64,000 nt of DNA from Mycolicibacterium parafortuitum (lineage in GTDB: Bacteria; Actinomycetota; Actinomycetes; Mycobacteriales; Mycobacteriaceae). Location: contig NZ_AP022598.1 in NCBI RefSeq assembly GCF_010725485.1, forward strand, positions 3,472,001 to 3,536,000, given 5' to 3'. Made by a program: the position numbers and the translations under genes. Positions 1 through 64,000 of the stretch are shown here, piece after piece; within the stretch, counting starts at the first letter, position 1, and each line of letters opens with the position of its first letter. The notes under the pieces were generated by a model. The model ran no database searches. It worked only from the letters and a program-made list of their open reading frames with translations, and was not told the origin of the DNA.

Positions 1-999
1 AGGATCGGGTGGAACATCGTCACTTCGCTGCTCGACAGTGCCGCGCGCAACATCATCGCCCGGGACAGGCAGATCCCGCACGACGAGCGCTACGCGATGG
101 CGCAGGAGTTCGTCGAGGTCGCGTTCAAGCTCTGGGAGGGATCCTGGGAGCCCGATGCGGTGGTGCGTGACCGCGTCGGCGGTGTGTACACCGATCCCAC
201 CAAGGTGCATCCGATCGCGCACGAGGGCACCTACTTCAGCGTGCCCGGCGCCCACCTCGTCGAGCCGTCTCCGCAGCGCACCCCGGTGCTATTCCAGGCG
301 GGCACCTCGGCGGCGGGGCGGGAGTTCGCGGCGCGCAACGCCGAACTGGTGTTCGCCAGTGACCCCCGCCCGGACGTGCTCAGGCGCAACATCGAGGACG
401 TCAAACGCCGCGCCGCGGCGTACGGTCGAAGACCGGGCTCGATCAAGTTCATCACCTCGGTCGAGATCGTCACCGACAGCACGGATTCGGCGGCCCGTGC
501 CAAGGCCGACGAGCTCGCGCACTATCACGATCTGGAAGGCGGGCTGGTGCTGCTGTCCGCCCTCAGCGGCGTCGACTGGTCGCGCTACGGCGTCGACCGT
601 CCCATCGACCAGTTCGACACCGACGCCAGCCGATCCATCCTGGCCGCGGTCGACGATCCCGACAGCCGGAACCGAATCACGCTGCGCGACTATGTCGGCG
701 GCCTCGGCGGATTCGGGGGAGCGCTGTTCGTCGGATCCGCGAAGACGGTGGCCGACGACCTGGAGGCCTACGCGGAGCGAGCCGGCGTGGACGGGTTCAA
801 CATCGCCTATCACGTCACTCCGGGCAGTTTCGCCGACGTCGCCGAGTTCCTGATTCCCGAGTTGCGCAGTCGCGGCCGCGCGCGGGTGGCCGATGAGCCG
901 GTTTCGCTGCGCCAGCGGATCTTCGGTGGCTCGGAACCGTTGCTGCCCGACGACCATCCGGCGGTTGCTTTCCGTCAGAAAAGAATCCTGCCGATTTGA
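1..999 (+). CDS. LLM-class FMN-dependent monooxygenase, NtaA/SnaA/DszA family (5' truncated)
   Basis: The frame is open from base 1 and encodes 332 residues with no start codon, so the N-terminus lies outside the window. The first residues read RIGWNIVTSLLDSAARN, followed by HDERY and LWEGSW, which are hallmarks of the NtaA/SnaA/DszA subgroup of two-component, luciferase-like flavin monooxygenases. These enzymes use reduced FMN from a partner reductase to oxidise aminocarboxylates, sulfones or sulfonates. The family is usually about 440-460 residues, so roughly 110-130 residues are missing. The gene lies upstream, on the same strand, of an APC permease and two DszC/SfnB-like genes, so an organosulfur substrate is likely, but this is inferred from context. 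Confidence 0.85.
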   Translation, partial: RIGWNIVTSLLDSAARNIIARDRQIPHDERYAMAQEFVEVAFKLWEGSWEPDAVVRDRVGGVYTDPTKVHPIAHEGTYFSVPGAHLVEPSPQRTPVLFQAGTSAAGREFAARNAELVFASDPRPDVLRRNIEDVKRRAAAYGRRPGSIKFITSVEIVTDSTDSAARAKADELAHYHDLEGGLVLLSALSGVDWSRYGVDRPIDQFDTDASRSILAAVDDPDSRNRITLRDYVGGLGGFGGALFVGSAKTVADDLEAYAERAGVDGFNIAYHVTPGSFADVAEFLIPELRSRGRARVADEPVSLRQRIFGGSEPLLPDDHPAVAFRQKRILPI

Positions 1000-1134
1000 T
1001 CGCTCACGTTTGCGCGCATGTTGCGGCACCGTGAACGGCATATCACCCTGTTGTCAATTCGGCTGCGGGGCTGGAGTTTATCGCTTCCTTGCGATCTCTT
1101 GCCCGCCGGATCCTTCGAAGAAAGCGGGCACATC

Positions 1135-2655
1135 ATGTCCACACCCACTCGCCGCGAAGTGGCACTGTCCGGCCGGGGTCTCACCTCGGCGGAGGGAATC
1201 GGGCTCAAGCGTGACGCCGTCGGCGCCTGGGGGGTGTTCGCCCAGGGGCTGGCGGCCGCAGCTCCCAGCGTCGCCGTCGCTGTCGTGCCCTTCTCCCTGT
1301 TCGTCGCCGCCGGGAAGGGCGCCGCGTGGGCGGTGTTGGTCGGACTCGGGATCGTGGTGCTGATCGCCACCACGATCAGCTTCCAGGCCAAGCGCACGGT
1401 GTCATCCGGCTCGCTGGGCACCTACACCGGCAACGGCCTCGGCCCCGGCTTCGCGTTCGCGGCCGGCTTCAGCCTGCTGATCGGCTACATCGGTTTCGCG
1501 ACCACCGGAACCCTGGGTGGTGTGCTGTACCTGGACGCGTTCCTGGAGTCCATCGGCCTTGGCTCACAGGAACATTGGTTCAGGCTGCTGCTCGTCGTCG
1601 TCGTGGTCGCCGCCGCCATCTATCTGCCCTACCGCGGCGTGTCGGTCTCCGCCAAATACGAACTCGTCTTCGAGCTCATCGCGATCGCGTCGATCCTGGT
1701 GATCATCGTCGGCTCCTATGTCACCTACGGCTTCCGGATCGACTGGGAGCAGTGGAACCCCCAACACCTCGCGTCGAGTGCGACGTTCATCGCCGCGGTG
1801 TCTGCCGTCGGCTCGTACGCGGGATTCGAGAGCGTGGCCTCGCTGGGCGCCGAAGCCAAAGACGCGCACCGCAACATCGCGCGCTCGCTGCTGCGGGTGG
1901 TGCTGATCCTCGGCGTGCTCTACGTGGTCGCGACATATCCGCAGATTCTGTTCTTCGATGAGATCGACGGTGACAAGGCCGTGCTGCCGCAGTTGGCGGA
2001 CAGCGCAGGCGTGGCGTGGGTCAACCAGGTCGTCAGTGGCGCTGTGGCGATCGCGTTCATCGTGTTCGTCACCGCCGTGACCACCGCGGGGGCGCGCTCA
2101 CTGTTCACCTTCGCCCACGAAGGCGCACTGCCGAAGGCACTCTCGCGGGTGCATCCCCGCTACCAGACACCCTGGGTCGGTGTGGTGTTCATCGGCGCGC
2201 TGGCGCTGATCTTCTCGGTCGTCGCGACCTTCAGTTCGGCGGGTCGGCTGGTCTTCGACGTGTACGGCGGCTACGTCGCGACGTGGGGCTTCTTGATCAG
2301 CTACCTGCTGGTCGTCATCGCGACACCGATCTGGCTGTACAAGATCAAGGCACTCACACCGCTGCGGCTGGTGGTGTCGGCGGCAGCGGTGCTGGGTCTC
2401 GGCTACGTCATCTTCAGCAACTTCTACCCGGTGCCTGAATTCCCGTTCAACATCCTGCCGTTCATCTTCGGTGCCATCCTGGCGGCCGGTCTCGCGTGGT
2501 ACTGGTACCTGACCAAGGCCAAGCCGGAGGTGGCGCGGCGCATCGGCACGATCCAGACCCTGTCGGAGGAGGAACAGCAGCGGCTGGCCGACGAGGGCAT
2601 CCTCGACGTGCTCGGCCAGAACGCGCCGGCCTCCGATGAACCGGTCGCGCGATGA
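1135..2655 (+). CDS. APC-superfamily amino acid/polyamine permease
   Basis: A 506-residue integral membrane protein with about 12 hydrophobic segments. It has the APC N-terminal pattern (GLKRDAVGAWGVFAQGLAAAAPS) and conserved loops such as FESVASLGAEAKD and TTAGARSLFTFAHEGALP, typical of cytoplasmic-membrane amino acid transporters. I place the start at ATG 1135, preceded by a purine-rich GAAGAAAG. An in-frame ATG at 1018 would add a 39-residue Arg-rich hydrophilic extension unlike the family. Its stop overlaps the next gene by 4 bp, so it is co-transcribed with flavin-linked genes. It may bring in a sulfur- or nitrogen-containing substrate for them; the substrate cannot be read from sequence. 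Confidence 0.87.
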   Translation: MSTPTRREVALSGRGLTSAEGIGLKRDAVGAWGVFAQGLAAAAPSVAVAVVPFSLFVAAGKGAAWAVLVGLGIVVLIATTISFQAKRTVSSGSLGTYTGNGLGPGFAFAAGFSLLIGYIGFATTGTLGGVLYLDAFLESIGLGSQEHWFRLLLVVVVVAAAIYLPYRGVSVSAKYELVFELIAIASILVIIVGSYVTYGFRIDWEQWNPQHLASSATFIAAVSAVGSYAGFESVASLGAEAKDAHRNIARSLLRVVLILGVLYVVATYPQILFFDEIDGDKAVLPQLADSAGVAWVNQVVSGAVAIAFIVFVTAVTTAGARSLFTFAHEGALPKALSRVHPRYQTPWVGVVFIGALALIFSVVATFSSAGRLVFDVYGGYVATWGFLISYLLVVIATPIWLYKIKALTPLRLVVSAAAVLGLGYVIFSNFYPVPEFPFNILPFIFGAILAAGLAWYWYLTKAKPEVARRIGTIQTLSEEEQQRLADEGILDVLGQNAPASDEPVAR

Positions 2656-3854
2656 CCCACCAAGAGGTCCTCGATGCCGCGACGGCGCTTCGTGACAAGC
2701 TGAAAACCACTGCCGCGCAGCGGGACCATGCCGGACGAGATCCGGTCGACGAGATCGGATGGCTCAAGGAGACCGACCTGCTGGGGCTGTTCATCCCCGA
2801 GGAGTACGGCGGTGGAGGAGCGACCTGGTCACAGGTGGCCGAGATCGTCGCGATCATCGCCGAGGCGGATTCGTCGATCGCGCACGTTCTGCTCTACCAC
2901 TATTTCGGCAGCCTCGCCGGAACCCGTGGGGAGAACGGGTTCGCCGGCCCCGCACGGGCCGAGCGGATCGCCGAGCAGCGGCTGTTCCATGGCACCGTCG
3001 CGCAGGCCGCCTACCCGCCGCTGATCCTGGCCACCCAGACCGCAGCGGGTTTCCGGCTCACCGGGTCCAAGCCGTTCACCAGCGGTGCCGCCCTGGCGGA
3101 TGTGCTGTTGGTGTGGACCGTGTTCGACGAGAACACGACGCTGGGCGCCCGGGATGTGTCGGGTCAGCTCGCGACCTTTCACGTCGAACGGTCGGCCCCG
3201 GGGCTGTCCTTCGGCGGCGACTGGGACAACATCGGTCAGCGTCTGACCGTCAGCGGCACCACCACGCTGTCCGGCGTCGAGGTCAGCGCGGACGACCTCA
3301 TCGGCTACGGCTACGGGGTCGCCGAGACCACCGCCGCCGATCAACTGGACGTGTTGCACATGTACGCCGGATTCGCGTCGATCTTCACAGGTATCGCGGT
3401 CGGTGCACTCGACGAGGCGGCCGCCTACACCCGCACCCGCTCGCGTCCGTGGGTCGAGACGGGGTACGCGCGTTCCGGTGACGATCCGCTCGTGCTGGAG
3501 CGCTTCGGGCAACTCTGGACCCAGGTGCAGTCCGCCGTCGCGCTGACCGCACGGGCGAACACCGCGCTCGACGCCGCGCGGGCACAGGGAGCCGATCTGT
3601 CATGGGCACAGCGCGCCGAGACGGTCACATTGATCAATGCGGCCCGGCTGCATGCCAGTGACGTCGCGCTGGCCGTGTCGAGCAGGCTGTTCGAGGTGAC
3701 CGGAGCTCGGTCGACCGCCGCCGCCGACGGCCTGGACAGGTTCTGGCGCAACGTCCGGACGCTGAGCCTGCATGATCCGCTGCAGCGCAAGCAGGTCCAG
3801 ATCGGCGACTACGTCCTCAACGGCACCGAGCCGACGCCCGGCTTCTACTCGTGA
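2652..3854 (+). CDS. Acyl-CoA dehydrogenase-fold monooxygenase, SfnB/DszC-like
   Basis: 400 residues. Visible features are the acyl-CoA-dehydrogenase N-terminal helical region (LGLFIPEEYGGGGA near residue 45), the middle beta domain and a C-terminal helical domain ending in FWRNVRTLSLHDPLQRKQVQIGDY. The last segment resembles the conserved C-terminus of DszC and SfnB. The residue replacing the dehydrogenase catalytic Glu is not obvious, which fits FMNH2-dependent oxygenation rather than acyl-CoA oxidation. It begins with a 4-bp ATGA overlap with the permease. SfnB-type proteins assist use of dimethyl sulfone or sulfonates under sulfur limitation; the exact substrate is unknown. Confidence 0.8.
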   Translation: MTHQEVLDAATALRDKLKTTAAQRDHAGRDPVDEIGWLKETDLLGLFIPEEYGGGGATWSQVAEIVAIIAEADSSIAHVLLYHYFGSLAGTRGENGFAGPARAERIAEQRLFHGTVAQAAYPPLILATQTAAGFRLTGSKPFTSGAALADVLLVWTVFDENTTLGARDVSGQLATFHVERSAPGLSFGGDWDNIGQRLTVSGTTTLSGVEVSADDLIGYGYGVAETTAADQLDVLHMYAGFASIFTGIAVGALDEAAAYTRTRSRPWVETGYARSGDDPLVLERFGQLWTQVQSAVALTARANTALDAARAQGADLSWAQRAETVTLINAARLHASDVALAVSSRLFEVTGARSTAAADGLDRFWRNVRTLSLHDPLQRKQVQIGDYVLNGTEPTPGFYS

Positions 3855-3882
3855 CCGTTCTTTCACACACCGGAGAGAGTTC

Positions 3883-4872
3883 ATGACCCTGACCGACCAT
3901 CGCGGTGCCGGAACCTGGCAGCTGAGCCCCGCCACCGCCCACGACCATCCGCTGATCGCGGACTTCCTGGCCACCACCGAGGGTCTCGGCGGCCGCAAGT
4001 TCGCCGCGGACTCGCGCGACGTGGCCGAACAGCTCGAGGGGGTGTTCCCCGGCGCGGTGACCGTGGTGCGCGACGACGACGGGCGCATCCGCGGTTACGC
4101 GGCACTGCATCAGCCCCACGGACTGCAGCCCGAGATCGCTGCCGACATCGTGCTCGACCCGACCGTACCCGCCGATCTCGCCGACGAGGTGGTCGACGGC
4201 GTCGTGGCCAGGTTCTTCGCCGAGAGCGCCGCGATCCCCGGATCGTTCCTGCGCGCGTTCATCGGTGACGGCCACACGAACGTGATCGATGCGCTGGCAC
4301 GCCGCGGTGCGACGAGGGAGGGCCAGTTCATCCGCACCCGTAAACCGCTCGACGGCGAGGACCCCGCGGCGCTCGCGGCGGCCTCTCGCGACGGCATCAC
4401 GGTGGTGCGCTGGCCCGAGGTGATCGGCCGCGGGCTGGGTGAACAGGTCCGCCGGCTGCAGTACGACACCTTCCTCGAGCACTTCGGGAACATGTCCAAG
4501 ACGCTGGAACTGTGGCAGCACCACATCCACAGCCGGTTGTTCGCACCCGATTTCAGTATCGCGGCGCTCGACACCGCCGACGAGGTGGTCGGCTACGTCC
4601 TCGGTTCGGTGTACACGGCGGGCACCGGTGAAGCCGCGGAGCGCAGTGCGCACACCGACTACATCGGGGTGCGCAAAGACCAGCGTCGCAATGGTATCGC
4701 CGAGCTGCTGTTGCGCAAGATCTGGCTCGCCGCGTTGTCGCGCGGCCTCACCCTTGCCTCACTCGGCACCGACATCCACAACCGCAGCAACGCCCACCTG
4801 CTCTACCGGCGGCTGGGATACGTCGCCGTCGAGTTCCAGTCCGCCTACCGAATGGAAGGTTTCGCCCAGTGA
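3883..4872 (+). CDS. Tandem GNAT-family N-acetyltransferase
   Basis: 329 residues with two GNAT-like halves, as in MshD-type proteins. The N-terminal half (about 10-150) is degenerate. The C-terminal half (about 165-325) carries the acetyl-CoA binding motif at IGVRKDQRRNGIAELLLRK, followed by NAHLLYRRLGYV. The start is ATG 3883, 6 nt after the purine-rich GGAGAGAG; the frame is open further upstream but that part overlaps the previous gene. It lies between two DszC-like genes and overlaps the next one by 4 bp. It could acetylate or detoxify a metabolite of the pathway, but the acceptor cannot be predicted. Confidence 0.8.
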   Translation: MTLTDHRGAGTWQLSPATAHDHPLIADFLATTEGLGGRKFAADSRDVAEQLEGVFPGAVTVVRDDDGRIRGYAALHQPHGLQPEIAADIVLDPTVPADLADEVVDGVVARFFAESAAIPGSFLRAFIGDGHTNVIDALARRGATREGQFIRTRKPLDGEDPAALAAASRDGITVVRWPEVIGRGLGEQVRRLQYDTFLEHFGNMSKTLELWQHHIHSRLFAPDFSIAALDTADEVVGYVLGSVYTAGTGEAAERSAHTDYIGVRKDQRRNGIAELLLRKIWLAALSRGLTLASLGTDIHNRSNAHLLYRRLGYVAVEFQSAYRMEGFAQ

Positions 4873-6104
4873 CGACCAACACGACCTACCTGACGGCGCC
4901 GACCGCTGATCTCGCCGATCTGCAAGACCGGTTCCAGCCCGTGTTCGACAAGGTCGCCGAAGGCAATGTCGAACGCGAGCGCCGCCGGGTGCTCCCGCAC
5001 GAGCAGGTCAGGCTGCTCAACGACGCCGGGTTCGGGAAGCTGCGAATCCCGCTGGACCACGGCGGTTTCGGTGCGTCCCTGGAACAGACCTTCCTGCTGC
5101 TGGCCGACCTCGGCGCCGCCGACTCCAACGTGGCCCACATCTGGCGCAACCATCTCGCCTTCGTCGAGGATCGGCTCAACGCCCCGGTCTCGGACACCAA
5201 CGACACCTGGATCACCCGCCTCCTGGACGGCGAGTTCGTCGGCGGCGGCTGGACCGAGGCGAACAACGTCACCCTGGCCAACATGACGACCACGGTGACC
5301 GCCCGCGACGATCACTGGGTGGTGACGGGCTCGAAATACTATGCCACCGGCAGTCTCTACGCCGACTGGCTCGACGTGATCGGCCGCGACGGCGACGGCG
5401 AACTGCTGACCGCGCTGGTGCGCCGCACCGATCCCGGTGTCACGCTGGTCGACGATTGGCAGGGATTCGGCCAGCGCACCACCGCGAGCGGTTCGGCCCG
5501 CTACGACGGCGTCCGCGCCGAGCGCGGCAACGTGTTCCCCGCCGCGGAACGTTTCTCGTACCAGCCGCACTTCTATCAGATCGCGATGCTGTCGGTGCTG
5601 ACCGGTATCACCCGCGCCGCGCTGAGGGACGGCTCGACGGCACTGGCGGACCGTAAGCGCAATTATCCGCAAGGTCTGGCCGCGAAGCCCACAGACGACG
5701 TGCAACTCCTGCAGGTGATCGGCGATGTGTCCGCCGACGCGTTCGCAGCCAGGGCCGCACTCGGGCTCAGCGCGCGCAGCCTGGACGACATCGTCGCCGG
5801 ACGGATCGGCGGGGACGAGACCCGGGCACGGCAGCGGCTGATCGGCGCCGAGGTCGCGGTGACCCAGGCTCAGCTGGTGATCATCGGCGCCGCGCTGCGG
5901 GCCACGACGAACATCTTCGACGCCCTCGGTGCGTCCGGTGTATCGGAAGACATTGCACTCGACCGTCATTGGCGCAATGCACGCACCCTCGCATCCCATA
6001 ATCCGCGGGTGTACAAGGCCCGCATCCTGGGTGACTGGCTGATCAACGCCAAGGATCCCGTACCCGATCTGGCGGCGCGCGGACGTGGCGGCCAGGGCAA
6101 CTGA
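4869..6104 (+). CDS. DszC-like flavin-dependent monooxygenase (acyl-CoA dehydrogenase fold)
   Basis: 411 residues starting at GTG 4869, with a GTGA overlap on the upstream stop. Family features are LLNDAGFGKLRIPLDHGG near residue 50, WTEANN and GSKYYATGSLYADW in the middle domain, DWQGFGQRTTASGSA, and the C-terminal DRHWRNARTLASHNPRVYK that is strongly conserved in DszC and related nitroalkane or dibenzothiophene oxygenases. Reduced FMN would come from a reductase encoded elsewhere. It is paralogous to the gene at 2652. Paired with a DszA-type enzyme, it suggests stepwise oxidation of an organosulfur compound and final C-S cleavage, by analogy with Dsz systems. A strong terminator follows immediately. 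Confidence 0.82.
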   Translation: MTTNTTYLTAPTADLADLQDRFQPVFDKVAEGNVERERRRVLPHEQVRLLNDAGFGKLRIPLDHGGFGASLEQTFLLLADLGAADSNVAHIWRNHLAFVEDRLNAPVSDTNDTWITRLLDGEFVGGGWTEANNVTLANMTTTVTARDDHWVVTGSKYYATGSLYADWLDVIGRDGDGELLTALVRRTDPGVTLVDDWQGFGQRTTASGSARYDGVRAERGNVFPAAERFSYQPHFYQIAMLSVLTGITRAALRDGSTALADRKRNYPQGLAAKPTDDVQLLQVIGDVSADAFAARAALGLSARSLDDIVAGRIGGDETRARQRLIGAEVAVTQAQLVIIGAALRATTNIFDALGASGVSEDIALDRHWRNARTLASHNPRVYKARILGDWLINAKDPVPDLAARGRGGQGN

Positions 6105-6114
6105 GAGCTGACCG

Positions 6115-6154
6115 AAGCGCGTGGTGCCGGCCGGGGGGCCGGCACCACGCGCTT
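6115..6154. terminator. Perfect 18-bp hairpin, bidirectional terminator
   Basis: Left arm 6115-6132 and right arm 6137-6154 are exact inverse complements around a GGGG loop. The right arm runs into TTCTTCG. It lies between the stop of the DszC-like gene (6104) and the stop of the convergent solute-binding protein (6160), so it can end transcription from both sides. It lacks a long U tract, as is usual for mycobacterial terminators. Confidence 0.85.
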
Positions 6155-6159
6155 CTTCG

Positions 6160-7923
6160 TCATCCCGTGACGGCGATGTTGGTGATGTCGCCGCCGTTAC
6201 CCAGCGACTGCCACGTCCAGTTCGTCACCCGGTCCGACGTGGGCACCGACTTCACCCGTTCGATCAACGGGAACCACGCCAGATCCTCGGTGGCGATCCT
6301 GTTGGCCTGCTTCCAGTCCTCGGTCGAATCCTCGGCGGCGAACGCACGACGCACCGCCGCATTGAGTTCGGGGTTGTCGTAGGTGACGCCGTTCCAGGTG
6401 CCTCCCGGGGCGAATTCCGAATCCAGCCAGCCGCCCAGAGTCATCCTCGCGCTGTTGCCCTGCCAGTCCGGGGTCCAGTTGGTGATCGCCAGGTCCCACT
6501 GGTCGAGCTTGGACTTGTCGGCGAGGAATGCGCTGAACGCACCCCAGCTCTCACCCGGAATCGGGGTCAACCGCACCGTGATTCCGCCGCGTTCGGCTGC
6601 CGCCTGCACCGAGGTGGCGATCTTCTCGAACTCGGGGGTGTTGCGGTATGCGACGTTGACGGTCAGGTTCTCCTGACCGGCTTCGGCCAGCAGCGCCTTC
6701 GCCTTCTCCGGATCGCCTTTGTCTTCCGGTGTCGGGTAAGGGTTCTCGTCGTTGTATCCGGTGATCGTCGAGGTCAGGATCTCGTTGCTGACGATCGCGG
6801 AATCCGGTCCGCCGAGTCCGCGCACGACATCGGCTCTGTTCAACGAGTAGTTGAAGGCCTGCCGGACCCGCAGATCCTTGAGTGCGCCCTGAGCAGGTGT
6901 CGCCGGTTCGGCCGGATTGTTCCAGCTGATGAAGATCGCCGAGCCGCTGGCCGACTTGTGCAGGTGGTCCGGGTCGGTCTTCTTGTACTGGGCGATCACG
7001 TTGGCCGGATAGGACCGGATGTAGAGCCCGATGTCGGCGGTCCCGGTCTGCAGCTGCTGGGAGGCCGCGTCGGCGGAGGCGACCGTCGTATCGAAGACGA
7101 TCTTGTCCGCGTGGGCTTTTCGCGGGTCTCCGTCGCTGTTGTACTCGGGCACCTTGGCCAGGGTCAGCTGGCGGTCGGGCTCGTAGGACTCGATGAAGTA
7201 CGGGCCGCTGGAGACGTAGTTCTTCCGGAACTCCAGGCTGTCGGCGAAGTACTTGGAGACGACCTCCTCGGGCAGCGGCGACACGAAGTTCAGCGTCAGG
7301 ATGTCGAGGATATCGCTCGCCGGCTGGGTCAGGGTCAGCTGTAAGGTCTTGTCGTCCAGCGCCTTGAGCCCGCTGATCTCGTGAGTGTCGATGAACTCCT
7401 TCACCGCGGTCAGATCTCCCGTGGGCACCTTGGCGAATTCGGCGGCGTACTCTTCGAACCCGGCGAACAGCGCGTTGTAATAGGTGATCGCACTGACCTG
7501 GGCGTTGGGATCGGGGAATCGCTTGACGGCGTAGACGAAGTCCTGCGCGGTGATCGGGCGCGTCGAGGCGCCCGAGAAGTTGATGTCGTCGCGCAGATGG
7601 AAGGTGTAGGTCAGCTTGTCCGGGCTGACCTCCCAGCTCTCGGCAAGGTCAGGGACGACTTCGGTGTCGGCTCCGATGCTCTCCTTGTTCCCGGCGTAGG
7701 TGACGAGTTGGCGCGTCGTCGCCCTGATCACCTGCCACGATTCCGCGGAGTAGGCGATCAGCGGGTCCAACGCGTCGATGTCGCCGACCGAGGCGACCTT
7801 GAGTGTGCCGCCGTAGAGCTGCGACGGGTCAGTGGGAGCGGCCTGCTCGTCGCTGGTGCCACACGCGGACACCAGCATCACCGCTCCCGCCAGCGCAGCG
7901 ACAGCGCGTACTACCGATCTCAT
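6160..7923 (-). CDS. ABC importer solute-binding lipoprotein, family 5 (oligopeptide type)
   Basis: 587 residues. An N-terminal signal with lipobox LVSAC (Cys at about residue 21) predicts a membrane-anchored lipoprotein. The SBP_bac_5 fold is seen in LAESWEVSPDKLTYTFHLR near residue 105, in the KSASGSAIFISW region, and in LRVRQAFNYSLNRADVV near 360. Family 5 proteins bind peptides, glutathione, nickel-chelates or opines. The start ATG follows AAGGAG in the 7924-7942 interval. It is the last gene of a minus-strand run with two permeases and a fused ATPase, completing one importer. Sulfur-gene context makes a sulfur-containing peptide or conjugate possible, but this is unproven. Confidence 0.9.
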   Translation of the reverse strand: MRSVVRAVAALAGAVMLVSACGTSDEQAAPTDPSQLYGGTLKVASVGDIDALDPLIAYSAESWQVIRATTRQLVTYAGNKESIGADTEVVPDLAESWEVSPDKLTYTFHLRDDINFSGASTRPITAQDFVYAVKRFPDPNAQVSAITYYNALFAGFEEYAAEFAKVPTGDLTAVKEFIDTHEISGLKALDDKTLQLTLTQPASDILDILTLNFVSPLPEEVVSKYFADSLEFRKNYVSSGPYFIESYEPDRQLTLAKVPEYNSDGDPRKAHADKIVFDTTVASADAASQQLQTGTADIGLYIRSYPANVIAQYKKTDPDHLHKSASGSAIFISWNNPAEPATPAQGALKDLRVRQAFNYSLNRADVVRGLGGPDSAIVSNEILTSTITGYNDENPYPTPEDKGDPEKAKALLAEAGQENLTVNVAYRNTPEFEKIATSVQAAAERGGITVRLTPIPGESWGAFSAFLADKSKLDQWDLAITNWTPDWQGNSARMTLGGWLDSEFAPGGTWNGVTYDNPELNAAVRRAFAAEDSTEDWKQANRIATEDLAWFPLIERVKSVPTSDRVTNWTWQSLGNGGDITNIAVTG

Positions 7924-7956
7924 CGTTTCTTCTCCTTGTGTGTTGGGGTGCGAGGT

Positions 7957-8940
7957 CTATTTGCCACTGCGGGCGTGGGTGATCACGTCGATGACGAACG
8001 TCGCGACGACGAAGATGACGGCGCCCAGAAGCGTGCAGCCGATCACCACCGGGGCGTCGCCGCTGTTGGCGGCGCTCACGGCGAGCCGGCCGATGCCGTC
8101 GAGGCCGAAGATCTGCTCGGTGATGATGGCGCCGCCGAGTATCGCGGCGAATTCGATGGCGCCCAGGGTCAGGATCGGGTTCAGCGCCGCCGACAGCGCG
8201 TGATCGAAGTACACGCTGCGGGGTGGCAGGCCCTTGGCCCGCGCGGTGCGGATGAAGTCCTTGTTCGCGACTTCGAGCACCGAGGCACGCACCACGCGTT
8301 GGAACAACCCGACCTGGGCGATGACCAGGGTGGCCCAGGGCAGCAACAGGTGCAGGGCCCATTGCGCGGGTGAGGTCGTCAACGGCACGTACCCGCCGCT
8401 CGGGAAAAACTTGAATCCGGCGAGCGAGAGCTGGTAGTAAAGCACGAACAGCAGCAGCACCCCGGTGACGAACGTCGGTACCGACAGGAAAACGTAGGAG
8501 ATCCCTGACGTCACGGTGTCGAAGACGCCGCCCGGTTTGCGTGCCGCGTACACCCCGAGCAGCACCGACAACGCGATCCACAGCACCAGCGCACCGACGG
8601 CGAGGCTGACCGTCACCGGGAACTTCTCCAGGATCAATCCGGTGACCGGCCGTTGCTCTCGGTACGAATAGCCAAGGCTGGGTGGCCAATTGAGCAGACC
8701 GGTCGGCGTGCCCTTGATCTCCGGTCCGCGCACGACGTAGTGCCACAGCTGGACATACCACGGGTCATCGAGCCGAAGACTCCTGGTGATGGCGTCGACC
8801 GTCTGCTGGGATGCGTTCTCCGGGGCCAACATCCGGCCCGGGTTTTGGTAGGCGAGCTTGGTGAGGCCGAACGTGATCAGTACGACGGCAAAGACGGTGA
8901 CCACCATCCGGGCGGCGCGGGCGAGCAGGAACGGGGCCAT
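7957..8940 (-). CDS. Oligopeptide-type ABC permease, DppB-like
   Basis: 327 residues, about six transmembrane helices. It starts with the typical LARAARMVVTVFAVVLITFGL helix and carries the permease EAA-like loop near VVRASVLEVANKDFIRTARAKGLPPRSVYF (residues about 220-250), which contacts the ATPase. The final gene of the importer follows 33 nt downstream, and the partner permease ends only 3 nt upstream of this start. It forms a heterodimeric channel with the product of 8944-9885 in the cytoplasmic membrane. Confidence 0.92.
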   Translation of the reverse strand: MAPFLLARAARMVVTVFAVVLITFGLTKLAYQNPGRMLAPENASQQTVDAITRSLRLDDPWYVQLWHYVVRGPEIKGTPTGLLNWPPSLGYSYREQRPVTGLILEKFPVTVSLAVGALVLWIALSVLLGVYAARKPGGVFDTVTSGISYVFLSVPTFVTGVLLLFVLYYQLSLAGFKFFPSGGYVPLTTSPAQWALHLLLPWATLVIAQVGLFQRVVRASVLEVANKDFIRTARAKGLPPRSVYFDHALSAALNPILTLGAIEFAAILGGAIITEQIFGLDGIGRLAVSAANSGDAPVVIGCTLLGAVIFVVATFVIDVITHARSGK

Positions 8941-8943
8941 CGC

Positions 8944-9885
8944 TCAACCGGCCGAACTGGGATCGAAGCGGCTGCGCAGCCGGGTGCTCAACACGTTGAA
9001 TCCCAGCACCGTGACGAAAAGTCCGACGGCGGGGGCGATCAGCATCAGCGGCTGCACCTGGTAGAGCGCGGAGTCCTGCGCGTTGGCGATCATCGTGCCC
9101 CAGCTGGGGGTCGGCGCCTTGATCCCGACGCCCAGATACGACAGTGATGCCTCGGCGACGATGTTGGTGGGCAGCTGCACCGCCCAGTAGATGATCACGG
9201 TCGGGGCGACGTTCGGCAGGATCTCCGTGACGATGACGCGGGCATGCGAACTTCCGGCGCCGATCGCAGCGAGCACGAACGGTTTCGCCTTGATCTCGAT
9301 GACCGAGTTCCGGACCAGGCGCGCGAAATAGGTCCACGAGAACAGCGCGATGATGCCGATCACCACGACGACCGGATCGACGAGGGTGGTGCCAGCGGTG
9401 CCGCGGTTCAGCGTCACCACACTCAGCGCGGTGACCAGGAACGGGAACGCCAGCGCGATGTTCGTCAGCTCGGAGAGCACCGCGTCGACCCGGCCACCGA
9501 AGTAGCCGCCGGCCAGTCCCACGACGACGCCGAGCAGCATCGCGATGGTGGTGGCGGGGATGCCGATGCCCAGCGAGATCCGGGCTCCGTACAAGGTGCG
9601 GATGAACACGTCGCGCCCGCTGCCGTCGGCCCCGAAGAGGAAGCCGTTGCCGCCGGTGATGGGCAGGCCCGCGTCGTCGAGCGTGTCGTCGGGGAACTGG
9701 TCGGTGGGACCATGGCCGACCAGCGCCGCGACCAGTGGAGCGCTGAGCGCGGCAAGAAGGACCAGGCCGACGAGCACTGCGCCGAACACCAGGCCGGGGT
9801 CGGCGTACCACGATCGCCACCGGGTGCGTGCGGGACCGGCGGAGAGCTCGCCGCCGCCGGGCGACGGAACCAGCAGCCGGCTCAC
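8944..9885 (-). CDS. Oligopeptide-type ABC permease, DppC-like
   Basis: 313 residues. The N-terminal cytoplasmic stretch is followed by about six helices. DppC hallmarks include LFGADGSGRDVFIRTLYGARISL near residue 90 and the coupling loop VIEIKAKPFVLAAIGAGSSHARVI near residue 195. It starts at GTG 9885, overlapping the ATPase stop by 4 bp, so it is translationally coupled to the energising subunit. Partner of the DppB-like permease just downstream. Confidence 0.92.
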   Translation of the reverse strand: MSRLLVPSPGGGELSAGPARTRWRSWYADPGLVFGAVLVGLVLLAALSAPLVAALVGHGPTDQFPDDTLDDAGLPITGGNGFLFGADGSGRDVFIRTLYGARISLGIGIPATTIAMLLGVVVGLAGGYFGGRVDAVLSELTNIALAFPFLVTALSVVTLNRGTAGTTLVDPVVVVIGIIALFSWTYFARLVRNSVIEIKAKPFVLAAIGAGSSHARVIVTEILPNVAPTVIIYWAVQLPTNIVAEASLSYLGVGIKAPTPSWGTMIANAQDSALYQVQPLMLIAPAVGLFVTVLGFNVLSTRLRSRFDPSSAG

Positions 9886-11516
9886 GACACGCGCGCGTCG
9901 AGTCGGGGCACCGCGTCGATGAGTGCCCGGGTGTAGGACGACTGCGGGGCGGCGAACACCTCTGCGGTGTCGCCGATCTCCTCGACGCCGTCGGGGCCGA
10001 GCACGATCACGCGGTGGGCCACGGATGACACGACGCCCAGGTCGTGGGTGATGAACAGGAACGCGGTGTCCTCTTCGTCGGCGAGCCGGCGGATCAGGGC
10101 CAGGATCTCGCTCTGCGTGGTCACGTCGAGCGACGACAACGCCTCGTCGGCCACGATCAGCCGCGGTGCGAGGACCAGCGCGCGTGCGATCGCCACCCGC
10201 TGGCGCTGCCCGCCCGACAGCTCGGCCGGGTGTCGTTCCATCAACGCCCGGGGCAGCCGGGCGGCGTCAGCGGCACGCTCGACCTGCCCGGTGATGTACT
10301 CGCGGGGTTCACGTTGGGCGAGCAGGGGAGCCGCCAGTGACTCCGCGACGGTGCGACGCGGATTGAGGCTGGAATACGGATCTTGGAAGACGAGCTGCAC
10401 CGTCCGTCGGGTCGCGGCGGGCAGCCGTGGAATCCCGTCGGACGCCGACGTCGGAAACGTCGTCCCGGCCAGGGTGATCTCGCCCGCGTCGGCGTACTGA
10501 AGCCCGGCGATGATGCGTCCGACGGTGGACTTTCCTGACCCAGATTCGCCTACCAGGCCTACGATTTCGCCGCGATGCAACGTGAAGTCGAGGTTCTCCA
10601 CCACGGTCCGGCGCCGACGGTGCCGACCGCGCTCCCGGTAGGACTTCCGCAGGCCGCGCACCGTCAGCAACGGGTTGTCCTGCCTGTCCGGGGGCGTGCC
10701 GATCGACGGGGCCGCATCGATGCTGTGCACCAGCGACGCGTCCAGCAGTTCCCGGGTGTAGGGCTGCTGCGGGTCACCGTAGATCTGTTCGCGGGCAGCG
10801 GATTCGACGACACGGCCGTCCTTGACCACCACGACCGTGTCGGCGATCTCGTGGACGACGCCGAGGTCGTGGCTGACGAAGACGACCGCGGTGCGGTGCT
10901 CGGCTTGCAGCCGCGCCAGCAACCTCAGGATCCCGGCTTGCACGCTGACGTCGAGAGCGGTGGTCGGTTCGTCGGCGATGATCAGTGCGGGGTTGTGCGC
11001 GATGGCGATGGCGATCATGGCTCGCTGCCGCATACCACCGGAGAACTCGGCAGGGTAGCTGGCATAGGCTTTTTCGGGCCTGGCGATGCCCACCTCGTCG
11101 AGCAGGGCGACGGCCCGCGCGCGCCGGGCGCGACGGGTCCGGCTGCCGTGGATGCGGAGGACCTCGTCGATCTGGCTGCCGATGGTTTTGAACGGATGCA
11201 GGTTGCTCTGGGGATCCTGGAAGACGAACCCGATGTCCTTGCCCAGAATCTGGCGCAGCTCCCTGTCCGGCAGCGTCAGCAGGTCGCGGCCCGCGAAACG
11301 TACCGCGCCGGTGACGTCGGCGTTCGTCCCGAGCAGGCGGGTCGCGGCGAGCAGGGAAACGCTTTTCCCCGAACCTGATTCACCGACGATCGCCAGGGTC
11401 TGGCCCTCGTCGACCGCGAAGCTGAATGATTCGACGGCGCGCACCACCCGCCGGCCGGTGGCGCGATTTCCTGTGTGGAGGGTGACGGCCAGGTCGGAGA
11501 CGTCAAACAGCGCCAT
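9882..11516 (-). CDS. Fused oligopeptide-type ABC ATPase (DppD-DppF in one chain)
   Basis: 544 residues with two complete nucleotide-binding domains. NBD1 (about 5-265) has Walker A GESGSGKS, FSGGMRQR signature, Walker B ALIIADEPTTALD and switch SHD. NBD2 (about 285-540) has [30 protein letters not shown] and THD. The two are normally separate DppD and DppF proteins; fusion is common in actinobacteria. NBD2 has Ala-Leu in place of Pro-Thr after the Walker B Asp-Glu (DEALSSLD). The 94-nt gap upstream, after the Eis-like gene, is the only sizeable gap in this minus-strand run and could hold an internal promoter. Confidence 0.92.
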   Translation of the reverse strand: MALFDVSDLAVTLHTGNRATGRRVVRAVESFSFAVDEGQTLAIVGESGSGKSVSLLAATRLLGTNADVTGAVRFAGRDLLTLPDRELRQILGKDIGFVFQDPQSNLHPFKTIGSQIDEVLRIHGSRTRRARRARAVALLDEVGIARPEKAYASYPAEFSGGMRQRAMIAIAIAHNPALIIADEPTTALDVSVQAGILRLLARLQAEHRTAVVFVSHDLGVVHEIADTVVVVKDGRVVESAAREQIYGDPQQPYTRELLDASLVHSIDAAPSIGTPPDRQDNPLLTVRGLRKSYRERGRHRRRRTVVENLDFTLHRGEIVGLVGESGSGKSTVGRIIAGLQYADAGEITLAGTTFPTSASDGIPRLPAATRRTVQLVFQDPYSSLNPRRTVAESLAAPLLAQREPREYITGQVERAADAARLPRALMERHPAELSGGQRQRVAIARALVLAPRLIVADEALSSLDVTTQSEILALIRRLADEEDTAFLFITHDLGVVSSVAHRVIVLGPDGVEEIGDTAEVFAAPQSSYTRALIDAVPRLDARVS

Positions 11517-11610
11517 CGTTCACCCATGTCATGATCGACACTGTCCGCGAACGACGCTGGTATGACACGAATTCCGATCAGCCGGAAGTTATGGCCGCGT
11601 CGACGATACG

Positions 11611-12828
11611 CTAGAAGTAGATCCCGGTGTGCGGTGCCTGGTCGGTGCGAAACAACCCGTCCGCCAGCGCAATCGCAGCAGGTCCGGTGGCCTTGGCCAG
11701 GCCTGCGAGTGCCAGCGTGCGCCATGACGTCGCGCCGAGCAAGGCGGCCGCGAGTCCGACCGGTCCGGTTTCGAGCGCCGCGGTGGCTGTACTCGGCCGA
11801 ACTCCGTCGGCCGAGATCTCGAAGGTACCCGAGTTGTCCTGCAGCAGTGGGTCGCTGATGTGCAGCGTGATCGTCCCCGGGCCGGAATAGGTGCGTGCGT
11901 CCAGTGCCGCGGCGGCGTCGACCACGCGTAGCCACGTCTCGTCGCGGGTGCCGGTGACCCGTGCGGCGCGCCGATCGGTGAGCAGCCAGGGCAGCGGGTC
12001 GTCAAGGGGCAGCATCGTGAACACCAGCCGGTCGACCAGGTCGAGGTCAAGCAGGAACCGCAGCAACCCGGCGTAGGCCTCGGTGGTCGGGGCGAAGAGA
12101 TCGTCGACCACGATGGTGCGTTGCTCGCTGACGAACCATCTGTCGGTGTCGACCGGGTGATACCGGACGAACCCCGTCTCGGCACCGGGGTCGCCATGCA
12201 CCGCGACGTAGCGTGCCCCGGCGGTTCCCGCTGCGCGCAGCCGTTGGAGCTGCCACCACACCGCGGGCCGGGCGATGCTGCCGGGCCGGCTCGGGTGGTT
12301 CTCGGAGTAGATGCGCGGCAACACATCCCACGCCTGGCTGGGATCGACGAGCCGCACCCGGCTGCCGCCCTCGACGCCGGCGCGTAACACTGCGCGCCGC
12401 CTGTCGACCTCCACGGTGCTCGACGTGCTGGCCACTCCGTATCCGAAACGCTCGTAGATGGTCGCTTCCGAGGCCCGCAGCGTGGCGACCACCTCGCCAC
12501 GGGCCCTGATGTCGTGCAGCTGGCCCGCGAGCAGTGCGGTGGCGATACCGCGCCGTGTGTGCGACGGCAGCACGCCGACGTGGGTGACCGCCGCGTGGGG
12601 AACACGTCGGCCACCGGGCAGGGTAAGGCTGCTGCCGACCGCTTCGGTGGTGCCCACCAGCTCATCGCCGTCGAAGGCGCCCAGTACGCGTCCCGGCTCG
12701 GAGAGCTTGGCGATCTGCCCCGGTTCCAATCCGGTCAACGGCGCGAACCCGACCATCGCCGCGCGGAAGACGTTCGACGCCGTGAGGAGTTCGTCGTCGG
12801 TCCCGAGGGCACGGATCCGGTGCGTCAC
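11611..12828 (-). CDS. Eis-family GNAT N-acetyltransferase
   Basis: 405 residues, the length of the Eis family. The N-terminal GNAT domain has the acetyl-CoA loop VGVLPSHTRRGIATALL near residue 80 and IYERFGYGVAS near 120, holding the conserved Tyr. A second GNAT-like region and an SCP2-like C-terminal domain follow. The chain ends in GIYF; in Eis the free C-terminal carboxylate takes part in catalysis, so the intact end is notable. Eis proteins acetylate amines on aminoglycosides and other acceptors. The start GTG 12828 overlaps the stop of the upstream monooxygenase by 4 bp, so here it is operonic with sulfur genes, and its native acceptor may be a metabolite of that pathway. Confidence 0.85.
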   Translation of the reverse strand: MTHRIRALGTDDELLTASNVFRAAMVGFAPLTGLEPGQIAKLSEPGRVLGAFDGDELVGTTEAVGSSLTLPGGRRVPHAAVTHVGVLPSHTRRGIATALLAGQLHDIRARGEVVATLRASEATIYERFGYGVASTSSTVEVDRRRAVLRAGVEGGSRVRLVDPSQAWDVLPRIYSENHPSRPGSIARPAVWWQLQRLRAAGTAGARYVAVHGDPGAETGFVRYHPVDTDRWFVSEQRTIVVDDLFAPTTEAYAGLLRFLLDLDLVDRLVFTMLPLDDPLPWLLTDRRAARVTGTRDETWLRVVDAAAALDARTYSGPGTITLHISDPLLQDNSGTFEISADGVRPSTATAALETGPVGLAAALLGATSWRTLALAGLAKATGPAAIALADGLFRTDQAPHTGIYF

Positions 12829-13925
12829 CACAGCCCGCGTGCCCGCAGCACCGCCCCGGCGCCCTCGGCGAACCAGAAGGCCTCCTCGATGTGAGGCTGC
12901 CCGGACAGGATGAAGTGGTCGATCCCGAGCGCGTGGTATTCCGCGATGCGGTCGGCCACCTCGGTGTGGCTGCCCACCAGAGCGGTACCCGCCCCGCCAC
13001 GCACCAGACCGTATCCGGCCCACAGGTTGGGCGAGATCTCCAGATCGGAGGTGCGGCCGTCGTGCAGCGCGGTCATCCGGCGCTGGCCGACTGACTCCGA
13101 CCGCGCGAACACCTCCTGCGCCGCGCGGATCCGGTCGTCGGAGATTCTCGACAGCAACCGTTCGGCGTGCGCCCATGCCTCGGCGGAGGTGTCACGGCTG
13201 ATCACGTGCAGCCGGATCCCGAACTGCAGCGTGCGGCCGTGCGCAGCAGCCCGGGCCCGTAACCGGTCCAACCGTTCCGCGATCTGCGCCGGTGTCTCAC
13301 CCCACGCGAGGTAGGTGTCGACGTGCTCGGCGGCCACCTCCTCGGCGGCTCCCGACGCACCCCCGAAGAAGATCTGGGGCGGATCCCAGTCGCCGAAATC
13401 GATGCGGGCGCCGTCGATCTGGTAGTGGTCGCCGGAGAAGTCGAAGGTCGTGCCGTGCGGCGCGGAGCTGACGCCACGCAGTACCGACAGGAATTCCCCT
13501 GTGCGGCGGTACCGTTCGTCGTGGTCGAGGTGGTCGCCGAAGCGCGCCTGCTCTACCGGGTCGCCGCCGGTGACGATGTTGAGCAGCAGCCGCCCGCCGG
13601 ACACCCGCTGAAACGTGGCCGCCTGATGTGCGGCCAGGGTGGGTGAGATGAAACCGGGCCGGAACGCGACCAGGAACTTCAGCCGTGAGGTGACCTGGCT
13701 GAGCGCCGCGGTGGTGATCCACGCGTCCTCGCACCACGTCCCGGTCGGGGTCAGCACCGCTTCGAATCCGAGAAGCTCGGCGGTGCGCGCGATCTCGCCG
13801 AGGTAGGCGATCGTCGGCGGTCGGATCCCGCCCGCCGACGGCCCGAGGTGGGAATCGTCGCCGGAGCCGACGATCTCGCGGCTGTCCCCGTTTGTCGGCA
13901 GGTACCAGTGCAGGTGAATACTCAT
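12825..13925 (-). CDS. SsuD-like FMNH2-dependent alkanesulfonate monooxygenase (LLM class)
   Basis: 366 residues. The opening MSIHLHWYLPTNGDSR, then FEAVLTPTGTWCEDAWITTAALSQ, LKFLVAFRPGFISPTLAAHQ and LLLNIVTGGDPVEQ, are characteristic of SsuD-type luciferase-fold monooxygenases, including the Arg and His residues that line the sulfonate pocket. The expected reaction is sulfonate + FMNH2 + O2 to aldehyde + sulfite. Sulfite would feed SirA, encoded in this window. No SsuE-like reductase gene is seen here. It sits 11 nt downstream of the MetQ-like gene, which suggests the MetNIQ-like importer serves as its substrate uptake system. Confidence 0.87.
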   Translation of the reverse strand: MSIHLHWYLPTNGDSREIVGSGDDSHLGPSAGGIRPPTIAYLGEIARTAELLGFEAVLTPTGTWCEDAWITTAALSQVTSRLKFLVAFRPGFISPTLAAHQAATFQRVSGGRLLLNIVTGGDPVEQARFGDHLDHDERYRRTGEFLSVLRGVSSAPHGTTFDFSGDHYQIDGARIDFGDWDPPQIFFGGASGAAEEVAAEHVDTYLAWGETPAQIAERLDRLRARAAAHGRTLQFGIRLHVISRDTSAEAWAHAERLLSRISDDRIRAAQEVFARSESVGQRRMTALHDGRTSDLEISPNLWAGYGLVRGGAGTALVGSHTEVADRIAEYHALGIDHFILSGQPHIEEAFWFAEGAGAVLRARGLW

Positions 13926-13936
13926 CGCCGGTGTCC

Positions 13937-14776
13937 TCAGAACGCCGGGTAGACGTCGCCGCCGGGCCAGCGCTGCTCGATGAACTCCTTGGTCTGCGGG
14001 CTGTGCAGCAGCTCGTCGAGCTTGACGATGCTCGGATCGTCCTTGTTGTCCTCGCGGCTGGCCAGGAAGTTGGCGTACGGATTGTTGTCCGTGGACTCGA
14101 CGATCAGTGCGTCCTTGAGCGTGTACCCGGCCTCGAGGAAGTAATTGCCGTTCAGGATCGCGAGGTCCACGTCGGGAACGGCCTTGGCCTGCAGATCCGG
14201 TGCCGCTTCGATGAACCGGAAGTTCTTCGGGTTGCCGACGGTCTTGACGTTGACCGGTCCCTCGGCAGGGAGCGTCACCAGACCCTTGGTCTGCAGCAGC
14301 GCCAGGGCCCTGGCCTGGTTGCTGCCGTCGTCGGTGATGCTGATGCGCGCTCCGTCGGGCAACTGCTCGACGGAGGTGAACGTGTCCGAGAACGCTGCAT
14401 ACGGCTCGATGTGCACACCCGGGAACGCATGCAGCTGGTAGCCGAAATCGGCGACCTGCTCGTCGAAGTATGGCTTGTGCTGGAAGTAGTTGGCGTCGAT
14501 GTCGTTCTCGGCCAGCCACCGGTTTCCGAGTGAGTAGTCGTCGAAGACGCGGATGTCGAAGTCGAGGCCGGCGTCCTTGGCGGGGCCGTTCTTGATGAAC
14601 TCGAGGATCTCGGCGTGCGGCACCTGGGTGGCCGCGACGGTGATGTGGTCTTTCTTGCCTTCACCACCGAGCCACAGGAAGGCGGCGACCGCGACCACCA
14701 CCACGACGACGGCGGCCAGCGCCAGATACAGCGGTGTCCGTCGCGTGGGTGGTCCGGCCGGGGGAGTCGTGGTCAT
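13937..14776 (-). CDS. MetQ/NlpA-family substrate-binding protein with N-terminal membrane anchor
   Basis: 279 residues. After a short Pro/Thr-rich cytoplasmic start, one hydrophobic helix (about 16-38) anchors the protein; there is no lipobox Cys, unlike classical MetQ lipoproteins. The NlpA domain follows with ITVAATQVPHAEIL, WLAENDIDANYFQHKPYFDEQV and ISITDDGSNQARALALLQ. MetQ proteins bind methionine; relatives bind other small sulfur compounds. It lies between an SsuD-like enzyme and MetI/MetN-like subunits, so a sulfonate or methionine derivative is a reasonable ligand. Confidence 0.88.
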   Translation of the reverse strand: MTTTPPAGPPTRRTPLYLALAAVVVVVVAVAAFLWLGGEGKKDHITVAATQVPHAEILEFIKNGPAKDAGLDFDIRVFDDYSLGNRWLAENDIDANYFQHKPYFDEQVADFGYQLHAFPGVHIEPYAAFSDTFTSVEQLPDGARISITDDGSNQARALALLQTKGLVTLPAEGPVNVKTVGNPKNFRFIEAAPDLQAKAVPDVDLAILNGNYFLEAGYTLKDALIVESTDNNPYANFLASREDNKDDPSIVKLDELLHSPQTKEFIEQRWPGGDVYPAF

Positions 14777-14795
14777 CAGGGTGTGTCCTTTCCTG

Positions 14796-15512
14796 TCAGG
14801 TTGCGACAGTTGGTGTTTCGTCGGTGCGTGACCGATGGTCGGTGCGGCGGGCGAAGAAATCGCCGACCACTTGGAAGGTCTGGGCGAGAAGGATCAACAA
14901 CAGCACGGTCGACCACAGCACCGGCCCGTCGTAGGACCGCGCACCGTAGCGAATCGCGAGGTCTCCGAGGCCGCCGCCGCCGATCACACCCGCCAGCGCC
15001 GAGAATCCCAGCAGCGCGATGATGGTGATGGTGAGTCCGGCGATGATGCCGCTGATCGACTCGGGCAGAAGTGTTTTCGTGATGATCTGCCACCGGGTGG
15101 CGCCGACGACGCGCGCCGCGTCGATCTTGCCCGCATCGACCTCGCGCAGGGACGCCTCGACCAGCCGCGCGAAGAACGGGATCGTGCCGATGGTCAGCGG
15201 CACCATCGCCGCGACGGTGCCGAGGCTGGATCCGACCAGCAGCCGGCCCAGCGGCCACAGCGCGATCACCAGTACCAGAAACGGCAGTGAACGCGTCACG
15301 TTGACGACGACGCCGAGGGTGCTGTTGAGCCAGCGCACCGGAGACAGCCCGCCCGGGGACGTGGCGTAGAGGAGCACGCCCAGCGGTATTCCGAACAGCA
15401 CGACGAACACGAACGGGACGAACACGAGCTGCAGCGTTTCGTTCAGTGCGACGGGGACGGCGTCGGTCTTGAGCAGGATCGAGTCGTCGATCCATTCGGC
15501 GAAGGCACTCAC
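14796..15512 (-). CDS. MetI-like ABC transporter permease
   Basis: 238 residues with five or six hydrophobic helices. Family motifs are NSTLGVVVNVTRSLPFLVLVIAL near residue 90, GTIPFFARLVEASLREVD, and GFSALAGVIGGGGLGDLAIRYG near 195, all typical of MetI. It starts at GTG 15512 with a GTGA overlap on the metN-like stop. It forms the membrane channel for the MetQ-like protein encoded 19 nt downstream. Confidence 0.9.
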   Translation of the reverse strand: MSAFAEWIDDSILLKTDAVPVALNETLQLVFVPFVFVVLFGIPLGVLLYATSPGGLSPVRWLNSTLGVVVNVTRSLPFLVLVIALWPLGRLLVGSSLGTVAAMVPLTIGTIPFFARLVEASLREVDAGKIDAARVVGATRWQIITKTLLPESISGIIAGLTITIIALLGFSALAGVIGGGGLGDLAIRYGARSYDGPVLWSTVLLLILLAQTFQVVGDFFARRTDHRSRTDETPTVAT

Positions 15513-16495
15513 GCGGGCACCTCGGCGACGGTGAAGCCGAGCCGGTGCCGTTCGAACCACCGCGCGTACTCGGTGACGCGCTCGGGGGCGGAGCGGTCTG
15601 TTGCGGACAGCACGAGCTGGAACTGCGACACCGTCTGCTGGCCGAGGCGAAGCACCTCGCCGTCGATGATCCGCACGTCTGTGTCGAGTTCGCGTGCCAG
15701 TGTGCTGATGAACGACGCCGACGCGTCGGCGCCGGCGACCACATTGACTATCAGTTCGCCGTCGGCGGGGTGCGGGGCAGCGCCCAGCGGCGGCAGCAGC
15801 CCGGACCCGGGATCGGCGGCCACGTCGGCGAGCGGACCCTGTACGACCACCCGGCCCTCGTCGAGAACCGCGACGCGGTCGGCGATCTGACGCACGATCG
15901 CCAGGTCGTGGGTGATGAGCAGGATGGTCACGTCGAGTTCGTCGCGCAGGTCGGTGAGCAGGGTCAGGATCTCTTGTGTGGTCGCCGGATCCAGCGCGCT
16001 GGTGGGTTCGTCGGCGAGGATCACGCTCGGTCGCGCTGCGAGCGCCCGCGCGATCCCGATCCGTTGCCGCTGACCACCGGACAGCTGGGCCGGATAGCTC
16101 TCGCCGCGGGTGCCCAGTCCGACCAGCTCCAGCAGTTCCTGGGCGCGGTGCCAGCGCGCCGTCCGGTCCCAACCCGCGATCTCCAGCGGGAACTCGATGT
16201 TCGCCCGGGCGGTGCGGTTGTCGAGCAGGTTCGCCGATTGGAAGACGTTGCCGAGGCGGCGGCGCGCGGTCCGCAGTTCCCGCTCCGGTAACGCCGTCAG
16301 GTCCTGTCCGTCGAGGACCACCCGGCCTCGCGTCGGCCGTTCCAGCAGAGCGATGTTACGGACCAGCGTGCTCTTGCCCGACCCGCTGCTGCCGACGACC
16401 CCGAGGATCGCGCCCTGTTCGACGGAGATGGATACGCCGTCGAGCGCGCGGGTGCTGCCGTAGACCTTCGTCAGGTCTTCGGTGTAGATGGACAT
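15509..16495 (-). CDS. MetN-like ABC transporter ATPase with C-terminal NIL domain
   Basis: 328 residues. Walker A GSSGSGKST near residue 36, signature QLSGGQRQR, Walker B VILADEPTSALD and switch LLITHD are intact. The last about 75 residues form a NIL-like ligand-sensing domain (VNVVAGADASASFISTLARE), which in MetN mediates inhibition by internal substrate. I place the start at ATG 16495, preceded by GCGAGGAAAAT; an upstream in-frame ATG at 16540 would add 15 residues with no family support. First gene of the minus-strand run extending down to 6160. Confidence 0.9.
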   Translation of the reverse strand: MSIYTEDLTKVYGSTRALDGVSISVEQGAILGVVGSSGSGKSTLVRNIALLERPTRGRVVLDGQDLTALPERELRTARRRLGNVFQSANLLDNRTARANIEFPLEIAGWDRTARWHRAQELLELVGLGTRGESYPAQLSGGQRQRIGIARALAARPSVILADEPTSALDPATTQEILTLLTDLRDELDVTILLITHDLAIVRQIADRVAVLDEGRVVVQGPLADVAADPGSGLLPPLGAAPHPADGELIVNVVAGADASASFISTLARELDTDVRIIDGEVLRLGQQTVSQFQLVLSATDRSAPERVTEYARWFERHRLGFTVAEVPA

Positions 16496-16602
16496 ATTTT
16501 CCTCGCTGTCGAGAGCCTGTGCCGCGACGGGCCTAGACATTCAGACCGAGAAACGCTGCGGTGCACAGAGTTCTGGTCAGCGAGGTTCAAAGTTGCCGTT
16601 CG

Positions 16603-16872
16603 TCAGCCTGCGCCGGCGAACGACTGCGCCCTGCTGCCCCTGATCAGCGCACCCCAGGCGTTGAACGCCTCCGCGTGATCGGCGGTCGCCGCGCCGCTGG
16701 CGACCGCGACCAGCCCGGACGCGATCGCGCCGAGACCGAGGCCGGTCTGGTGGACGACACGCACCAGCTCCTCGAACGCCTGGGTGCGCGAGCATCCCCG
16801 CAGTCCGATGAGGATGCCCACGGCGTTGTCGATGACTTGACGAGATGTCTCGTCTGCTCCGGTGAGACTCAT
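16603..16872 (-). CDS. Small stand-alone ANTAR-domain protein
   Basis: 89 residues. The segment VIDNAVGILIGLRGCSRTQAF and the following helix match the three-helix ANTAR RNA-binding domain, which binds paired-loop RNA structures and acts in transcription antitermination. There is no receiver or GAF domain, so this is ANTAR alone, with an Ala/Gly-rich tail. It lies about 107 nt upstream of metN on the same strand and could regulate the run of sulfur genes below it; that is an inference from position only. Confidence 0.72.
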   Translation of the reverse strand: MSLTGADETSRQVIDNAVGILIGLRGCSRTQAFEELVRVVHQTGLGLGAIASGLVAVASGAATADHAEAFNAWGALIRGSRAQSFAGAG

Positions 16873-16947
16873 CTCACCGATGCTGCGCCGCAGCGGCGGC
16901 CTCGGCGAGCATTCTGCGCGGGCAGACGCGAATCTCCCGCGCGGCCG

Positions 16948-18954
16948 TCACACCGGGGCGTTGGCGGGCTGGAACACCCCGGAGCTGTCGGCCTCCTCCT
17001 CGGCGCGGATCACGTGGACCACGGCGTTGATCAGCGCCAGATGGGTGAACGCCTGCGGGAAGTTGCCCAGGTGCCTGCCGGTGCGCGGCTCGATTTCCTC
17101 GGCGTAGAGGTGCAGCGGGCTCGCGAACGACAGCAGCCGTTCGCACAGATGCCGGGCCCGGTCGATCTCGCCGATCTCGACGAGCGCCGACACCAGCCAG
17201 AACGAGCAGATCGTGAAGGTGCCCTCCTCGCCGGACAGGCCGTCGTCGGTCTCCTCGGTCCGGTAGCGCAACACCAGACCCTCCTCGGTGAGCTCCTCGG
17301 CGATCGCGAGCACCGTGGCCCGGATCCTCGGATCGTCGGGCGGCAGGAACCGGGTCAGCACCGCCAGCAGCAGCGACGCATCCAGCGCCGGATCCCCGTA
17401 GCGCTGGGTCAGCACCCCGCGCTTGTCCACGCCGTGTTCGAGGATGTCGGCCTTGATCTCCTCGGCGATCTCGCGCCACTGCTGGGCGTAGGACTTCTCG
17501 CCCTCCAGGTCGGCGAGCTTGGCGCCACGGTCGAGGGCCACCCAGCACATGATCTTGCTGGACGTGAAGTGCTGGGGCTCGCCGCGGACCTCCCAGATCC
17601 CGCGGTCGGGTTCGCGCCAGTGTTTGATCGCTTCCTCGACCTGCTCGCGCAGGACCGGCCACAGCGTCTCGGGGATCTGCTCGCGGGATTTGGTGTGCAG
17701 ATAGACCGAATCGAGCATGGTGCCCCAGATGTCGTGCTGCATCTGGTTGTAGGCGCCATTGCCGATGCGCACCGGCCGGGCGTTGTCGTAGCCCGACAGG
17801 TGGTTGAGTTCCTCCTCGACCAGGCTGCGCTCACCGCCGACGCCGTACATCACCTGCAGCGGGTGCCGCTCACCGTTGTTCGCGCCGGACACGTCGGCGA
17901 TGAACGCGAAGAAGTCGTCGGCCTCGCGGTCCAGCCCGAGTGTGTAGAGCCCCCACAGCGCGAACGTCGAGTCCCGGACCCACGCGTACCGGTAGTCCCA
18001 GTTGCGTTCGCCCTGAGGTGTTTCCGGCAGCGACGTGGTCGGCGCGGCCAGCAGCGCGCCGGTCGGGGAATAGGTCAGCCCCTTCAATGTCAGCGCGCTG
18101 CGCTGCAGATACGCCCGCCACGGATGGTCGGGGAAGTCGCCGACGTTGATCCACTGCCGCCAGCATTCGCTGGTCTTCCACATCTTGTCGGCGGCCTCGT
18201 CGAAGTTCTGCGGCGCCGGATGCTTGGACCAGCTCAGCGCGACGAAGACGTTGTCGCCCTCTTTCAGGCGCGTCCGGGCCCTGGCCTCCCGGCCCTCCAG
18301 GCCGATGCGCAGGTTGGTGGTCAGCCGCAGCGTCGGGTGTGAGTCGGGGTTCTTGGTGGCCCGCGCGATCGCCTCGCCGTAGGCATGCGCCGAGTACTCC
18401 CAGTGCGCGCTGGTGCGGTGGTAGTCGAACGACGGCTCGCAGCTCATCACCAGCTCGACGGTGCCGCTGACGCACCGCACGGTGCGCAGCAGGATGTGCT
18501 CGGCGTCCCAGTCCATCGGGGTCCGGCGATGGGTGCGCGACCGGGTCTCCAGGTCGTGCCAGGGCCCCATCACCAGCGCGTCCCGCACGATGAGCCAGCC
18601 GGTGTGGGTCTGCCACGTCGTCTCGAGGATGAGGCTTCCGGGCAGGTAGCGCCGCGCGGCCGGAACGGACACGCCGTAGGGGCCGAGCCGGAAGTGGCCG
18701 GCGCCGCGGTCCAGGATCGCGCCGAACACGCTCGGGGAATCCGGCCGCGGCACGCACAGCCATTCCACTGATCCGGCCGACGAGATCAGGCATTGGGTCT
18801 CGCAGTCGGACAGGAACGCGTAGTCGGCGATCGGCGGGAAAGGATTGCGCAGCGGGCCGTGGCTGTAGTTCATCGTCGGCGACGGGAGTGTCAGGGCCGA
18901 CGACTCACCGTTGGACGACAGGGCCTCGGACGCATCGGACTGCGGCAAAACCAT
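16948..18954 (-). CDS. treH: GH15 trehalase, mycobacterial type
   Basis: 668 residues. The N-terminal beta-sandwich (about 30-270) begins with IADYAFLSDCETQCLISSAGSVEWLCVPRPDSPSVF. The C-terminal alpha/alpha barrel contains NWDYRYAWVRDSTFALWGLYTLG near residue 315 and EEGTFTICSFWLVSALVEIG near 595, holding the two catalytic Glu of GH15. Mycobacterial members hydrolyse trehalose to glucose rather than acting as glucoamylases (Rv2402-type). The start could be ATG 18954 or GTG 18960. It is not obviously connected to the sulfur genes; its position is conserved in mycobacteria next to subI. Confidence 0.9.
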   Translation of the reverse strand: MVLPQSDASEALSSNGESSALTLPSPTMNYSHGPLRNPFPPIADYAFLSDCETQCLISSAGSVEWLCVPRPDSPSVFGAILDRGAGHFRLGPYGVSVPAARRYLPGSLILETTWQTHTGWLIVRDALVMGPWHDLETRSRTHRRTPMDWDAEHILLRTVRCVSGTVELVMSCEPSFDYHRTSAHWEYSAHAYGEAIARATKNPDSHPTLRLTTNLRIGLEGREARARTRLKEGDNVFVALSWSKHPAPQNFDEAADKMWKTSECWRQWINVGDFPDHPWRAYLQRSALTLKGLTYSPTGALLAAPTTSLPETPQGERNWDYRYAWVRDSTFALWGLYTLGLDREADDFFAFIADVSGANNGERHPLQVMYGVGGERSLVEEELNHLSGYDNARPVRIGNGAYNQMQHDIWGTMLDSVYLHTKSREQIPETLWPVLREQVEEAIKHWREPDRGIWEVRGEPQHFTSSKIMCWVALDRGAKLADLEGEKSYAQQWREIAEEIKADILEHGVDKRGVLTQRYGDPALDASLLLAVLTRFLPPDDPRIRATVLAIAEELTEEGLVLRYRTEETDDGLSGEEGTFTICSFWLVSALVEIGEIDRARHLCERLLSFASPLHLYAEEIEPRTGRHLGNFPQAFTHLALINAVVHVIRAEEEADSSGVFQPANAPV

Positions 18955-19041
18955 TCGCACATCATCGACTGTCCGGCGCCCCGGCGTCTACCGGAACAAA
19001 CCCGGTGTCTGGACCGCGGTGCGGGCGCATAGTCTGGCCGG

Positions 19042-19296
19042 GTGGACGGCTTCCTCAACTGGTGGGATGGAGTGGAGCTGTGGCTGTCCGGTCTGCCGTT
19101 CGTCGCGCAGACGGTGGTGGTGATGCCCGTGGTGCTGACCCTGGCCTACGTCACCGCAGTCGTTCTCGACGCGCTGCTGGGCACCGGGATCAAAGGGCTG
19201 CGGGTTGTGCGCCGGGCCCGGCGCACCCACGAGGGCATGGTGAGAGACGGCACCGTGAGAGATGGTGTGAGTGATACCGAAAGGGGCGATCGATGA
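19042..19296 (+). CDS. Small single-helix membrane protein (Rv2401-like position)
   Basis: 84 residues, start GTG 19042. One long hydrophobic helix (about 20-45, FVAQTVVVMPVVLTLAYVTAVV) is followed by a basic, charged tail. It is divergent from treH and overlaps the next tiny gene by 4 bp. No enzymatic motif is visible; the function is unknown. The same gene position is occupied by a short protein in M. tuberculosis, which supports a real gene. Confidence 0.7.
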   Translation: MDGFLNWWDGVELWLSGLPFVAQTVVVMPVVLTLAYVTAVVLDALLGTGIKGLRVVRRARRTHEGMVRDGTVRDGVSDTERGDR

Positions 19297-19379
19297 CGGG
19301 GATGCCGCGCTCGCGGGTGACGCTGGCGCTGGTCGCGTTGATCGTCCTGGTCATCGTGATGTGGCTGCTGACGAGATGA
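19293..19379 (+). CDS. 28-residue single-helix membrane peptide
   Basis: ATG 19293 to TGA 19379, translated by an ATGA overlap with the preceding gene. It has a short basic start (MTGMPRSR) and one hydrophobic helix (VTLALVALIVLVIVMWLL), ending TR. It may be an accessory subunit or assembly factor for the membrane protein upstream. No family can be named. Position agrees with the small Rv2401A-type annotation in M. tuberculosis. Confidence 0.6.
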   Translation: MTGMPRSRVTLALVALIVLVIVMWLLTR

Positions 19380-19396
19380 CAGTTCACAGCTTCTGT

Positions 19397-19402
19397 TATT
19401 CT
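19397..19402 (+). promoter_or_regulatory. -10 element of a leaderless transcript upstream of subI
   Basis: TATTCT fits the mycobacterial TANNNT -10 consensus. It is followed by 7 nt and then ATG 19410, the spacing that places the transcription start on the A of the start codon, so the small Cys-rich ORF would be leaderless. Confidence 0.6.
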
Positions 19403-19409
19403 TCGCGCC

Positions 19410-19502
19410 ATGCAACCGGCGTCCGGCAACAAGAGCGGTCACATCGTGGCCCTCATTGCCGTGGGTTTTGCTGCCGTTGCTGATGTCTGTTGTTGTCGCT
19501 GA
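19410..19502 (+). CDS. Leaderless poly-cysteine upstream ORF (attenuator peptide) for subI-cysTWA
   Basis: 30 codons from ATG 19410 to TGA 19502. The peptide starts MQPASGNKSGHIVALIAV and ends ADVCCCR immediately before the stop. Three consecutive TGT codons one codon before the end are the signature of mycobacterial cysteine-responsive attenuators: when charged tRNA-Cys is scarce, ribosomes stall there and expression of the downstream sulfur genes rises. A shorter version could start at in-frame GTG 19446. It lies 119 nt upstream of the subI start, which leaves room for an mRNA structure or Rho site. Confidence 0.75.
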   Translation: MQPASGNKSGHIVALIAVGFAAVADVCCCR

Positions 19503-19621
19503 CACCCTGCCCGTTCGTGGCTCGGGGTCGGCGATGGCTGGGGCGTATCTGCCCTCGGTACTGAGCCTGCCTTTCCGCAAACGGGTCCCGCTTGAATCCC
19601 GATAACCCGGAAAGGTCACCC

Positions 19622-20647
19622 ATGCGAAACCCGCTGAAATCCACGAGGCGCTGGCGCACAGCGGCCGCGCTCGCCACCACCGCGACCGTGCTGGCCGCCT
19701 GCGGCGGCGGCGCGAGCGACGTGGCAGGTGGTGAGGGCGGAAGCAGTAACGCCGAGACCACGCTGACGCTGGTCGCGTTCGCGGTGCCGGAGCCGGGCTG
19801 GTCGAAGGTCGCGCCGGCGTTCGCCGGGACCGAGGAGGGCAAGGGGATCGAGGTCACCGCGTCCTACGGCGCCTCCGGTGACCAGTCCCGCAGCGTCGAG
19901 TCCGGTAAGCCGGCCGACATCGTGAACTTCTCCGTCGAGCCCGACATCACCCGCTTGGTCAAGGCGGGCAAGGTCGACGAGAACTGGAACGCCGGCCCCA
20001 ACAAGGGCATCGCGTTCGGCTCGGTCGTGAGCTTCGCGGTCCGCCCCGGCAACCCGAAGAACATCCGCACCTGGGACGACCTGCTGCAGCCCGGCATCGA
20101 GGTGATCACCCCGAGCCCGCTGAGCTCCGGCGCCGCCAAGTGGAACCTGCTGGCGCCCTACGCCTACGCGAGCAACGGCGGCCAGGACCCCGAGGCGGGC
20201 ATCGAGTTCGTCAACAAGCTCGTCACCGAGCACGTGAAGCTGCGTCCCGGCTCGGGCCGGGAGGCCACCGACGTGTTTCGCCAGGGCAGCGGCGACGTGC
20301 TGCTGGCCTACGAGAACGAGGCGCTGAACTTCAACCTGGAGCATGTGAACCCGCCCCAGACATTCAAGATCGAGAACCCGACGGCGGTGGTCAACACCAG
20401 CGCGCACCGCGACAAGGCGCAGGCGTTCGTCGACTTCCAGTTCACCCCCGAGGGCCAGAAGCTGTGGGCCGAGGCCAACTTCCGCCCGGTCGACCCGGCC
20501 GTGCTGGCCGAATACGCCGACAAGTTCCCCGCCCCGGAGAAGCTGTGGACGATCGCTGACCTCGGCGGCTGGCAGAACGTCGACACCCAGCTGTTCGACA
20601 AGGACAACGGCACCATCACCAAGATCTACAAGCAGGCCACTGGATGA
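19622..20647 (+). CDS. subI: Sulfate-binding lipoprotein of the CysTWA importer
   Basis: 341 residues. Signal peptide with lipobox LAAC (Cys near residue 24) followed by a Gly-rich linker. The sulfate/thiosulfate-binding fold is seen in SYGASGDQSRSVESGKPADIVNFSVEPD, ITPSPLSSGAAKWNLLAPYAYA and DVLLAYENEALNF. It binds sulfate outside the cytoplasmic membrane and delivers it to CysT/CysW. The start is ATG 19622 after GGAAAGG. An in-frame ATG at 19592 is less likely because it precedes the Shine-Dalgarno and the basic signal start. The poly-Cys ORF upstream suggests induction by cysteine shortage. Confidence 0.94.
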   Translation: MRNPLKSTRRWRTAAALATTATVLAACGGGASDVAGGEGGSSNAETTLTLVAFAVPEPGWSKVAPAFAGTEEGKGIEVTASYGASGDQSRSVESGKPADIVNFSVEPDITRLVKAGKVDENWNAGPNKGIAFGSVVSFAVRPGNPKNIRTWDDLLQPGIEVITPSPLSSGAAKWNLLAPYAYASNGGQDPEAGIEFVNKLVTEHVKLRPGSGREATDVFRQGSGDVLLAYENEALNFNLEHVNPPQTFKIENPTAVVNTSAHRDKAQAFVDFQFTPEGQKLWAEANFRPVDPAVLAEYADKFPAPEKLWTIADLGGWQNVDTQLFDKDNGTITKIYKQATG

Positions 20648-21519
20648 CCTCTTCTGTCGTCGACCCGAATCCTGACGCGCGCCGCCCGGAGCCGACACCG
20701 GCTCCGGGCGGCGGCCCGGGATTCCGCCGGCCCGGCGGCGCCTCCCTGCAGGTGGGCGTCGCGGTGGTGTGGTTGTCCATCATCGTGCTGCTGCCACTGG
20801 CCGCGATCATGTGGATCGCCGCCAAGGGCGGGTGGGACTCCTTCGTCACGACGGTGACCTCACCGTCGGCGATCGCGTCCTTCAAGGTCACGCTGACCAT
20901 CTCGATCGCCGTGACCCTGGTGAACGTGGTGTTCGGGCTGCTCATCGCGTGGGTGCTGGTGCGCGACGACTTCTGGGGAAAGCGGATCGTCGACGCGCTC
21001 ATCGACCTTCCGTTCGCGCTGCCCACCATCGTGGCCAGCCTGGTGCTGCTCGCGCTGTACGGCCCGCGCAGCCCGGTCGGGATCCACATCCAGCACACCG
21101 CGTGGGGTGTCGGGCTGGCGCTGGCGTTCGTGACACTGCCGTTCGTGGTCCGCGCGGTGCAACCGGTGCTGCTGGAACTCGACCGAGAGGTCGAGGAGGC
21201 CGCCGCGTCACTGGGCGCCAACAACGCCACCATCTTCTTCTCGGTGATCCTGCCCGCGCTGGCCCCGGCGCTGCTGTCGGGTGCCGGTCTGGCGTTCTCC
21301 CGGGCGATCGGTGAGTTCGGGTCGATCGTGCTGATCGGCGGCGCGATCCCCGGCAAGACCGAGGTGTCGTCGCAGTGGATCCGCACGCTCATCGAGAACG
21401 ACGACCCGGCCGGTGCCGCGGCGATCTCGATCGTGCTGCTGGCGATCTCGTTCGCGGTGCTGTTCGTGTTGCGCTACCTCGGCGCCAAGGCCGCCAAGCG
21501 GGACGAGGCGGCGCGATGA
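20644..21519 (+). CDS. cysT: Sulfate ABC transporter permease CysT
   Basis: 291 residues, six predicted helices after a Pro-rich cytoplasmic start. The coupling loop EEAAASLGANNATIFFSVILPAL near residue 185 and GLAFSRAIGEFGSIVLIGG are typical of CysT/ModB permeases. It begins with an ATGA overlap on subI, so the operon subI-cysT-cysW is translationally coupled. It pairs with CysW to form the sulfate channel. Confidence 0.94.
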   Translation: MTSSVVDPNPDARRPEPTPAPGGGPGFRRPGGASLQVGVAVVWLSIIVLLPLAAIMWIAAKGGWDSFVTTVTSPSAIASFKVTLTISIAVTLVNVVFGLLIAWVLVRDDFWGKRIVDALIDLPFALPTIVASLVLLALYGPRSPVGIHIQHTAWGVGLALAFVTLPFVVRAVQPVLLELDREVEEAAASLGANNATIFFSVILPALAPALLSGAGLAFSRAIGEFGSIVLIGGAIPGKTEVSSQWIRTLIENDDPAGAAAISIVLLAISFAVLFVLRYLGAKAAKRDEAAR

Positions 21520-22334
21520 CCCTGTCGCTGCCGACGAAGCTGATCCTGCGCGTCATCGCGCTGTGCTACGTCACCGCGCTGCTGATCGTGCCGCTCGGCG
21601 CGATCCTGTGGCAGACGTTCGCGCCCGGCTTGGGCGCGTTCTGGGCCTCCATCACCACACCGGCCGCGCAGTCCGCGCTGTCGTTGTCGCTGCTGGTGGT
21701 GGCCATCGTGGTGCCGCTCAACGTGGTGTTCGGCGTGTCGACGGCGCTGGTGCTGGCGCGCCGCAAGTTCCGCGGCAAGAACTTGCTGCAGGCCGCGATC
21801 GACCTGCCGTTCGCGGTGTCGCCCGTCGTGGTCGGCGTCGCACTGATCGCGTTGTGGGGCACCGCGGGGCTGTTCGGGTTCGTCCAGAACGACCTCGGCG
21901 TGAAGATCATCTTCGGCTTTCCCGGCATCGTGCTGGCGAGCATCTTCGTGACGCTGCCGTTCGTGATCCGCGAGGTCGAACCGGTGCTGCACGAACTCGG
22001 CACCGACCAGGAGGAGGCCTCGGCGACGCTCGGCGCCAACGCGTGGCAGACGTTCTGGCGCGTGACGTTGCCGTCCATCCGCTGGGGGCTGACCTACGGT
22101 GTGGTGCTGACCGTGGCCCGCACCCTCGGCGAGTTCGGCGCCGTGCTGGTGGTCTCGTCGAACCTGCCCGGCCAGTCGCAGACGCTGACCCTGCTGGTGC
22201 ACGATCGCTACACCCGCGGCGACGACTACGGCGCCTACACCATCTCGACGGTGCTGATGGCGGTCGCGGTGACGGTGCTCATCGCGCAGATCGTGTTCGA
22301 CGCCCAACGCAAACGCACCAAAGCCGAAGACTGA
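21516..22334 (+). CDS. cysW: Sulfate ABC transporter permease CysW
   Basis: 272 residues, start ATG 21516 (ATGA overlap with cysT). Helix pattern and coupling loop EEASATLGANAWQTFWRVTLPSI near residue 165, followed by TVARTLGEFGAVLVVSSNLPG, match CysW. Partner of CysT in the cytoplasmic membrane. Confidence 0.94.
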   Translation: MTLSLPTKLILRVIALCYVTALLIVPLGAILWQTFAPGLGAFWASITTPAAQSALSLSLLVVAIVVPLNVVFGVSTALVLARRKFRGKNLLQAAIDLPFAVSPVVVGVALIALWGTAGLFGFVQNDLGVKIIFGFPGIVLASIFVTLPFVIREVEPVLHELGTDQEEASATLGANAWQTFWRVTLPSIRWGLTYGVVLTVARTLGEFGAVLVVSSNLPGQSQTLTLLVHDRYTRGDDYGAYTISTVLMAVAVTVLIAQIVFDAQRKRTKAED

Positions 22335-22348
22335 GCAGGGAGAGCCTC

Positions 22349-23377
22349 ATGTCTGCCACCGACGCCATCGCGATCGAGGTCAAAGGCGCGAACAAGCGCT
22401 ACGGCGAGTTCGCCGCACTCGACAACGTCGACTTCGTGGTCCCGAAGGGCTCACTGACCTCATTGCTCGGGCCGAGCGGCTCCGGTAAGTCGACGCTGCT
22501 GCGCGCGATAGCCGGCCTCGATCAGCCGGACTCCGGCACGATCGTGATCAACGGCCGCGACGTGACCCACGAGCCGCCGCAGCGGCGGGGGATCGGGTTC
22601 GTGTTCCAGCACTACGCGGCGTTCAAACACCTGACCGTGCGCGACAACGTCGCGTTCGGGCTCAAGATCCGCAAGAAGTCCAAGACCGAGATCAAGACCA
22701 AGGTCGACGACCTCCTCGAGATCGTCGGCCTCGGCGGGTTCCGGGACCGGTACCCGTCGCAGCTGTCAGGCGGTCAGCGCCAGCGCATGGCGCTGGCGCG
22801 GGCGCTGGCGATCGACCCCGAGGTGCTGCTGCTCGACGAGCCGTTCGGGGCGCTCGACGCCAAGGTGCGCGAGGACCTGCGGCTGTGGCTGCGGCGGCTG
22901 CACCACGAGGTGCACGTCACGACCGTGCTGGTGACCCATGACCAGGCCGAGGCGCTCGACGTGTCCGACCGGATCGCGGTGCTCAACAAGGGCCGCATCG
23001 AGCAGGTCGGATCCCCGACCCAGGTGTACGACCAGCCGGAGACCGAATTCGTGCTCGGCTTCCTCGGCGCGGTGTCCGCGCTCGACGGCGCGCTGGTGCG
23101 CCCGCACGACATCCGGGTCGGCCGCAGCCCCGAGATGACCCTGGCACCGGACGGGTCCGGGGTCGGCACCGCGGTGGTCGAGGCGACGATCGACCGGGTG
23201 GTGAAGCTGGGCTTCGAGGTGCGCGTCGAGCTGACCGACGCCGGTACCGGGGCGCCGTTCACCGCCCAGATCACCCGCGGTGACAGTGAGGCGCTCGGGC
23301 TCAAGGCGGGCGACACCGTGTACGTGCGGGCGACCCGGGTCCCACCGATCGCGCAGCGCGCCGGGGTCTCGGTCTGA
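22349..23377 (+). CDS. cysA: Sulfate ABC transporter ATPase CysA (first copy)
   Basis: 342 residues, start ATG 22349 after CAGGGAGAG. Walker [10 protein letters not shown] near residue 41, signature QLSGGQRQR, Walker [13 protein letters not shown] and switch VTHD are present. The tail (about 245-342, from RPHDIRVGR) is a TOBE-like regulatory domain. It energises CysT/CysW. It is followed at once by a second, very similar cysA (23425-24447). Mycobacteria usually have one cysA in this position. Confidence 0.93.
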
Positions 23378-23424
23378 TCACCAACTACGCTGGTCGACCA
23401 TCAGGACGAGGGGACAAGCACGCA

Positions 23425-24447
23425 ATGACTGATGCGATCGTCGTGCGCGGCGCCAACAAGCGCTTCGGTGATTTCGCGGCGCTGGACGACGTCGACTTCA
23501 CGGTGCCGAAAGGCTCCCTGACGTCGTTGCTCGGGCCCAGCGGTTCGGGTAAGTCGACGCTGCTGCGCGCGATCGCGGGCCTGGATAATCCGGATTCGGG
23601 CACCGTCGTGATCAACGGGCGCGATGTCACCGACATCCCGCCGCAGCGGCGGGGGATCGGCTTCGTGTTCCAGCACTACGCGGCGTTCAAGCACCTGACG
23701 GTGCGCGACAACGTCGCGTTCGGGCTCAAGATCCGTAAGAAGTCCAAGACCGAGATCAAGGACAAGGTCGACAATCTGCTGGAAGTCGTTGGGCTGTCCG
23801 GCTTTCAGAACCGCTACCCGAACCAACTCTCGGGCGGCCAGCGGCAGCGCATGGCGCTCGCGCGGGCACTGGCCGTCGACCCCGAGGTGCTGCTGCTCGA
23901 CGAGCCGTTCGGTGCGCTCGACGCGAAAGTCCGCGAGGACCTGCGGGCCTGGCTGCGCCGCCTGCACGACGAGGTGCACGTCACCACGGTGCTGGTGACC
24001 CATGATCAGTCCGAGGCGCTCGACATCTCCGACCGGATCGCCGTGCTGAACAAGGGCCGTATCGAACAGGTCGGCTCGCCCAGCGAGGTGTACGACGCCC
24101 CGGCGAACGCGTTCGTGATGTCGTTTCTCGGCGCCGTGTCGTCGCTGAACGGAGTCCTGGTGCGTCCGCACGACATTCGCGTCGGCCGCAACCCCGACAT
24201 GGCGATCGCGACCACCGACGACTCGATCCAGGCCACCGGTGTGACCCGCGCGGTGATCGAACGCGTCGTGATGCTCGGGTTCGAGGTGCGGATCGAACTG
24301 ATCAACGCCGCGACACATACCCCGTTCACCGCGCAGATCACGCGCGGTGACGCCGAGGCGCTCGGTCTCAAGGAAGGTGACACCGTCTACGTGCGCGCGA
24401 CCCGCGTGCCCGAGCTTCCGGTCGACGGGGCGGTCGTCGTCCCCTAG
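23425..24447 (+). CDS. Second tandem CysA sulfate-transporter ATPase
   Basis: 340 residues. All ATPase motifs are intact ([34 protein letters not shown]), and so is the C-terminal TOBE-like region. Long stretches around the Walker A to signature region are nearly identical at nucleotide level to 22349-23377, while the C-terminal domains differ more. This points to tandem duplication or gene conversion of the catalytic half. It has its own Shine-Dalgarno (GACGAGGGGA) 47 nt after the first copy. It could serve the same permeases or another anion permease. Confidence 0.9.
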
Positions 24448-25443
24448 TCAGGCCGCGGTCGGCAACAGCCGGTGCAGCAGGTCGGTCAGCGTGAGCAGTC
24501 CGCGTCCGGATGGACCCTCGACGACCACCAGATGGTTGCGCGTCTCCCGCATCGTCCGCAGCGCCTCGTAGACGGGCAGGCTTTCCGGCATGGTCAGGAC
24601 GGGGCGCATCAGTTCTCGCGCCGTTCCGACGCCGACGAGACTGTCCCGCACGTGAACCACGCCGACGATGGCGCCGCCGTCGTGCACGAGCAATCGCAGA
24701 TGTCCGGTCTGGCAGGAAGTTTCGCGGATCTGGTCGGCGGTGGCGTCAGCGGGGACGTCGCTGTGCTCGGCGTCGCGCCGGACCACCTCGCCGACGGTCA
24801 GCGCTTCGAGTTTCAGCGCGCCGGCCAGGTTCGCGTGATACTGCGCATCCAGGGTGCCGGCCGCCGCCGAATGCTCGACCAGTTGCCGCAGCGCCTCGGG
24901 ATCCTGACTGTCGGCGAGTTCGTCGACCGGTGTCACACCGACCCGGCGCAGACACCAGTTGGCCCCATGATTGAGCGCGCGCAACAGCGGACGGGTCACG
25001 AACATGAAGCCCCGCATCGGCAATGCCAGCAGGGTGGCCGACCGTTCCGGGTGGGCGATCGCCCACGACTTCGGCGCCATCTCGCCGATCACCAGGTGCA
25101 GGAACGTCACGATCAGCAGAGCGAGGACGAATCCGCCGGTGTCGGCCACCCAGGACGGTGCGCCGAGGTCGCCGATCAGGGGTGTGATGGCGTGGTGCAC
25201 AGCCGGTTTGGTGATGGCGCCGAGCAGCAAGGTGCACACGGTGATACCGAGCTGGGCGCCCGCGAGCAGCAGTGACAGCTCGCCGGCACTGCGCAGTGCC
25301 GCGCGGGCGGCCGCGCTCGTCGCGGCCGCATCCTCGAGCCGGTTGCGCCGTGCGGCGATCAGCGCGAACTCCACCGCGACGAAGAACGCGCTCAACCCGA
25401 TCAGCGCGGCGGTGATCGCGGCGATGACCCAAGGACTACTCAT
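24448..25443 (-). CDS. DUF21/CBS-domain membrane protein (HlyC/CorC-like, short form)
   Basis: 331 residues. The N-terminal DUF21 (CNNM) membrane domain has about four helices, with conserved FFVAVEFALIAARRNRLE and GAQLGITVCTLLLGAI. A CBS pair follows (about 205-325). The C-terminal CorC/HlyC transporter-associated domain is absent. It starts 8 bp inside the end of the neighbouring paralogue. Family members are linked to Mg or other divalent-ion homeostasis; the short form may act as partner of the full-length protein. Confidence 0.88.
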   Translation of the reverse strand: MSSPWVIAAITAALIGLSAFFVAVEFALIAARRNRLEDAAATSAAARAALRSAGELSLLLAGAQLGITVCTLLLGAITKPAVHHAITPLIGDLGAPSWVADTGGFVLALLIVTFLHLVIGEMAPKSWAIAHPERSATLLALPMRGFMFVTRPLLRALNHGANWCLRRVGVTPVDELADSQDPEALRQLVEHSAAAGTLDAQYHANLAGALKLEALTVGEVVRRDAEHSDVPADATADQIRETSCQTGHLRLLVHDGGAIVGVVHVRDSLVGVGTARELMRPVLTMPESLPVYEALRTMRETRNHLVVVEGPSGRGLLTLTDLLHRLLPTAA

Positions 25444-26821
25444 CGCCGGCCTCGCTGTCTGTGCGTGCGGAGACGTCTGTGCGTACGGTGACGAATACCG
25501 TTGCGGGGACCCGGCGCTCGATCGACCGAACCTCGACAGTCAGTCGTCTCGTCGGCGGCGTGCCGTCGTAGATCAGGTCGGCAGGGTCACCGGGCAGGTC
25601 CACGACGATCTCGTCGCCCACGGCGGGCAGCCCGACGGCGTGGGCGATCACCATGCCGGCGACGGTCTCGTAGTCACCGGGCGGCAGTGTCAGATCGAGG
25701 ATGCGCTCCGCCTCGTCGAGGGGAAGGTCGCCGGCGAGTAACCAGCCGTCGCCATCGGCGACGGCGTCGGCTTCGGTGTCGGCGTCATGTTCGTCGTCGA
25801 TCTCGCCGACGAGTTCTTCGGCGAGATCCTCGAGAGTCACGATGCCCGCGAAGCCGCCGTATTCGTCGATCACGATCGCCATCTCATCGTCGCCGCGTTC
25901 CAGTTCCCGAACCACGTTCGGCAGCGGCAACGTCTCGGGCACGACCACCGCGGGCCGGCAGCGGTCACCGGCGCGGTCGGTGGGCCGCACCTCGCCGAGC
26001 AGGTCGTGCAAATGGATGATGCCGACCACGTCGTCCGGATTCGATCCCGTCACCGGGTAGCGGGTGTGGCCGGTCGCCATCCGAGCCAGGACGGCGTCCA
26101 CCGACTCGTCGGCCGGGATCGCGTCGACCCGGGAGCGCGGGATCATCGCGTGTTCGGCGGTGCTGGTGGGGAAGTCGAGGATCCTGTCGAGCAGCGCGGA
26201 CAATTCGCGCGGAATCTCGCCTGTGGCCCGGGACGCCGCGACGATGTGCTCGAGGTCGCGTGGGGTGGCCGAGTGTTCGACGTCGTGCACCGGCTCGATG
26301 CGTAGCGCGCGCAGCAGCAGATTCGACGACTGATCGAACAACCAGATGAGCCAGCCGAACAGCTTGAGGTACAGGGTGGTGGACATCGCGAGCCGGCGCG
26401 CCAACGGTTCGGGACGCGCGATGGCGAGGTTCTTCGGAAACAGCTCGCCGAACAGCATCTGCACCACGGTCGACACCCCGATGGCGACGAGGCCGCCGAT
26501 GCCCACGGCGACGGCGGTCGGAATGCCCGTCCCGCCGAGCACGGTTTCGAAACCGCGACCGATCAGCGGTTCGGCGACGTATCCGACCAAAAGTCCGGTG
26601 ACGGTGATGCCGAGCTGAGCGCCCGAGAGCATGAAGGAGGTTCGCCGGGTGACGGTCAGGGCGCGTCCGGCCGCCGCGTCACCGCTTTCGGCGCGTGCCT
26701 TCAGACGGGACCGGTCCACGGCCATGTAGGCGAATTCCTGCGCGACGAAATAGCCGGTCAGGGCGGTGATGAGCAGTACGACGAAAAACCCGACGAGGAT
26801 CCCGAGAACGGCGGTCAGCAT
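25436..26821 (-). CDS. DUF21/CBS/CorC_HlyC membrane protein (full length)
   Basis: 461 residues. DUF21 membrane domain (about 1-200, with VAQEFAYMAVDRSRLKARAESGDAAAGRAL), a CBS pair (about 215-335, with GFAGIVTLEDLAEELVGEI) and a C-terminal CorC_HlyC domain (about 350-440, LPPGDYETVAGMVIAHAVG) are all present. Proteins of this family resemble divalent-cation exporters or sensors. The pair 25436/24448 resembles Rv1842c/Rv1841c, which in M. tuberculosis lie elsewhere, so their presence between cysA and che1 is a local rearrangement. Confidence 0.88.
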   Translation of the reverse strand: MLTAVLGILVGFFVVLLITALTGYFVAQEFAYMAVDRSRLKARAESGDAAAGRALTVTRRTSFMLSGAQLGITVTGLLVGYVAEPLIGRGFETVLGGTGIPTAVAVGIGGLVAIGVSTVVQMLFGELFPKNLAIARPEPLARRLAMSTTLYLKLFGWLIWLFDQSSNLLLRALRIEPVHDVEHSATPRDLEHIVAASRATGEIPRELSALLDRILDFPTSTAEHAMIPRSRVDAIPADESVDAVLARMATGHTRYPVTGSNPDDVVGIIHLHDLLGEVRPTDRAGDRCRPAVVVPETLPLPNVVRELERGDDEMAIVIDEYGGFAGIVTLEDLAEELVGEIDDEHDADTEADAVADGDGWLLAGDLPLDEAERILDLTLPPGDYETVAGMVIAHAVGLPAVGDEIVVDLPGDPADLIYDGTPPTRRLTVEVRSIERRVPATVFVTVRTDVSARTDSEAGDE

Positions 26822-26920
26822 GCGACCGCCCTGGGTCTATGAGGTTGCATCAAGTCCTTGCTCGAAGAGGGATAGCGTCCCCCAATATACCGATTCCGTG
26901 GCGGTGCCGGCCGCGGCGGA

Positions 26921-27625
26921 TCAGGCCGCGGCGCGCAGCGCCAGCGCTGCGTCGTAACGGTCGAGCACCGTCTCGGCCACCTGGCGGTGCGCGCCGAGCG
27001 GCGAGGACATCGGAATGCCTTGTGTAACGGCGAATTCCGCGACACGGTCGGTGATCCTGCCGTGTGCGAGGAACCACGGCGCGATGACCAGGCGGGTGGC
27101 CCCGCGAGCCCGCAGTTCGGCGGCAGCGTCGGCCAGCGAGGGCTGCGGACCGGTCGCGAACGCGGTCGTCGCCGCCCACCGGGTGGTCAGGGTGAGTTCG
27201 CGCGCGACGGTCGCGGTGCGGGCGTTCGCCTGTGGCCGCGACGATCCGACCGCTGTCACCAGCACCCCGACCCGGGGATCGAGCCGGGACACCCCGGCAT
27301 GCTCCAGCCGCTGCCGTAAGACGTGGATCAGCCGCTCGTCTTCGCCGAGCACAGCCGCGGTGCGGACATCGGCGCCGGACTCGGCGATCATCGCCGGGAT
27401 GTCGACCCGCGCGTGGTAGGCGTCGGCCAGCAGCAGCGGCACCACCACGCCACGTTCGTGCCCGAGCGTGGCCAGCACATCTCGCAGATTCGGAGAGTTC
27501 TGCTCGCAGAACGCGATCCGCGCATCAAGGCCGGGCCGCAGCCGGCGGATGCACTCGACGATCGAGCGTGCGGTCGCGGCCGACCGCGGGTCGGCGCTGC
27601 CGTGCGCGGTCAGGACAAGTGTCAC
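26921..27625 (-). CDS. che1: CbiX/SirB-type sirohydrochlorin ferrochelatase
   Basis: 234 residues, start GTG 27625 with a GTGA overlap on cysH. Two CbiX-like halves are visible. The first begins LVLTAHGSADPRS, with the metal-binding His; the second contains LVTAVGSSRPQANA and RLVIAPWFLAHGRITDRV. Family members insert Fe2+ or Co2+ into sirohydrochlorin. As last gene of sirA-cysH-che1 it most likely makes siroheme for SirA. The orthologue position is Rv2393. Confidence 0.88.
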   Translation of the reverse strand: MTLVLTAHGSADPRSAATARSIVECIRRLRPGLDARIAFCEQNSPNLRDVLATLGHERGVVVPLLLADAYHARVDIPAMIAESGADVRTAAVLGEDERLIHVLRQRLEHAGVSRLDPRVGVLVTAVGSSRPQANARTATVARELTLTTRWAATTAFATGPQPSLADAAAELRARGATRLVIAPWFLAHGRITDRVAEFAVTQGIPMSSPLGAHRQVAETVLDRYDAALALRAAA

Positions 27626-28329
27626 GAGGCGTGCAGCCCGCATTCCGTCTTGGACTGGCCCGCCCAGCGGCCGCTGCGCGGATCGGCGCCCTCGACCGGC
27701 TTGTTGGTGCACGGCGCGCATCCGATCGACGGATAACCCTCGTCCACAAGGGGATTGACGAGGATGCCGTTGGCATCGATGTAGTTCTGCATGTCCTCGT
27801 CGGTCCACGCCGCCAGCGGGTTGATCTTCACCAGCCCGAAAGCCTTGTCCCAGCTGATCAGCGGCGCATTGGCGCGCGTCGGCGCCTCGACCCGGCGGAT
27901 GCCCGTCACCCAGGCGGAATAGCCGCTGAGCGCCTTCGTGAGCGGCTCCACCTTGCGCAGCCGGCAGCACTCGTTGGCGTTGCGTTCGAACAGGTTCTTG
28001 CCCAGCAGCGCGTCCTGCTCGGCGACGGTCCGCTCGGGGCGCACGTTGACGACGTTGACGTCGTAGACCGCCTCGACCGCGTCGCGGGTACCGATCGTCT
28101 CGACGAAGTGGTAGCCGGTGTCGAGGAACAGCACGTCCACACCGGGGCGCACCTTCGCGGCCAGATCCACCAGCACGGCGTCCTGCATGTTCGACGCGAC
28201 GATGTACGTGTTGCCGAAGTTCTCGTCGGTCCAGCGCAGCAGTTCCTGCGCCGTCGCGTTCGGCCCGAGTTCGGCCGCACCGCGCTCGGCCAGCGCCTGC
28301 AGATCGGTCTCGTTCATCGTGTCGGTCAT
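27622..28329 (-). CDS. cysH: Adenylylsulfate (APS) reductase CysH
   Basis: 235 residues. Two cysteine pairs, ECCRLRKVEP (near 120) and GCAPCTNKP (near 205), bind a [4Fe-4S] cluster and mark an APS-specific assimilatory reductase. The C-terminal ECGLH carries the catalytic Cys. The reaction is APS + reduced thioredoxin to sulfite + AMP. The start is ATG 28329, 8 nt after the sirA stop, preceded by GAGGTAGG. It lies in the operon sirA-cysH-che1, behind the poly-Cys upstream ORF. Confidence 0.95.
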   Translation of the reverse strand: MTDTMNETDLQALAERGAAELGPNATAQELLRWTDENFGNTYIVASNMQDAVLVDLAAKVRPGVDVLFLDTGYHFVETIGTRDAVEAVYDVNVVNVRPERTVAEQDALLGKNLFERNANECCRLRKVEPLTKALSGYSAWVTGIRRVEAPTRANAPLISWDKAFGLVKINPLAAWTDEDMQNYIDANGILVNPLVDEGYPSIGCAPCTNKPVEGADPRSGRWAGQSKTECGLHAS

Positions 28330-28337
28330 GTGCTTAC

Positions 28338-30011
28338 CTACCTCAAGTCCGCTTCGTCGGCTCGAAGAGCCCACGTAGCGAAACGCTCGCCCTGCTCTCG
28401 TTGTTTCACGAAGTTGCGGACAACCCGCTCGATGTAGTCACCGAGCTCGGTGGCGACCACCTTGTGCTGACGCAACTTGCGGCCGAAACCGCTGTCCAGG
28501 CCCAGGCTGCCGCCCAGGTGTACCTGGAAGCCCTCTTCGGGACCGTTACCGTCGTCGACCATCTGGCCCTTGAAGCCGATGTCGGCGACCTGGATGCGGG
28601 CGCACGAGTTCGGGCAGCCGTTGATGTTGATCGTGATCGGCACGTCGAGCTGGGCGTTGATGTCCTCCAGCCGGCGCTCGAGCTCGGGCACCAGCACCTG
28701 GGAGCGGCTGCGGGTCTCGGCGAAGCTGAGCTTGCAGAACTCGATGCCGGTGCACGCCATCAGGTTGCGCCGCCAGTGCGACGGGCTCGACGGAAGTCCC
28801 AGCGCATCCAGGCCGGCGCGAAGCTCGTCCAGCTTCTCGTCGGGGACGTCGAGGATGATCAGTTTCTGGTACGGGGTGAACCGGATCCGGTCGCTGCCCG
28901 CGGCCTCGGCCAGGTCGGCGACCTTGGTCAGGATCGTGCCCGACACGCGGCCGGCGATCGGGGAGACACCGACGGCGTTGAGACCGTTCTTGAGCTTCTG
29001 CACGCCGACGTGGTCGATCGGGCGGGTCACCGGATCCGGCGCCGGACCGTCGATCAACGGGCGCTTCAGGTACTCGGTCTCCAGAACCTCGCGGAACTTC
29101 TGGACGCCCCAATCCTTGATCAGGAACTTCAGCCGGGCCTTGGACCGCAGCCGGCGGTAGCCGTAGTCGCGGAAGACGCTGACCACGCCCTCCCACACGT
29201 CGGGGACCTCGTCGAGCGGCACCCAGGCACCGACCCGCTGGCCCAGCATCGGGTTGGTCGACAGGCCGCCGCCGACCCACAGGTCGAAGCCGGGACCGTG
29301 CTCAGGATGGTTCACCCCGATGAACGCGACGTCATTGACCTCGTGCACGACGTCCTGCAGGCCCGAGATCGCGGTCTTGAACTTGCGCGGCAGGTTGGAG
29401 TACTCCTTCTTGCCGATGTAGCGCTTGACGATCTCGTTGACCGCGGGCGTGCCGTCGATCACCTCGTCGAGCGATTCACCGGCCAGCGGAGAGCCGAGCA
29501 CCACGCGGGGGCAGTCGCCGCACGCTTCGGTGGTCTGCAGGCCGACCTCGTCGAGGCGGCGCCAGATCTCGGGCATGTCCTTGACGTCGATCCAGTGGTA
29601 CTGGACGTTCTGCCGGTCGGAGATGTCGGCGGTGTCGCGGGCGAACTCGGTCGAGATCTGGCCCAACGTGCGCAGCGCGGCGGCGGTCAGCGCACCGCCG
29701 TCGCTGCGGACCCGCAGCATGAAGTACTCGTCTTCGAGCATGTCGGTGTTGTCGTCACCGGTCCAGGTGCCGTCATATCCCGGCTTGCGCTGCGTGTAGA
29801 GGCCCCACCAGCGGAACCGACCGCGCAGATCGCCCTTGTCGATGCTGTCGAAGCCGTTCTTGGCGTAGATGTTCTCGATGCGCTCCCGCACATTGAGCGG
29901 GTTGTCGTCCTTCTTGGACTGCTCGTTCGGGTTGAGGGGTTCGCGGTAGCCGAGCGCCCACTGGCCTTCGCCGCGGGGACGCTTGGCGGGCTTGTTCTGT
30001 GCTGTGGTCAT
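28338..30011 (-). CDS. sirA: Ferredoxin-dependent sulfite reductase SirA (NirA)
   Basis: 557 residues. The siroheme/[4Fe-4S] ligands are in ACTGIEFCKLS and NGCPNSCAR (about 430-480). Residues WWGLYTQRKPG and TEACGDCPR hold the Tyr and Cys that form the covalent Tyr-Cys crosslink near the siroheme in the M. tuberculosis enzyme. The family is named NirA in some annotations, but mycobacterial members reduce sulfite to sulfide in six one-electron steps from ferredoxin. First structural gene of the operon with cysH and che1; a Cys-rich leader ORF lies 115 nt upstream. Confidence 0.95.
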   Translation of the reverse strand: MTTAQNKPAKRPRGEGQWALGYREPLNPNEQSKKDDNPLNVRERIENIYAKNGFDSIDKGDLRGRFRWWGLYTQRKPGYDGTWTGDDNTDMLEDEYFMLRVRSDGGALTAAALRTLGQISTEFARDTADISDRQNVQYHWIDVKDMPEIWRRLDEVGLQTTEACGDCPRVVLGSPLAGESLDEVIDGTPAVNEIVKRYIGKKEYSNLPRKFKTAISGLQDVVHEVNDVAFIGVNHPEHGPGFDLWVGGGLSTNPMLGQRVGAWVPLDEVPDVWEGVVSVFRDYGYRRLRSKARLKFLIKDWGVQKFREVLETEYLKRPLIDGPAPDPVTRPIDHVGVQKLKNGLNAVGVSPIAGRVSGTILTKVADLAEAAGSDRIRFTPYQKLIILDVPDEKLDELRAGLDALGLPSSPSHWRRNLMACTGIEFCKLSFAETRSRSQVLVPELERRLEDINAQLDVPITININGCPNSCARIQVADIGFKGQMVDDGNGPEEGFQVHLGGSLGLDSGFGRKLRQHKVVATELGDYIERVVRNFVKQREQGERFATWALRADEADLR

Positions 30012-30125
30012 GAGGCGGGCTCCTAATCGGAACCGGCGTTCAGATCGCGCTTCGTACCGGAGGGCTGTCCGGCGGCGCAGATCCGGCGGCCAGCAGGGTT
30101 TATCGGGGCTGGGTCAGGTCTGGCG

Positions 30126-30221
30126 TCAGCGAAGACAGCAACAGGTGCAAACGCGCTTGAAGTCGACATGAAGACGCGCCACCAGCGAGACCCGGCGAGG
30201 GAAGCTGTGGGCTGCAATCAC
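30126..30221 (-). CDS. Poly-cysteine upstream ORF (attenuator peptide) for sirA-cysH-che1
   Basis: From GTG 30221 to TGA at 30128-30126, 31 codons. The peptide begins VIAAHSFPRRVSL and ends FKRVCTCCCLR, that is, four Cys in five codons just before the stop. The form VARLHVDFKRVCTCCCLR can also start at in-frame GTG 30182. It matches the leaderless, cysteine-responsive attenuator ORFs described upstream of mycobacterial sulfur genes. It lies 115 nt upstream of the sirA start; nothing else is evident in the region between. Confidence 0.78.
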   Translation of the reverse strand: MIAAHSFPRRVSLVARLHVDFKRVCTCCCLR

Positions 30222-30227
30222 GCGGCC

Positions 30228-30233
30228 ATTGTG
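30228..30233 (-). promoter_or_regulatory. Candidate -10 for the sirA leader transcript
   Basis: On the minus strand the hexamer is CACAAT, one base from TANNNT. It is 6 nt before GTG 30221, which suits a leaderless transcript starting on that codon. It is weaker than the subI element. Confidence 0.4.
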
Positions 30234-30313
30234 CCACGGGAACCTGCGTGCACCCTAACCGGCCGTTATTTGCGCGCACCGTGAGCAAAACCGCGCTCTG
30301 GGACACTGGGCAT

Positions 30314-31498
30314 GTGTCACCGCAACCGGATGTCGCGCAGCGACCTCAGCTGCCCCCGATGACGGCCCGGCCGGGCCGTGCGTTCGGCATCTACATCCAC
30401 GTGCCGTTCTGCGCGGTGCGCTGCGGATACTGCGACTTCAACACCTACACCCCGGCCGAACTCGGCGGAGCCAACCCCGATGGCTGGCTCGCGGCGGTGC
30501 GCACCGAGCTGCGGCTGGCCGCTGCCCACCTCGGCGCCGCCCCGCCGGTGCAGACCGTGTTCGTCGGCGGCGGCACGCCGTCGCTGCTGGGTGCCGACCG
30601 CCTCGCCGAGGTGCTCACCGCGATCCGCGACAACTTCACCCTGGCGCCCGGTGCGGAGATCACCACCGAATCGAACCCGGAGTCCACCTCGGCACCCTTC
30701 TTCGCGGCGCTGCGCAGCGCCGGCTACACCCGTATCTCGCTGGGCATGCAGTCGACCGCGCCGCACGTGCTTGCCGCACTCGACCGGGTGCATTCCCCGG
30801 GGCGGGCGCTGCAGGCCGCCCGGGAGGCCCGCGCGGAAGGCTTCGAACACGTCAACCTGGATCTGATCTACGGCACGCCGGGGGAGTCCGACGACGACCT
30901 GCTGCGCTCGGCCGACGCCGCGATCGACGCCGATGTCGACCACATCTCCGGCTACGCGTTGATCGTCGAGGACGGCACGGCACTGGCCCGGCGCGTGCGG
31001 CGCGGCGACATTCCCGCGCCCGACGACGACGTGCACGCGCGCCGCTACGAACTGCTCGACCGGCGCCTGGCCGCCGCCGGGTTCGACTGGTACGAGGTGT
31101 CGAACTGGAGCCGGCCCGGCGGGGAGTGCCTGCACAACATCGGCTACTGGAACGGTGGTCAGTGGTGGGGGGCGGGGCCGGGTGCGCACGGCTTCGCGGG
31201 CTCCACCCGATGGTGGAATGTCAAGCACCCCAACGCTTATGCCGCGGCGCTGGAATCCGGTGCGCTCCCGGTCGCCGACTTCGAGGAGATCGACACCGAC
31301 ACCGCCCACGTCGAGGACGTGATGCTCGCGGTGCGGTTGCGCACCGGGCTGGCCGCCTCGGCGCTGACCGAACAGGAGCATCAGCGCGCGCGGGCCGCGG
31401 TCGCCGACGGCCTGCTGCACGACGCGGCGGGCCGGTTCGTGCTCACCGACCGTGGCCGGCTGCTCGCCGACGCGGTGGTGCGGGATCTGCTGAGCTGA
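30314..31498 (+). CDS. hemW: HemW heme chaperone (radical SAM, annotated HemN in M. tuberculosis)
   Basis: 394 residues from GTG 30314. The N-terminal CAVRCGYC motif binds the radical-SAM [4Fe-4S] cluster; VFVGGGTPSLL and ESNPES follow, and NIGYWNGGQWWGAGPGAH lies in the C-terminal half. The lack of an N-terminal HemN extension and the position match Rv2388c, now regarded as HemW, which handles heme rather than oxidising coproporphyrinogen. GACACT 6 nt before the GTG could be a leaderless -10. Another in-frame start is ATG 30359. Divergent from the sirA operon. Confidence 0.88.
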   Translation: MSPQPDVAQRPQLPPMTARPGRAFGIYIHVPFCAVRCGYCDFNTYTPAELGGANPDGWLAAVRTELRLAAAHLGAAPPVQTVFVGGGTPSLLGADRLAEVLTAIRDNFTLAPGAEITTESNPESTSAPFFAALRSAGYTRISLGMQSTAPHVLAALDRVHSPGRALQAAREARAEGFEHVNLDLIYGTPGESDDDLLRSADAAIDADVDHISGYALIVEDGTALARRVRRGDIPAPDDDVHARRYELLDRRLAAAGFDWYEVSNWSRPGGECLHNIGYWNGGQWWGAGPGAHGFAGSTRWWNVKHPNAYAAALESGALPVADFEEIDTDTAHVEDVMLAVRLRTGLAASALTEQEHQRARAAVADGLLHDAAGRFVLTDRGRLLADAVVRDLLS

Positions 31499-31513
31499 TC
31501 GGAGCAGCGCTTC

Positions 31514-32386
31514 TCAGAGCAGCGCTGAAGCCAGCCGGCGCCACTGCTCGCGCGGGAACTCGCGCGGATCGGCGGTCAGCACCTGCACGCAGACATGGCT
31601 GGCGCCGGCGTCGAGATGCTCCTGCACCCGGCTCTTGACGGCGTCCTCGTCGCCCCACGCGATCAGCGCGTCGAACACGCGGTCGCTGACCGAGGACAGG
31701 TCCTCCTCGGTGAACCCGAGCCGCAGCAGGTTGTTCGCGTAGTTCGGCAGCGCGAGATAGGAGCGCAGCCAATCCGTTCCGATCTCACGGGCCTTGTCGC
31801 GGTCGTCGGTGAGCAGCACCGTCTGCTCGGGCAGCAGCAGCGGTCCGTCGCCGAGCACCTCGCGGGCCTGGGCGGTGTGGGTCGGCGTGGTCAGGTACGG
31901 GTGCGCCCCGCCGGCCTTGGTCGCCGACAGGCGCAGCATCTTCGGGCCGAGCGCGGCGAGCACCCGATTGCCCACGGGTACCGGCTGAGCGGACGCGTCG
32001 ATGTCGTCGAGGAACTTCTCGGTGGCCGCCAGCGGCTTGCGGTAGCGGCCGGGCTCCGTGGAGTCGATCAGCGGCGCGTGACTGCAGCCGATGCCGAGCA
32101 GGAACCGCTCACCGTGCTTGTGGGTCAGCGTCGCGTAGCGCGACGCGACCTCGGCGGGGTCGTTCATCCACAGGTTCAGGATGCCGGTGGCGATGACGGT
32201 CTTCTCGGTGGCGCCCAGCAGGTTCTCCACCGCGTCGAGCACCGGCCCGCCGACATCGGGGATCCACAGCGCGGTGAAACCGAGCCCGTCGAGTTCGGCG
32301 GCGGCTTCGGCTGCCTCCTCCGGATTTCCGTATCGCAGTTGCGAACTCCACAGACCGACACCCGACAGATTCATACGTCCAGTCAT
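31514..32386 (-). CDS. LLM-class F420-dependent oxidoreductase
   Basis: 290 residues. LSGVGLWSSQLRYG at the start, FTALWIPDVGGPVLDAVENLLGAT, TGILNLWMNDP and FLLGIGCSHAPLID are typical of mycobacterial TIGR03620-like F420-dependent LLM proteins. The cofactor is expected to be F420 and the substrate is unknown. In-frame ATG codons at 32386 and 32374 are both possible starts. It converges on hemW with only 15 nt between the stops. In M. tuberculosis the region after hemN holds Rv2387 and mbtI; here this gene and a SnoaL-like gene occupy that space. Confidence 0.85.
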   Translation of the reverse strand: MTGRMNLSGVGLWSSQLRYGNPEEAAEAAAELDGLGFTALWIPDVGGPVLDAVENLLGATEKTVIATGILNLWMNDPAEVASRYATLTHKHGERFLLGIGCSHAPLIDSTEPGRYRKPLAATEKFLDDIDASAQPVPVGNRVLAALGPKMLRLSATKAGGAHPYLTTPTHTAQAREVLGDGPLLLPEQTVLLTDDRDKAREIGTDWLRSYLALPNYANNLLRLGFTEEDLSSVSDRVFDALIAWGDEDAVKSRVQEHLDAGASHVCVQVLTADPREFPREQWRRLASALL

Positions 32387-32409
32387 ACCGTGCCGCTGTG
32401 CCGGGGCGC

Positions 32410-32415
32410 TACGGT
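32410..32415 (+). promoter_or_regulatory. -10 element of a leaderless mRNA
   Basis: TACGGT fits TANNNT and is followed by exactly 7 nt and ATG 32423, so the SnoaL-like gene is probably transcribed without a leader. Confidence 0.55.
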
Positions 32416-32422
32416 CGTGCCC

Positions 32423-32800
32423 ATGACCTTCGATCCCGGCGCCGTCGCCCTGGCGTTCTCCGAGCATCGCTTCGAGGATGCGCTTGGCCATCTCGCCGGG
32501 GATGTGACGTGGACGATCGTCGGCGGCATGGTGCTCGAGGGAGCGCAGGCCGTGCGCGACACCTGCCGGGACACCCTGCAAAGCCTCGAAGGCACCGACG
32601 TCCGGTTCGACCGGCGCGTGGTGGCCGCGGGTGCCGACGTGGTCGCGGTCGACACGGTGGTGCGCTACCTGCGCCCGGACGGCGTGACGGCGGTCGCCAG
32701 TTGCGCGATCTACGAATTCGACGGCGAGCAGATCAAGGCCATCACCTCGTATGCGGTCGAGGTCGATCCGGCCGACACCGGAGCGCAACCGCCCAGGTGA
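32423..32800 (+). CDS. SnoaL/NTF2-like small protein
   Basis: 125 residues with the cone-shaped NTF2/SnoaL pattern: FSEHRFEDALGHLAGDVTWTIVGG at the start and VVAVDTVVRYLRPDGVTAVASCAIYEFDGEQIKAITSYA at the end. These proteins act as isomerases, cyclases or ligand binders. There is no Shine-Dalgarno but a good leaderless promoter. It is divergent from the F420 oxidoreductase and 106 nt upstream of the polyketide synthase on the same strand. A role in polyketide tailoring is conceivable but unsupported. Confidence 0.75.
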   Translation: MTFDPGAVALAFSEHRFEDALGHLAGDVTWTIVGGMVLEGAQAVRDTCRDTLQSLEGTDVRFDRRVVAAGADVVAVDTVVRYLRPDGVTAVASCAIYEFDGEQIKAITSYAVEVDPADTGAQPPR

Positions 32801-32864
32801 AACCCGGGTAGTGCACCGCGAGCAAAGTCGCTGTGCCAGGATGTTCGCCATGGCGAAGCTAGGG

Positions 32865-32883
32865 TTAGGGAAGGCTATCCACA
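32865..32883 (+). promoter_or_regulatory. IdeR iron box upstream of the 6-MSAS-type PKS
   Basis: TTAGGGAAGGCTATCCACA matches the IdeR consensus TTAGGTTAGGCTAACCTAA at 14 of 19 positions by my count, including both GG/CC cores. It ends 22 nt before the PKS start, so iron-loaded IdeR would block transcription, as for mbt genes. Confidence 0.7.
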
Positions 32884-32905
32884 TATCGTCGCCGGCAGCG
32901 TCGAC

Positions 32906-35900
32906 GTGGCGCTGACCGTCACCCCGGCGGCGGAGCCGATCGCTGTCGTCGGCATCGGCTGCCGGCTCGCGGGCGACATCAGCACCCCCGACGAGTTCTT
33001 CTCGTTCCTGGTCGCGGGCGGTAGCGCGGTTTCCGAGGTCCCGGCCGACCGGTGGGAGCCCTACCTGCGGCGCGACCCCCGCAATGCCGCGGTGCTGAGC
33101 GAGACGACCCGGTGGGGCACCTTCCTCGACGATCTGGCGGGCTTCGACGCCGAGTTCTTCGGGGTGTCCCCGCGTGAAGCCGAACTGATGGATCCCCAGC
33201 AACGGCTCGCGCTGGAGGTGTCGTGGGAGGCGCTGGAGCACGCCGGCATCGCACCGCGTTCGCTGGCGGGCAGCGACACCGCGGTGCTGATGGGCGTCAA
33301 CTCCGACGACTACGGCAAATTGATCATGGAAGACCTGCCCGGTATCGAAGCCTGGACCGGTATCGGCACGTCGCTGTGCGGTGTCGCCAACCGGGTGTCG
33401 CACCTGCTGGATCTGCGCGGCCCGAGCGTCGCGCTCGACGCGGCATGCGCCGCCTCGCTGGTTGCCGTGCACCAGGCGTGCCAGCTGCTGCGGGCCGGTG
33501 AGACGTCGCTGGCGCTGGCGGGTGGGGTCAGCGCGCTGATCGGCCCGGGCCTGACTCGGGTGCTCGACGTCGCCGGCGCGACCGCGCCCGACGGGCGGTG
33601 CAAGACCTTCGACGACGCCGCCGACGGTTATGGCCGCGGTGAGGGCGCGGGCGTCGTGGTGCTCAAGCGGCTCACCGACGCGGTCCGCGACGGTGACCGG
33701 GTGCTCGCGCTGATCCGCGGCGGCGCCGTCGCCCAGGACGGCAGGACCGTCGGCATCATGTCGCCCAACGGCGACGCTCAGGCCGACCTGTTCCGGCTGG
33801 CCTGCCGCGCCGCGGGCGTCACCCCGGACAGCGTCGACTACCTCGAAGCGCACGGAACCGGCACTCCGACAGGCGATCCCGTCGAGCTCGGTGCGCTGTC
33901 GGCGGTGTACGGCCGCAGTGGTGATCCGTGCGCGGTGGGCTCGGTCAAGCCGAACGTCGGTCATCTGGAGGGTGGTGCCGGGGTCGTCGGGCTGATCAAG
34001 ACGGTGCTCGCGCTGCATCGCGAGATGCTGCCTCCGACAGCTGGGGTACGCACGCTGACCACCGCCGTGGACTGGGCGGCCTGCGGGCTGCGGGTTCCGA
34101 CCGAACCGGAACCGTGGCCGCGCGGCTCCACGCCTCGGCGGGCGGCGGTGTGCAGTTACGGTTACGGCGGCACCATCGCCCACGTGCTGGTCGAAGAGGC
34201 GCCGGTGCCGGCTGTTCCCGAGAACGCTACGGCAGCAACGTCGTTCATTCCGGTATCGGCACGCTCCGAGGCCCGGCTCGCCGCGCACGCCCAGGCACTC
34301 GCCGATCACCTGCGCGCAGACCCCGTCGCCGTCGAGGATGTCGCCGCGACGATGTGGATGCGACGGGGCCACGAGCAGATGCGGGGTGCGGTGGTCACCG
34401 ACGGGCTGGCCGGTGTGCGGGCCCGCGACGCCGCGGTGGATGCGCTCACCGCGCTGGCCGAACGTCGCCGTGATCCACGCGTCGTCACCGGCACGGTGCT
34501 TCCCGCCGCCGAACACGGTGCGGTGTGGGTGTTCTCGGGTCACGGCTCGCACTGGGCCGGGATGGGCCGGGAGCTGTTGATGACCGAACCGGCGTTCGCG
34601 GCGACCATCGACGAGGTCGACGTCGTGTTCGCCCGCGAGCTCGGTTTCTCCGCGCGGCAGGCCCTGACGTCCGAACAACTCGGCGGCACCGATCAGGTGC
34701 AGGCGCTGACGTTCGCGATGCAGGTCGGTCTGGCCGCGGTGCTGACGGAGCGCGGGGTGACACCCGCCGCGGTGATCGGGCATTCGGTCGGCGAGGTCGC
34801 CGCGTGCGTCGTCGCCGGGGTTCTCGACCTCGCGCACGGCGCATCGGTCGCGTGTTACCGCGCCCGCGGATTCCGGTCGGTGATGGGCCACGGCGCGATG
34901 GCGTTGGTGCGGTTGCCGTTCGACGAGGCGCGCCGCCGTCTCGCCGGGCGCGACGACGTCGTCGCGGCGATCAGTGCGTCGACGGAGTCGACGGTGGTGT
35001 CGGGCACGGTCGCCGCGGTCGACGAGATCGTCGCCGCATGGACCGCGGACGGGATGACCGTGCGACGGGTCAACACCGACGTCGCGTTCCACAGCCCGGC
35101 GATGGACGGACTGACCGCAGACCTGGCCAGGCTGGTCGCTCAACTGCCGGCGCCGGGTGCGGCACGGGTACCGCTGTACACCACGGCGTTGGAGGATCCG
35201 CGGTCGACGGCGCCGCGGGGCCCCGACTACTGGGTGGCGAATCTGCGCGACCGCGTGCGCTTCGCCGAGGCGGTGCGGGCCGCCGCCGACGACGGGCACC
35301 GGCTGTTCCTGGAGGTCTCCGCGCATCCGGTGGTGGCGCACTCGATCGTCGAGACGCTGCTCGGAGTGGGCATCACCGAGCACGCGGTGGTGCCGGTGCT
35401 GCGGCGGGATCAGCCGGAGCGCCGCTCGGTCGGTGCCGCGGTGGCCGCGCTGTACTGCCACGGTGCGCCTGTCGCACATGGGTTTTCGCCGACCGCACGC
35501 TGGGCGACCGAGTTGCCTGGGACGCAGTGGCAGCACCGCCGGTTCTGGCGTACGCCGACACCGCCGCCGGGTACGCGCGCGCTGCACGACCCCGCGGCGA
35601 ACACGCTGCTCGGCGGCGCCGTCGACGTCACCGGTGAGGTGCCCGCGCGGGTCTGGCAGACCCGGCTGGACATGGACAACCGCCCGTATCCGGGCGACCA
35701 TCCGGTCCAGGGGACCGAGATCGTCCCCGCCGCAGTGCTTCTCAACACGTTCCTGACTGCCGCCGGCGCAGCTCTGGCGGATGTGCGGTTGCGTACGCCG
35801 GTGCCGCCGGGCCGAGCCCGCGATATCCAGGTCGTGCGGCAGGAGCGCTCGCTGCGGATCTCGTCGCAGCTGGCCGACACCGACTCCGCCGAGAACGGCT

Positions 35901-38008
35901 GGCTCACCCACAGCAGTGCCGTCATCGCCGCGGACGAGGACTTCGCCGGCGAACTGGACGCGCAGGTTTTCCCCCGTTGTCCCGAACAACTGCCCGCCGA
36001 TCATGTCGTCGACACGCTGGCAGGGGTCGGGGTCGCCGCGATGGGTTTCGGGTGGCGGGTGCTGGACATCCGGCGCGGCAGCGGCGAACTGCTGCTGAGG
36101 GTTTCGGCAGAGGCGGACGGCTCGGTGCCGCAGACGTGGGCGGGTCTGCTCGATGCGGCGACCTCGGCGGCGTCGACGATCTTCGACGGTGCGCCGCGGC
36201 TGAGGATGCCCGCACGGATCGATCGTGTGCACGTCTGGGGTGATCCGCCGGCGCTGGCCCTGCTGCATGTGCGGCACCGCGGTGGGACGTCGACCGATGT
36301 GTCGATCGCCGACGAGTCCGGCGTGGTGCGGGCGGCGATCACGGGGATGGCCTTCGAGGAGTTGGAGAACCCCGAAGGCGCCGACCTCGCGCGGATGCTG
36401 CACCAGGTGTCCTGGCGGACAACCGCGTTCGCTGCGGACGCCCGCCCGGCCGAGGTTGCCGTCGTCGGTGATGCGGTGCCGGTGCTCGGTGATCTCGCGG
36501 CGGCTGGAGTACCGAGTTCGGTGTACTCGGGGGTGGACGAGATTCCGGATTCGCTGGGCTCCGACGCCGTCGTGCTGCTGGTGCCGCCCTCGGACGTCGA
36601 GCCGCAGGCATGCGCCGAGCTGGTGTTGCAGGCCGTGAAGACGTTGCACGGCAACAGATCCGAGGCGCGGTTGTGGGTGTTGACCCGGGGCGTCCACGAG
36701 GGTGCGGGCCTGGCACACGCACCGCTGTGGGGAATGGCGCGCGTCGCGGCATCTGAGCATCCACAACTGTGGGGCGGCGTGCTCGATCTCGACGACGGTC
36801 CGCTGCCCGTCGGGGTGCTGGCGTCGCTGCACGGGCACGGTGTGGTTGTGGTGCGCGGCGGGGAGGCCATGACGGCGCGCCTCGCACCGGCGCAGGCTGC
36901 GTCGGGCGCGGCGGTGTCGTGCACGCCCGGCGGTACGTATGTGGTCACCGGCGGTACCGGGGCGCTCGGGCTGCGGATCGCGCAGCGGTTGGCCGATCTG
37001 GGTGCCCGCCGGCTGGTCCTGTTGTCGCGCACGGGGATACCGCACCGCCAGGCTTGGTCCGACGCGGTCGACCACGAGGCCGTCGCCGTGGTGTCGGCGT
37101 TGGAGGACCGGGGCGTGACCGTCTCGGTCCCGGCGATCGACATCGGCGCCCCCGACGCCGGCGAGCGTCTCAGGGCCGTGCTGGCGGACATGCCCGCGGT
37201 GCGCGGGGTGGTCCACGCCGCGGGTGTGGAAGCCGGGGCGCTGCTGCTCGGTACGTCACCTGAGGACCTGCGTGCGGCGATGCGGCCGAAGGTCACGGGC
37301 ACCATGACGCTGCACGAACTGTTCCCGCCGGGACAACTGGACTGGATGGTGTTGTTCTCCTCGTGCGGATATCTGGCCGGCTTCCCGGGGCAGGGTGCGT
37401 ATGCCTGCGCGAACGCGTTTCTCGATGCGGCCGCCCGGCACCGACGCAGCCTGGGGGATCGGACGGTCAGCATCGCGTGGACGGCGTGGCGCGGGCTGGG
37501 GATGGGGTCGACGTCCGGTTTCGTGGCCGCCCAGCTCGAAGCTCTCGGTATGGGGACGGTCGGCGCGGACGATGCGATGCGGGCATTGGACGTCGCGTTG
37601 CGTGGTGACGAGGCCAATGTCATTGTGTTGCCGGTGCTTCCGGAGGCTGCGGCGGTGCCGATGCTGTCCGAGGTGGCGCCGACCGCCGAACCGGAGGCCC
37701 CAGGCGGCGGACCGGTGGTTCCTGGTGACGGAGACCTCGACGAGTGGGTGTCCGCGCAGGTGATCGAAGCCGTCGCCGCTGAACTGGGCCTGGCCACATC
37801 GGATGTCGACCCGCGGATGCCGCTGGTCGAAACCGGGGTCGACTCGATCATGACGGTCGCGCTGCGGCGCACCCTGGAGAAGCGGACCGGGCTGACGTTG
37901 CCGCCGACCTTGTTGTGGGAGCACCCTACTGCCGCCGCGGTGTCGGAGCGCATCATCGAGTTGCTCGTGCCGCGGAGTGCGGATACGAGCGAGACCGCGG
38001 AGGTCTGA
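32906..38008 (+). CDS. Iterative type I PKS of 6-methylsalicylic acid synthase type
   Basis: 1700 residues, the length of 6-MSAS. The domain order is KS (about 13-435, active Cys181 in DAACAASL), AT (about 540-850, Ser627 in GHSVGEVA, malonyl-type VAFHS), TH/DH (about 890-1150, His932 in [10 protein letters not shown]), KR (about 1345-1550, GGTGALG at 1349-1355, Ser1486, Tyr1499, Asn1503) and ACP (Ser1647 in GVDSIMT). It has no ER and no thioesterase. The HxxxGTEIVP motif and [15 protein letters not shown] are close to fungal 6-MSAS and bacterial ChlB1-like enzymes. An intact KR favours 6-methylsalicylate over orsellinate. The start GTG 32906 has no clear Shine-Dalgarno. With an iron box upstream and mbtA/mbtB downstream, it likely supplies the aryl cap of mycobactin. 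Confidence 0.88.
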
Positions 38009-38012
38009 CGCG

Positions 38013-38030
38013 CGCGGCCGTCAGGCCGCG
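38013..38030. terminator. GC-rich hairpin between convergent PKS and DUF222 gene
   Basis: CGCGGCC, loop GTCA, GGCCGCG: a 7-bp perfect stem starting 4 nt after the PKS stop and overlapping the stop of the DUF222 gene on the other strand. It can serve both directions; there is no U tract. Confidence 0.5.
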
Positions 38031-39474
38031 TGGTCTTCGGGTGGTGCGGGTCCGCCGGGTTCGCCGGGGTTGTCGGGTTCAGCCGCGGGACTGTCGTTTT
38101 CGGGTTCCTCGGGTGGGCGCAGGAGTCGTTCGGGGCGGTGGTAGGTGTTGACCCGGGCCTGTCCGGTGTCGAGGTGTTCGGGTGGGAGCCATTCGACCTC
38201 GCCGCGGGTGTTGATGCGGGTGGTCCAGGCGGTGGGGTCGTCGGGGTGGACGCTGCGGTTATCGGGCCCGCAGGCCAGGCCGAGTTCGTTGATGTTGGTG
38301 TTTCCGCCGCGCGCCCAGTCGGTGACGACGTGGTGGACTTGGCTGCCGTAGGCGCCGACGGTGCAGCACGGTTTGGTGCAGCCGCCGTCGCGGGCGATCA
38401 ACATGATCCGCTGCTCAGGGGTGGCGATGCGTTTGGTGCGGAACAAATCCAACGCTGCCCCGGTGGCGTTGTCGAACACGGCGAGGTAGTGGTTGGCATG
38501 CCCGGCCATCCGGATGACGTCTTTGATGGGCATCCTGGTGCCGCCACCGGTGACCCCGATCCCGGCGCGGGATTCGAGGTCTTGCAGCGTGGTGCGGATG
38601 ATGATCGACACCGGTAGCCCGTTGAGTGTGCCCAACTCACCACTCATCAGGGCGATGCGTCCGACCGCGATCAGCGCATCATGCTGGCGCTGAGCCAGGC
38701 TGCGATCGTCAGAGTCGATCTGGGTTTGTGACGGGGTGCCCGAGGTGCAGGGTTCCGGATCAGCGGGGTTGCACATGCCGGGGGCGGCGTATTTGGCGAA
38801 GATCACCTCCAGCACCGCCCAGGCTTCCGGCGTCAACGTCGCGGTCACGTCGACCATCCCATCGGCACGCTGCTTGTGCTTGGTGACCCCGCGCTGGCGG
38901 GCGCGTTCGGTGTCATCGGGTTCGGGGCCGTCCTGATCCAACAGAAACAGGATCAGCTCGGCGGCGTCCTTCAGCTCTTTCGGTCCGACCCCGACCGCGG
39001 TGCGCACCAGGTCGACCTCGAACTGCTCGCGCGTGGCCGTATCCACCCAGGACGGGAGTTTGGCCACCGATTTGCGGATGACGTCGACGTGTTCGGGGTT
39101 GATCAGCCCGCCTTCTTGGGCGATCGCCGTCGCCGGCAGCAGCGGCGGCAGCGCCGGCCCGGTCACCGACGGGCGCGGCGCCAACAGGCAAGCCTCGGTC
39201 AGGCGCCGATTCGCTTCGGTGACCGAGATGCGCCACCGGATCCGCAGCACGTCTTTCCAGGATTTGGCGCGCCCATCTCCCGGGCGGTGGTCTCGGTCTG
39301 CAACCGCGCCAACAGCCGATGCCCCAGCCCGGGCAGCCGGCAACCCAGACTCTCCAACTCGTCCATCGTCTCGAGGAGTTCGTCGCGGGTCAGCAGCTCC
39401 AGATCGCAGGCCGCCACGGTGTCGAACGCGGCCCGCAGCGCGGCGACCGCGTCCTGCAACTCCGTCCTCGACAT
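38021..39474 (-). pseudogene. DUF222/HNH endonuclease (13E12-type), frameshifted
   Basis: The N-terminal part (ATG 39474, MSRTELQDAVAALRAAFDTV to TETTAREMG) and the C-terminal part (AKSWKDVLRIRWRIS to the end) lie in different frames and meet near 39267-39272, a GCGCGC run. Removing one GC dinucleotide restores the continuous family sequence, so this is a 2-nt slip. The HNH domain is intact: CTKPCCTVGAYGSQVHHV, WARGGNTNINELGLACGPDN. These multicopy mycobacterial genes behave like dispersed repeats of unknown role. A sequencing error in the run is the main alternative to a true pseudogene. It separates the PKS from mbtA. Confidence 0.8.
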
Positions 39475-39514
39475 GACTCGAACATACATTCGACCCCCGA
39501 CAAATCCGGGCCCT

Positions 39515-39581
39515 GCCGCCGAGTCTGAAGAAGATGCCGAGATCCGGCCCGAAACTCGCGAACAAGTTCAGACTCGGCGGC
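39515..39581. repeat. 15-bp perfect inverted repeat between DUF222 gene and mbtA
   Basis: GCCGCCGAGTCTGAA (39515-39529) and TTCAGACTCGGCGGC (39567-39581) are exact inverse complements 37 nt apart. The right arm touches the last base of mbtA. It may be a terminator for mbtA or a remnant of the insertion that placed the DUF222 gene here. Confidence 0.7.
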
Positions 39582-41251
39582 TATTGGGCAGAGCTCAGCC
39601 GCGCGACCAACGCCTTCTTGTCGACCTTGCCCACCGCGGTCGTCGGCAGCGACGGAAGCGGCGCAAGCACGTCGGGCCGCGCATGCGTGGACGCGCCACG
39701 TTCATCCAGAAACGCGTTCAGCTCGGCCAGCGAGATCGGCTTACCCCGGAAAACCACTGCGGCACAGATCTTCTCACCCAGGTACTCATCCGGTAGCGCG
39801 ACCGCGGCGGCCGCATAGATCGCCGGGTGGGTGTGCAGGTGATCTTCGAGGTCGGTCGCCGACACCGTCTCGCCGCCGCGGTGGATCACGTCCTTGATCC
39901 GGCCGACCACCTCCACGTATCCCGCGCGCGGACCGTCGGCGAAGATCCGCACCCGGTCCCCGCTGCGGTAGAAGCCATCGGGGGAGAACGACCGCGCGTT
40001 CGCCTCGTCGTCGCGGTAATAGCCGTTGAGCGTGTACGGGCCCCGCACCAACAGCTCACCCTCGTCGCCCAACAGCACCTCGTCACCGTTCTCGTCCACG
40101 ACGCGCATCTCGTCGTGCGGCGACATCGGCCGGCCCTGGGTATGCACCACCACGTCCTCGGGGTCGCCGGGCCGGGTGAAGTTCAGCATGCCCTCGGCCA
40201 TCCCGAAGATCTGCGACATCCCCGGCGTCAACCGTTCCAGGATGAACCGTGCGTCCTCGGGACTCATCCGCGATCCGCCGACCTGGACGAACCGCAACGA
40301 CGTGGGCAACACCGGCTCCCATTCGCACGCCTGCGCCCACAGCTTCGCCAGCGCGTTGACCAGGCCGGTCACGGTGATCTGATGCTTGTCGATCAGCGCG
40401 AACGCGTTCTCCGGGCTCGGGTCGGCAGTGAACACGGTGGTCGCGCCGACGGTCATCGAGCCGAGCATGCCGGGGCAGCCGAGTGGGAAGTTGTGCCCGG
40501 CGGGTAGCGCGACGAGGTACGCGTCGCGGTCGGTCATCTCGCAGGCCTGCGCACACGCCACCGCGGTGTAGACGTAGTCGTCGTGGGTGCGGGCGATCAG
40601 CTTCGGAAGACCGGTGGTGCCGCCGGACACCAGTAGCAATGCGGGCAGTGACGTCTCCACCGGCTCCGGCTCGGCCAGGGTGCCGGAGAACCCGACCAGC
40701 GAGGACCAGGGGACATACGGGCCCGCCTCCCCGTCGACGATCACATGGCGCAGCGCCGGATGCCCGGCGACCAGCTGCGCGGCCATCTCCCGATAGTCGA
40801 ACCCCGCCGCCTTGTCCGGCACGATCAGCGCGACGGCGTCGCTGATCTGGGCGAAGTGCCCCAGCTCGGCGGTGCGATGCCCGGGTAGGCACATCACCGG
40901 CACGGCGCCGGCGCGTAGCAGGCCGAAGAACGCGATCGCGAACTGGCACGAATTCGGCAGCTGCAACAGCACCCGGTCTCCCGCCGCAATGCCGAGGTCG
41001 GCAAATCCGGCGGCAACCCGGTCGGCGAGCGTGTCGAGCTCGGCGAATGTGTATGAGCTCTGCGCGTCGACGATCGCCGGCTTGTCGGGCCTCGCCGCGG
41101 CGGCCTCGGACAAGATCGAGTCCAGCCGCCGCCCGGTCCAGTAGCCCGCGCGGCGGTACTCCTCGGCGCGGTCCGCCGGAAACGGAACGAAACCGACCGC
41201 CAGGTCACGGACCAAGTCCTTGTCGCGGTCAGGCAGGAATGCCGTGCTCAT
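39581..41251 (-). CDS. mbtA: Aryl-AMP ligase MbtA (mycobactin starter activation)
   Basis: 556 residues. A stand-alone adenylation domain: the A3 loop is SGGTTGLPKLIARTH near residue 200, LPAGHNFPLGCPG holds the His-Asn aromatic-acid motif of DhbE-type enzymes, SGDRVRIF is A7 and PTTAVGKVDKKAL is A10. It activates the (methyl)salicylate starter as the acyl-AMP and loads it onto the ArCP of MbtB. Start is ATG 41251. It is divergent from mbtB, with two iron boxes between the starts. If the PKS upstream supplies 6-methylsalicylate, the pocket must accept the methyl group; this cannot be judged from sequence by eye. Confidence 0.95.
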   Translation of the reverse strand: MSTAFLPDRDKDLVRDLAVGFVPFPADRAEEYRRAGYWTGRRLDSILSEAAAARPDKPAIVDAQSSYTFAELDTLADRVAAGFADLGIAAGDRVLLQLPNSCQFAIAFFGLLRAGAVPVMCLPGHRTAELGHFAQISDAVALIVPDKAAGFDYREMAAQLVAGHPALRHVIVDGEAGPYVPWSSLVGFSGTLAEPEPVETSLPALLLVSGGTTGLPKLIARTHDDYVYTAVACAQACEMTDRDAYLVALPAGHNFPLGCPGMLGSMTVGATTVFTADPSPENAFALIDKHQITVTGLVNALAKLWAQACEWEPVLPTSLRFVQVGGSRMSPEDARFILERLTPGMSQIFGMAEGMLNFTRPGDPEDVVVHTQGRPMSPHDEMRVVDENGDEVLLGDEGELLVRGPYTLNGYYRDDEANARSFSPDGFYRSGDRVRIFADGPRAGYVEVVGRIKDVIHRGGETVSATDLEDHLHTHPAIYAAAAVALPDEYLGEKICAAVVFRGKPISLAELNAFLDERGASTHARPDVLAPLPSLPTTAVGKVDKKALVARLSSAQ

Positions 41252-41295
41252 CAGTCAAATCGCCGATCTGGGTAGGAGTTCTCGGTGAATCGAAT

Positions 41296-41314
41296 ATAGG
41301 GTAGCCTGCACGAA
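41296..41314. promoter_or_regulatory. IdeR iron box 1 in the mbtA-mbtB intergenic region
   Basis: ATAGGGTAGCCTGCACGAA matches the IdeR consensus at 12 of 19 positions by my count. Its centre is 20 bp from that of box 2, as in the tandem arrangement known for mbtA/mbtB in M. tuberculosis. Confidence 0.65.
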
Positions 41315-41315
41315 G

Positions 41316-41334
41316 TTAGGGCAGCCTGACTTAA
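41316..41334. promoter_or_regulatory. IdeR iron box 2 in the mbtA-mbtB intergenic region
   Basis: TTAGGGCAGCCTGACTTAA matches the consensus at 14 of 19 positions by my count. It lies 29 nt before the chosen mbtB start and should repress mbtB, and with box 1 mbtA, when iron is sufficient. Confidence 0.78.
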
Positions 41335-41363
41335 ATTTCGTGGTGGTCGAGGAGGTTGGTGGT

Positions 41364-44300
41364 TTGACGTCGACGACTACGCAGTCCGTTCGCGACGAAG
41401 TCGCCGAGCTGCTCGGCGTGGACCCCAGCGAGCTCGACCCGCAGGCGGATCTGATCGCCTCCGGGCTCGACTCCATCCGCATGATGTCGCTGTCCGGACG
41501 CTGGCGCAGGCAGGGTATCGACGTCGGGTTCGCCGCGCTGGCCGCAAACCCGACCGTGGCCGCGTGGGCCGACCTGGTCGCCGAACGCACCGCCCCGCCC
41601 GCCGAGCATCCGGCGCCGGCCGACGCCGCCGCCGACGGCAGCACCGTCCCGGACACCTTCCCGCTCGCGCCGATCCAGCACGCGATGTGGATCGGGCGCA
41701 ACGACGACCAGCAGCTCGGCGGCGTCGCCGGGCACCTCTACATCGAGCTCGACGGCACAGGCGTGGACCCCGAACGCCTGCAGGACGCCGCGACCAAACT
41801 CGCCGCCCGCCACCCGATGCTCCGCGTCGAGATCCTGCCGGACGGAACCCAGCGCATCACCGACCGCGGACTGCCGGTCACCGTGTACGACCTGCGCGAC
41901 CACGACGAGGCCGCCGCCCGCGATCGGCTCGACGAGATCCGCCAGGCCAAATCGCATCAGATGCTGCACGGCGAGGTCCTGGAGATCTCGCTGTCGCTGC
42001 TCGCCGGTGGCCGGACCCGACTGCACGTCGACATGGACATGCAGGCCTCCGACGCGGTCAGCTACCGCAACTTCATGTCCGACCTCGCCGAGTTCTACGG
42101 CGGCGCAACCCTTCCCGAGCTCGGATACACCTACCGCGAGTACCGTGCCGCTCTGGAGCGGACGGTGCCGGAGTCCGGGACCGATGACGACCGGCAGTGG
42201 TGGGCCGAACGGATCCCCGAATTGCCCGAAGGTCCGGCGCTGCCGCTGGTGCCCCGTTCGGAGCAGGCCGACCCGCGCCGCGGCACCCGGCGGGTGCACA
42301 TCTTCGACGTCGCGACCCGCGACGCGCTCTTCGAAGCGGCCCACCGGCGGGGCGTCACCCCGGCGATGGCGGTCGGCGCCTCCTACGCCGGCACCCTCGC
42401 GCGGTGGTCGACGAGTCGCCGATTCCTGTTGAACCTGCCCATGTTCGGGCGCGAACAGTTCCACCCCGACGTCGACAAACTGGTCGGCGACTTCACCTCG
42501 TCGCTGATGCTCGACGTCGACCTGACCGCGGCCGACACCCCGATCGCGCGCGCCCGGGTGCTGCAGGAGACGTTGCACACCACCGCGAACCATTCGAGCT
42601 ACTCGGGCCTGTCCGTGCTGCGCGACCTGACGCGCCACCACGGCACGCCGGTGTTGGCGCCGATCGTCTACACCAGCGCGCTCGGACTCGGAGATCTGTT
42701 CGCCGGCAGGGTGACCGAGTTCTTCGGCAAGCCGGTGTGGACGATCTCCCAGGGGCCCCAGGTGCTGCTCGACGCCCAGGCCACCCCGATCGCCGACGGG
42801 CTGATGATCAACTGGGACACCCGCGAGGATGCGTTCCGTCCCGGCGTCGCAGACGCGATGTTCGCTCACCACATCGCCGAGCTGCAACGGCTCGCCACCG
42901 ACGACTCCGCCTGGGATGCGCTCGATCTGCCCGCCGTGACAACGGAGCAGCAGGCCGCCCGAGATGCCGTCAACAGCGTGGTGGGCGCGGCGAGCGGCGA
43001 CGCGCTGCACGACGGATTCTTCCGGCGCGCCGCAGAGCAGCCCGACGCACCCGCGGTGTTCAGTAGCGCGGGCACCCTGACCTATGCCGAACTGCGGGAG
43101 CAGGTGCTGGCCGTCGCCGCGGCGCTCGACGTCGCCGGCGTCCGGCGCTCCGACACCGTTGCGGTACTAGGGCCCAAGAACTTCGAGCAGGTCATCGCAC
43201 TGCTCGCGATCTCGGCGATCGGCGCGGTCTATGTCCCGGTCGGGGTGGACCATCCCGCCGAGCGCGCCTCGCGGATGCTGGCCAACGCCGGGGCGAAGAT
43301 GGCGCTGGTGTGCGGGGATGAGCCGCCGACGACGATGGCCGCGCTGACCGTTGCGGAGGCGATCCGCGTCGGCCGCCGCGCCCGAGATTTCGAACCCCCG
43401 AAGGTCGACTCGTCCGAGCTTGCCTACATCCTGTTCACGTCCGGTTCCACCGGCGAGCCCAAGGGTGTCGAGATCACCCACGACGCCGCGATGAACACCG
43501 TCGAATTCATCAACGGACACTTCGGGATCGGGCCTGCGGATCGCTGTCTGGCGCTGTCGACGCTGGAATGCGATCTGTCGGTGCTCGACGTCTTCGGCAT
43601 GCTGCGCGCCGGCGCCTCGATCGTCGTCGTCGACGAGGCGCACCGCCGCGATCCGGACACCTGGGTGCGGCTGATCGCGGAGCACGCCGTCACCGTCCTG
43701 CATTTCATGCCGGGCTGGCTGGAGATGCTCTCGGCCGTCGACGGCGACCTGTCCTCGGTGCGCGTGGTGCCGACCGGAGGGGACTGGGTGCGGCCCGCGA
43801 TGGTGCGTGCGCTGCGTGACCGCGCACCGCAGATGCGGTTCGCCGGACTCGGCGGTGCGACCGAGACGGCCACCCACAACACGATCTGTGAGGTCGTCGG
43901 CGACATCCCCGACGACTGGACCTCGATACCGCTGGGCGTGCCGCTGCCGAACAACATGTGCCGGGTGGTCGGCCCCGACGGACGGGACTGCCCCGACTGG
44001 GTCCCCGGTGAACTGTGGGTCGGGGGACGCGGTGTGGCGCGCGGATATTGCGCGCGCCCGGATCTGACCGCCGAACGGTTCGTCGAGTACGACGGCATCA
44101 GGTGGTACCGGACCGGCGATCTGGTGCGGTACCGGCCCGGCGCGGTCATCGAGTTCGTCGGCCGTGCCGACCACCGTATCAAGATCAGTGGATACCGGGT
44201 CGAACTCGGTGAGGTCGAGGCCGCCCTGCGTGGCCTGCCCGGGGTGGATTCCGCTGTCGCCGCGGTGGTCGCGGCCGACGGCGGCCGAGACGTGCTGGCG

Positions 44301-44828
44301 GCGTTGGTCACCGCGGAGACCGCCGATCTGGACCCCCGCACACTTGCCGAAGGTCTCGCAAAAGTCGTTCCGCCGCACATGGTTCCGCAGACCATCGTGG
44401 TGGCCGACCAGGTGCCCTACACCGTCGGCGGCAAGATCGACCGGACCGCGGTCGCCGCTGCGCTCAAAGACGCGGGCGCGACGACCCCGGTGGCGTACCG
44501 CGCCCCGGCGACGGCGCTGGAGACCGCGCTGTGCTCGATCGTCGGTTCGGTGCTGGACAGCGAGCGGATCGGCGTCGACGACGACTTCTTCGCCAGCGGC
44601 GGCGATTCCGTGCTGGCGACCCAGGTCGTCGCCAGGATCCGCACCTGGCTGGACGCACCGTTCGTCGCTGTCGCCGACATCTTCGCGGCGCGCACCGTTT
44701 CCGCGTTGGCGGCCAGGTTGGCCGACCGGGACAGCCGCCTCGAAGAGGTCGCCGAGGTGTACCTCGACGTTGCGCAGATGGACGCCACCGAGGTGGCGGC
44801 CGCGCGGATGGAAGCCGCGGCATCGTGA
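41364..44828 (+). CDS. mbtB: Phenyloxazoline synthase MbtB (NRPS: ArCP-Cy-A-PCP)
   Basis: 1154 residues from TTG 41364, chosen because AGGAGG sits 8 nt before it; an in-frame GTG at 41340 would add 8 residues. Domains are ArCP (Ser37 in SGLDSIRM), cyclisation domain (about 75-510, DxxxxDxxS with D225, D230, S233), A (about 530-990, LFTSGSTGEPKG) and PCP (Ser1082 in GGDSVLA). It condenses the aryl starter with Ser or Thr and cyclises to the oxazoline. The C-terminal thioesterase found in M. tuberculosis MbtB (about 1414 residues) is absent; a separate thioesterase gene follows with a GTGA overlap. Confidence 0.95.
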   Translation: MTSTTTQSVRDEVAELLGVDPSELDPQADLIASGLDSIRMMSLSGRWRRQGIDVGFAALAANPTVAAWADLVAERTAPPAEHPAPADAAADGSTVPDTFPLAPIQHAMWIGRNDDQQLGGVAGHLYIELDGTGVDPERLQDAATKLAARHPMLRVEILPDGTQRITDRGLPVTVYDLRDHDEAAARDRLDEIRQAKSHQMLHGEVLEISLSLLAGGRTRLHVDMDMQASDAVSYRNFMSDLAEFYGGATLPELGYTYREYRAALERTVPESGTDDDRQWWAERIPELPEGPALPLVPRSEQADPRRGTRRVHIFDVATRDALFEAAHRRGVTPAMAVGASYAGTLARWSTSRRFLLNLPMFGREQFHPDVDKLVGDFTSSLMLDVDLTAADTPIARARVLQETLHTTANHSSYSGLSVLRDLTRHHGTPVLAPIVYTSALGLGDLFAGRVTEFFGKPVWTISQGPQVLLDAQATPIADGLMINWDTREDAFRPGVADAMFAHHIAELQRLATDDSAWDALDLPAVTTEQQAARDAVNSVVGAASGDALHDGFFRRAAEQPDAPAVFSSAGTLTYAELREQVLAVAAALDVAGVRRSDTVAVLGPKNFEQVIALLAISAIGAVYVPVGVDHPAERASRMLANAGAKMALVCGDEPPTTMAALTVAEAIRVGRRARDFEPPKVDSSELAYILFTSGSTGEPKGVEITHDAAMNTVEFINGHFGIGPADRCLALSTLECDLSVLDVFGMLRAGASIVVVDEAHRRDPDTWVRLIAEHAVTVLHFMPGWLEMLSAVDGDLSSVRVVPTGGDWVRPAMVRALRDRAPQMRFAGLGGATETATHNTICEVVGDIPDDWTSIPLGVPLPNNMCRVVGPDGRDCPDWVPGELWVGGRGVARGYCARPDLTAERFVEYDGIRWYRTGDLVRYRPGAVIEFVGRADHRIKISGYRVELGEVEAALRGLPGVDSAVAAVVAADGGRDVLAALVTAETADLDPRTLAEGLAKVVPPHMVPQTIVVADQVPYTVGGKIDRTAVAAALKDAGATTPVAYRAPATALETALCSIVGSVLDSERIGVDDDFFASGGDSVLATQVVARIRTWLDAPFVAVADIFAARTVSALAARLADRDSRLEEVAEVYLDVAQMDATEVAAARMEAAAS

Positions 44829-45568
44829 GCGCTCCACTGACCGCGAAGCCGTGGATCAAACGGTTTCCCGCCGTCGGGCAGGCGAGTTCGGGTCCCATCC
44901 TGGTCTTCCCGCACGCCGGCGGTGCCGCCGCCACCTACCGCGGCCTGGCCACGGCGTTGTCCGCCCGTGGTCTCGACGCGTACGTGATGCAGTACCCGCA
45001 GCGCGCCGAACGTCTCACCCACCCGGCGTCGGCCACGGTCGAGGAACTGGCGCAGGACCTGTTCGACGCCGCGGACTGGTCGGCGCTCGGCGAGCTGCAA
45101 CTGTTCGGCCACTGCCTGGGCGCGGTGGTGGCGTTCGAGTTCGCCAGGATCGCCGAAGCCCGCGGCGTCGAGGTGCGTCGGCTGTGGGTGTCGGCCAGTG
45201 AGGCGCCGTCCGCGGTGGCCGCGTCGCCCCGGCTGCCGACCGAGGACCGCGAAATCCTCGCGCACATGCTCGATCTCGGCGGCACCGATGCCCGGCTGCT
45301 GGCCGACGAGGATTTCGTCGAGCTGCTGTTGCTGGCCGTGCGCGCCGACTACGAGGCCTTCAACCGCTACTCGGCCGCCCCGGACGTGAAGATCCGCGCC
45401 GACATCCACACCCTCGGCGCCCACAGCGATCACCGCATCGCGCCGGACATGCTGAACCGGTGGCAAGCGCATACCGGCGGCGCGTTCGCGCGGGACCTGT
45501 TCGACGGCGGCCACTTCTATATCACCGAACTCGCCGGGCCCGTGGCAGAGCTGATTCATGGCCGTTAG
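44825..45568 (+). CDS. mbtT: Stand-alone thioesterase of the mycobactin cluster
   Basis: 247 residues, alpha/beta hydrolase of the type II thioesterase family: ILVFPHAGGAAATYRGLA near residue 25 and GGHFYITE near 225, with the catalytic His. The nucleophile elbow reads GHCLGA, so Cys97 replaces the usual Ser. It starts inside the mbtB stop and overlaps mbtC by 11 bp, so it is a coupled part of the assembly line. The likely role is editing or release of blocked thioesters, equivalent to the TE fused to MbtB in M. tuberculosis. Confidence 0.85.
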   Translation: MSAPLTAKPWIKRFPAVGQASSGPILVFPHAGGAAATYRGLATALSARGLDAYVMQYPQRAERLTHPASATVEELAQDLFDAADWSALGELQLFGHCLGAVVAFEFARIAEARGVEVRRLWVSASEAPSAVAASPRLPTEDREILAHMLDLGGTDARLLADEDFVELLLLAVRADYEAFNRYSAAPDVKIRADIHTLGAHSDHRIAPDMLNRWQAHTGGAFARDLFDGGHFYITELAGPVAELIHGR

Positions 45569-46868
45569 CGCTGACGACCCGGTCGTCATCGTGGGCATGG
45601 CCCTGGAGGCGCCCGGGGGAATCGACACCGCAGACGACTACTGGGCGATGCTCGCCGAGGAACGCGAGGTGCTCGGCCCGTTCCCGACCGACCGGGGCTG
45701 GCGGGTGCGGGAGTTGCTCGACGGCTCACGCCGCGAAGGCTTCAAACGCATCCACGACCTGGGTGGATTTCTCACCGGCGCAGCCGCATTCGACCCCGAG
45801 TTCTTCGGGATCTCACCGCGGGAAGCCGTCGCGATCGACCCGCAGCAGCGGGTCGCGCTGCGGGTGGGCTGGCGGGCACTGGAGAACGCGGGCATCAACC
45901 CCGACACCTTGGCCGGAGAAGACGTCGGATGCTACGTCGGGGCCTCGTACCTCGGGTACGGCGGTGATCTCGCCGAATACTCGGCCTACAGCGGGCATCT
46001 GCTCACCGGCACCACGCTCGGCGCGATCTCCGGACGCATCGCCTACGTGCTGGGGCTCGGCGGACCCGCGCTGACGATCGACGCGTCCTGCACCGGTGGG
46101 CTGGCCGCGCTGCACGTCGCGGTCACCGCGGTGCGCAGCGGCGACTGCGACATCGCGCTGACCGGCGGGGTCTGCGTGCTCGGCTCGCCCGGCTACTTCG
46201 TCGAATTCTCCAAGCAGCACGCACTGTCCGACGACGGACACTGCCGCCCGTACAGCGCGCAGGCCAGCGGCACGGTGTGGGCCGAGGGGGCGGCGATGTT
46301 CGTGCTGGCCCGCCGCTCGGTGGCCGACCGCAACGGATACCCGGTACTGGCCGAGGTGCTGGCCAGCGGCGTGAACTCCGACGGCCGCACCAAGGGCATG
46401 ACCGCGCCGAGCGGCGACGCCCAGGCCCGGTTGTTCCGGCGCGTGCTTGACGCATCCGGCGCGCAACCCGAAGAGATCGGCATGATCGAGGGCCACGGCA
46501 CCGGCACCCGGCTCGGCGATCGCACCGAACTGCATTCGCTGGCAGCGACCTACGGCGCGACCCGGCCCGGACACGGCGGTGTGCTCGGCTCCGTCAAATC
46601 GAACATCGGACACGCGCAGTCCGCCGCCGGGCCGCTCGGGCTGGCCAAGATCCTGGTCGCCGCCGAACACCGCGCGATCCCGAAAAGCCTGCATACCGAC
46701 GAACCGAGCCGCGAGATCGACTGGGACGCCCAAGGACTGCGGCTGGCCACCAAGCTGACCGATTGGCCCGAGATCGAGGGACGGCGGCTGGCCGCGGTGT
46801 CGGCCTTCGGGATGAGCGGCGCCAATGCGCACGCGATCGTCGCCATCCCAGCCGGAGGGGCGTCGTGA
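45558..46868 (+). CDS. mbtC: Mycobactin polyketide synthase MbtC (ketosynthase)
   Basis: 436 residues, a single KS domain. Active Cys178 lies in DASCTGGLAAL (most modular KS have ACSSSL). The two His are in EGHGTGTRLGD and KSNIGHAQSAAG. With MbtD it extends the growing chain by a malonate unit to give the beta-hydroxybutyrate-type linker of mycobactin. The ATG 45558 lies 11 bp inside the thioesterase gene. Confidence 0.93.
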   Translation: MAVSADDPVVIVGMALEAPGGIDTADDYWAMLAEEREVLGPFPTDRGWRVRELLDGSRREGFKRIHDLGGFLTGAAAFDPEFFGISPREAVAIDPQQRVALRVGWRALENAGINPDTLAGEDVGCYVGASYLGYGGDLAEYSAYSGHLLTGTTLGAISGRIAYVLGLGGPALTIDASCTGGLAALHVAVTAVRSGDCDIALTGGVCVLGSPGYFVEFSKQHALSDDGHCRPYSAQASGTVWAEGAAMFVLARRSVADRNGYPVLAEVLASGVNSDGRTKGMTAPSGDAQARLFRRVLDASGAQPEEIGMIEGHGTGTRLGDRTELHSLAATYGATRPGHGGVLGSVKSNIGHAQSAAGPLGLAKILVAAEHRAIPKSLHTDEPSREIDWDAQGLRLATKLTDWPEIEGRRLAAVSAFGMSGANAHAIVAIPAGGAS

Positions 46869-49702
46869 TGCTGCCCGATGCCCGGATCCCGGTGCTGCTC
46901 AACGCTCATGCCGACGCCCTGATCGCCGAGGACGCGCGCCGAATCCTCGGCTACCTCGACCGGAAGCCGACGCTGGAGGCCGTCGCGGCCACCCTGCTGC
47001 GGCTGCGCAGGCGCCAGCGCCACCGCGCGGTCGTGCGCGCGGCCGATCTGCGCGAACTCGGTGAGGGACTGGCCGCACTTGCCCGCGGCGCCGATCATCC
47101 ATTGATCACACACGCCACGCTCGCCGAGAAGGGCCGCCGCGCATTCGTGTTCCCGGGCCAGGGCAATCAATGGCCGTCGATGGGCGCCGAGGCCTACCGC
47201 ACGCTGAATGCGTACCGGACCGCGGCCGACGAGTGCGCCGCGGTCTTCGAAGCCGCGGGGCAGCGGTCCCCGCTGGACTACCTGACCGCCGCACCGGGAG
47301 CCGAGGGCTGGTCGCAGATCGACGCCCAGGCAGCGCAGTTCACCCACGCCGTTGCGCTGTCGGCGGTCTGGCGGTCCTGCGGGATCGAACCGGATCTGAC
47401 CGTCGGGCACAGCCTCGGCGAAGTCGCCGCCGCCTGTGTGGCGGGGATGCTCACGTTGGCCGATGCCGCGGCGGTGGTGATCGCGCGCGCCGCCGTGCTG
47501 GAGAACCTGTCTCAGGGTTACGGCATGGTCGTCCTCGGCGTCGCGCCCGCCGACGCGCAACTGTTGATCGACGAAACCGGTGGCTGGTTGGAACTCTCGG
47601 TGGTCAACGCCGCATCCTCGGTGGCGGTGTCGGGGGAGAGCGCGGCGGTCGAGAAGCTGAAGGACACCGCCACCGAGCGCGGCATCTTCGCCCGCACGGT
47701 CACCATGGCCTTCCCCGCGCACACCAGCCTGCTCGACGGGCTGCGCACCGATCTGCTCGGCCGACTGCCGAACGCGTCCTTCCGCGACGGCGGCATCCCG
47801 TTCATCGGTTCGGCGACCGGAACCGCGGTACCGCCCGACTCCGACTTCGCCGACTACTGGTTCGCCAACCTGCGCAACACCGTTCGCTTCGACCACGCGG
47901 CGGCAGCGGCCGTCGGCGCGGGTGCCGACATCTTCATCGAGATGTCGGCGCATCCGGCGCTACTGTTCGCACTCGGGCAGAGCGCAGGTGACGCGGTCAC
48001 CGTCGGGTCCGGCCGCCGCGATGCGCCGATCGCCGACGCGCTGGCGGCCGGCATCGCGACCGTCGCGGCCGCCGACCCGGCCTTTGCCTGGGATGACACC
48101 GTCGACACGAGCACCCCGCCGCTGCGCGGGTTCCCGCACACGCCGATGCGCGCCACCCACCTTTGGGCGCTGCCCCAGCCGCTTCCGCCGGCCCCGGCGC
48201 TGACCCTGGCCACCGAGGCGTGGGAGCCGCGCGACACCGCGCCGGCCACCCTGGCGCTGCGCCGCACCGCCGTGCTCGAACTGCCCGGGCCCCGCAGCGG
48301 TCTGGGAGATCTTCTGCGCGACGCCGTCGACCGGCATCTCGGCGTTCAGGCAGCCCCCGTCGAAGAAGCCGACCTCGTCCTCGCCGTCGCCCCGGCCCTG
48401 CACGACCCCGACGCCACCCGGTCCGCCCATGCCCTTGCGGACCTGATCGGTGCCGGACTGCTCGGCTACGGCGACACCGTCGGATCCGACTGCCGCGACC
48501 TCTGGCTGGTCACCGTCGCCGGTGAACAGGTCCACCACGACGAGACACCGCTGCCCGGGCAGGCCGCACTGGCCGCCGTGCACCGCAGCCTCGGGTTCGA
48601 ACACCCCGACGTGAACTTCCGGCATCTGGACCTCCCGTCGTCGACCCCGGACGCCGCGACCGTGCTGGATGCGGTGTGCACCGACGGAGACGAGCTCGCG
48701 GTGCGTGAAACCGACGACGGCCCAACCGTGTTCGCACGGGGCGAGCGCGAACCCGTGACGGTCCCGGAGCTGTGGCTCACCGACCCCGGGGTGCTCGACG
48801 ACGTCGTCATCACCGGCGGCAACGGCACAGTCGGGCGGCACTACGCGAAGGTTCTGGCCCGCCACGGCGCCCGCCGGATCACGGTGCTGAGCCGCAGCCA
48901 GGGCTGCGACATCACCGATCCAGGGCAGGTGGCCGCCGCCGCGGCCGAACTCGGCGGCGAGGGAGCCACACTGGTGATCCACGCCGCGGCGACCGCGCGG
49001 TTCGCCGACCGCAATGAGCTCACCGCACAGGACTTCACCGACGCCTGCGCTGCCAAGATCTCCGGGATCACCCACATCGTCGAACACTGGCCGCTGCGCC
49101 CCGGCGCCCGGATCGTGTTGTGCAGCTCGGTGTCCGGGTTGTGGGGCGGACGCGGCCACGCCGCCTACGCGGCGGCCAACCGGATGCTCGACGCGCTGGC
49201 CGCGCAACTGCGTGCCGACGGATTCCTCTGCAGTGCAGCACGGTTCGGGCTATTCGGCACCGGGATCGTCGACGAGGCGGCGGTGGACCGCATCGGCCGG
49301 GCCGGTCTCGTGCCGATGGACGCCGACGACGCGATCGAGGCCAGCCTGCGCGAGTACGGCGGCGACGCGGTGATCTACAGCGCCGACCGGGCACGGCTTC
49401 AGGTGTTCCGCGATGTGCCCGCCGCCGAGTCGGCGGGCGGCGCTGCCGGTGCCGAAGACCGCACCGCGCTGGTGGTTTCCGAACTCGCCTCGGTACTCGG
49501 TGTGCAACCCGACACCATCGACCTGACAGCGGCACTGCTCGACATGGGTGTCGACTCTCTGCTGGCCCTGGACCTGCGCAAGAGACTGCGCCGAGGTACC
49601 GGAAGATCGGTACCCCTGGCCGCCATGCTCGGCGGTATCACCGGCACCGAACTGGTCGCCGCCCTCGATGAACACCCACGGAAGAATGAGATTCCCGCGT
49701 GA
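46868..49702 (+). CDS. mbtD: Mycobactin polyketide synthase MbtD (AT-KR-ACP)
   Basis: 944 residues. AT (about 95-400, Ser182 in [10 protein letters not shown]), a linker, KR (about 645-830, GGNGTVG at 650-656, [20 protein letters not shown]) and ACP (Ser897 in [11 protein letters not shown]). It complements the free KS MbtC: AT loads the extender, KR reduces the beta-keto group. The ATG 46868 shares one base with the mbtC stop (TGATG) and has GGAGG 8 nt upstream; GTG 46865 is an alternative. Confidence 0.93.
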
Positions 49703-52700
49703 CTGACACTGACCTGGATGCCCGGCGGCTCGAGCTGCTTCGCCAGCGACTGGCCGGCCGTGGACTGCGCGCCCACGAAGCCGCGGACACCGAGCGCCGG
49801 GACGGTGCGCTGACTGACGGCCAGCAGCGCATGTGGTTCGTCCAGTCCGTCGACCCCAGCGGCGCGCTGCTCAACATCAGCCTGTCCTACCGGATCACCG
49901 GCGAGCTGGACCTGTCCCGGCTGCACGACGCCGTCGCGGCCGTATCCCGCCGGCATCCGGTGCTGCGCAGCACCTTCCACGCCGACGAGAACGGCGAACC
50001 GCACCTGACCGTGCACGACGACCTGCAGCCGGGCTGGGCCGTGCACGACATCTCCGAGTTGTCCGACCACGCACGACGGCTGCGCCTTGAGGTGCTCGCC
50101 CAACGCGAGTTCAGCACCCCGATCGATCTCGAGACCTGCTCGCCGCTGCGGATCACCGTCGCGCGCACCGCTCCCGCCGAGTACGTGATGCTGCTGGTGG
50201 TGCACCACATCGCGTGGGACGACGGCTGCTGGCGGGTGTTCTTCGCCGACCTGACCCGCGCCTACACCGGCGCCGAACTCGCGCCCACGCCCGCGCCGCC
50301 CCCGGAGCCGGTGACCTCGGAGGAGGATCTCGAGTACTGGCGCGCGGCGATGGCCGATCTGCCCGAGCCGCTCGAACTCCCCGGGCCGAACGGCTCGGCG
50401 GTGCCGTCGAGTTGGCGGTCACAGCGCACCACCGTCGCACTGACGGCCGACACGGTCGAACGGGTCCGCGCGGCCGCGCGTGCCGCCGGAGCCACGCCGT
50501 ACACCGTGCTGCTGGCCGCGTTCGGTGCGCTGCTGCACCGCTACACCCACGCCGACGACATCCTGGTCGCCAGTCCGGTGCTGCTCCGCGGCCCGGACAG
50601 CGAGGAGGTCATCGGGTACCACGGCAACACCGCGGTGATGCGCCTGAAGCCACGCGGTATGCAGAGCTTCACCGAATTCCTCTCCGAGACCAAGGACTTC
50701 GTCCTCGGTGCGATCGCCCACCAGCAGGTCAACGTGGACCGCGTGGTGCGCGAGCTCAACCCGGACCGCAGGCACGGCGCCGAGCGGATGACCCGCGTCA
50801 GCTTCGGGTTCCGCGAACCCGACGGCGGCGGGTTCTGCCCGCCCGGGATCACCTGCACGCGCGCCGAACTGCGCGGGCAGCTGACCCAGCTGCCGTTGGG
50901 TCTGATGGTCGAACTGGACGACACCGGCGCCGTGGTCGAAGCCGAGTACCTGGTCGAGATCCTCGACGATGTGCTGGCTCGCCAACTGCTGGAGCACTAC
51001 GTGGTGCTGCTCGACGCCGCGCTGGCCGATCCGGACACCCCGCTGGCGAAGCTGGACCTGATGGGCGCCGGCGACGCCGAATGGCTGCGCGAGGTCTCCC
51101 ACGGGGAGACCTTCGAGATGCCCGCGGCCACCATCGCCGAACGCATCGAGGACCGGGTCACCAAGATCCCCGACACCGTCGCGGTGGTCTACGAAGGCCG
51201 CCAGTACACCTACCGGGAGATCAACGAGTCCGCGAATCAGGTGGCGCACTGGCTGATCGAGCAGGGCATCGGCACCGAGGACCGGGTCGCGATACTGCTG
51301 GACCGGTCCCCGGAGCTGCTGATCACGGCCCTCGGGATCATCAAGGCCGGCGCGGTGTACCTGCCGGTCGACCCGACCTATCCCGAGGACCGGCTGTCGT
51401 TCATCCTCGGCGACTCCGACCCGAAGATGGTGATCCGCGAGCCGGTCACCGGACTGGACGACCATCGCACCGACAACCCCACCGACGAGGTCCGGGTGCG
51501 TCCGCTGCGTCCGGAGAACGCCGCGTACCTGATCTACACGTCGGGGTCGACCGGCCTGCCCAAAGGTGTGCCGGTGCCACACCGGCCGGTCTCGGAGTAC
51601 TTCACCTGGTTCGAGGGCGAGTACGACATCCGCGACACCGACCGGCTGCTGCAGGTCGCGTCACCGAGTTTCGACGTGTCGATCGGCGAGATCTTCGGAA
51701 CACTGGCCTGCGGCGGGCGGCTGGTCATCCCGCGTCCCGACGGGCTCACCGACATCGGCTACCTGGCGGATCTGCTGCAGCGCGAAGGCATCACCGCGAT
51801 GCACTTCGTGCCGTCGCTGCTCGGCCTGTTCCTGTCGCTGCCCGGAGTGAACCACTGGCGCACCCTGGAACGGGTGCCGATCGGGGGAGAGGCGCTGCCC
51901 GGAGAGCTCGCCGACAAGTTCCACGCCACCTTCGACGCGCTGCTGCACAACTTCTACGGCCCCACCGAGACGATCATCAACACCACCCGGTACAAGGTCG
52001 AGGGCACGCAGGGCGCGCGGATCGTGCCGATCGGCAAGCCCAAGATCAACACCACCGTCCATCTGCTCGACGACGCGCTGCAGCCGGTTCCGCCGGGGGT
52101 GATCGGCGAGATCTACATCGGCGGAACCCATGTCGCGCGCGGCTACCACCGCAGGCCCGGACTGACCGCCGAGCGTTTCGTCGCCGATCCGTTCACGCCG
52201 GGCGGGCGGCTGTACCGCTCGGGGGATCTGGCCCGTCGCAACGCCGACGGCGATCTCGAGTTCGTCGGGCGCGCCGACGAACAGGTCAAGATCCGGGGCT
52301 TCCGCATCGAACTCGGCGAGGTCGCCGCCGCGATCACCGTCGACCCGTCCGTCGGGCAGGCCGTCGTTCTCGGCCAGGACCTGCCCGGGCTCGGCAAGAG
52401 CCTGGTCGGTTATCTCACCCCGGCCGCGCCGGGCGAACAGGTCGACGTGGCCCGCATCCGCGCCAGGGTCGCCGCCGCGCTACCCGACTACATGACCCCC
52501 GCCGCGTACGTCGTGCTCGACGAGATCCCGATCACCGCGCACGGCAAGATTGACCGGGCCGCGCTGCCGCTGCCCGAGATCAGCACCGGAGCCGACTACC
52601 GCGAACCGGCCACCGACACCGAACGCGCACTCGCGCAACTGTTCTCCGAGCTTCTGGGTGCGTCCCGCGTCGGCGCCGACGACTCGTTCTTCGAACTGGG

Positions 52701-54978
52701 CGGGCATTCACTGCTGGCCACCAAACTCGTCGCGGCGATCCGGTCGCGCTGCGGCGTCGAGATCGAGATCCGCGAGATCTTCGAACTCGGCACGCTGGCC
52801 GGCCTCGCCGAACGTGTCGACCAGCTCGCCGCGGGCGATGCGCCGTTGCCGCGGCCCCGGCTGATGCCCGTGCCGCACGACGGACCCGCGCCGATGTCCG
52901 CCTCGCAGCTGCGGCAGTGGTTCCAGTACCGCGTCGACGGCCCCGGCCCGGTGAACAACGTGCCGTTCGCGGCCCGGTTCACCGGACCGTGCGATGTCGC
53001 CGCGCTCGTCGCCGCGGTGCGCGATGTGGTGGCCCGGCACGAGAGCCTGCGCACCACGTTCTGCGAAATCGACGGCGTGCCCTATCAGCTCGTCAACGCA
53101 CCGGACCCGCAGTTCCCGGTGCGCCTGGACGCCGGCGCCGACGAGGACTGGCTGGGCGCCGAACTCGACGCCGAACGGCTGGGAGTGTTCGACCTCGAGC
53201 AGCAGTGGCCGGTGCGCGCCGCGGTGCTGTCGATCCCCGGCCAGCACGTGCTGTCGCTGGTGATCCACCACATCGCCGCCGACCACTGGTCCGCGGCGGT
53301 GCTGTTCACCGAACTGCTCACCGCGTACCGGGCGCGCTGCGCCGGGGATGCCCCGACCTGGGCGCCGCTGCCGGTGCAGTACGCCGACTACGCCGCCTGG
53401 CAGGCCGCGCTACTTGCCGAGGACACCGGAATCATCGCCGCGCAACGCGATTACTGGAAGGCGCAACTCGACGGGCTCTCCGGTGAGACCGGGCTGGCGC
53501 CCGACTTCGCGCGCCCGCCGGTTCCCGGCGGTGCGGCCGATGCGGTCGAGTTCACCCTCGACGCGGGCGTGCGCGACAACATCGTCGCCCTGACCCGCGA
53601 GCTCGGGGTCACCGAGTTCATGCTGCTGCAGGCCGCGGTCGCCGCGACGCTGTACAAGGCGGGGGAGGGCGCCGACATCCCGCTGGGCACACCGGTGGCG
53701 GGCCGCACCGAACCCGAACTCGACCAGCTGATCGGGTTCTTCATCAACATCCTGGTGCTGCGCAACGACTTGAGCGCCAACCCGACGCTGCGTGAGGTCG
53801 GCCTTCGGGCCCGCGAGATGGCGTTGCAGGCCTACGCCCACCAGGACCTGCCGTTCGACCAGGTCGTCGACGCGGTCAGCCCGGTGCGCTCGCTGTCGCG
53901 CAACCCGCTGTTCGGCGTCGTCGTCCATGTGCGCGAACAACTCTCCGAAGCCCGGCCGATCAGCACGGGTCCCGACGGCGACACGTTGTTCACCGCACTG
54001 GAGCCGACGTTCGACATGGCGCACGCGGATCTGTCGATCAACTTCTTCGCCGGCGACAGCGGCTATCGCGGGCACGTGATCTACCGGACCGATCTGTACA
54101 CCCGTGCCACCGCGGAGCGCTTCGCCGGGTGGCTCGGCCGTGTCATCACCGCCTTCGCCCAGAACCCGGACCAGTCCCTGGATGAGCTCGCGATCGGCGA
54201 CCCCGTGCTGCCGCCGCCGGATGCCGACGCGATCCTGCTCGACGCCGCGGGCAACCCGGTGCCCGTCGGTGTCGTCGCCGACGTGCACTACACCGGCGAC
54301 GCGGCCGGGCGCCGCGGGGACCGCGCGCGCTGGACCGAGGACGGCCTGCTGGACTACGTCGAGCGGGTGGACCACGAGCTCGAAGCGGCGCTGGCAGGGA
54401 TCCCCGGTGTCGCGCAAGCCGCGGTCCGCACCTGGGACAACGGCTATCGCAGCACCGTCGCCGCGTACGTGGTGCCGGACCAACCGGTCGACGATCCGGC
54501 GGCGTTCGCCGAGACGGTCCGTGCCGCACTGCCCGAGGGCACCGCACCGCCGAAGATCGTCGTGCTCGACGCGTTGCCGGCCAGTCGCCGCGACCTGCCG
54601 CCGCCCCGCGCGGCGGGCCCGAGTGAACCGCCGCGCACCGACACGGAGAAGGCGCTCGCGGAGATGCTCGCCGACGTGCTGGTCGAGGTGCTCGGCTGCG
54701 CCGAGATCGGCCGGTACGACGACTACTTCGAGCTCGGCGGCGACAGCATCCTGGCCGTCCAGCTGGCCGGGCGGGCGAAGAAGGCCGGTCTGCGCCTGAC
54801 CGCGCGGATGGTTTTCGAACACCCGGTGCTGCACGATCTGGCCGCCGCCGTCGATTCGGCGGGCGCGGACACCGAATCCCGCGACGTCCACCACGCGCCG
54901 ATGAGCACCTCCGGTCTGTCGGACGAGGAGTTGGCGATGGTCGCGGCGTCGTGGGCCGACCGGGACGAGACTTCGTGA
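49699..54978 (+). CDS. mbtE: Mycobactin NRPS MbtE (C-A-PCP-C-[A remnant]-PCP)
   Basis: 1759 residues, start GTG 49699 (GTGA overlap). C1 (about 40-450) has H169-H170 in HHIAWDDG. A (about 475-950) has [11 protein letters not shown] and YGPTETI. PCP1 Ser1004 is in [11 protein letters not shown]2 (about 1070-1490) has H1190-H1191 in HHIAADHWS, where the usual Gly is His. Residues about 1510-1640 look like the C-terminal piece of an adenylation domain ([22 protein letters not shown]), with no A1-A5 core. PCP2 Ser1683 is in GGDSILAVQ. Expected to incorporate N6-hydroxy-N6-acyl-lysine and pass the chain through the PKS step; the exact order is from family knowledge. Confidence 0.94.
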
Positions 54979-57900
54979 CGGCAGCCGAAACCCCGCCCGC
55001 CATCGCCGATGTGATGGCGCTGAGCCCGCTGCAGCAGGGCCTGTTCTCGCTGACCGCGATGACAGACGGCGACGACCCGTACGTGATCGGGATGAGCGCC
55101 GACATCACCGGGGCGCTGGACGTGGCGCTGCTGCGCGAGTGTGCCGCGGCGATGCTGGTGCGGCATCCGAATCTGCGGGCCGCCTTCTTCCAGGGCAACC
55201 TGAGCCGTCCGGTGCAGGTGATCCCGCAGAAGGCCGAGTTGCAGTGGCAGCAGGTGATGGCGGAACCGGGCGAGGTCGACGCCGTCGAGCGCGCCGAGCG
55301 GGCCCGCCGATTCAACCTGGAACGCGGCCCCGCGATCCGCTTCCTGCTGATCGAATCGGGCGCTGCGCGTTGGCGATTCGTGGTGACCGCCCATCACATC
55401 GTGATCGACGGATGGTCGCTGTCTCTGCTGGTCTCGGAACTGCTCGCGCTCTACCGCGCCGGCGGGGACACCGCGGCGCTGCCCCCGCCGCCGCGCCCGT
55501 ACCGGGACTACATCGGCTGGCTGGCCGCCCGCGACGAGGGCGCCGCCCACGCCGCGTGGTCGCAACACCTGGCCGGACTGGACGGCCCGACCCTGCTGGC
55601 CCCCGCCCTCGGTGCCACGTCGCTGCCGGACGGGTTGCCGGTGATCACCGAGGTGAGGGCCGACACGCAGACCACCACGGCGCTGGTCGAGGCGGCCCGC
55701 TCGCGCGGGGTCACCGTCAGCACCCTGGTACAGATGGCCTGGGCCGTCATCCTGTCGTCGTTCACCGACCGGGCTGACGTCGTCTTCGGTGTCACGGTGT
55801 CCGGCAGGCCGGACGAGCTGGCCGGTGTCGAGTCGATGATCGGATTGTTCGTCAACACGGTGCCGCTGCGGGTGCGGCTGGATCCCCACGCCCCGGCCGG
55901 GGCGCAATGTGTAGCGCTGCAACGGGTGTTCGCCGCGCTGCGCGACCACAGCCATCTCGGCCACTCCGAGCTGAGAACCCTCGGCGGAGTCGGCGAACTG
56001 TTCGACACGCTGCTGGTCTACGAGAACTTCCCGATCGGCGCAGTCGCCGGCGCGCCGTCGCTGGAGGCCCGAGACGCCACCTTCACCCCGGTCGCGCTGC
56101 AGAGCCTCGCACACTTTCCGGTCACCCTCGCCGCACACCTGACCGACGGCCGTCTCACGGTGCTCGTCGAGGCCAAGGAGGGTGCACTGGGCGCCGTCGC
56201 GCCGCGCGCGGTCGGGGAGCGGCTGCTCGCGACCGTGCAACACCTCGTCGACGGCTGGGACCGGCCGCTGCGCGCGGTCAGCATGCTCCCCGCCGACACA
56301 CCGCCCGCTGCGGCACCCGCCGCGGCCGCCACCGCCGACTCGGTGCACGGCGCGCTCGCCGAGATCGCCGCAGCCCGAATGGGTTCGGTCGCACTGAGCT
56401 GGGATGACGGTGTGCTCACCTTCCGTCAGCTCGAAGAGGCCGCCGACCGGGTGGCCGCGGCGCTGCTGTTGCAGGGCGCCGGTCCGGAGACCCCGGTGGC
56501 GATCCGGTTGCGGCGCGGACCCGAGTACGTCATCGCGATGTTCGGGGTGCTCAAAGCGGGCGCCATGATCGTGCCGCTGGACCCGTCGATGCCCGCCGAG
56601 CGCATCGACGCGATCCTGCGCCAGTGCACGGCCGCCCACGTGATCGACGAGACCTGGATGGCGGGCGCCACCGCCGACCCGCCGCCCGGGTACCGGCCGA
56701 GCCGCACCCGCCCCGGCCAGGGCGCCTACGTGGTGTTCACCTCGGGCACCACCGGAGAACCCAAGGGCGTCATCGGAACTCACGAGGCGCTGCTGGCCTA
56801 CGCCCGGGACCACATCGATGCGGTGCTGCGCCCCGCGGCCGCCCGTATCGGGCGACCCCTGCGCATCGCGCACGCGTGGTCGTTCACGTTCGACGCCGCC
56901 TGGCAGCCGCTGGCCGCGCTGCTCGACGGGCACAGCGTGCACATCATCGACGACGCGACCCAGCGCGACGCGGAAGCGCTCGTCGAGGCGATAGCCCGCT
57001 TCGGTATCGACATGATCGACACCACCCCGTCGATGTTCGGGCAGCTTCGCGAAGTCGGGCTGCTGTCCACCGTCCCGCTGGCGGTGCTGGCGCTCGGCGG
57101 CGAGGCCATCGATCCCGGTGTGTGGCAGCAGATCCGCGACGAGTGCGACCGCACCGGGATGACCGCGCACAACTGCTACGGACCCACCGAGACGACGGTC
57201 GAGGCGGTGGTCGCCGCCATCGCCGAGCACGATCGCCCGACGATCGGCGCGCCCACCGCGTCGACGCGCGCCTACGTGCTCGACTCCTGGCTGCGCCCGG
57301 TGCCCAGCGGCGCGGTCGGGGAGCTGTACCTGGCGGGCGGGCAGCTGACCCGCGGATACCTCGGCAGAGCCGCCGAGACCGCGGTGAGGTTCGTGCCCGA
57401 CCCGTTCGTCGCGGGCACCAGGATGTACCGCACCGGCGACGTCGTGCGCCGGTGCGATGACGGCACGCTGTCGTTTCTCGGCCGCTCCGACACCCAGGTC
57501 AAGATTCGCGGGTTCCGCGTCGAGCCCGGCGAGGTCGCCGTGGCGCTCATCGCCCACCCGTCGGTGATGCAGGCGTACGTGATGGTCCGTCCCCACGTCA
57601 GCGGCTCCCGGCTGGTCGCGTACGTGACCGGCAACCCACCCGTGGCCGAACTGCGCGCGTTGCTGGCCGAGCGGTTGCCCCGGTACCTGATCCCGAACCG
57701 GATCGTGCCGGTGGATCGGCTGCCGCTGACCTCCCACGGCAAGATCGACGAGCGCGCGCTGGCCGCGCTGGAACCCTCCGCCGACAGCGGATCCGTGGCA
57801 CCACAGACGCCGACGGAGACGGAGCTGGCCGGGCTGCTGGCTGAAGTACTCGGCGTCGACGAGGTCGACGTCACCGCCGACTTCCTGGAGCTGGGGCTGG

Positions 57901-59330
57901 ACAGCATCGTCGCACTGTCGGTGGTGCAGGCCGCCCGGCGGCGCGGCGTCGCGATGCGCGCCCGGCTGATGTTGGAATGCGCCACGATCCGCGAGCTTGC
58001 CGCCGCGATCGACGACGATCTCGTCGGCCCGCGGCCCGAACACCACGACGGCGACGGGCCGATCCCGCTGCTGCCGAACGCACATTGGCTCTACGAATAC
58101 GGCGACCCGCGCCGGCTGGCCTCCACGGAGGCGCTGCGCCTGCCCGACGGGATCACCCGGGATCACCTCGAGCAGCTGCTGCGCGGCGTCGTGGAGGCGC
58201 ACCCCGTGCTGCGCACCCGGCTGGACCGCGCCGCGATGACCCTGGTCGAGCATCCCCTGCCGGACCTGCTGACCGAGGTCCGTGTCGACGGTGAGCTGTC
58301 CACAGCGGTCGGGGAGTACGCCCGCAAAGCGGTGGAAAGCCTTGACCCGCAACGTGGTCCGTTGTTCGACGCCGGCTGGTTACGGACCGGGGACGCCAGT
58401 GTGCTGGTGCTGACCGCGCACGTGCTCGCGATGGATCCGGTGTCGTGGCAGATCGTGGTCGGCGAACTCGACGCCGGCTGGCACGCGCTGCGCTCCGGGC
58501 GTGCCCCGACCGCGACCGTGGAGCACACCAGCTTCCGGCGGTGGTCACACGCGTTGCGGCAGAGGGCGGAAACGCTCGGCGATGTCGACTTCTGGGCATC
58601 GCAGCTCGACGGCGACGACCCCGCCCTCGGTACGCGGCGCGTGCAGCCGCAGACCGACAGCGCCGGAGCCCTCGCGGTCACCGTCGCGGTCAGCGACGCG
58701 CAGCTCACCGCCCGTCTGCTCGCCGCGGATCGGCCGGTGGCCGATCAGCTCGTCGCCGCGGCGGCCCGGACTGTCACCCGCTGGCGGCGACGCCGTGACC
58801 AGCCGACTCCGCCGCCCCTGCTGGCGCTGGAAACCCACGGGCGCATCGACATCGACATCGACATCGACGGCACCGGCACGGACACCTCCGAGACCGTCGG
58901 GCTGCTGTCGGCGATCTACCCGCTGCGCATCGACGACGACGACCCGAAGGCGGTGTCGGCGAAGCTCGCACAGGTGCCGTCGGGCGGCATCGACTACGGG
59001 CTGCTGCGCTACCTGCGTCCCGACGCCGCCGCGCGGTTGACGCGCCACCCCGAGCCCCAGCTGCTGCTGAACTACCTCGGCCGCACCGATCTGCGGCCTG
59101 CCGGCGGCGCGGTGCAGGCCGACAAGCTGCTGCTGGCGGGGCTGTCCACCGTGCCCGAACCGCACCTGGCGGTGCGCCACGAGCTGACGATCGTCGCGGC
59201 CGTCGTCGCCCACGGCGATGCGCCGGTGCTGGTCACCCAGTGGCGCGCGCTACCCGACATTCTGACCGGACCCGATATCGAGGAGCTGCAATCGATATGG
59301 CAGGAAGCTCTGAGCGAGGTGACACGGTGA
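54975..59330 (+). CDS. mbtF: Mycobactin NRPS MbtF (C-A-PCP-terminal C/E-like)
   Basis: 1451 residues, start GTG 54975 (GTGA overlap). C (about 10-430, H140-H141 in HHIVIDGWS, canonical), A (about 465-935, [20 protein letters not shown]), PCP (Ser977 in LGLDSIVAL). A terminal condensation/epimerisation-like domain (about 1020-1451) has the core motif degraded to AHVLAMDP at 1148-1155, with Val in place of the second His. It adds the second hydroxylysine, which ends as the cyclic caprolactam; the terminal domain may carry out or assist that cyclising release. Confidence 0.94.
58845..58868 (+). repeat. Four tandem ATCGAC hexamers inside mbtF
   Basis: Four perfect 6-bp units encode alternating Ile-Asp in the terminal domain of MbtF, followed by a GTGTD segment. 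In-frame hexamer changes would be tolerated, so this site may vary in copy number between strains. Confidence 0.7.
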
Positions 59331-60634
59331 GCCCGAGGCTTGCGGTCATCGGGGCGGGTGCCAAAGGCGTGGCCGTGGCGGCCAAGGCCGCGGTGCTGCG
59401 CGACATGGGTGTCGACGCCCCCGAGGTGGTCGTGGTGGAACGCGCCGAGGTGGCGGCCAACTGGGCCGCGGTCGGCGGCTGGACCGACGGACAGCAACGG
59501 CTGGGCACCAGTCCCGAGAAGGACATCGGTTTCCCGTACCGGTCCTCACTGGTGCGTCGCCGCAACGCCGAACTCGACGAGCGGATGACCCGGCTGAGCT
59601 GGCAGTCGTACCTGATCTCGACCGGCCAGTTCGCCGACTGGGTGGACCGTGGCCGGCCCGCGCCGACCCATCTGCGCTGGAGTCAGTACCTGCGCTGGGT
59701 CGCCGACTCCGTCGGCATATCCGTGGTGACCGGTGAGGTGCAACGGATTTCGGTCGACGGTGACCGCTGGGCGGTGCATACCGACGAGACCGTGCTGACC
59801 GCCGACGGGGTGATGGTCACCGGGCCGGGCCAGGCCGAACGCTCGATCCTGCCCGGCCATCCCCGGGTGCTGTCCATCGCCCAGTTCTGGCACCGGGCCG
59901 CCGAGCACGAACGCATCTCCGCCGAGCGGGTCGCGGTGATCGGCGGCGGCGAGACCGCCGCATCGATGCTCAACGAGCTGTTCCGGCACCGGGTTTCGAC
60001 GATCACGGTGATCTCGCCGTCGGTGACCCTGTTCACCCGCGGCGAGAGCTTCTTCGAGAACACGTTGTTCTCCGATCCGACCGGATGGACCGGGCTGACC
60101 CTGGAGGAACGGCGGGATGCGATGGCCCGCACCGATCGCGGGGTGTTCTCGGCGCGGGTACAAGACGCGCTGCTCGCCGACGACCGGATCCGGCACCTGC
60201 GTGGCAGGGTCGCGCACGCGGTGCCCCGCGACGGTCGCATCCGGCTGACGCTGAACACCGATCGCGGCGGCGAGCGGCTGGAGACCGTGCACGGCTTCGA
60301 CCTGGTGATCGACGGTTCCGGCGCCGATGCGTTGTGGTTCCTGCCGCTGCTGGGTCAGGACGCGCTCGACCTGATCGAACTCGGCCTGGGCGGCCCGCTG
60401 ACCGGAGAGGCACTTGAGGAGTCGATCGGCCATGACCTCGCCGTCACCGGGGTCGCCCCGAAGCTGTTCCTTCCCGGCCTCTCCGGGCTCAACCAGGGTC
60501 CGGGGTTCCCGAACCTGTCCTGTCTCGGCCTGTTGTCCGACCGCGTGCTGGGTGCCGACTTCGGCGCAGGTCATCCCGCAGTCGACCACCCCAAAGCGAT
60601 GAGGAGAAACGTTGAGCGCCAACCCCTTCGATGA
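59327..60634 (+). CDS. mbtG: Lysine N6-monooxygenase MbtG
   Basis: 435 residues, start GTG 59327 (GTGA overlap). The FAD-binding motif is [16 protein letters not shown] at residue about 7, the NADPH-binding motif is [13 protein letters not shown] near 205, and the family C-terminal [22 protein letters not shown] is present. It hydroxylates the epsilon-amine of lysine residues to make the hydroxamate iron ligands. It ends 23 bp inside mbtH. Confidence 0.95.
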
Positions 60635-60827
60635 CGACGCCGGCCGGTTCTACGTGCTGGCCAACGACGAAGACCAGCACAGCCTGTGGCCGGTCTTCGC
60701 CGATGTGCCCGCCGGCTGGCGGGTGGTGTTCGGGGAGGCCTCCCGCGAGGACTGCCTGAGCTACGTCGAACAGAACTGGATCGATCTGCGCCCACGCAGC
60801 CTGCGGGAGGCCATGCTCGCCGACTGA
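60612..60827 (+). CDS. mbtH: MbtH-like NRPS activator
   Basis: 71 residues, the founding MbtH family. Conserved Trp and core residues are visible in [38 protein letters not shown] and RSLREAM. It binds adenylation domains (MbtB, MbtE, MbtF) and makes them soluble and active. The start is TTG 60612 with GAGGAG 5 nt upstream, inside the 3' end of mbtG. Last gene of the mbtB-H operon. Confidence 0.96.
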
Positions 60828-60839
60828 CGAGCAGCCCCG

Positions 60840-62243
60840 TTACTCGTCGCCGGCGCTGGGCTTGCTGCTGGTCCGGCTGGTCGACTCACCGGCGTCGGAA
60901 TCGGAGTCGTCGCCGCCGGCGCTGTCGTCGGTGGAGTCGTCGTCGGAGGACTCGTCAGACTCCTCCGCGGCGTCGGACTCCTCGACCTCGTCGCTTATCT
61001 CGACTTCGTCGACTTCGTCGCTTACCTCGACTTCGTCGACCTCCTCGACTTCGTCGACATCGGCGGGCTCCTCGGCCGGCAGTTCGTCGATCTCGTCGAC
61101 GACCGCTGGGGCGCCGCCGTCGCCCTCGGGGGCCGTACCGGTTTCGCTCGACACCAGATCGAGAGTGACTGTGTCGGAACCCTCGCCCACCGACGCATCG
61201 GAGACCCCGGCGAATGCCGCGGTGGCCGCCGGTGCCGGCTTCTCCATGTTCAGGGCCCGCACGATCTGCTGCGGGATCTGGACGAAGAAGAAGTCGAACG
61301 TCCCGGTCGGGGACAGCAGGCCGGGGAAGCTCTGCCCGGGTCCGGGCGGGTACGGGCTGTCGGGGTCGGTCACGAAATCGGGCACATAGCCGTTCAGGAA
61401 CGCGTTGACGATCTTGGCCGGGGCGTTGATGACCTCGCTGGCCAGCGTCACCAGATCACCCGAGAAGAGGGCCGCGCGGGCCTTGTCGAGGATCTCGACG
61501 GTCTGGAAGATCGCGGTGACCGCCGGCGCGAGCAGCGCCCGGCCGAAGTTGCCGATCATCCCGCGTGACAGCAGGCCGGGCCCGTAGCCGGGTCCGTTGG
61601 TGCCCTCGTCCATCCAGGAGGTGCCGAGGATGCGGGCCAGCGGATCGAGCCCGATCGACTCCAGGAAGTCGCCCGGGATGCGCAGCGCGTCGAGCAGTGC
61701 GCCGCGGCCGTCGCTCAGTCCGTCGGTGAGGAACCAGTAGTTCAGTTCGCCGAACGCCAACAGGAACTCGCCGCGCAGCAGGTGGCCGAGCGAGGTCTGC
61801 AGCACCGCGGGCAGCTTCGACAGCGCATCGCCCGATGCTCCACTCGAGGCGGCGAGCGCCGCCTTGATGCGGTCGCCGTAGGTGGAGGGGAACGCCAGCG
61901 CCTCGCGCAGGATGGCAACGGGGTTGCCGATGGTCCCGACCAGGGACTGCAGGAATTCCGCGCGGATCGCCGGGTCGCCCAGGGTGTCGCCCAGCGCGGT
62001 GTGCTGCGCGATGATGTTGGTTCCCAGGCCACCGGTGGTGGTCAGCGTGTTCGAGATCGTCGTCGCCCACAGCGTCAACGGGTTCTGGAACGCCGAGAGC
62101 TCCGTCGAGGCCGAGAACTCGGGCAGCGCAGGGACGGTCGGTGTCACGGTCACCGGGGCGACGGCCATCGCGCTCGCGGTGACCACCGCGGCGCCGGCGA
62201 GCGCGAACCTGTTGACGCCACCCGCACGAAAATCGGCTTTCAC
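60840..62243 (-). CDS. Iron-box-controlled exported protein with highly acidic C-terminal tail
   Basis: 467 residues. I do not recognise a named family. GTG 62243 follows AGGAG. A basic start (KADFRAGGVNRF) and a hydrophobic Ala/Val stretch to about residue 33 form a Sec signal peptide. Residues about 40-345 are a mycobacterial-looking domain rich in short hydrophobic helices (NPLTLWATTISNTL, GRALLAPAVTAIFQTVEILDKA, FDFFFVQIPQQIVRALN). Residues about 365-467 are almost only Asp, Glu, Ser, Val and Pro. Two strong IdeR boxes lie 46-89 nt upstream. An exported, iron-regulated, acidic protein next to mbtH may bind metal or assist siderophore export or uptake. Confidence 0.8.
   Translation of the reverse strand: MKADFRAGGVNRFALAGAAVVTASAMAVAPVTVTPTVPALPEFSASTELSAFQNPLTLWATTISNTLTTTGGLGTNIIAQHTALGDTLGDPAIRAEFLQSLVGTIGNPVAILREALAFPSTYGDRIKAALAASSGASGDALSKLPAVLQTSLGHLLRGEFLLAFGELNYWFLTDGLSDGRGALLDALRIPGDFLESIGLDPLARILGTSWMDEGTNGPGYGPGLLSRGMIGNFGRALLAPAVTAIFQTVEILDKARAALFSGDLVTLASEVINAPAKIVNAFLNGYVPDFVTDPDSPYPPGPGQSFPGLLSPTGTFDFFFVQIPQQIVRALNMEKPAPAATAAFAGVSDASVGEGSDTVTLDLVSSETGTAPEGDGGAPAVVDEIDELPAEEPADVDEVEEVDEVEVSDEVDEVEISDEVEESDAAEESDESSDDDSTDDSAGGDDSDSDAGESTSRTSSKPSAGDE
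60988..61041 (-). repeat. 27-bp tandem repeat in the acidic tail
   Basis: Two adjacent copies, 60988-61014 and 61015-61041, differ at only two bases. They encode repeated nine-residue EV(E)-(V/I)-SDEV-type units. Surrounding sequence is made of shorter related fragments, so the tail grew by local duplication. Confidence 0.75.
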
Positions 62244-62288
62244 AGGGACTCCTATTCGTTAGCTGTGTCTTTCCTGTGAATGCAGACC

Positions 62289-62307
62289 TTAGCTGAGGGT
62301 TACCTAA
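62289..62307 (-). promoter_or_regulatory. IdeR iron box A upstream of the exported acidic protein
   Basis: Plus-strand reading TTAGCTGAGGGTTACCTAA matches the palindromic IdeR consensus at 15 of 19 positions by my count. It lies 46 nt upstream of the GTG start at 62243. Confidence 0.78.
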
Positions 62308-62313
62308 AACGCA

Positions 62314-62332
62314 GCAGGTTTGGCTTACCTAA
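62314..62332 (-). promoter_or_regulatory. IdeR iron box B upstream of the exported acidic protein
   Basis: GCAGGTTTGGCTTACCTAA matches the consensus at 15 of 19 positions by my count. Together with box A it forms a tandem site. The other direction faces only the 3' end of the small gene at 62430, so the exported protein is the sole target. Confidence 0.78.
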
Positions 62333-62429
62333 ATATTTATGACCTGCAACAGCCCGGCGGGCCGGCGTGGCGCCGAGGCATCCCGAAGGGTTTTGAGGAG
62401 TAGCCGAAACGGCAAGCGGTGGCGTCGGC

Positions 62430-62744
62430 TCAGCTGGGCTGCGGTAGCGGGGCGTCCATGTCGAACACCCGCGCGTGCAGCACCGTGCGGTTGCGCAGTG
62501 CGGCCCGAACGGCGCGGTGCAACCCGTCTTCGAGGTAGACGTTCCCGCGCCACTTGACCGCGTGCGGGAACAGGTCGCCGTAGAAGGTCGAATCTTCGGA
62601 CAGCAACCGGTCCAGCGCGAGAACCGTTGTCGTCATGACCAATTCGTCGAGCCGGATCTGGCGGGGCGGGATCTGGGCCCATTGCCGGTGGGACAATCCG
62701 TGGTCCGGATAGGGCCTGCCGTCGCGCACCCCTTTGAAGATCAT
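62430..62744 (-). CDS. Rv2375-like conserved small protein
   Basis: 104 residues from ATG 62744. Soluble, mixed alpha/beta composition: IFKGVRDGRPYPDHGL, IRLDELVMTTTVLALDRLLSEDSTFYGDLFPHAVKWRGNVYLEDGLHRAVRAAL. The ordering of IPPRQIRLDEL and an YLEDGLHRA segment faintly recalls ParB-like nuclease-fold proteins, but that is weak. Its position between the mbt cluster and divergent hrcA, and its length, match Rv2375. Function unknown. Confidence 0.8.
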   Translation of the reverse strand: MIFKGVRDGRPYPDHGLSHRQWAQIPPRQIRLDELVMTTTVLALDRLLSEDSTFYGDLFPHAVKWRGNVYLEDGLHRAVRAALRNRTVLHARVFDMDAPLPQPS

Positions 62745-62845
62745 CGAACGCGCCTTCGCTGTCCTCGGTCCCCGCACTGACTCTGACTTTTGCTCGCCAG
62801 GGTATCCCGCCCGCGCCGACAGCGCCCCGCGTCCGCGCGTGCCCG

Positions 62846-62851
62846 TAAAAT
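62846..62851 (+). promoter_or_regulatory. Candidate -10 for hrcA-dnaJ2
   Basis: TAAAAT lies about 41 nt before the hrcA start, and the surrounding intergenic DNA is otherwise GC-rich. No convincing -35 is visible, as is common in mycobacteria. Confidence 0.5.
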
Positions 62852-62891
62852 GGGAGCGCCAGGTCCGCTTGACGTCAGGGTGAGGTGAGCA

Positions 62892-63923
62892 ATGGGCAGT
62901 GCCGACGACCGTCGCTTCGAAGTGCTGCGCGCGATCGTCGCCGATTTCGTCGAGACCAAAGAACCGATCGGATCCAAGACCCTGGTGGATCGCCACAATC
63001 TCGGCGTCTCCAGTGCGACGGTGCGCAACGACATGGCGGTGCTGGAGGCGGAGGGCTACATCACCCAGCCGCACACCAGCTCAGGCCGCGTACCGACCGA
63101 GAAGGGCTATCGCGAGTTCGTCGACCGGCTCGACGTCGTCAAGCCGATGTCCAGTGCCGAGCGGCGGGCCATCCTGAGCTTTCTGGAATCCGGTGTCGAC
63201 CTTGACGACGTACTGCGCAGGGCGGTGCGGCTGCTGGCCCAACTGACCCGCCAGGTCGCGATCGTCCAGTACCCGATGCTGTCGTCGTCGACGGTGCGTC
63301 GCCTCGAAGTCGTCGGGCTGACACCGGCGCGGCTGCTCCTGGTGGTGATCACCGACTCCGGTCGCGTGGATCAGCGCATCGTCGAACTCGGCGACGCGAT
63401 CACCGAGGATGAGCTGAGTCAGCTGCGCGATCTGCTGGGTCAGGCGCTGGAGGGCAAGCCGTTGGCCACCGCGTCGGTGGCGGTGTCCGAGCTGGCCACC
63501 CATCTCAACGGCCAGGGCACGCTGGCCGACGCCGTGGGCCGATCGGCCACGGTGTTGGTCGAGACGCTGGTCGAGCACCGCGAGGAGCGGCTGCTGCTGG
63601 GCGGGACCGCGAACCTGACGCGTAACACCGCCGATTTCGGCGGTTCTCTGCGGTCGGTGCTCGAGGCACTCGAGGAACAGGTCGTGGTCCTGCGGCTGCT
63701 CGCCCAGCAACAGGAGGCAGGCAAGGTGACGGTGCGCATCGGTCACGAAACCGAGGCCGAGGAGATGGCGAACACCTCGGTGGTCAGCACGGCGTACGGC
63801 AGTTCCGGCAAGGTGTTCGGCGGCATGGGTGTGTTGGGTCCCACACGGATGGACTATCCGGGAACCATCAGCAACGTCGCCGCGGTTGCTCTCTATATTG
63901 GCGAAGTCTTAGGTAACCGCTGA
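62892..63923 (+). CDS. hrcA: Heat-inducible transcription repressor HrcA
   Basis: 343 residues. The N-terminal winged helix (about 1-75) has [25 protein letters not shown] and [16 protein letters not shown]; the central GAF-like and dimerisation domains follow, ending [21 protein letters not shown]. It represses chaperonin genes by binding CIRCE operators with GroEL as co-factor. No CIRCE inverted repeat is visible in its own upstream region. Shine-Dalgarno GTGAGGTGAG precedes ATG 62892. dnaJ2 follows after 54 nt. Confidence 0.96.
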
Positions 63924-63977
63924 CCTGCGGACCCTCGTCGGGGGTCTGTCGGGTCGGTCGGGTGGGAAAGGTTGAGC

Positions 63978-64000
63978 GTGGCACGCGACTATTACGGGCT
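63978..64000 (+). CDS. dnaJ2: DnaJ2 chaperone, first codons only
   Basis: GTG 63978 followed by codons for ARDYYG, the DnaJ J-domain start, with GAAAGG about 8 nt before. It runs off the window end. Gene order hrcA-dnaJ2 as in Rv2374c-Rv2373c. Confidence 0.8.

What the first reader, a model, noticed from the sequence alone, without database searches (positions are those of the whole stretch)
32906..38008. A 6-methylsalicylate synthase-type PKS appears to replace MbtI as source of the mycobactin cap
Seen: a 1700-residue KS-AT-TH-KR-ACP protein with intact catalytic residues and 6-MSAS-like motifs, an iron box 22 nt upstream, next to mbtA, and no salicylate synthase gene in the window. Known: mycobactins of some fast growers (for example M. 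phlei mycobactin P) contain 6-methylsalicylate, and polyketide origin of that acid was shown by labelling, while salicylate-type mycobactins use MbtI. Inference: this is the gene behind 6-methylsalicyl-mycobactins and MbtA here accepts 6-methylsalicylate.
Basis: partly seen in the sequence, partly recalled or inferred. Interest (0 to 1): 0.88.

Follow-up and report, generated by a model that had tools for sequence, protein, structure and literature searches.

The report
Polyketide enzyme supplies mycobactin's aromatic cap
This mycobacterium has no recognisable gene for the usual salicylate-making enzyme MbtI; instead a polyketide synthase gene beside its mycobactin genes likely makes the aromatic cap of that iron carrier, predicted to be 6-methylsalicylate, which would give a gene to a cap known from chemistry.

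Summary
Window 32906-38008 encodes a 1700-residue KS-AT-TH/DH-KR-ACP polyketide synthase with all twelve checked catalytic residues intact, an iron box 22 nt upstream, and the mycobactin cluster beside it. The complete 6.04-Mb genome has no salicylate synthase over the family cut-off; the three weaker matches are TrpE, PabB and an isochorismate synthase. PKS and MbtI are near-alternatives in the genus: of 118 genomes with MbtA, 43 have PKS only, 68 MbtI only, 6 both, 1 neither (that one holds a split PKS). PKS genomes are scattered on an rpoB tree, yet their MbtA form one clade, so PKS and mbtA appear to travel together. MbtA residue 299 is Asn in 50 of 50 PKS genomes and Pro in 67 of 67 MbtI genomes. 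Convergent PKS genes have an iron box (47 of 49 loci); those following mbtA have none (0 of 9). Species of the M. fortuitum complex carry both genes side by side. The product is inferred: the mycobacterial PKSs are a separate lineage, 49% identical to a reported Streptomyces 6-MSA synthase. No chemistry was run, and a PchB-type salicylate route was not searched for.

The parts
32906..38008 (+). type I polyketide synthase of 6-MSAS type, KS-AT-TH/DH-KR-ACP, 1700 aa; predicted source of the mycobactin aryl cap
32933..34048 (+). ketosynthase domain (residues 10-381), C181/H316/H353
   Evidence: PF00109, PF02801
34523..35419 (+). acyltransferase domain (residues 540-838), S627/H729, AFH motif read as malonyl-type (motif recalled)
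   Evidence: PF00698
35606..36379 (+). thiohydrolase/dehydratase domain (residues about 901-1158), H932/D1083
   Evidence: PF21089, PF14765
36932..37492 (+). ketoreductase domain (residues 1343-1529), S1486/Y1499/N1503
   Evidence: PF08659
37757..37954 (+). acyl carrier domain (residues 1618-1683), S1647
   Evidence: PF00550
32865..32883 (+). iron (IdeR-type) box before the PKS, 14 of 19 consensus positions
39581..41251 (-). mbtA, aryl-acid adenylating enzyme of the PKS-associated type (A236, N299, I348, M355)
41296..41334 (.). two iron-box-like sites between mbtA and mbtB (41296, 13/19; 41316, 15/19)
41340..44828 (+). mbtB, aryl carrier/condensation/adenylation protein that would receive the aryl cap
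44531..45568 (+). thioesterase ORF of the mycobactin cluster (Pfam match from residue 122)
45558..46868 (+). mbtC, ketosynthase
46763..59330 (+). mbtD (46763-49702), mbtE (49699-54978), mbtF (54951-59330), named by order and size; domains not scanned here
   Evidence: inference
59240..60634 (+). mbtG, lysine/ornithine N-monooxygenase family
60612..60827 (+). mbtH, 71 aa, recognised by eye
   Evidence: inference
38021..39565 (-). DUF222 protein lying between the PKS and mbtA; not part of the mechanism
30248..31498 (+). hemW; left border gene, followed by mbtI in the MbtI-type locus G042 and in the dual loci read

Best explanation
The gene at 32906-38008 encodes a polyketide synthase with the domain layout of 6-methylsalicylate synthases, which likely takes the place of the salicylate synthase MbtI as the source of the mycobactin aryl cap. 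Predicted steps: under low iron IdeR would leave the boxes before the PKS and between mbtA and mbtB; the PKS would condense one acetyl and three malonyl units, reduce once, cyclise and release 6-methylsalicylate through its TH domain; MbtA would adenylate it and load it on the aryl carrier domain of MbtB; the rest of the pathway would run as in ordinary mycobactin, giving a cap 14 Da heavier. Shown here: domain order and residues, the box, the lack of an MbtI over the cut-off, the genus-wide alternation of PKS and MbtI, closeness to mbtA, and one MbtA clade for the PKS genomes. Inferred: the product, the release step, MbtA's substrate, IdeR control and the final siderophore. The two-gene unit PKS plus mbtA appears to have moved between species and displaced mbtI, with the M. 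fortuitum complex holding both.
For: Architecture and catalytic residues. No MbtI over the cut-off in a complete genome. Of 118 genomes with MbtA among 148 searched, 43 PKS only, 68 MbtI only, 6 both, 1 neither (Fisher p 1.8e-24, relatedness ignored); the 'neither' genome has a PKS in two pieces. In 396 genomes: 105 PKS only, 190 MbtI only, 20 both, 81 neither. PKS and mbtA on one contig in 46 of 49 genomes, within 222 bp in 37. PKS genomes rejected as one rpoB clade (p-AU 1.9e-31) while their MbtA are one clade (SH-aLRT 100). PKS distances follow MbtA (r 0.949) more than MbtB (0.919) or HemW (0.817) over 50 of 65 loci. MbtA N299 in 50 of 50 against P in 67 of 67. Own iron box in 47 of 49 convergent loci, 0 of 9 tandem loci, while the mbtA-mbtB box is kept in 58 of 58. 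M. aurum has the PKS and no MbtI over the cut-off; proteins named M. phlei and M. thermoresistibile are in the family. Precedent: cahuitamycin C (PMC4757757, passages read).
Against: The mycobacterial PKSs form their own lineage, about 49% identical to the reported Streptomyces gandocaensis 6-MSA synthase and outside the clade that holds it, so the product is not fixed by phylogeny. PDB 5WM2, which I recall to be CahJ, the ligase thought to use both salicylate and 6-methylsalicylate (PMC4757757), carries the salicylate-type residues Pro, Val and Leu at the MbtA marker positions, so those residues are not needed for 6-MSA use. The MbtA clade has one origin, so marker and PKS are linked by joint inheritance, not by repeated substitution. 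In 7 independent rpoB pairs MbtI went opposite to the PKS in only 4-5 and did not differ in 2-3 (median p 0.125), because of the dual genomes. Six of 118 genomes have both genes. An isochorismate synthase gene is present, and a PchB-type lyase was not searched for.
Confidence: 0.86

Rival explanations
1. The PKS makes the cap, but the acid is not 6-methylsalicylate: another small aromatic such as a methylnaphthoate or an orsellinate-like acid.
For: Naphthoate synthases share the domain order (recalled), one relative is auto-named 5-methyl-1-naphthoate synthase (P0026), and the mycobacterial lineage lies outside the clade of the reported 6-MSA synthase.
Against: An intact KR argues against orsellinate. 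The TH segment of the M. phlei-named protein scores 240 and 239 bits against the two references of the 6-MSAS-holding clade and 106 against the one member tested of the other clade. M. aurum, M. phlei and M. thermoresistibile, recalled as makers of 6-methylsalicyl mycobactins, have this PKS.
Confidence: 0.07
2. The cap is still salicylate, made from isochorismate by a lyase, and the PKS makes something unrelated.
For: An isochorismate synthase gene over its family cut-off is in the genome; a PchB-type lyase was not searched for.
Against: Such a synthase would be expected for menaquinone in any mycobacterium (inference). It does not explain why PKS and MbtI alternate, why the PKS lies within 222 bp of mbtA in 37 of 49 genomes, or why it has an iron box.
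Confidence: 0.04
3. The PKS contributes another part of mycobactin, such as the acyl tail or the 3-hydroxy acid, or makes a separate iron-regulated lipid.
For: It lies in a cluster with iron boxes, and this genome has other PKSs 41-46% identical to it over long stretches.
Against: mbtC and a gene in the mbtD place are present for the hydroxy-acid step, and replacement of mbtI specifically is unexplained.
Confidence: 0.03

Closest known systems
Streptomyces gandocaensis cahuitamycin 6-MSA synthase (P0192) with CahI/CahJ
   Same: KS-AT-DH-KR-ACP synthase proposed to feed 6-methylsalicylate to a salicylate-AMP ligase of an oxazoline-type NRPS pathway; salicylate comes from an MbtI homologue, CahI (PMC4757757, passages read).
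   Different: There the MSAS is unlinked and works beside CahI; here it is near mbtA, has an iron box and stands without MbtI. About 49% identity.
Mycobactin cluster with MbtI (M. tuberculosis / M. smegmatis type; established knowledge)
   Same: mbtA divergent from mbtB and hemW at the border; in the unnamed MbtI-type genome G042 mbtI occupies the place that the PKS has here.
   Different: Cap acid predicted from a polyketide synthase instead of from chorismate; MbtA of a separate clade.
Fungal 6-MSAS and the Mycobacterium PKSs of unknown function in Schmitt and Lumbsch 2009 (PMC2636887)
   Same: That paper places four Mycobacterium PKSs of unknown function as the clade closest to fungal 6-MSAS (passages read); they are probably this family.
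   Different: No function or link to mycobactin is given in the passages read; the accessions (Table S1) could not be opened, so identity with this family is unverified.

Membership tests
6-methylsalicylate synthase (iterative, partially reducing type I PKS) | KS-AT-TH/DH-KR-ACP on one chain of about 1700-1800 aa, no ER, no TE | tested here: met
6-methylsalicylate synthase (iterative, partially reducing type I PKS) | intact catalytic residues in every domain | tested here: met
   12 positions, window protein and 120 listed best hits, 121 of 121
6-methylsalicylate synthase (iterative, partially reducing type I PKS) | placement inside the clade of known 6-MSA synthases | tested here: inconclusive
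   with 6-MSAS-like bacterial PKSs and apart from this genome's other PKSs (100), but as a separate lineage outside the clade with the reported 6-MSA synthase (95, unresolved); fungal and other known references not in the tree
6-methylsalicylate synthase (iterative, partially reducing type I PKS) | works iteratively and makes 6-methylsalicylate | not testable with these tools
   needs enzyme or mass spectrometry
mycobactin pathway | mbtA, mbtB and the following NRPS/PKS genes present | tested here: met
   mbtD-F by order and size only
mycobactin pathway | salicylate synthase MbtI (TIGR03494 over 325 bits) | tested here: not met
   best 174.5 bits, which is TrpE
IdeR regulon | iron box before the gene, conserved in relatives | tested here: met
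   consensus recalled, binding itself not testable
6-methylsalicylate-loading aryl-AMP ligase | accepts 6-methylsalicylate | not testable with these tools
   only sequence markers seen

The most novel reading that the evidence does not exclude
PKS plus mbtA is a two-gene cap-swapping cassette that has repeatedly displaced mbtI across mycobacteria; a single MbtA residue (Asn or Pro at 299) tells from a genome which cap is made, and the M. fortuitum complex, which carries mbtI and the PKS side by side, makes a mixture of salicyl and 6-methylsalicyl mycobactins.
Probability: 0.6. Interest if true: 0.8.

Novelty: new variant of a known kind. Interest (0 to 1): 0.74.

Why it matters
6-Methylsalicylate in mycobactins of some fast growers is old chemistry (recalled), and no paper found in the ten searches here names its gene. 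The finding gives a candidate gene, a genome-level predictor of cap type across the genus, and a case of a siderophore changing its iron-binding aryl group by swapping a chorismate enzyme for a polyketide synthase together with its ligase. It also bears on MbtI as a general mycobacterial iron-uptake enzyme: MbtI over the cut-off was missing from 186 of 396 genomes, 105 of which have the PKS.

Tried and rejected

Finding the M. phlei genome by its PKS (P0086) over 400 genomes: no usable answer twice. A 320-aa TH segment of P0086 was searched instead; the best identity was 86%, so M. phlei is not recognisable among the 396, and its MbtI status is untested. M. thermoresistibile was not located either.

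First MbtA alignment took the longest ORF and put a few rows in a wrong frame; redone by tblastn. A236 looked perfectly separating, but one of 58 named loci has V there; N299, I348 and M355 held in 58 of 58. The PKS tree took outgroup rows by longest ORF and used 4 of 6; it was rebuilt with 7 frame-checked rows, which moved the mycobacterial clade from an unresolved fork to the outermost branch (95).

Papers: the ten searches of the held library gave no paper linking a PKS to the mycobactin cap (mostly listings seen). Passages were read in PMC2636887, PMC4757757, PMC2661021, PMC4810606, PMC6262359 and PMC10296737. The 1970 review of mycobactins and the CahJ structure paper are not held. That P0207 (Streptomyces sp. 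Tue6028) is the polyketomycin 6-MSAS is recalled only. No structure prediction was run: the tool returns no coordinates with which to measure a pocket.

Full report
Observation. Window 32906-38008 (+) is one open frame of 1700 aa. Pfam places ketosynthase 10-381, acyltransferase 540-838, PKS dehydratase-type domain about 901-1158 (the thiohydrolase position of 6-MSA synthases, recalled), ketoreductase 1343-1529 and carrier 1618-1683. Twelve catalytic positions were checked and are the same in 121 of 121 sequences (the window protein and the 120 best hits listed) and in two Streptomyces references. An iron box lies at 32865-32883, 22 nt before the GTG. The window has 4 sites matching at least 14 of 19 positions of the recalled consensus against 0.03 expected: this one, one between mbtA and mbtB, and two before the gene at 60840-62243.

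Surroundings. The order is hemW, a SnoaL-like protein, the PKS, a DUF222 protein, mbtA (-), then mbtB (+) and the rest of the mycobactin cluster. In G042, an MbtI-type genome, mbtI lies between hemW and mbtA, where the PKS lies here; in G021, G127, G134 and G140 the order is hemW, mbtI, PKS, mbtA, mbtB. So the PKS stands in the mbtI position, and the dual genomes look like the intermediate state (inference).

No salicylate synthase. The genome is one contig of 6,044,196 bases. The salicylate synthase model gives 174.5, 95.3 and 72.2 bits at best, against a cut-off of 325. Those three are TrpE (954 bits to its own family), PabB (698) and an isochorismate synthase (261, cut-off 225). A PchB-type isochorismate pyruvate lyase was not searched for.

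Distribution. The same 148 genomes of the genus were searched for PKS (E to 1e-300), MbtI (family cut-off), MbtA (E to 1e-130) and MbtB (E to 1e-250). PKS orthologues (65% identity or more) are in 49, this genome included; the other 9 genomes counted hold only 39-42% identical paralogues and were not counted. MbtI is in 74, MbtA in 118, MbtB in 115. Among the 118: PKS only 43, MbtI only 68, both 6, neither 1 (Fisher p 1.8e-24, which ignores relatedness). The 'neither' genome G020 has the PKS in two pieces, and G076, counted as MbtI only, has fragments of the PKS and a broken MbtI. With both corrected the table is 44, 67, 7 and 0. In 396 genomes, scored with a 320-aa TH segment (E to 1e-50) and the MbtI model: PKS only 105, MbtI only 190, both 20, neither 81; mycobactin genes were not checked beyond the 148.

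Named genomes. Fifty of the 65 loci were searched for MbtI (completeness of these genomes is not told). Ten have it: M. septicum, M. porcinum, M. peregrinum (three), M. setense, M. senegalense, M. houstonense and two unnamed species; the named ones belong to the M. fortuitum complex (recalled). mbtI lies directly before the PKS in the 11 loci where it was read. Forty do not have it, among them M. aurum, M. parafortuitum, M. vaccae, M. iranicum and M. neoaurum. Proteins named M. phlei (P0086) and M. thermoresistibile (P0065) are in the PKS family; their genomes' MbtI status is untested. That M. phlei, M. aurum and M. thermoresistibile make 6-methylsalicyl mycobactins is recalled, not read here.

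Cassette. In 46 of 49 genomes PKS and mbtA are on one contig, 36 convergent and 10 in tandem with mbtA first; 37 of the 46 are within 222 bp and the other 9, this genome among them, 1.2 to 13.2 kb apart; in 3 they are on different contigs. On an rpoB tree (quick, no bootstrap) of 88 of the 117 genomes with an aligned MbtA, the PKS/MbtI state needs 12 changes, and one clade of PKS genomes is rejected (p-AU 1.9e-31). In the MbtA tree of 117, all PKS and dual genomes are one side of a branch with SH-aLRT 100. Over 50 of 65 loci PKS distances follow MbtA (r 0.949), then MbtB (0.919), then HemW (0.817). The simplest reading is that PKS and mbtA are inherited together across species (inference). In G031 and G109 mbtI lies near a hemW gene while the PKS-mbtA-mbtB block lies elsewhere.

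MbtA markers. Fifty PKS-type (dual included) and 67 MbtI-type sequences were compared. Position 299 is N in 50 of 50 and P in 67 of 67; 348 is I in 49 of 50 and V in 67 of 67; 355 is M in 49 of 50 and L in 67 of 67. In 58 named loci, which overlap these species, N, I and M hold in 58 of 58. By the alignment to PDB 1MD9 (DhbE, recalled) these are its positions 280, 329 and 336; that 329 corresponds to one of the ten pocket positions of GrsA is recalled. In seven independent pairs on starred rpoB branches N299 follows the PKS 7 times of 7 (p 0.016), while MbtI goes the opposite way in 4-5 and does not differ in 2-3 (median p 0.125). Against over-reading: the MbtA clade has one origin, and 5WM2 (CahJ, recalled), thought to use both acids, has P, V and L there.

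Iron control. Upstream of the PKS, 55 of 64 named loci score 13 or better against 108 of 2560 random windows from the same loci. Sorted by arrangement over 65 loci: convergent 47 of 49, tandem 0 of 9, mbtA not in reach 7 of 7; the mbtA-mbtB box is present in 58 of 58 loci where it could be read. One of the two convergent misses, L074, is due to a displaced start and scores 14; the other was not followed up. So the box is there where the PKS must have its own promoter and missing where it follows mbtA.

Phylogeny. Trees of 74 and 59 PKSs (quick, LG+G4; non-mycobacterial rows drawn from a search with a Pseudonocardia PKS) make the 10 mycobacterial rows one clade (100). Rooted on seven frame-checked PKS stretches of this genome, all 6-MSAS-like rows split off at 100, and the mycobacterial clade is the outermost branch (95), beside two clades, one of which holds the S. 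gandocaensis cahuitamycin MSAS; in the earlier tree this fork was unresolved. Identity to the S. gandocaensis enzyme is 49%. The TH segment of P0086 is nearer to the 6-MSAS-holding clade (240 and 239 bits) than to the one tested member of the other (106 bits). Fungal 6-MSAS, ChlB1 and AviM are not in these trees. Schmitt and Lumbsch 2009 (PMC2636887, passages read) had put four Mycobacterium PKSs of unknown function closest to fungal 6-MSAS; they are probably this family. Automatic names already call several members 6-methylsalicylic acid synthase, others PpsA or 5-methyl-1-naphthoate synthase.

Verdict. The PKS most likely supplies the aryl acid for mycobactin in place of MbtI, and 6-methylsalicylate is the best guess for it. 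The ten searches of the held open-licence library found no paper making this link; subscription papers were not searchable.

Noticed in passing
window 60840-62243 (-), boxes at 62289 and 62314: A 467-aa exported-looking protein with an acidic tail and no Pfam match has two iron-box-like sites (15 of 19 each) within 90 nt upstream: perhaps an iron-regulated envelope protein.
   Followed up: no
window 38021-39565 (-): A DUF222 protein gene separates PKS and mbtA here and in M. parafortuitum L016, while 27 of 36 convergent genomes have the two genes 2-136 bp apart; perhaps a later insertion.
   Followed up: partly
window 31595-32800 (+); L026:21712-22500: A SnoaL-like protein of unknown role lies between hemW and the PKS; in M. 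elephantis a partial homologue (59%) lies between mbtB and the thioesterase.
   Followed up: no
G031, G109; by coordinates also G213, G413: mbtI lies millions of bases from the PKS in the same genome, in G031 and G109 near a hemW gene, as if a whole mycobactin cluster had been replaced and mbtI left behind.
   Followed up: partly
genus search: MbtB of many MbtI genomes is only about 50% identical to the window's, that of others 60-65%: there seem to be two MbtB lineages.
   Followed up: no
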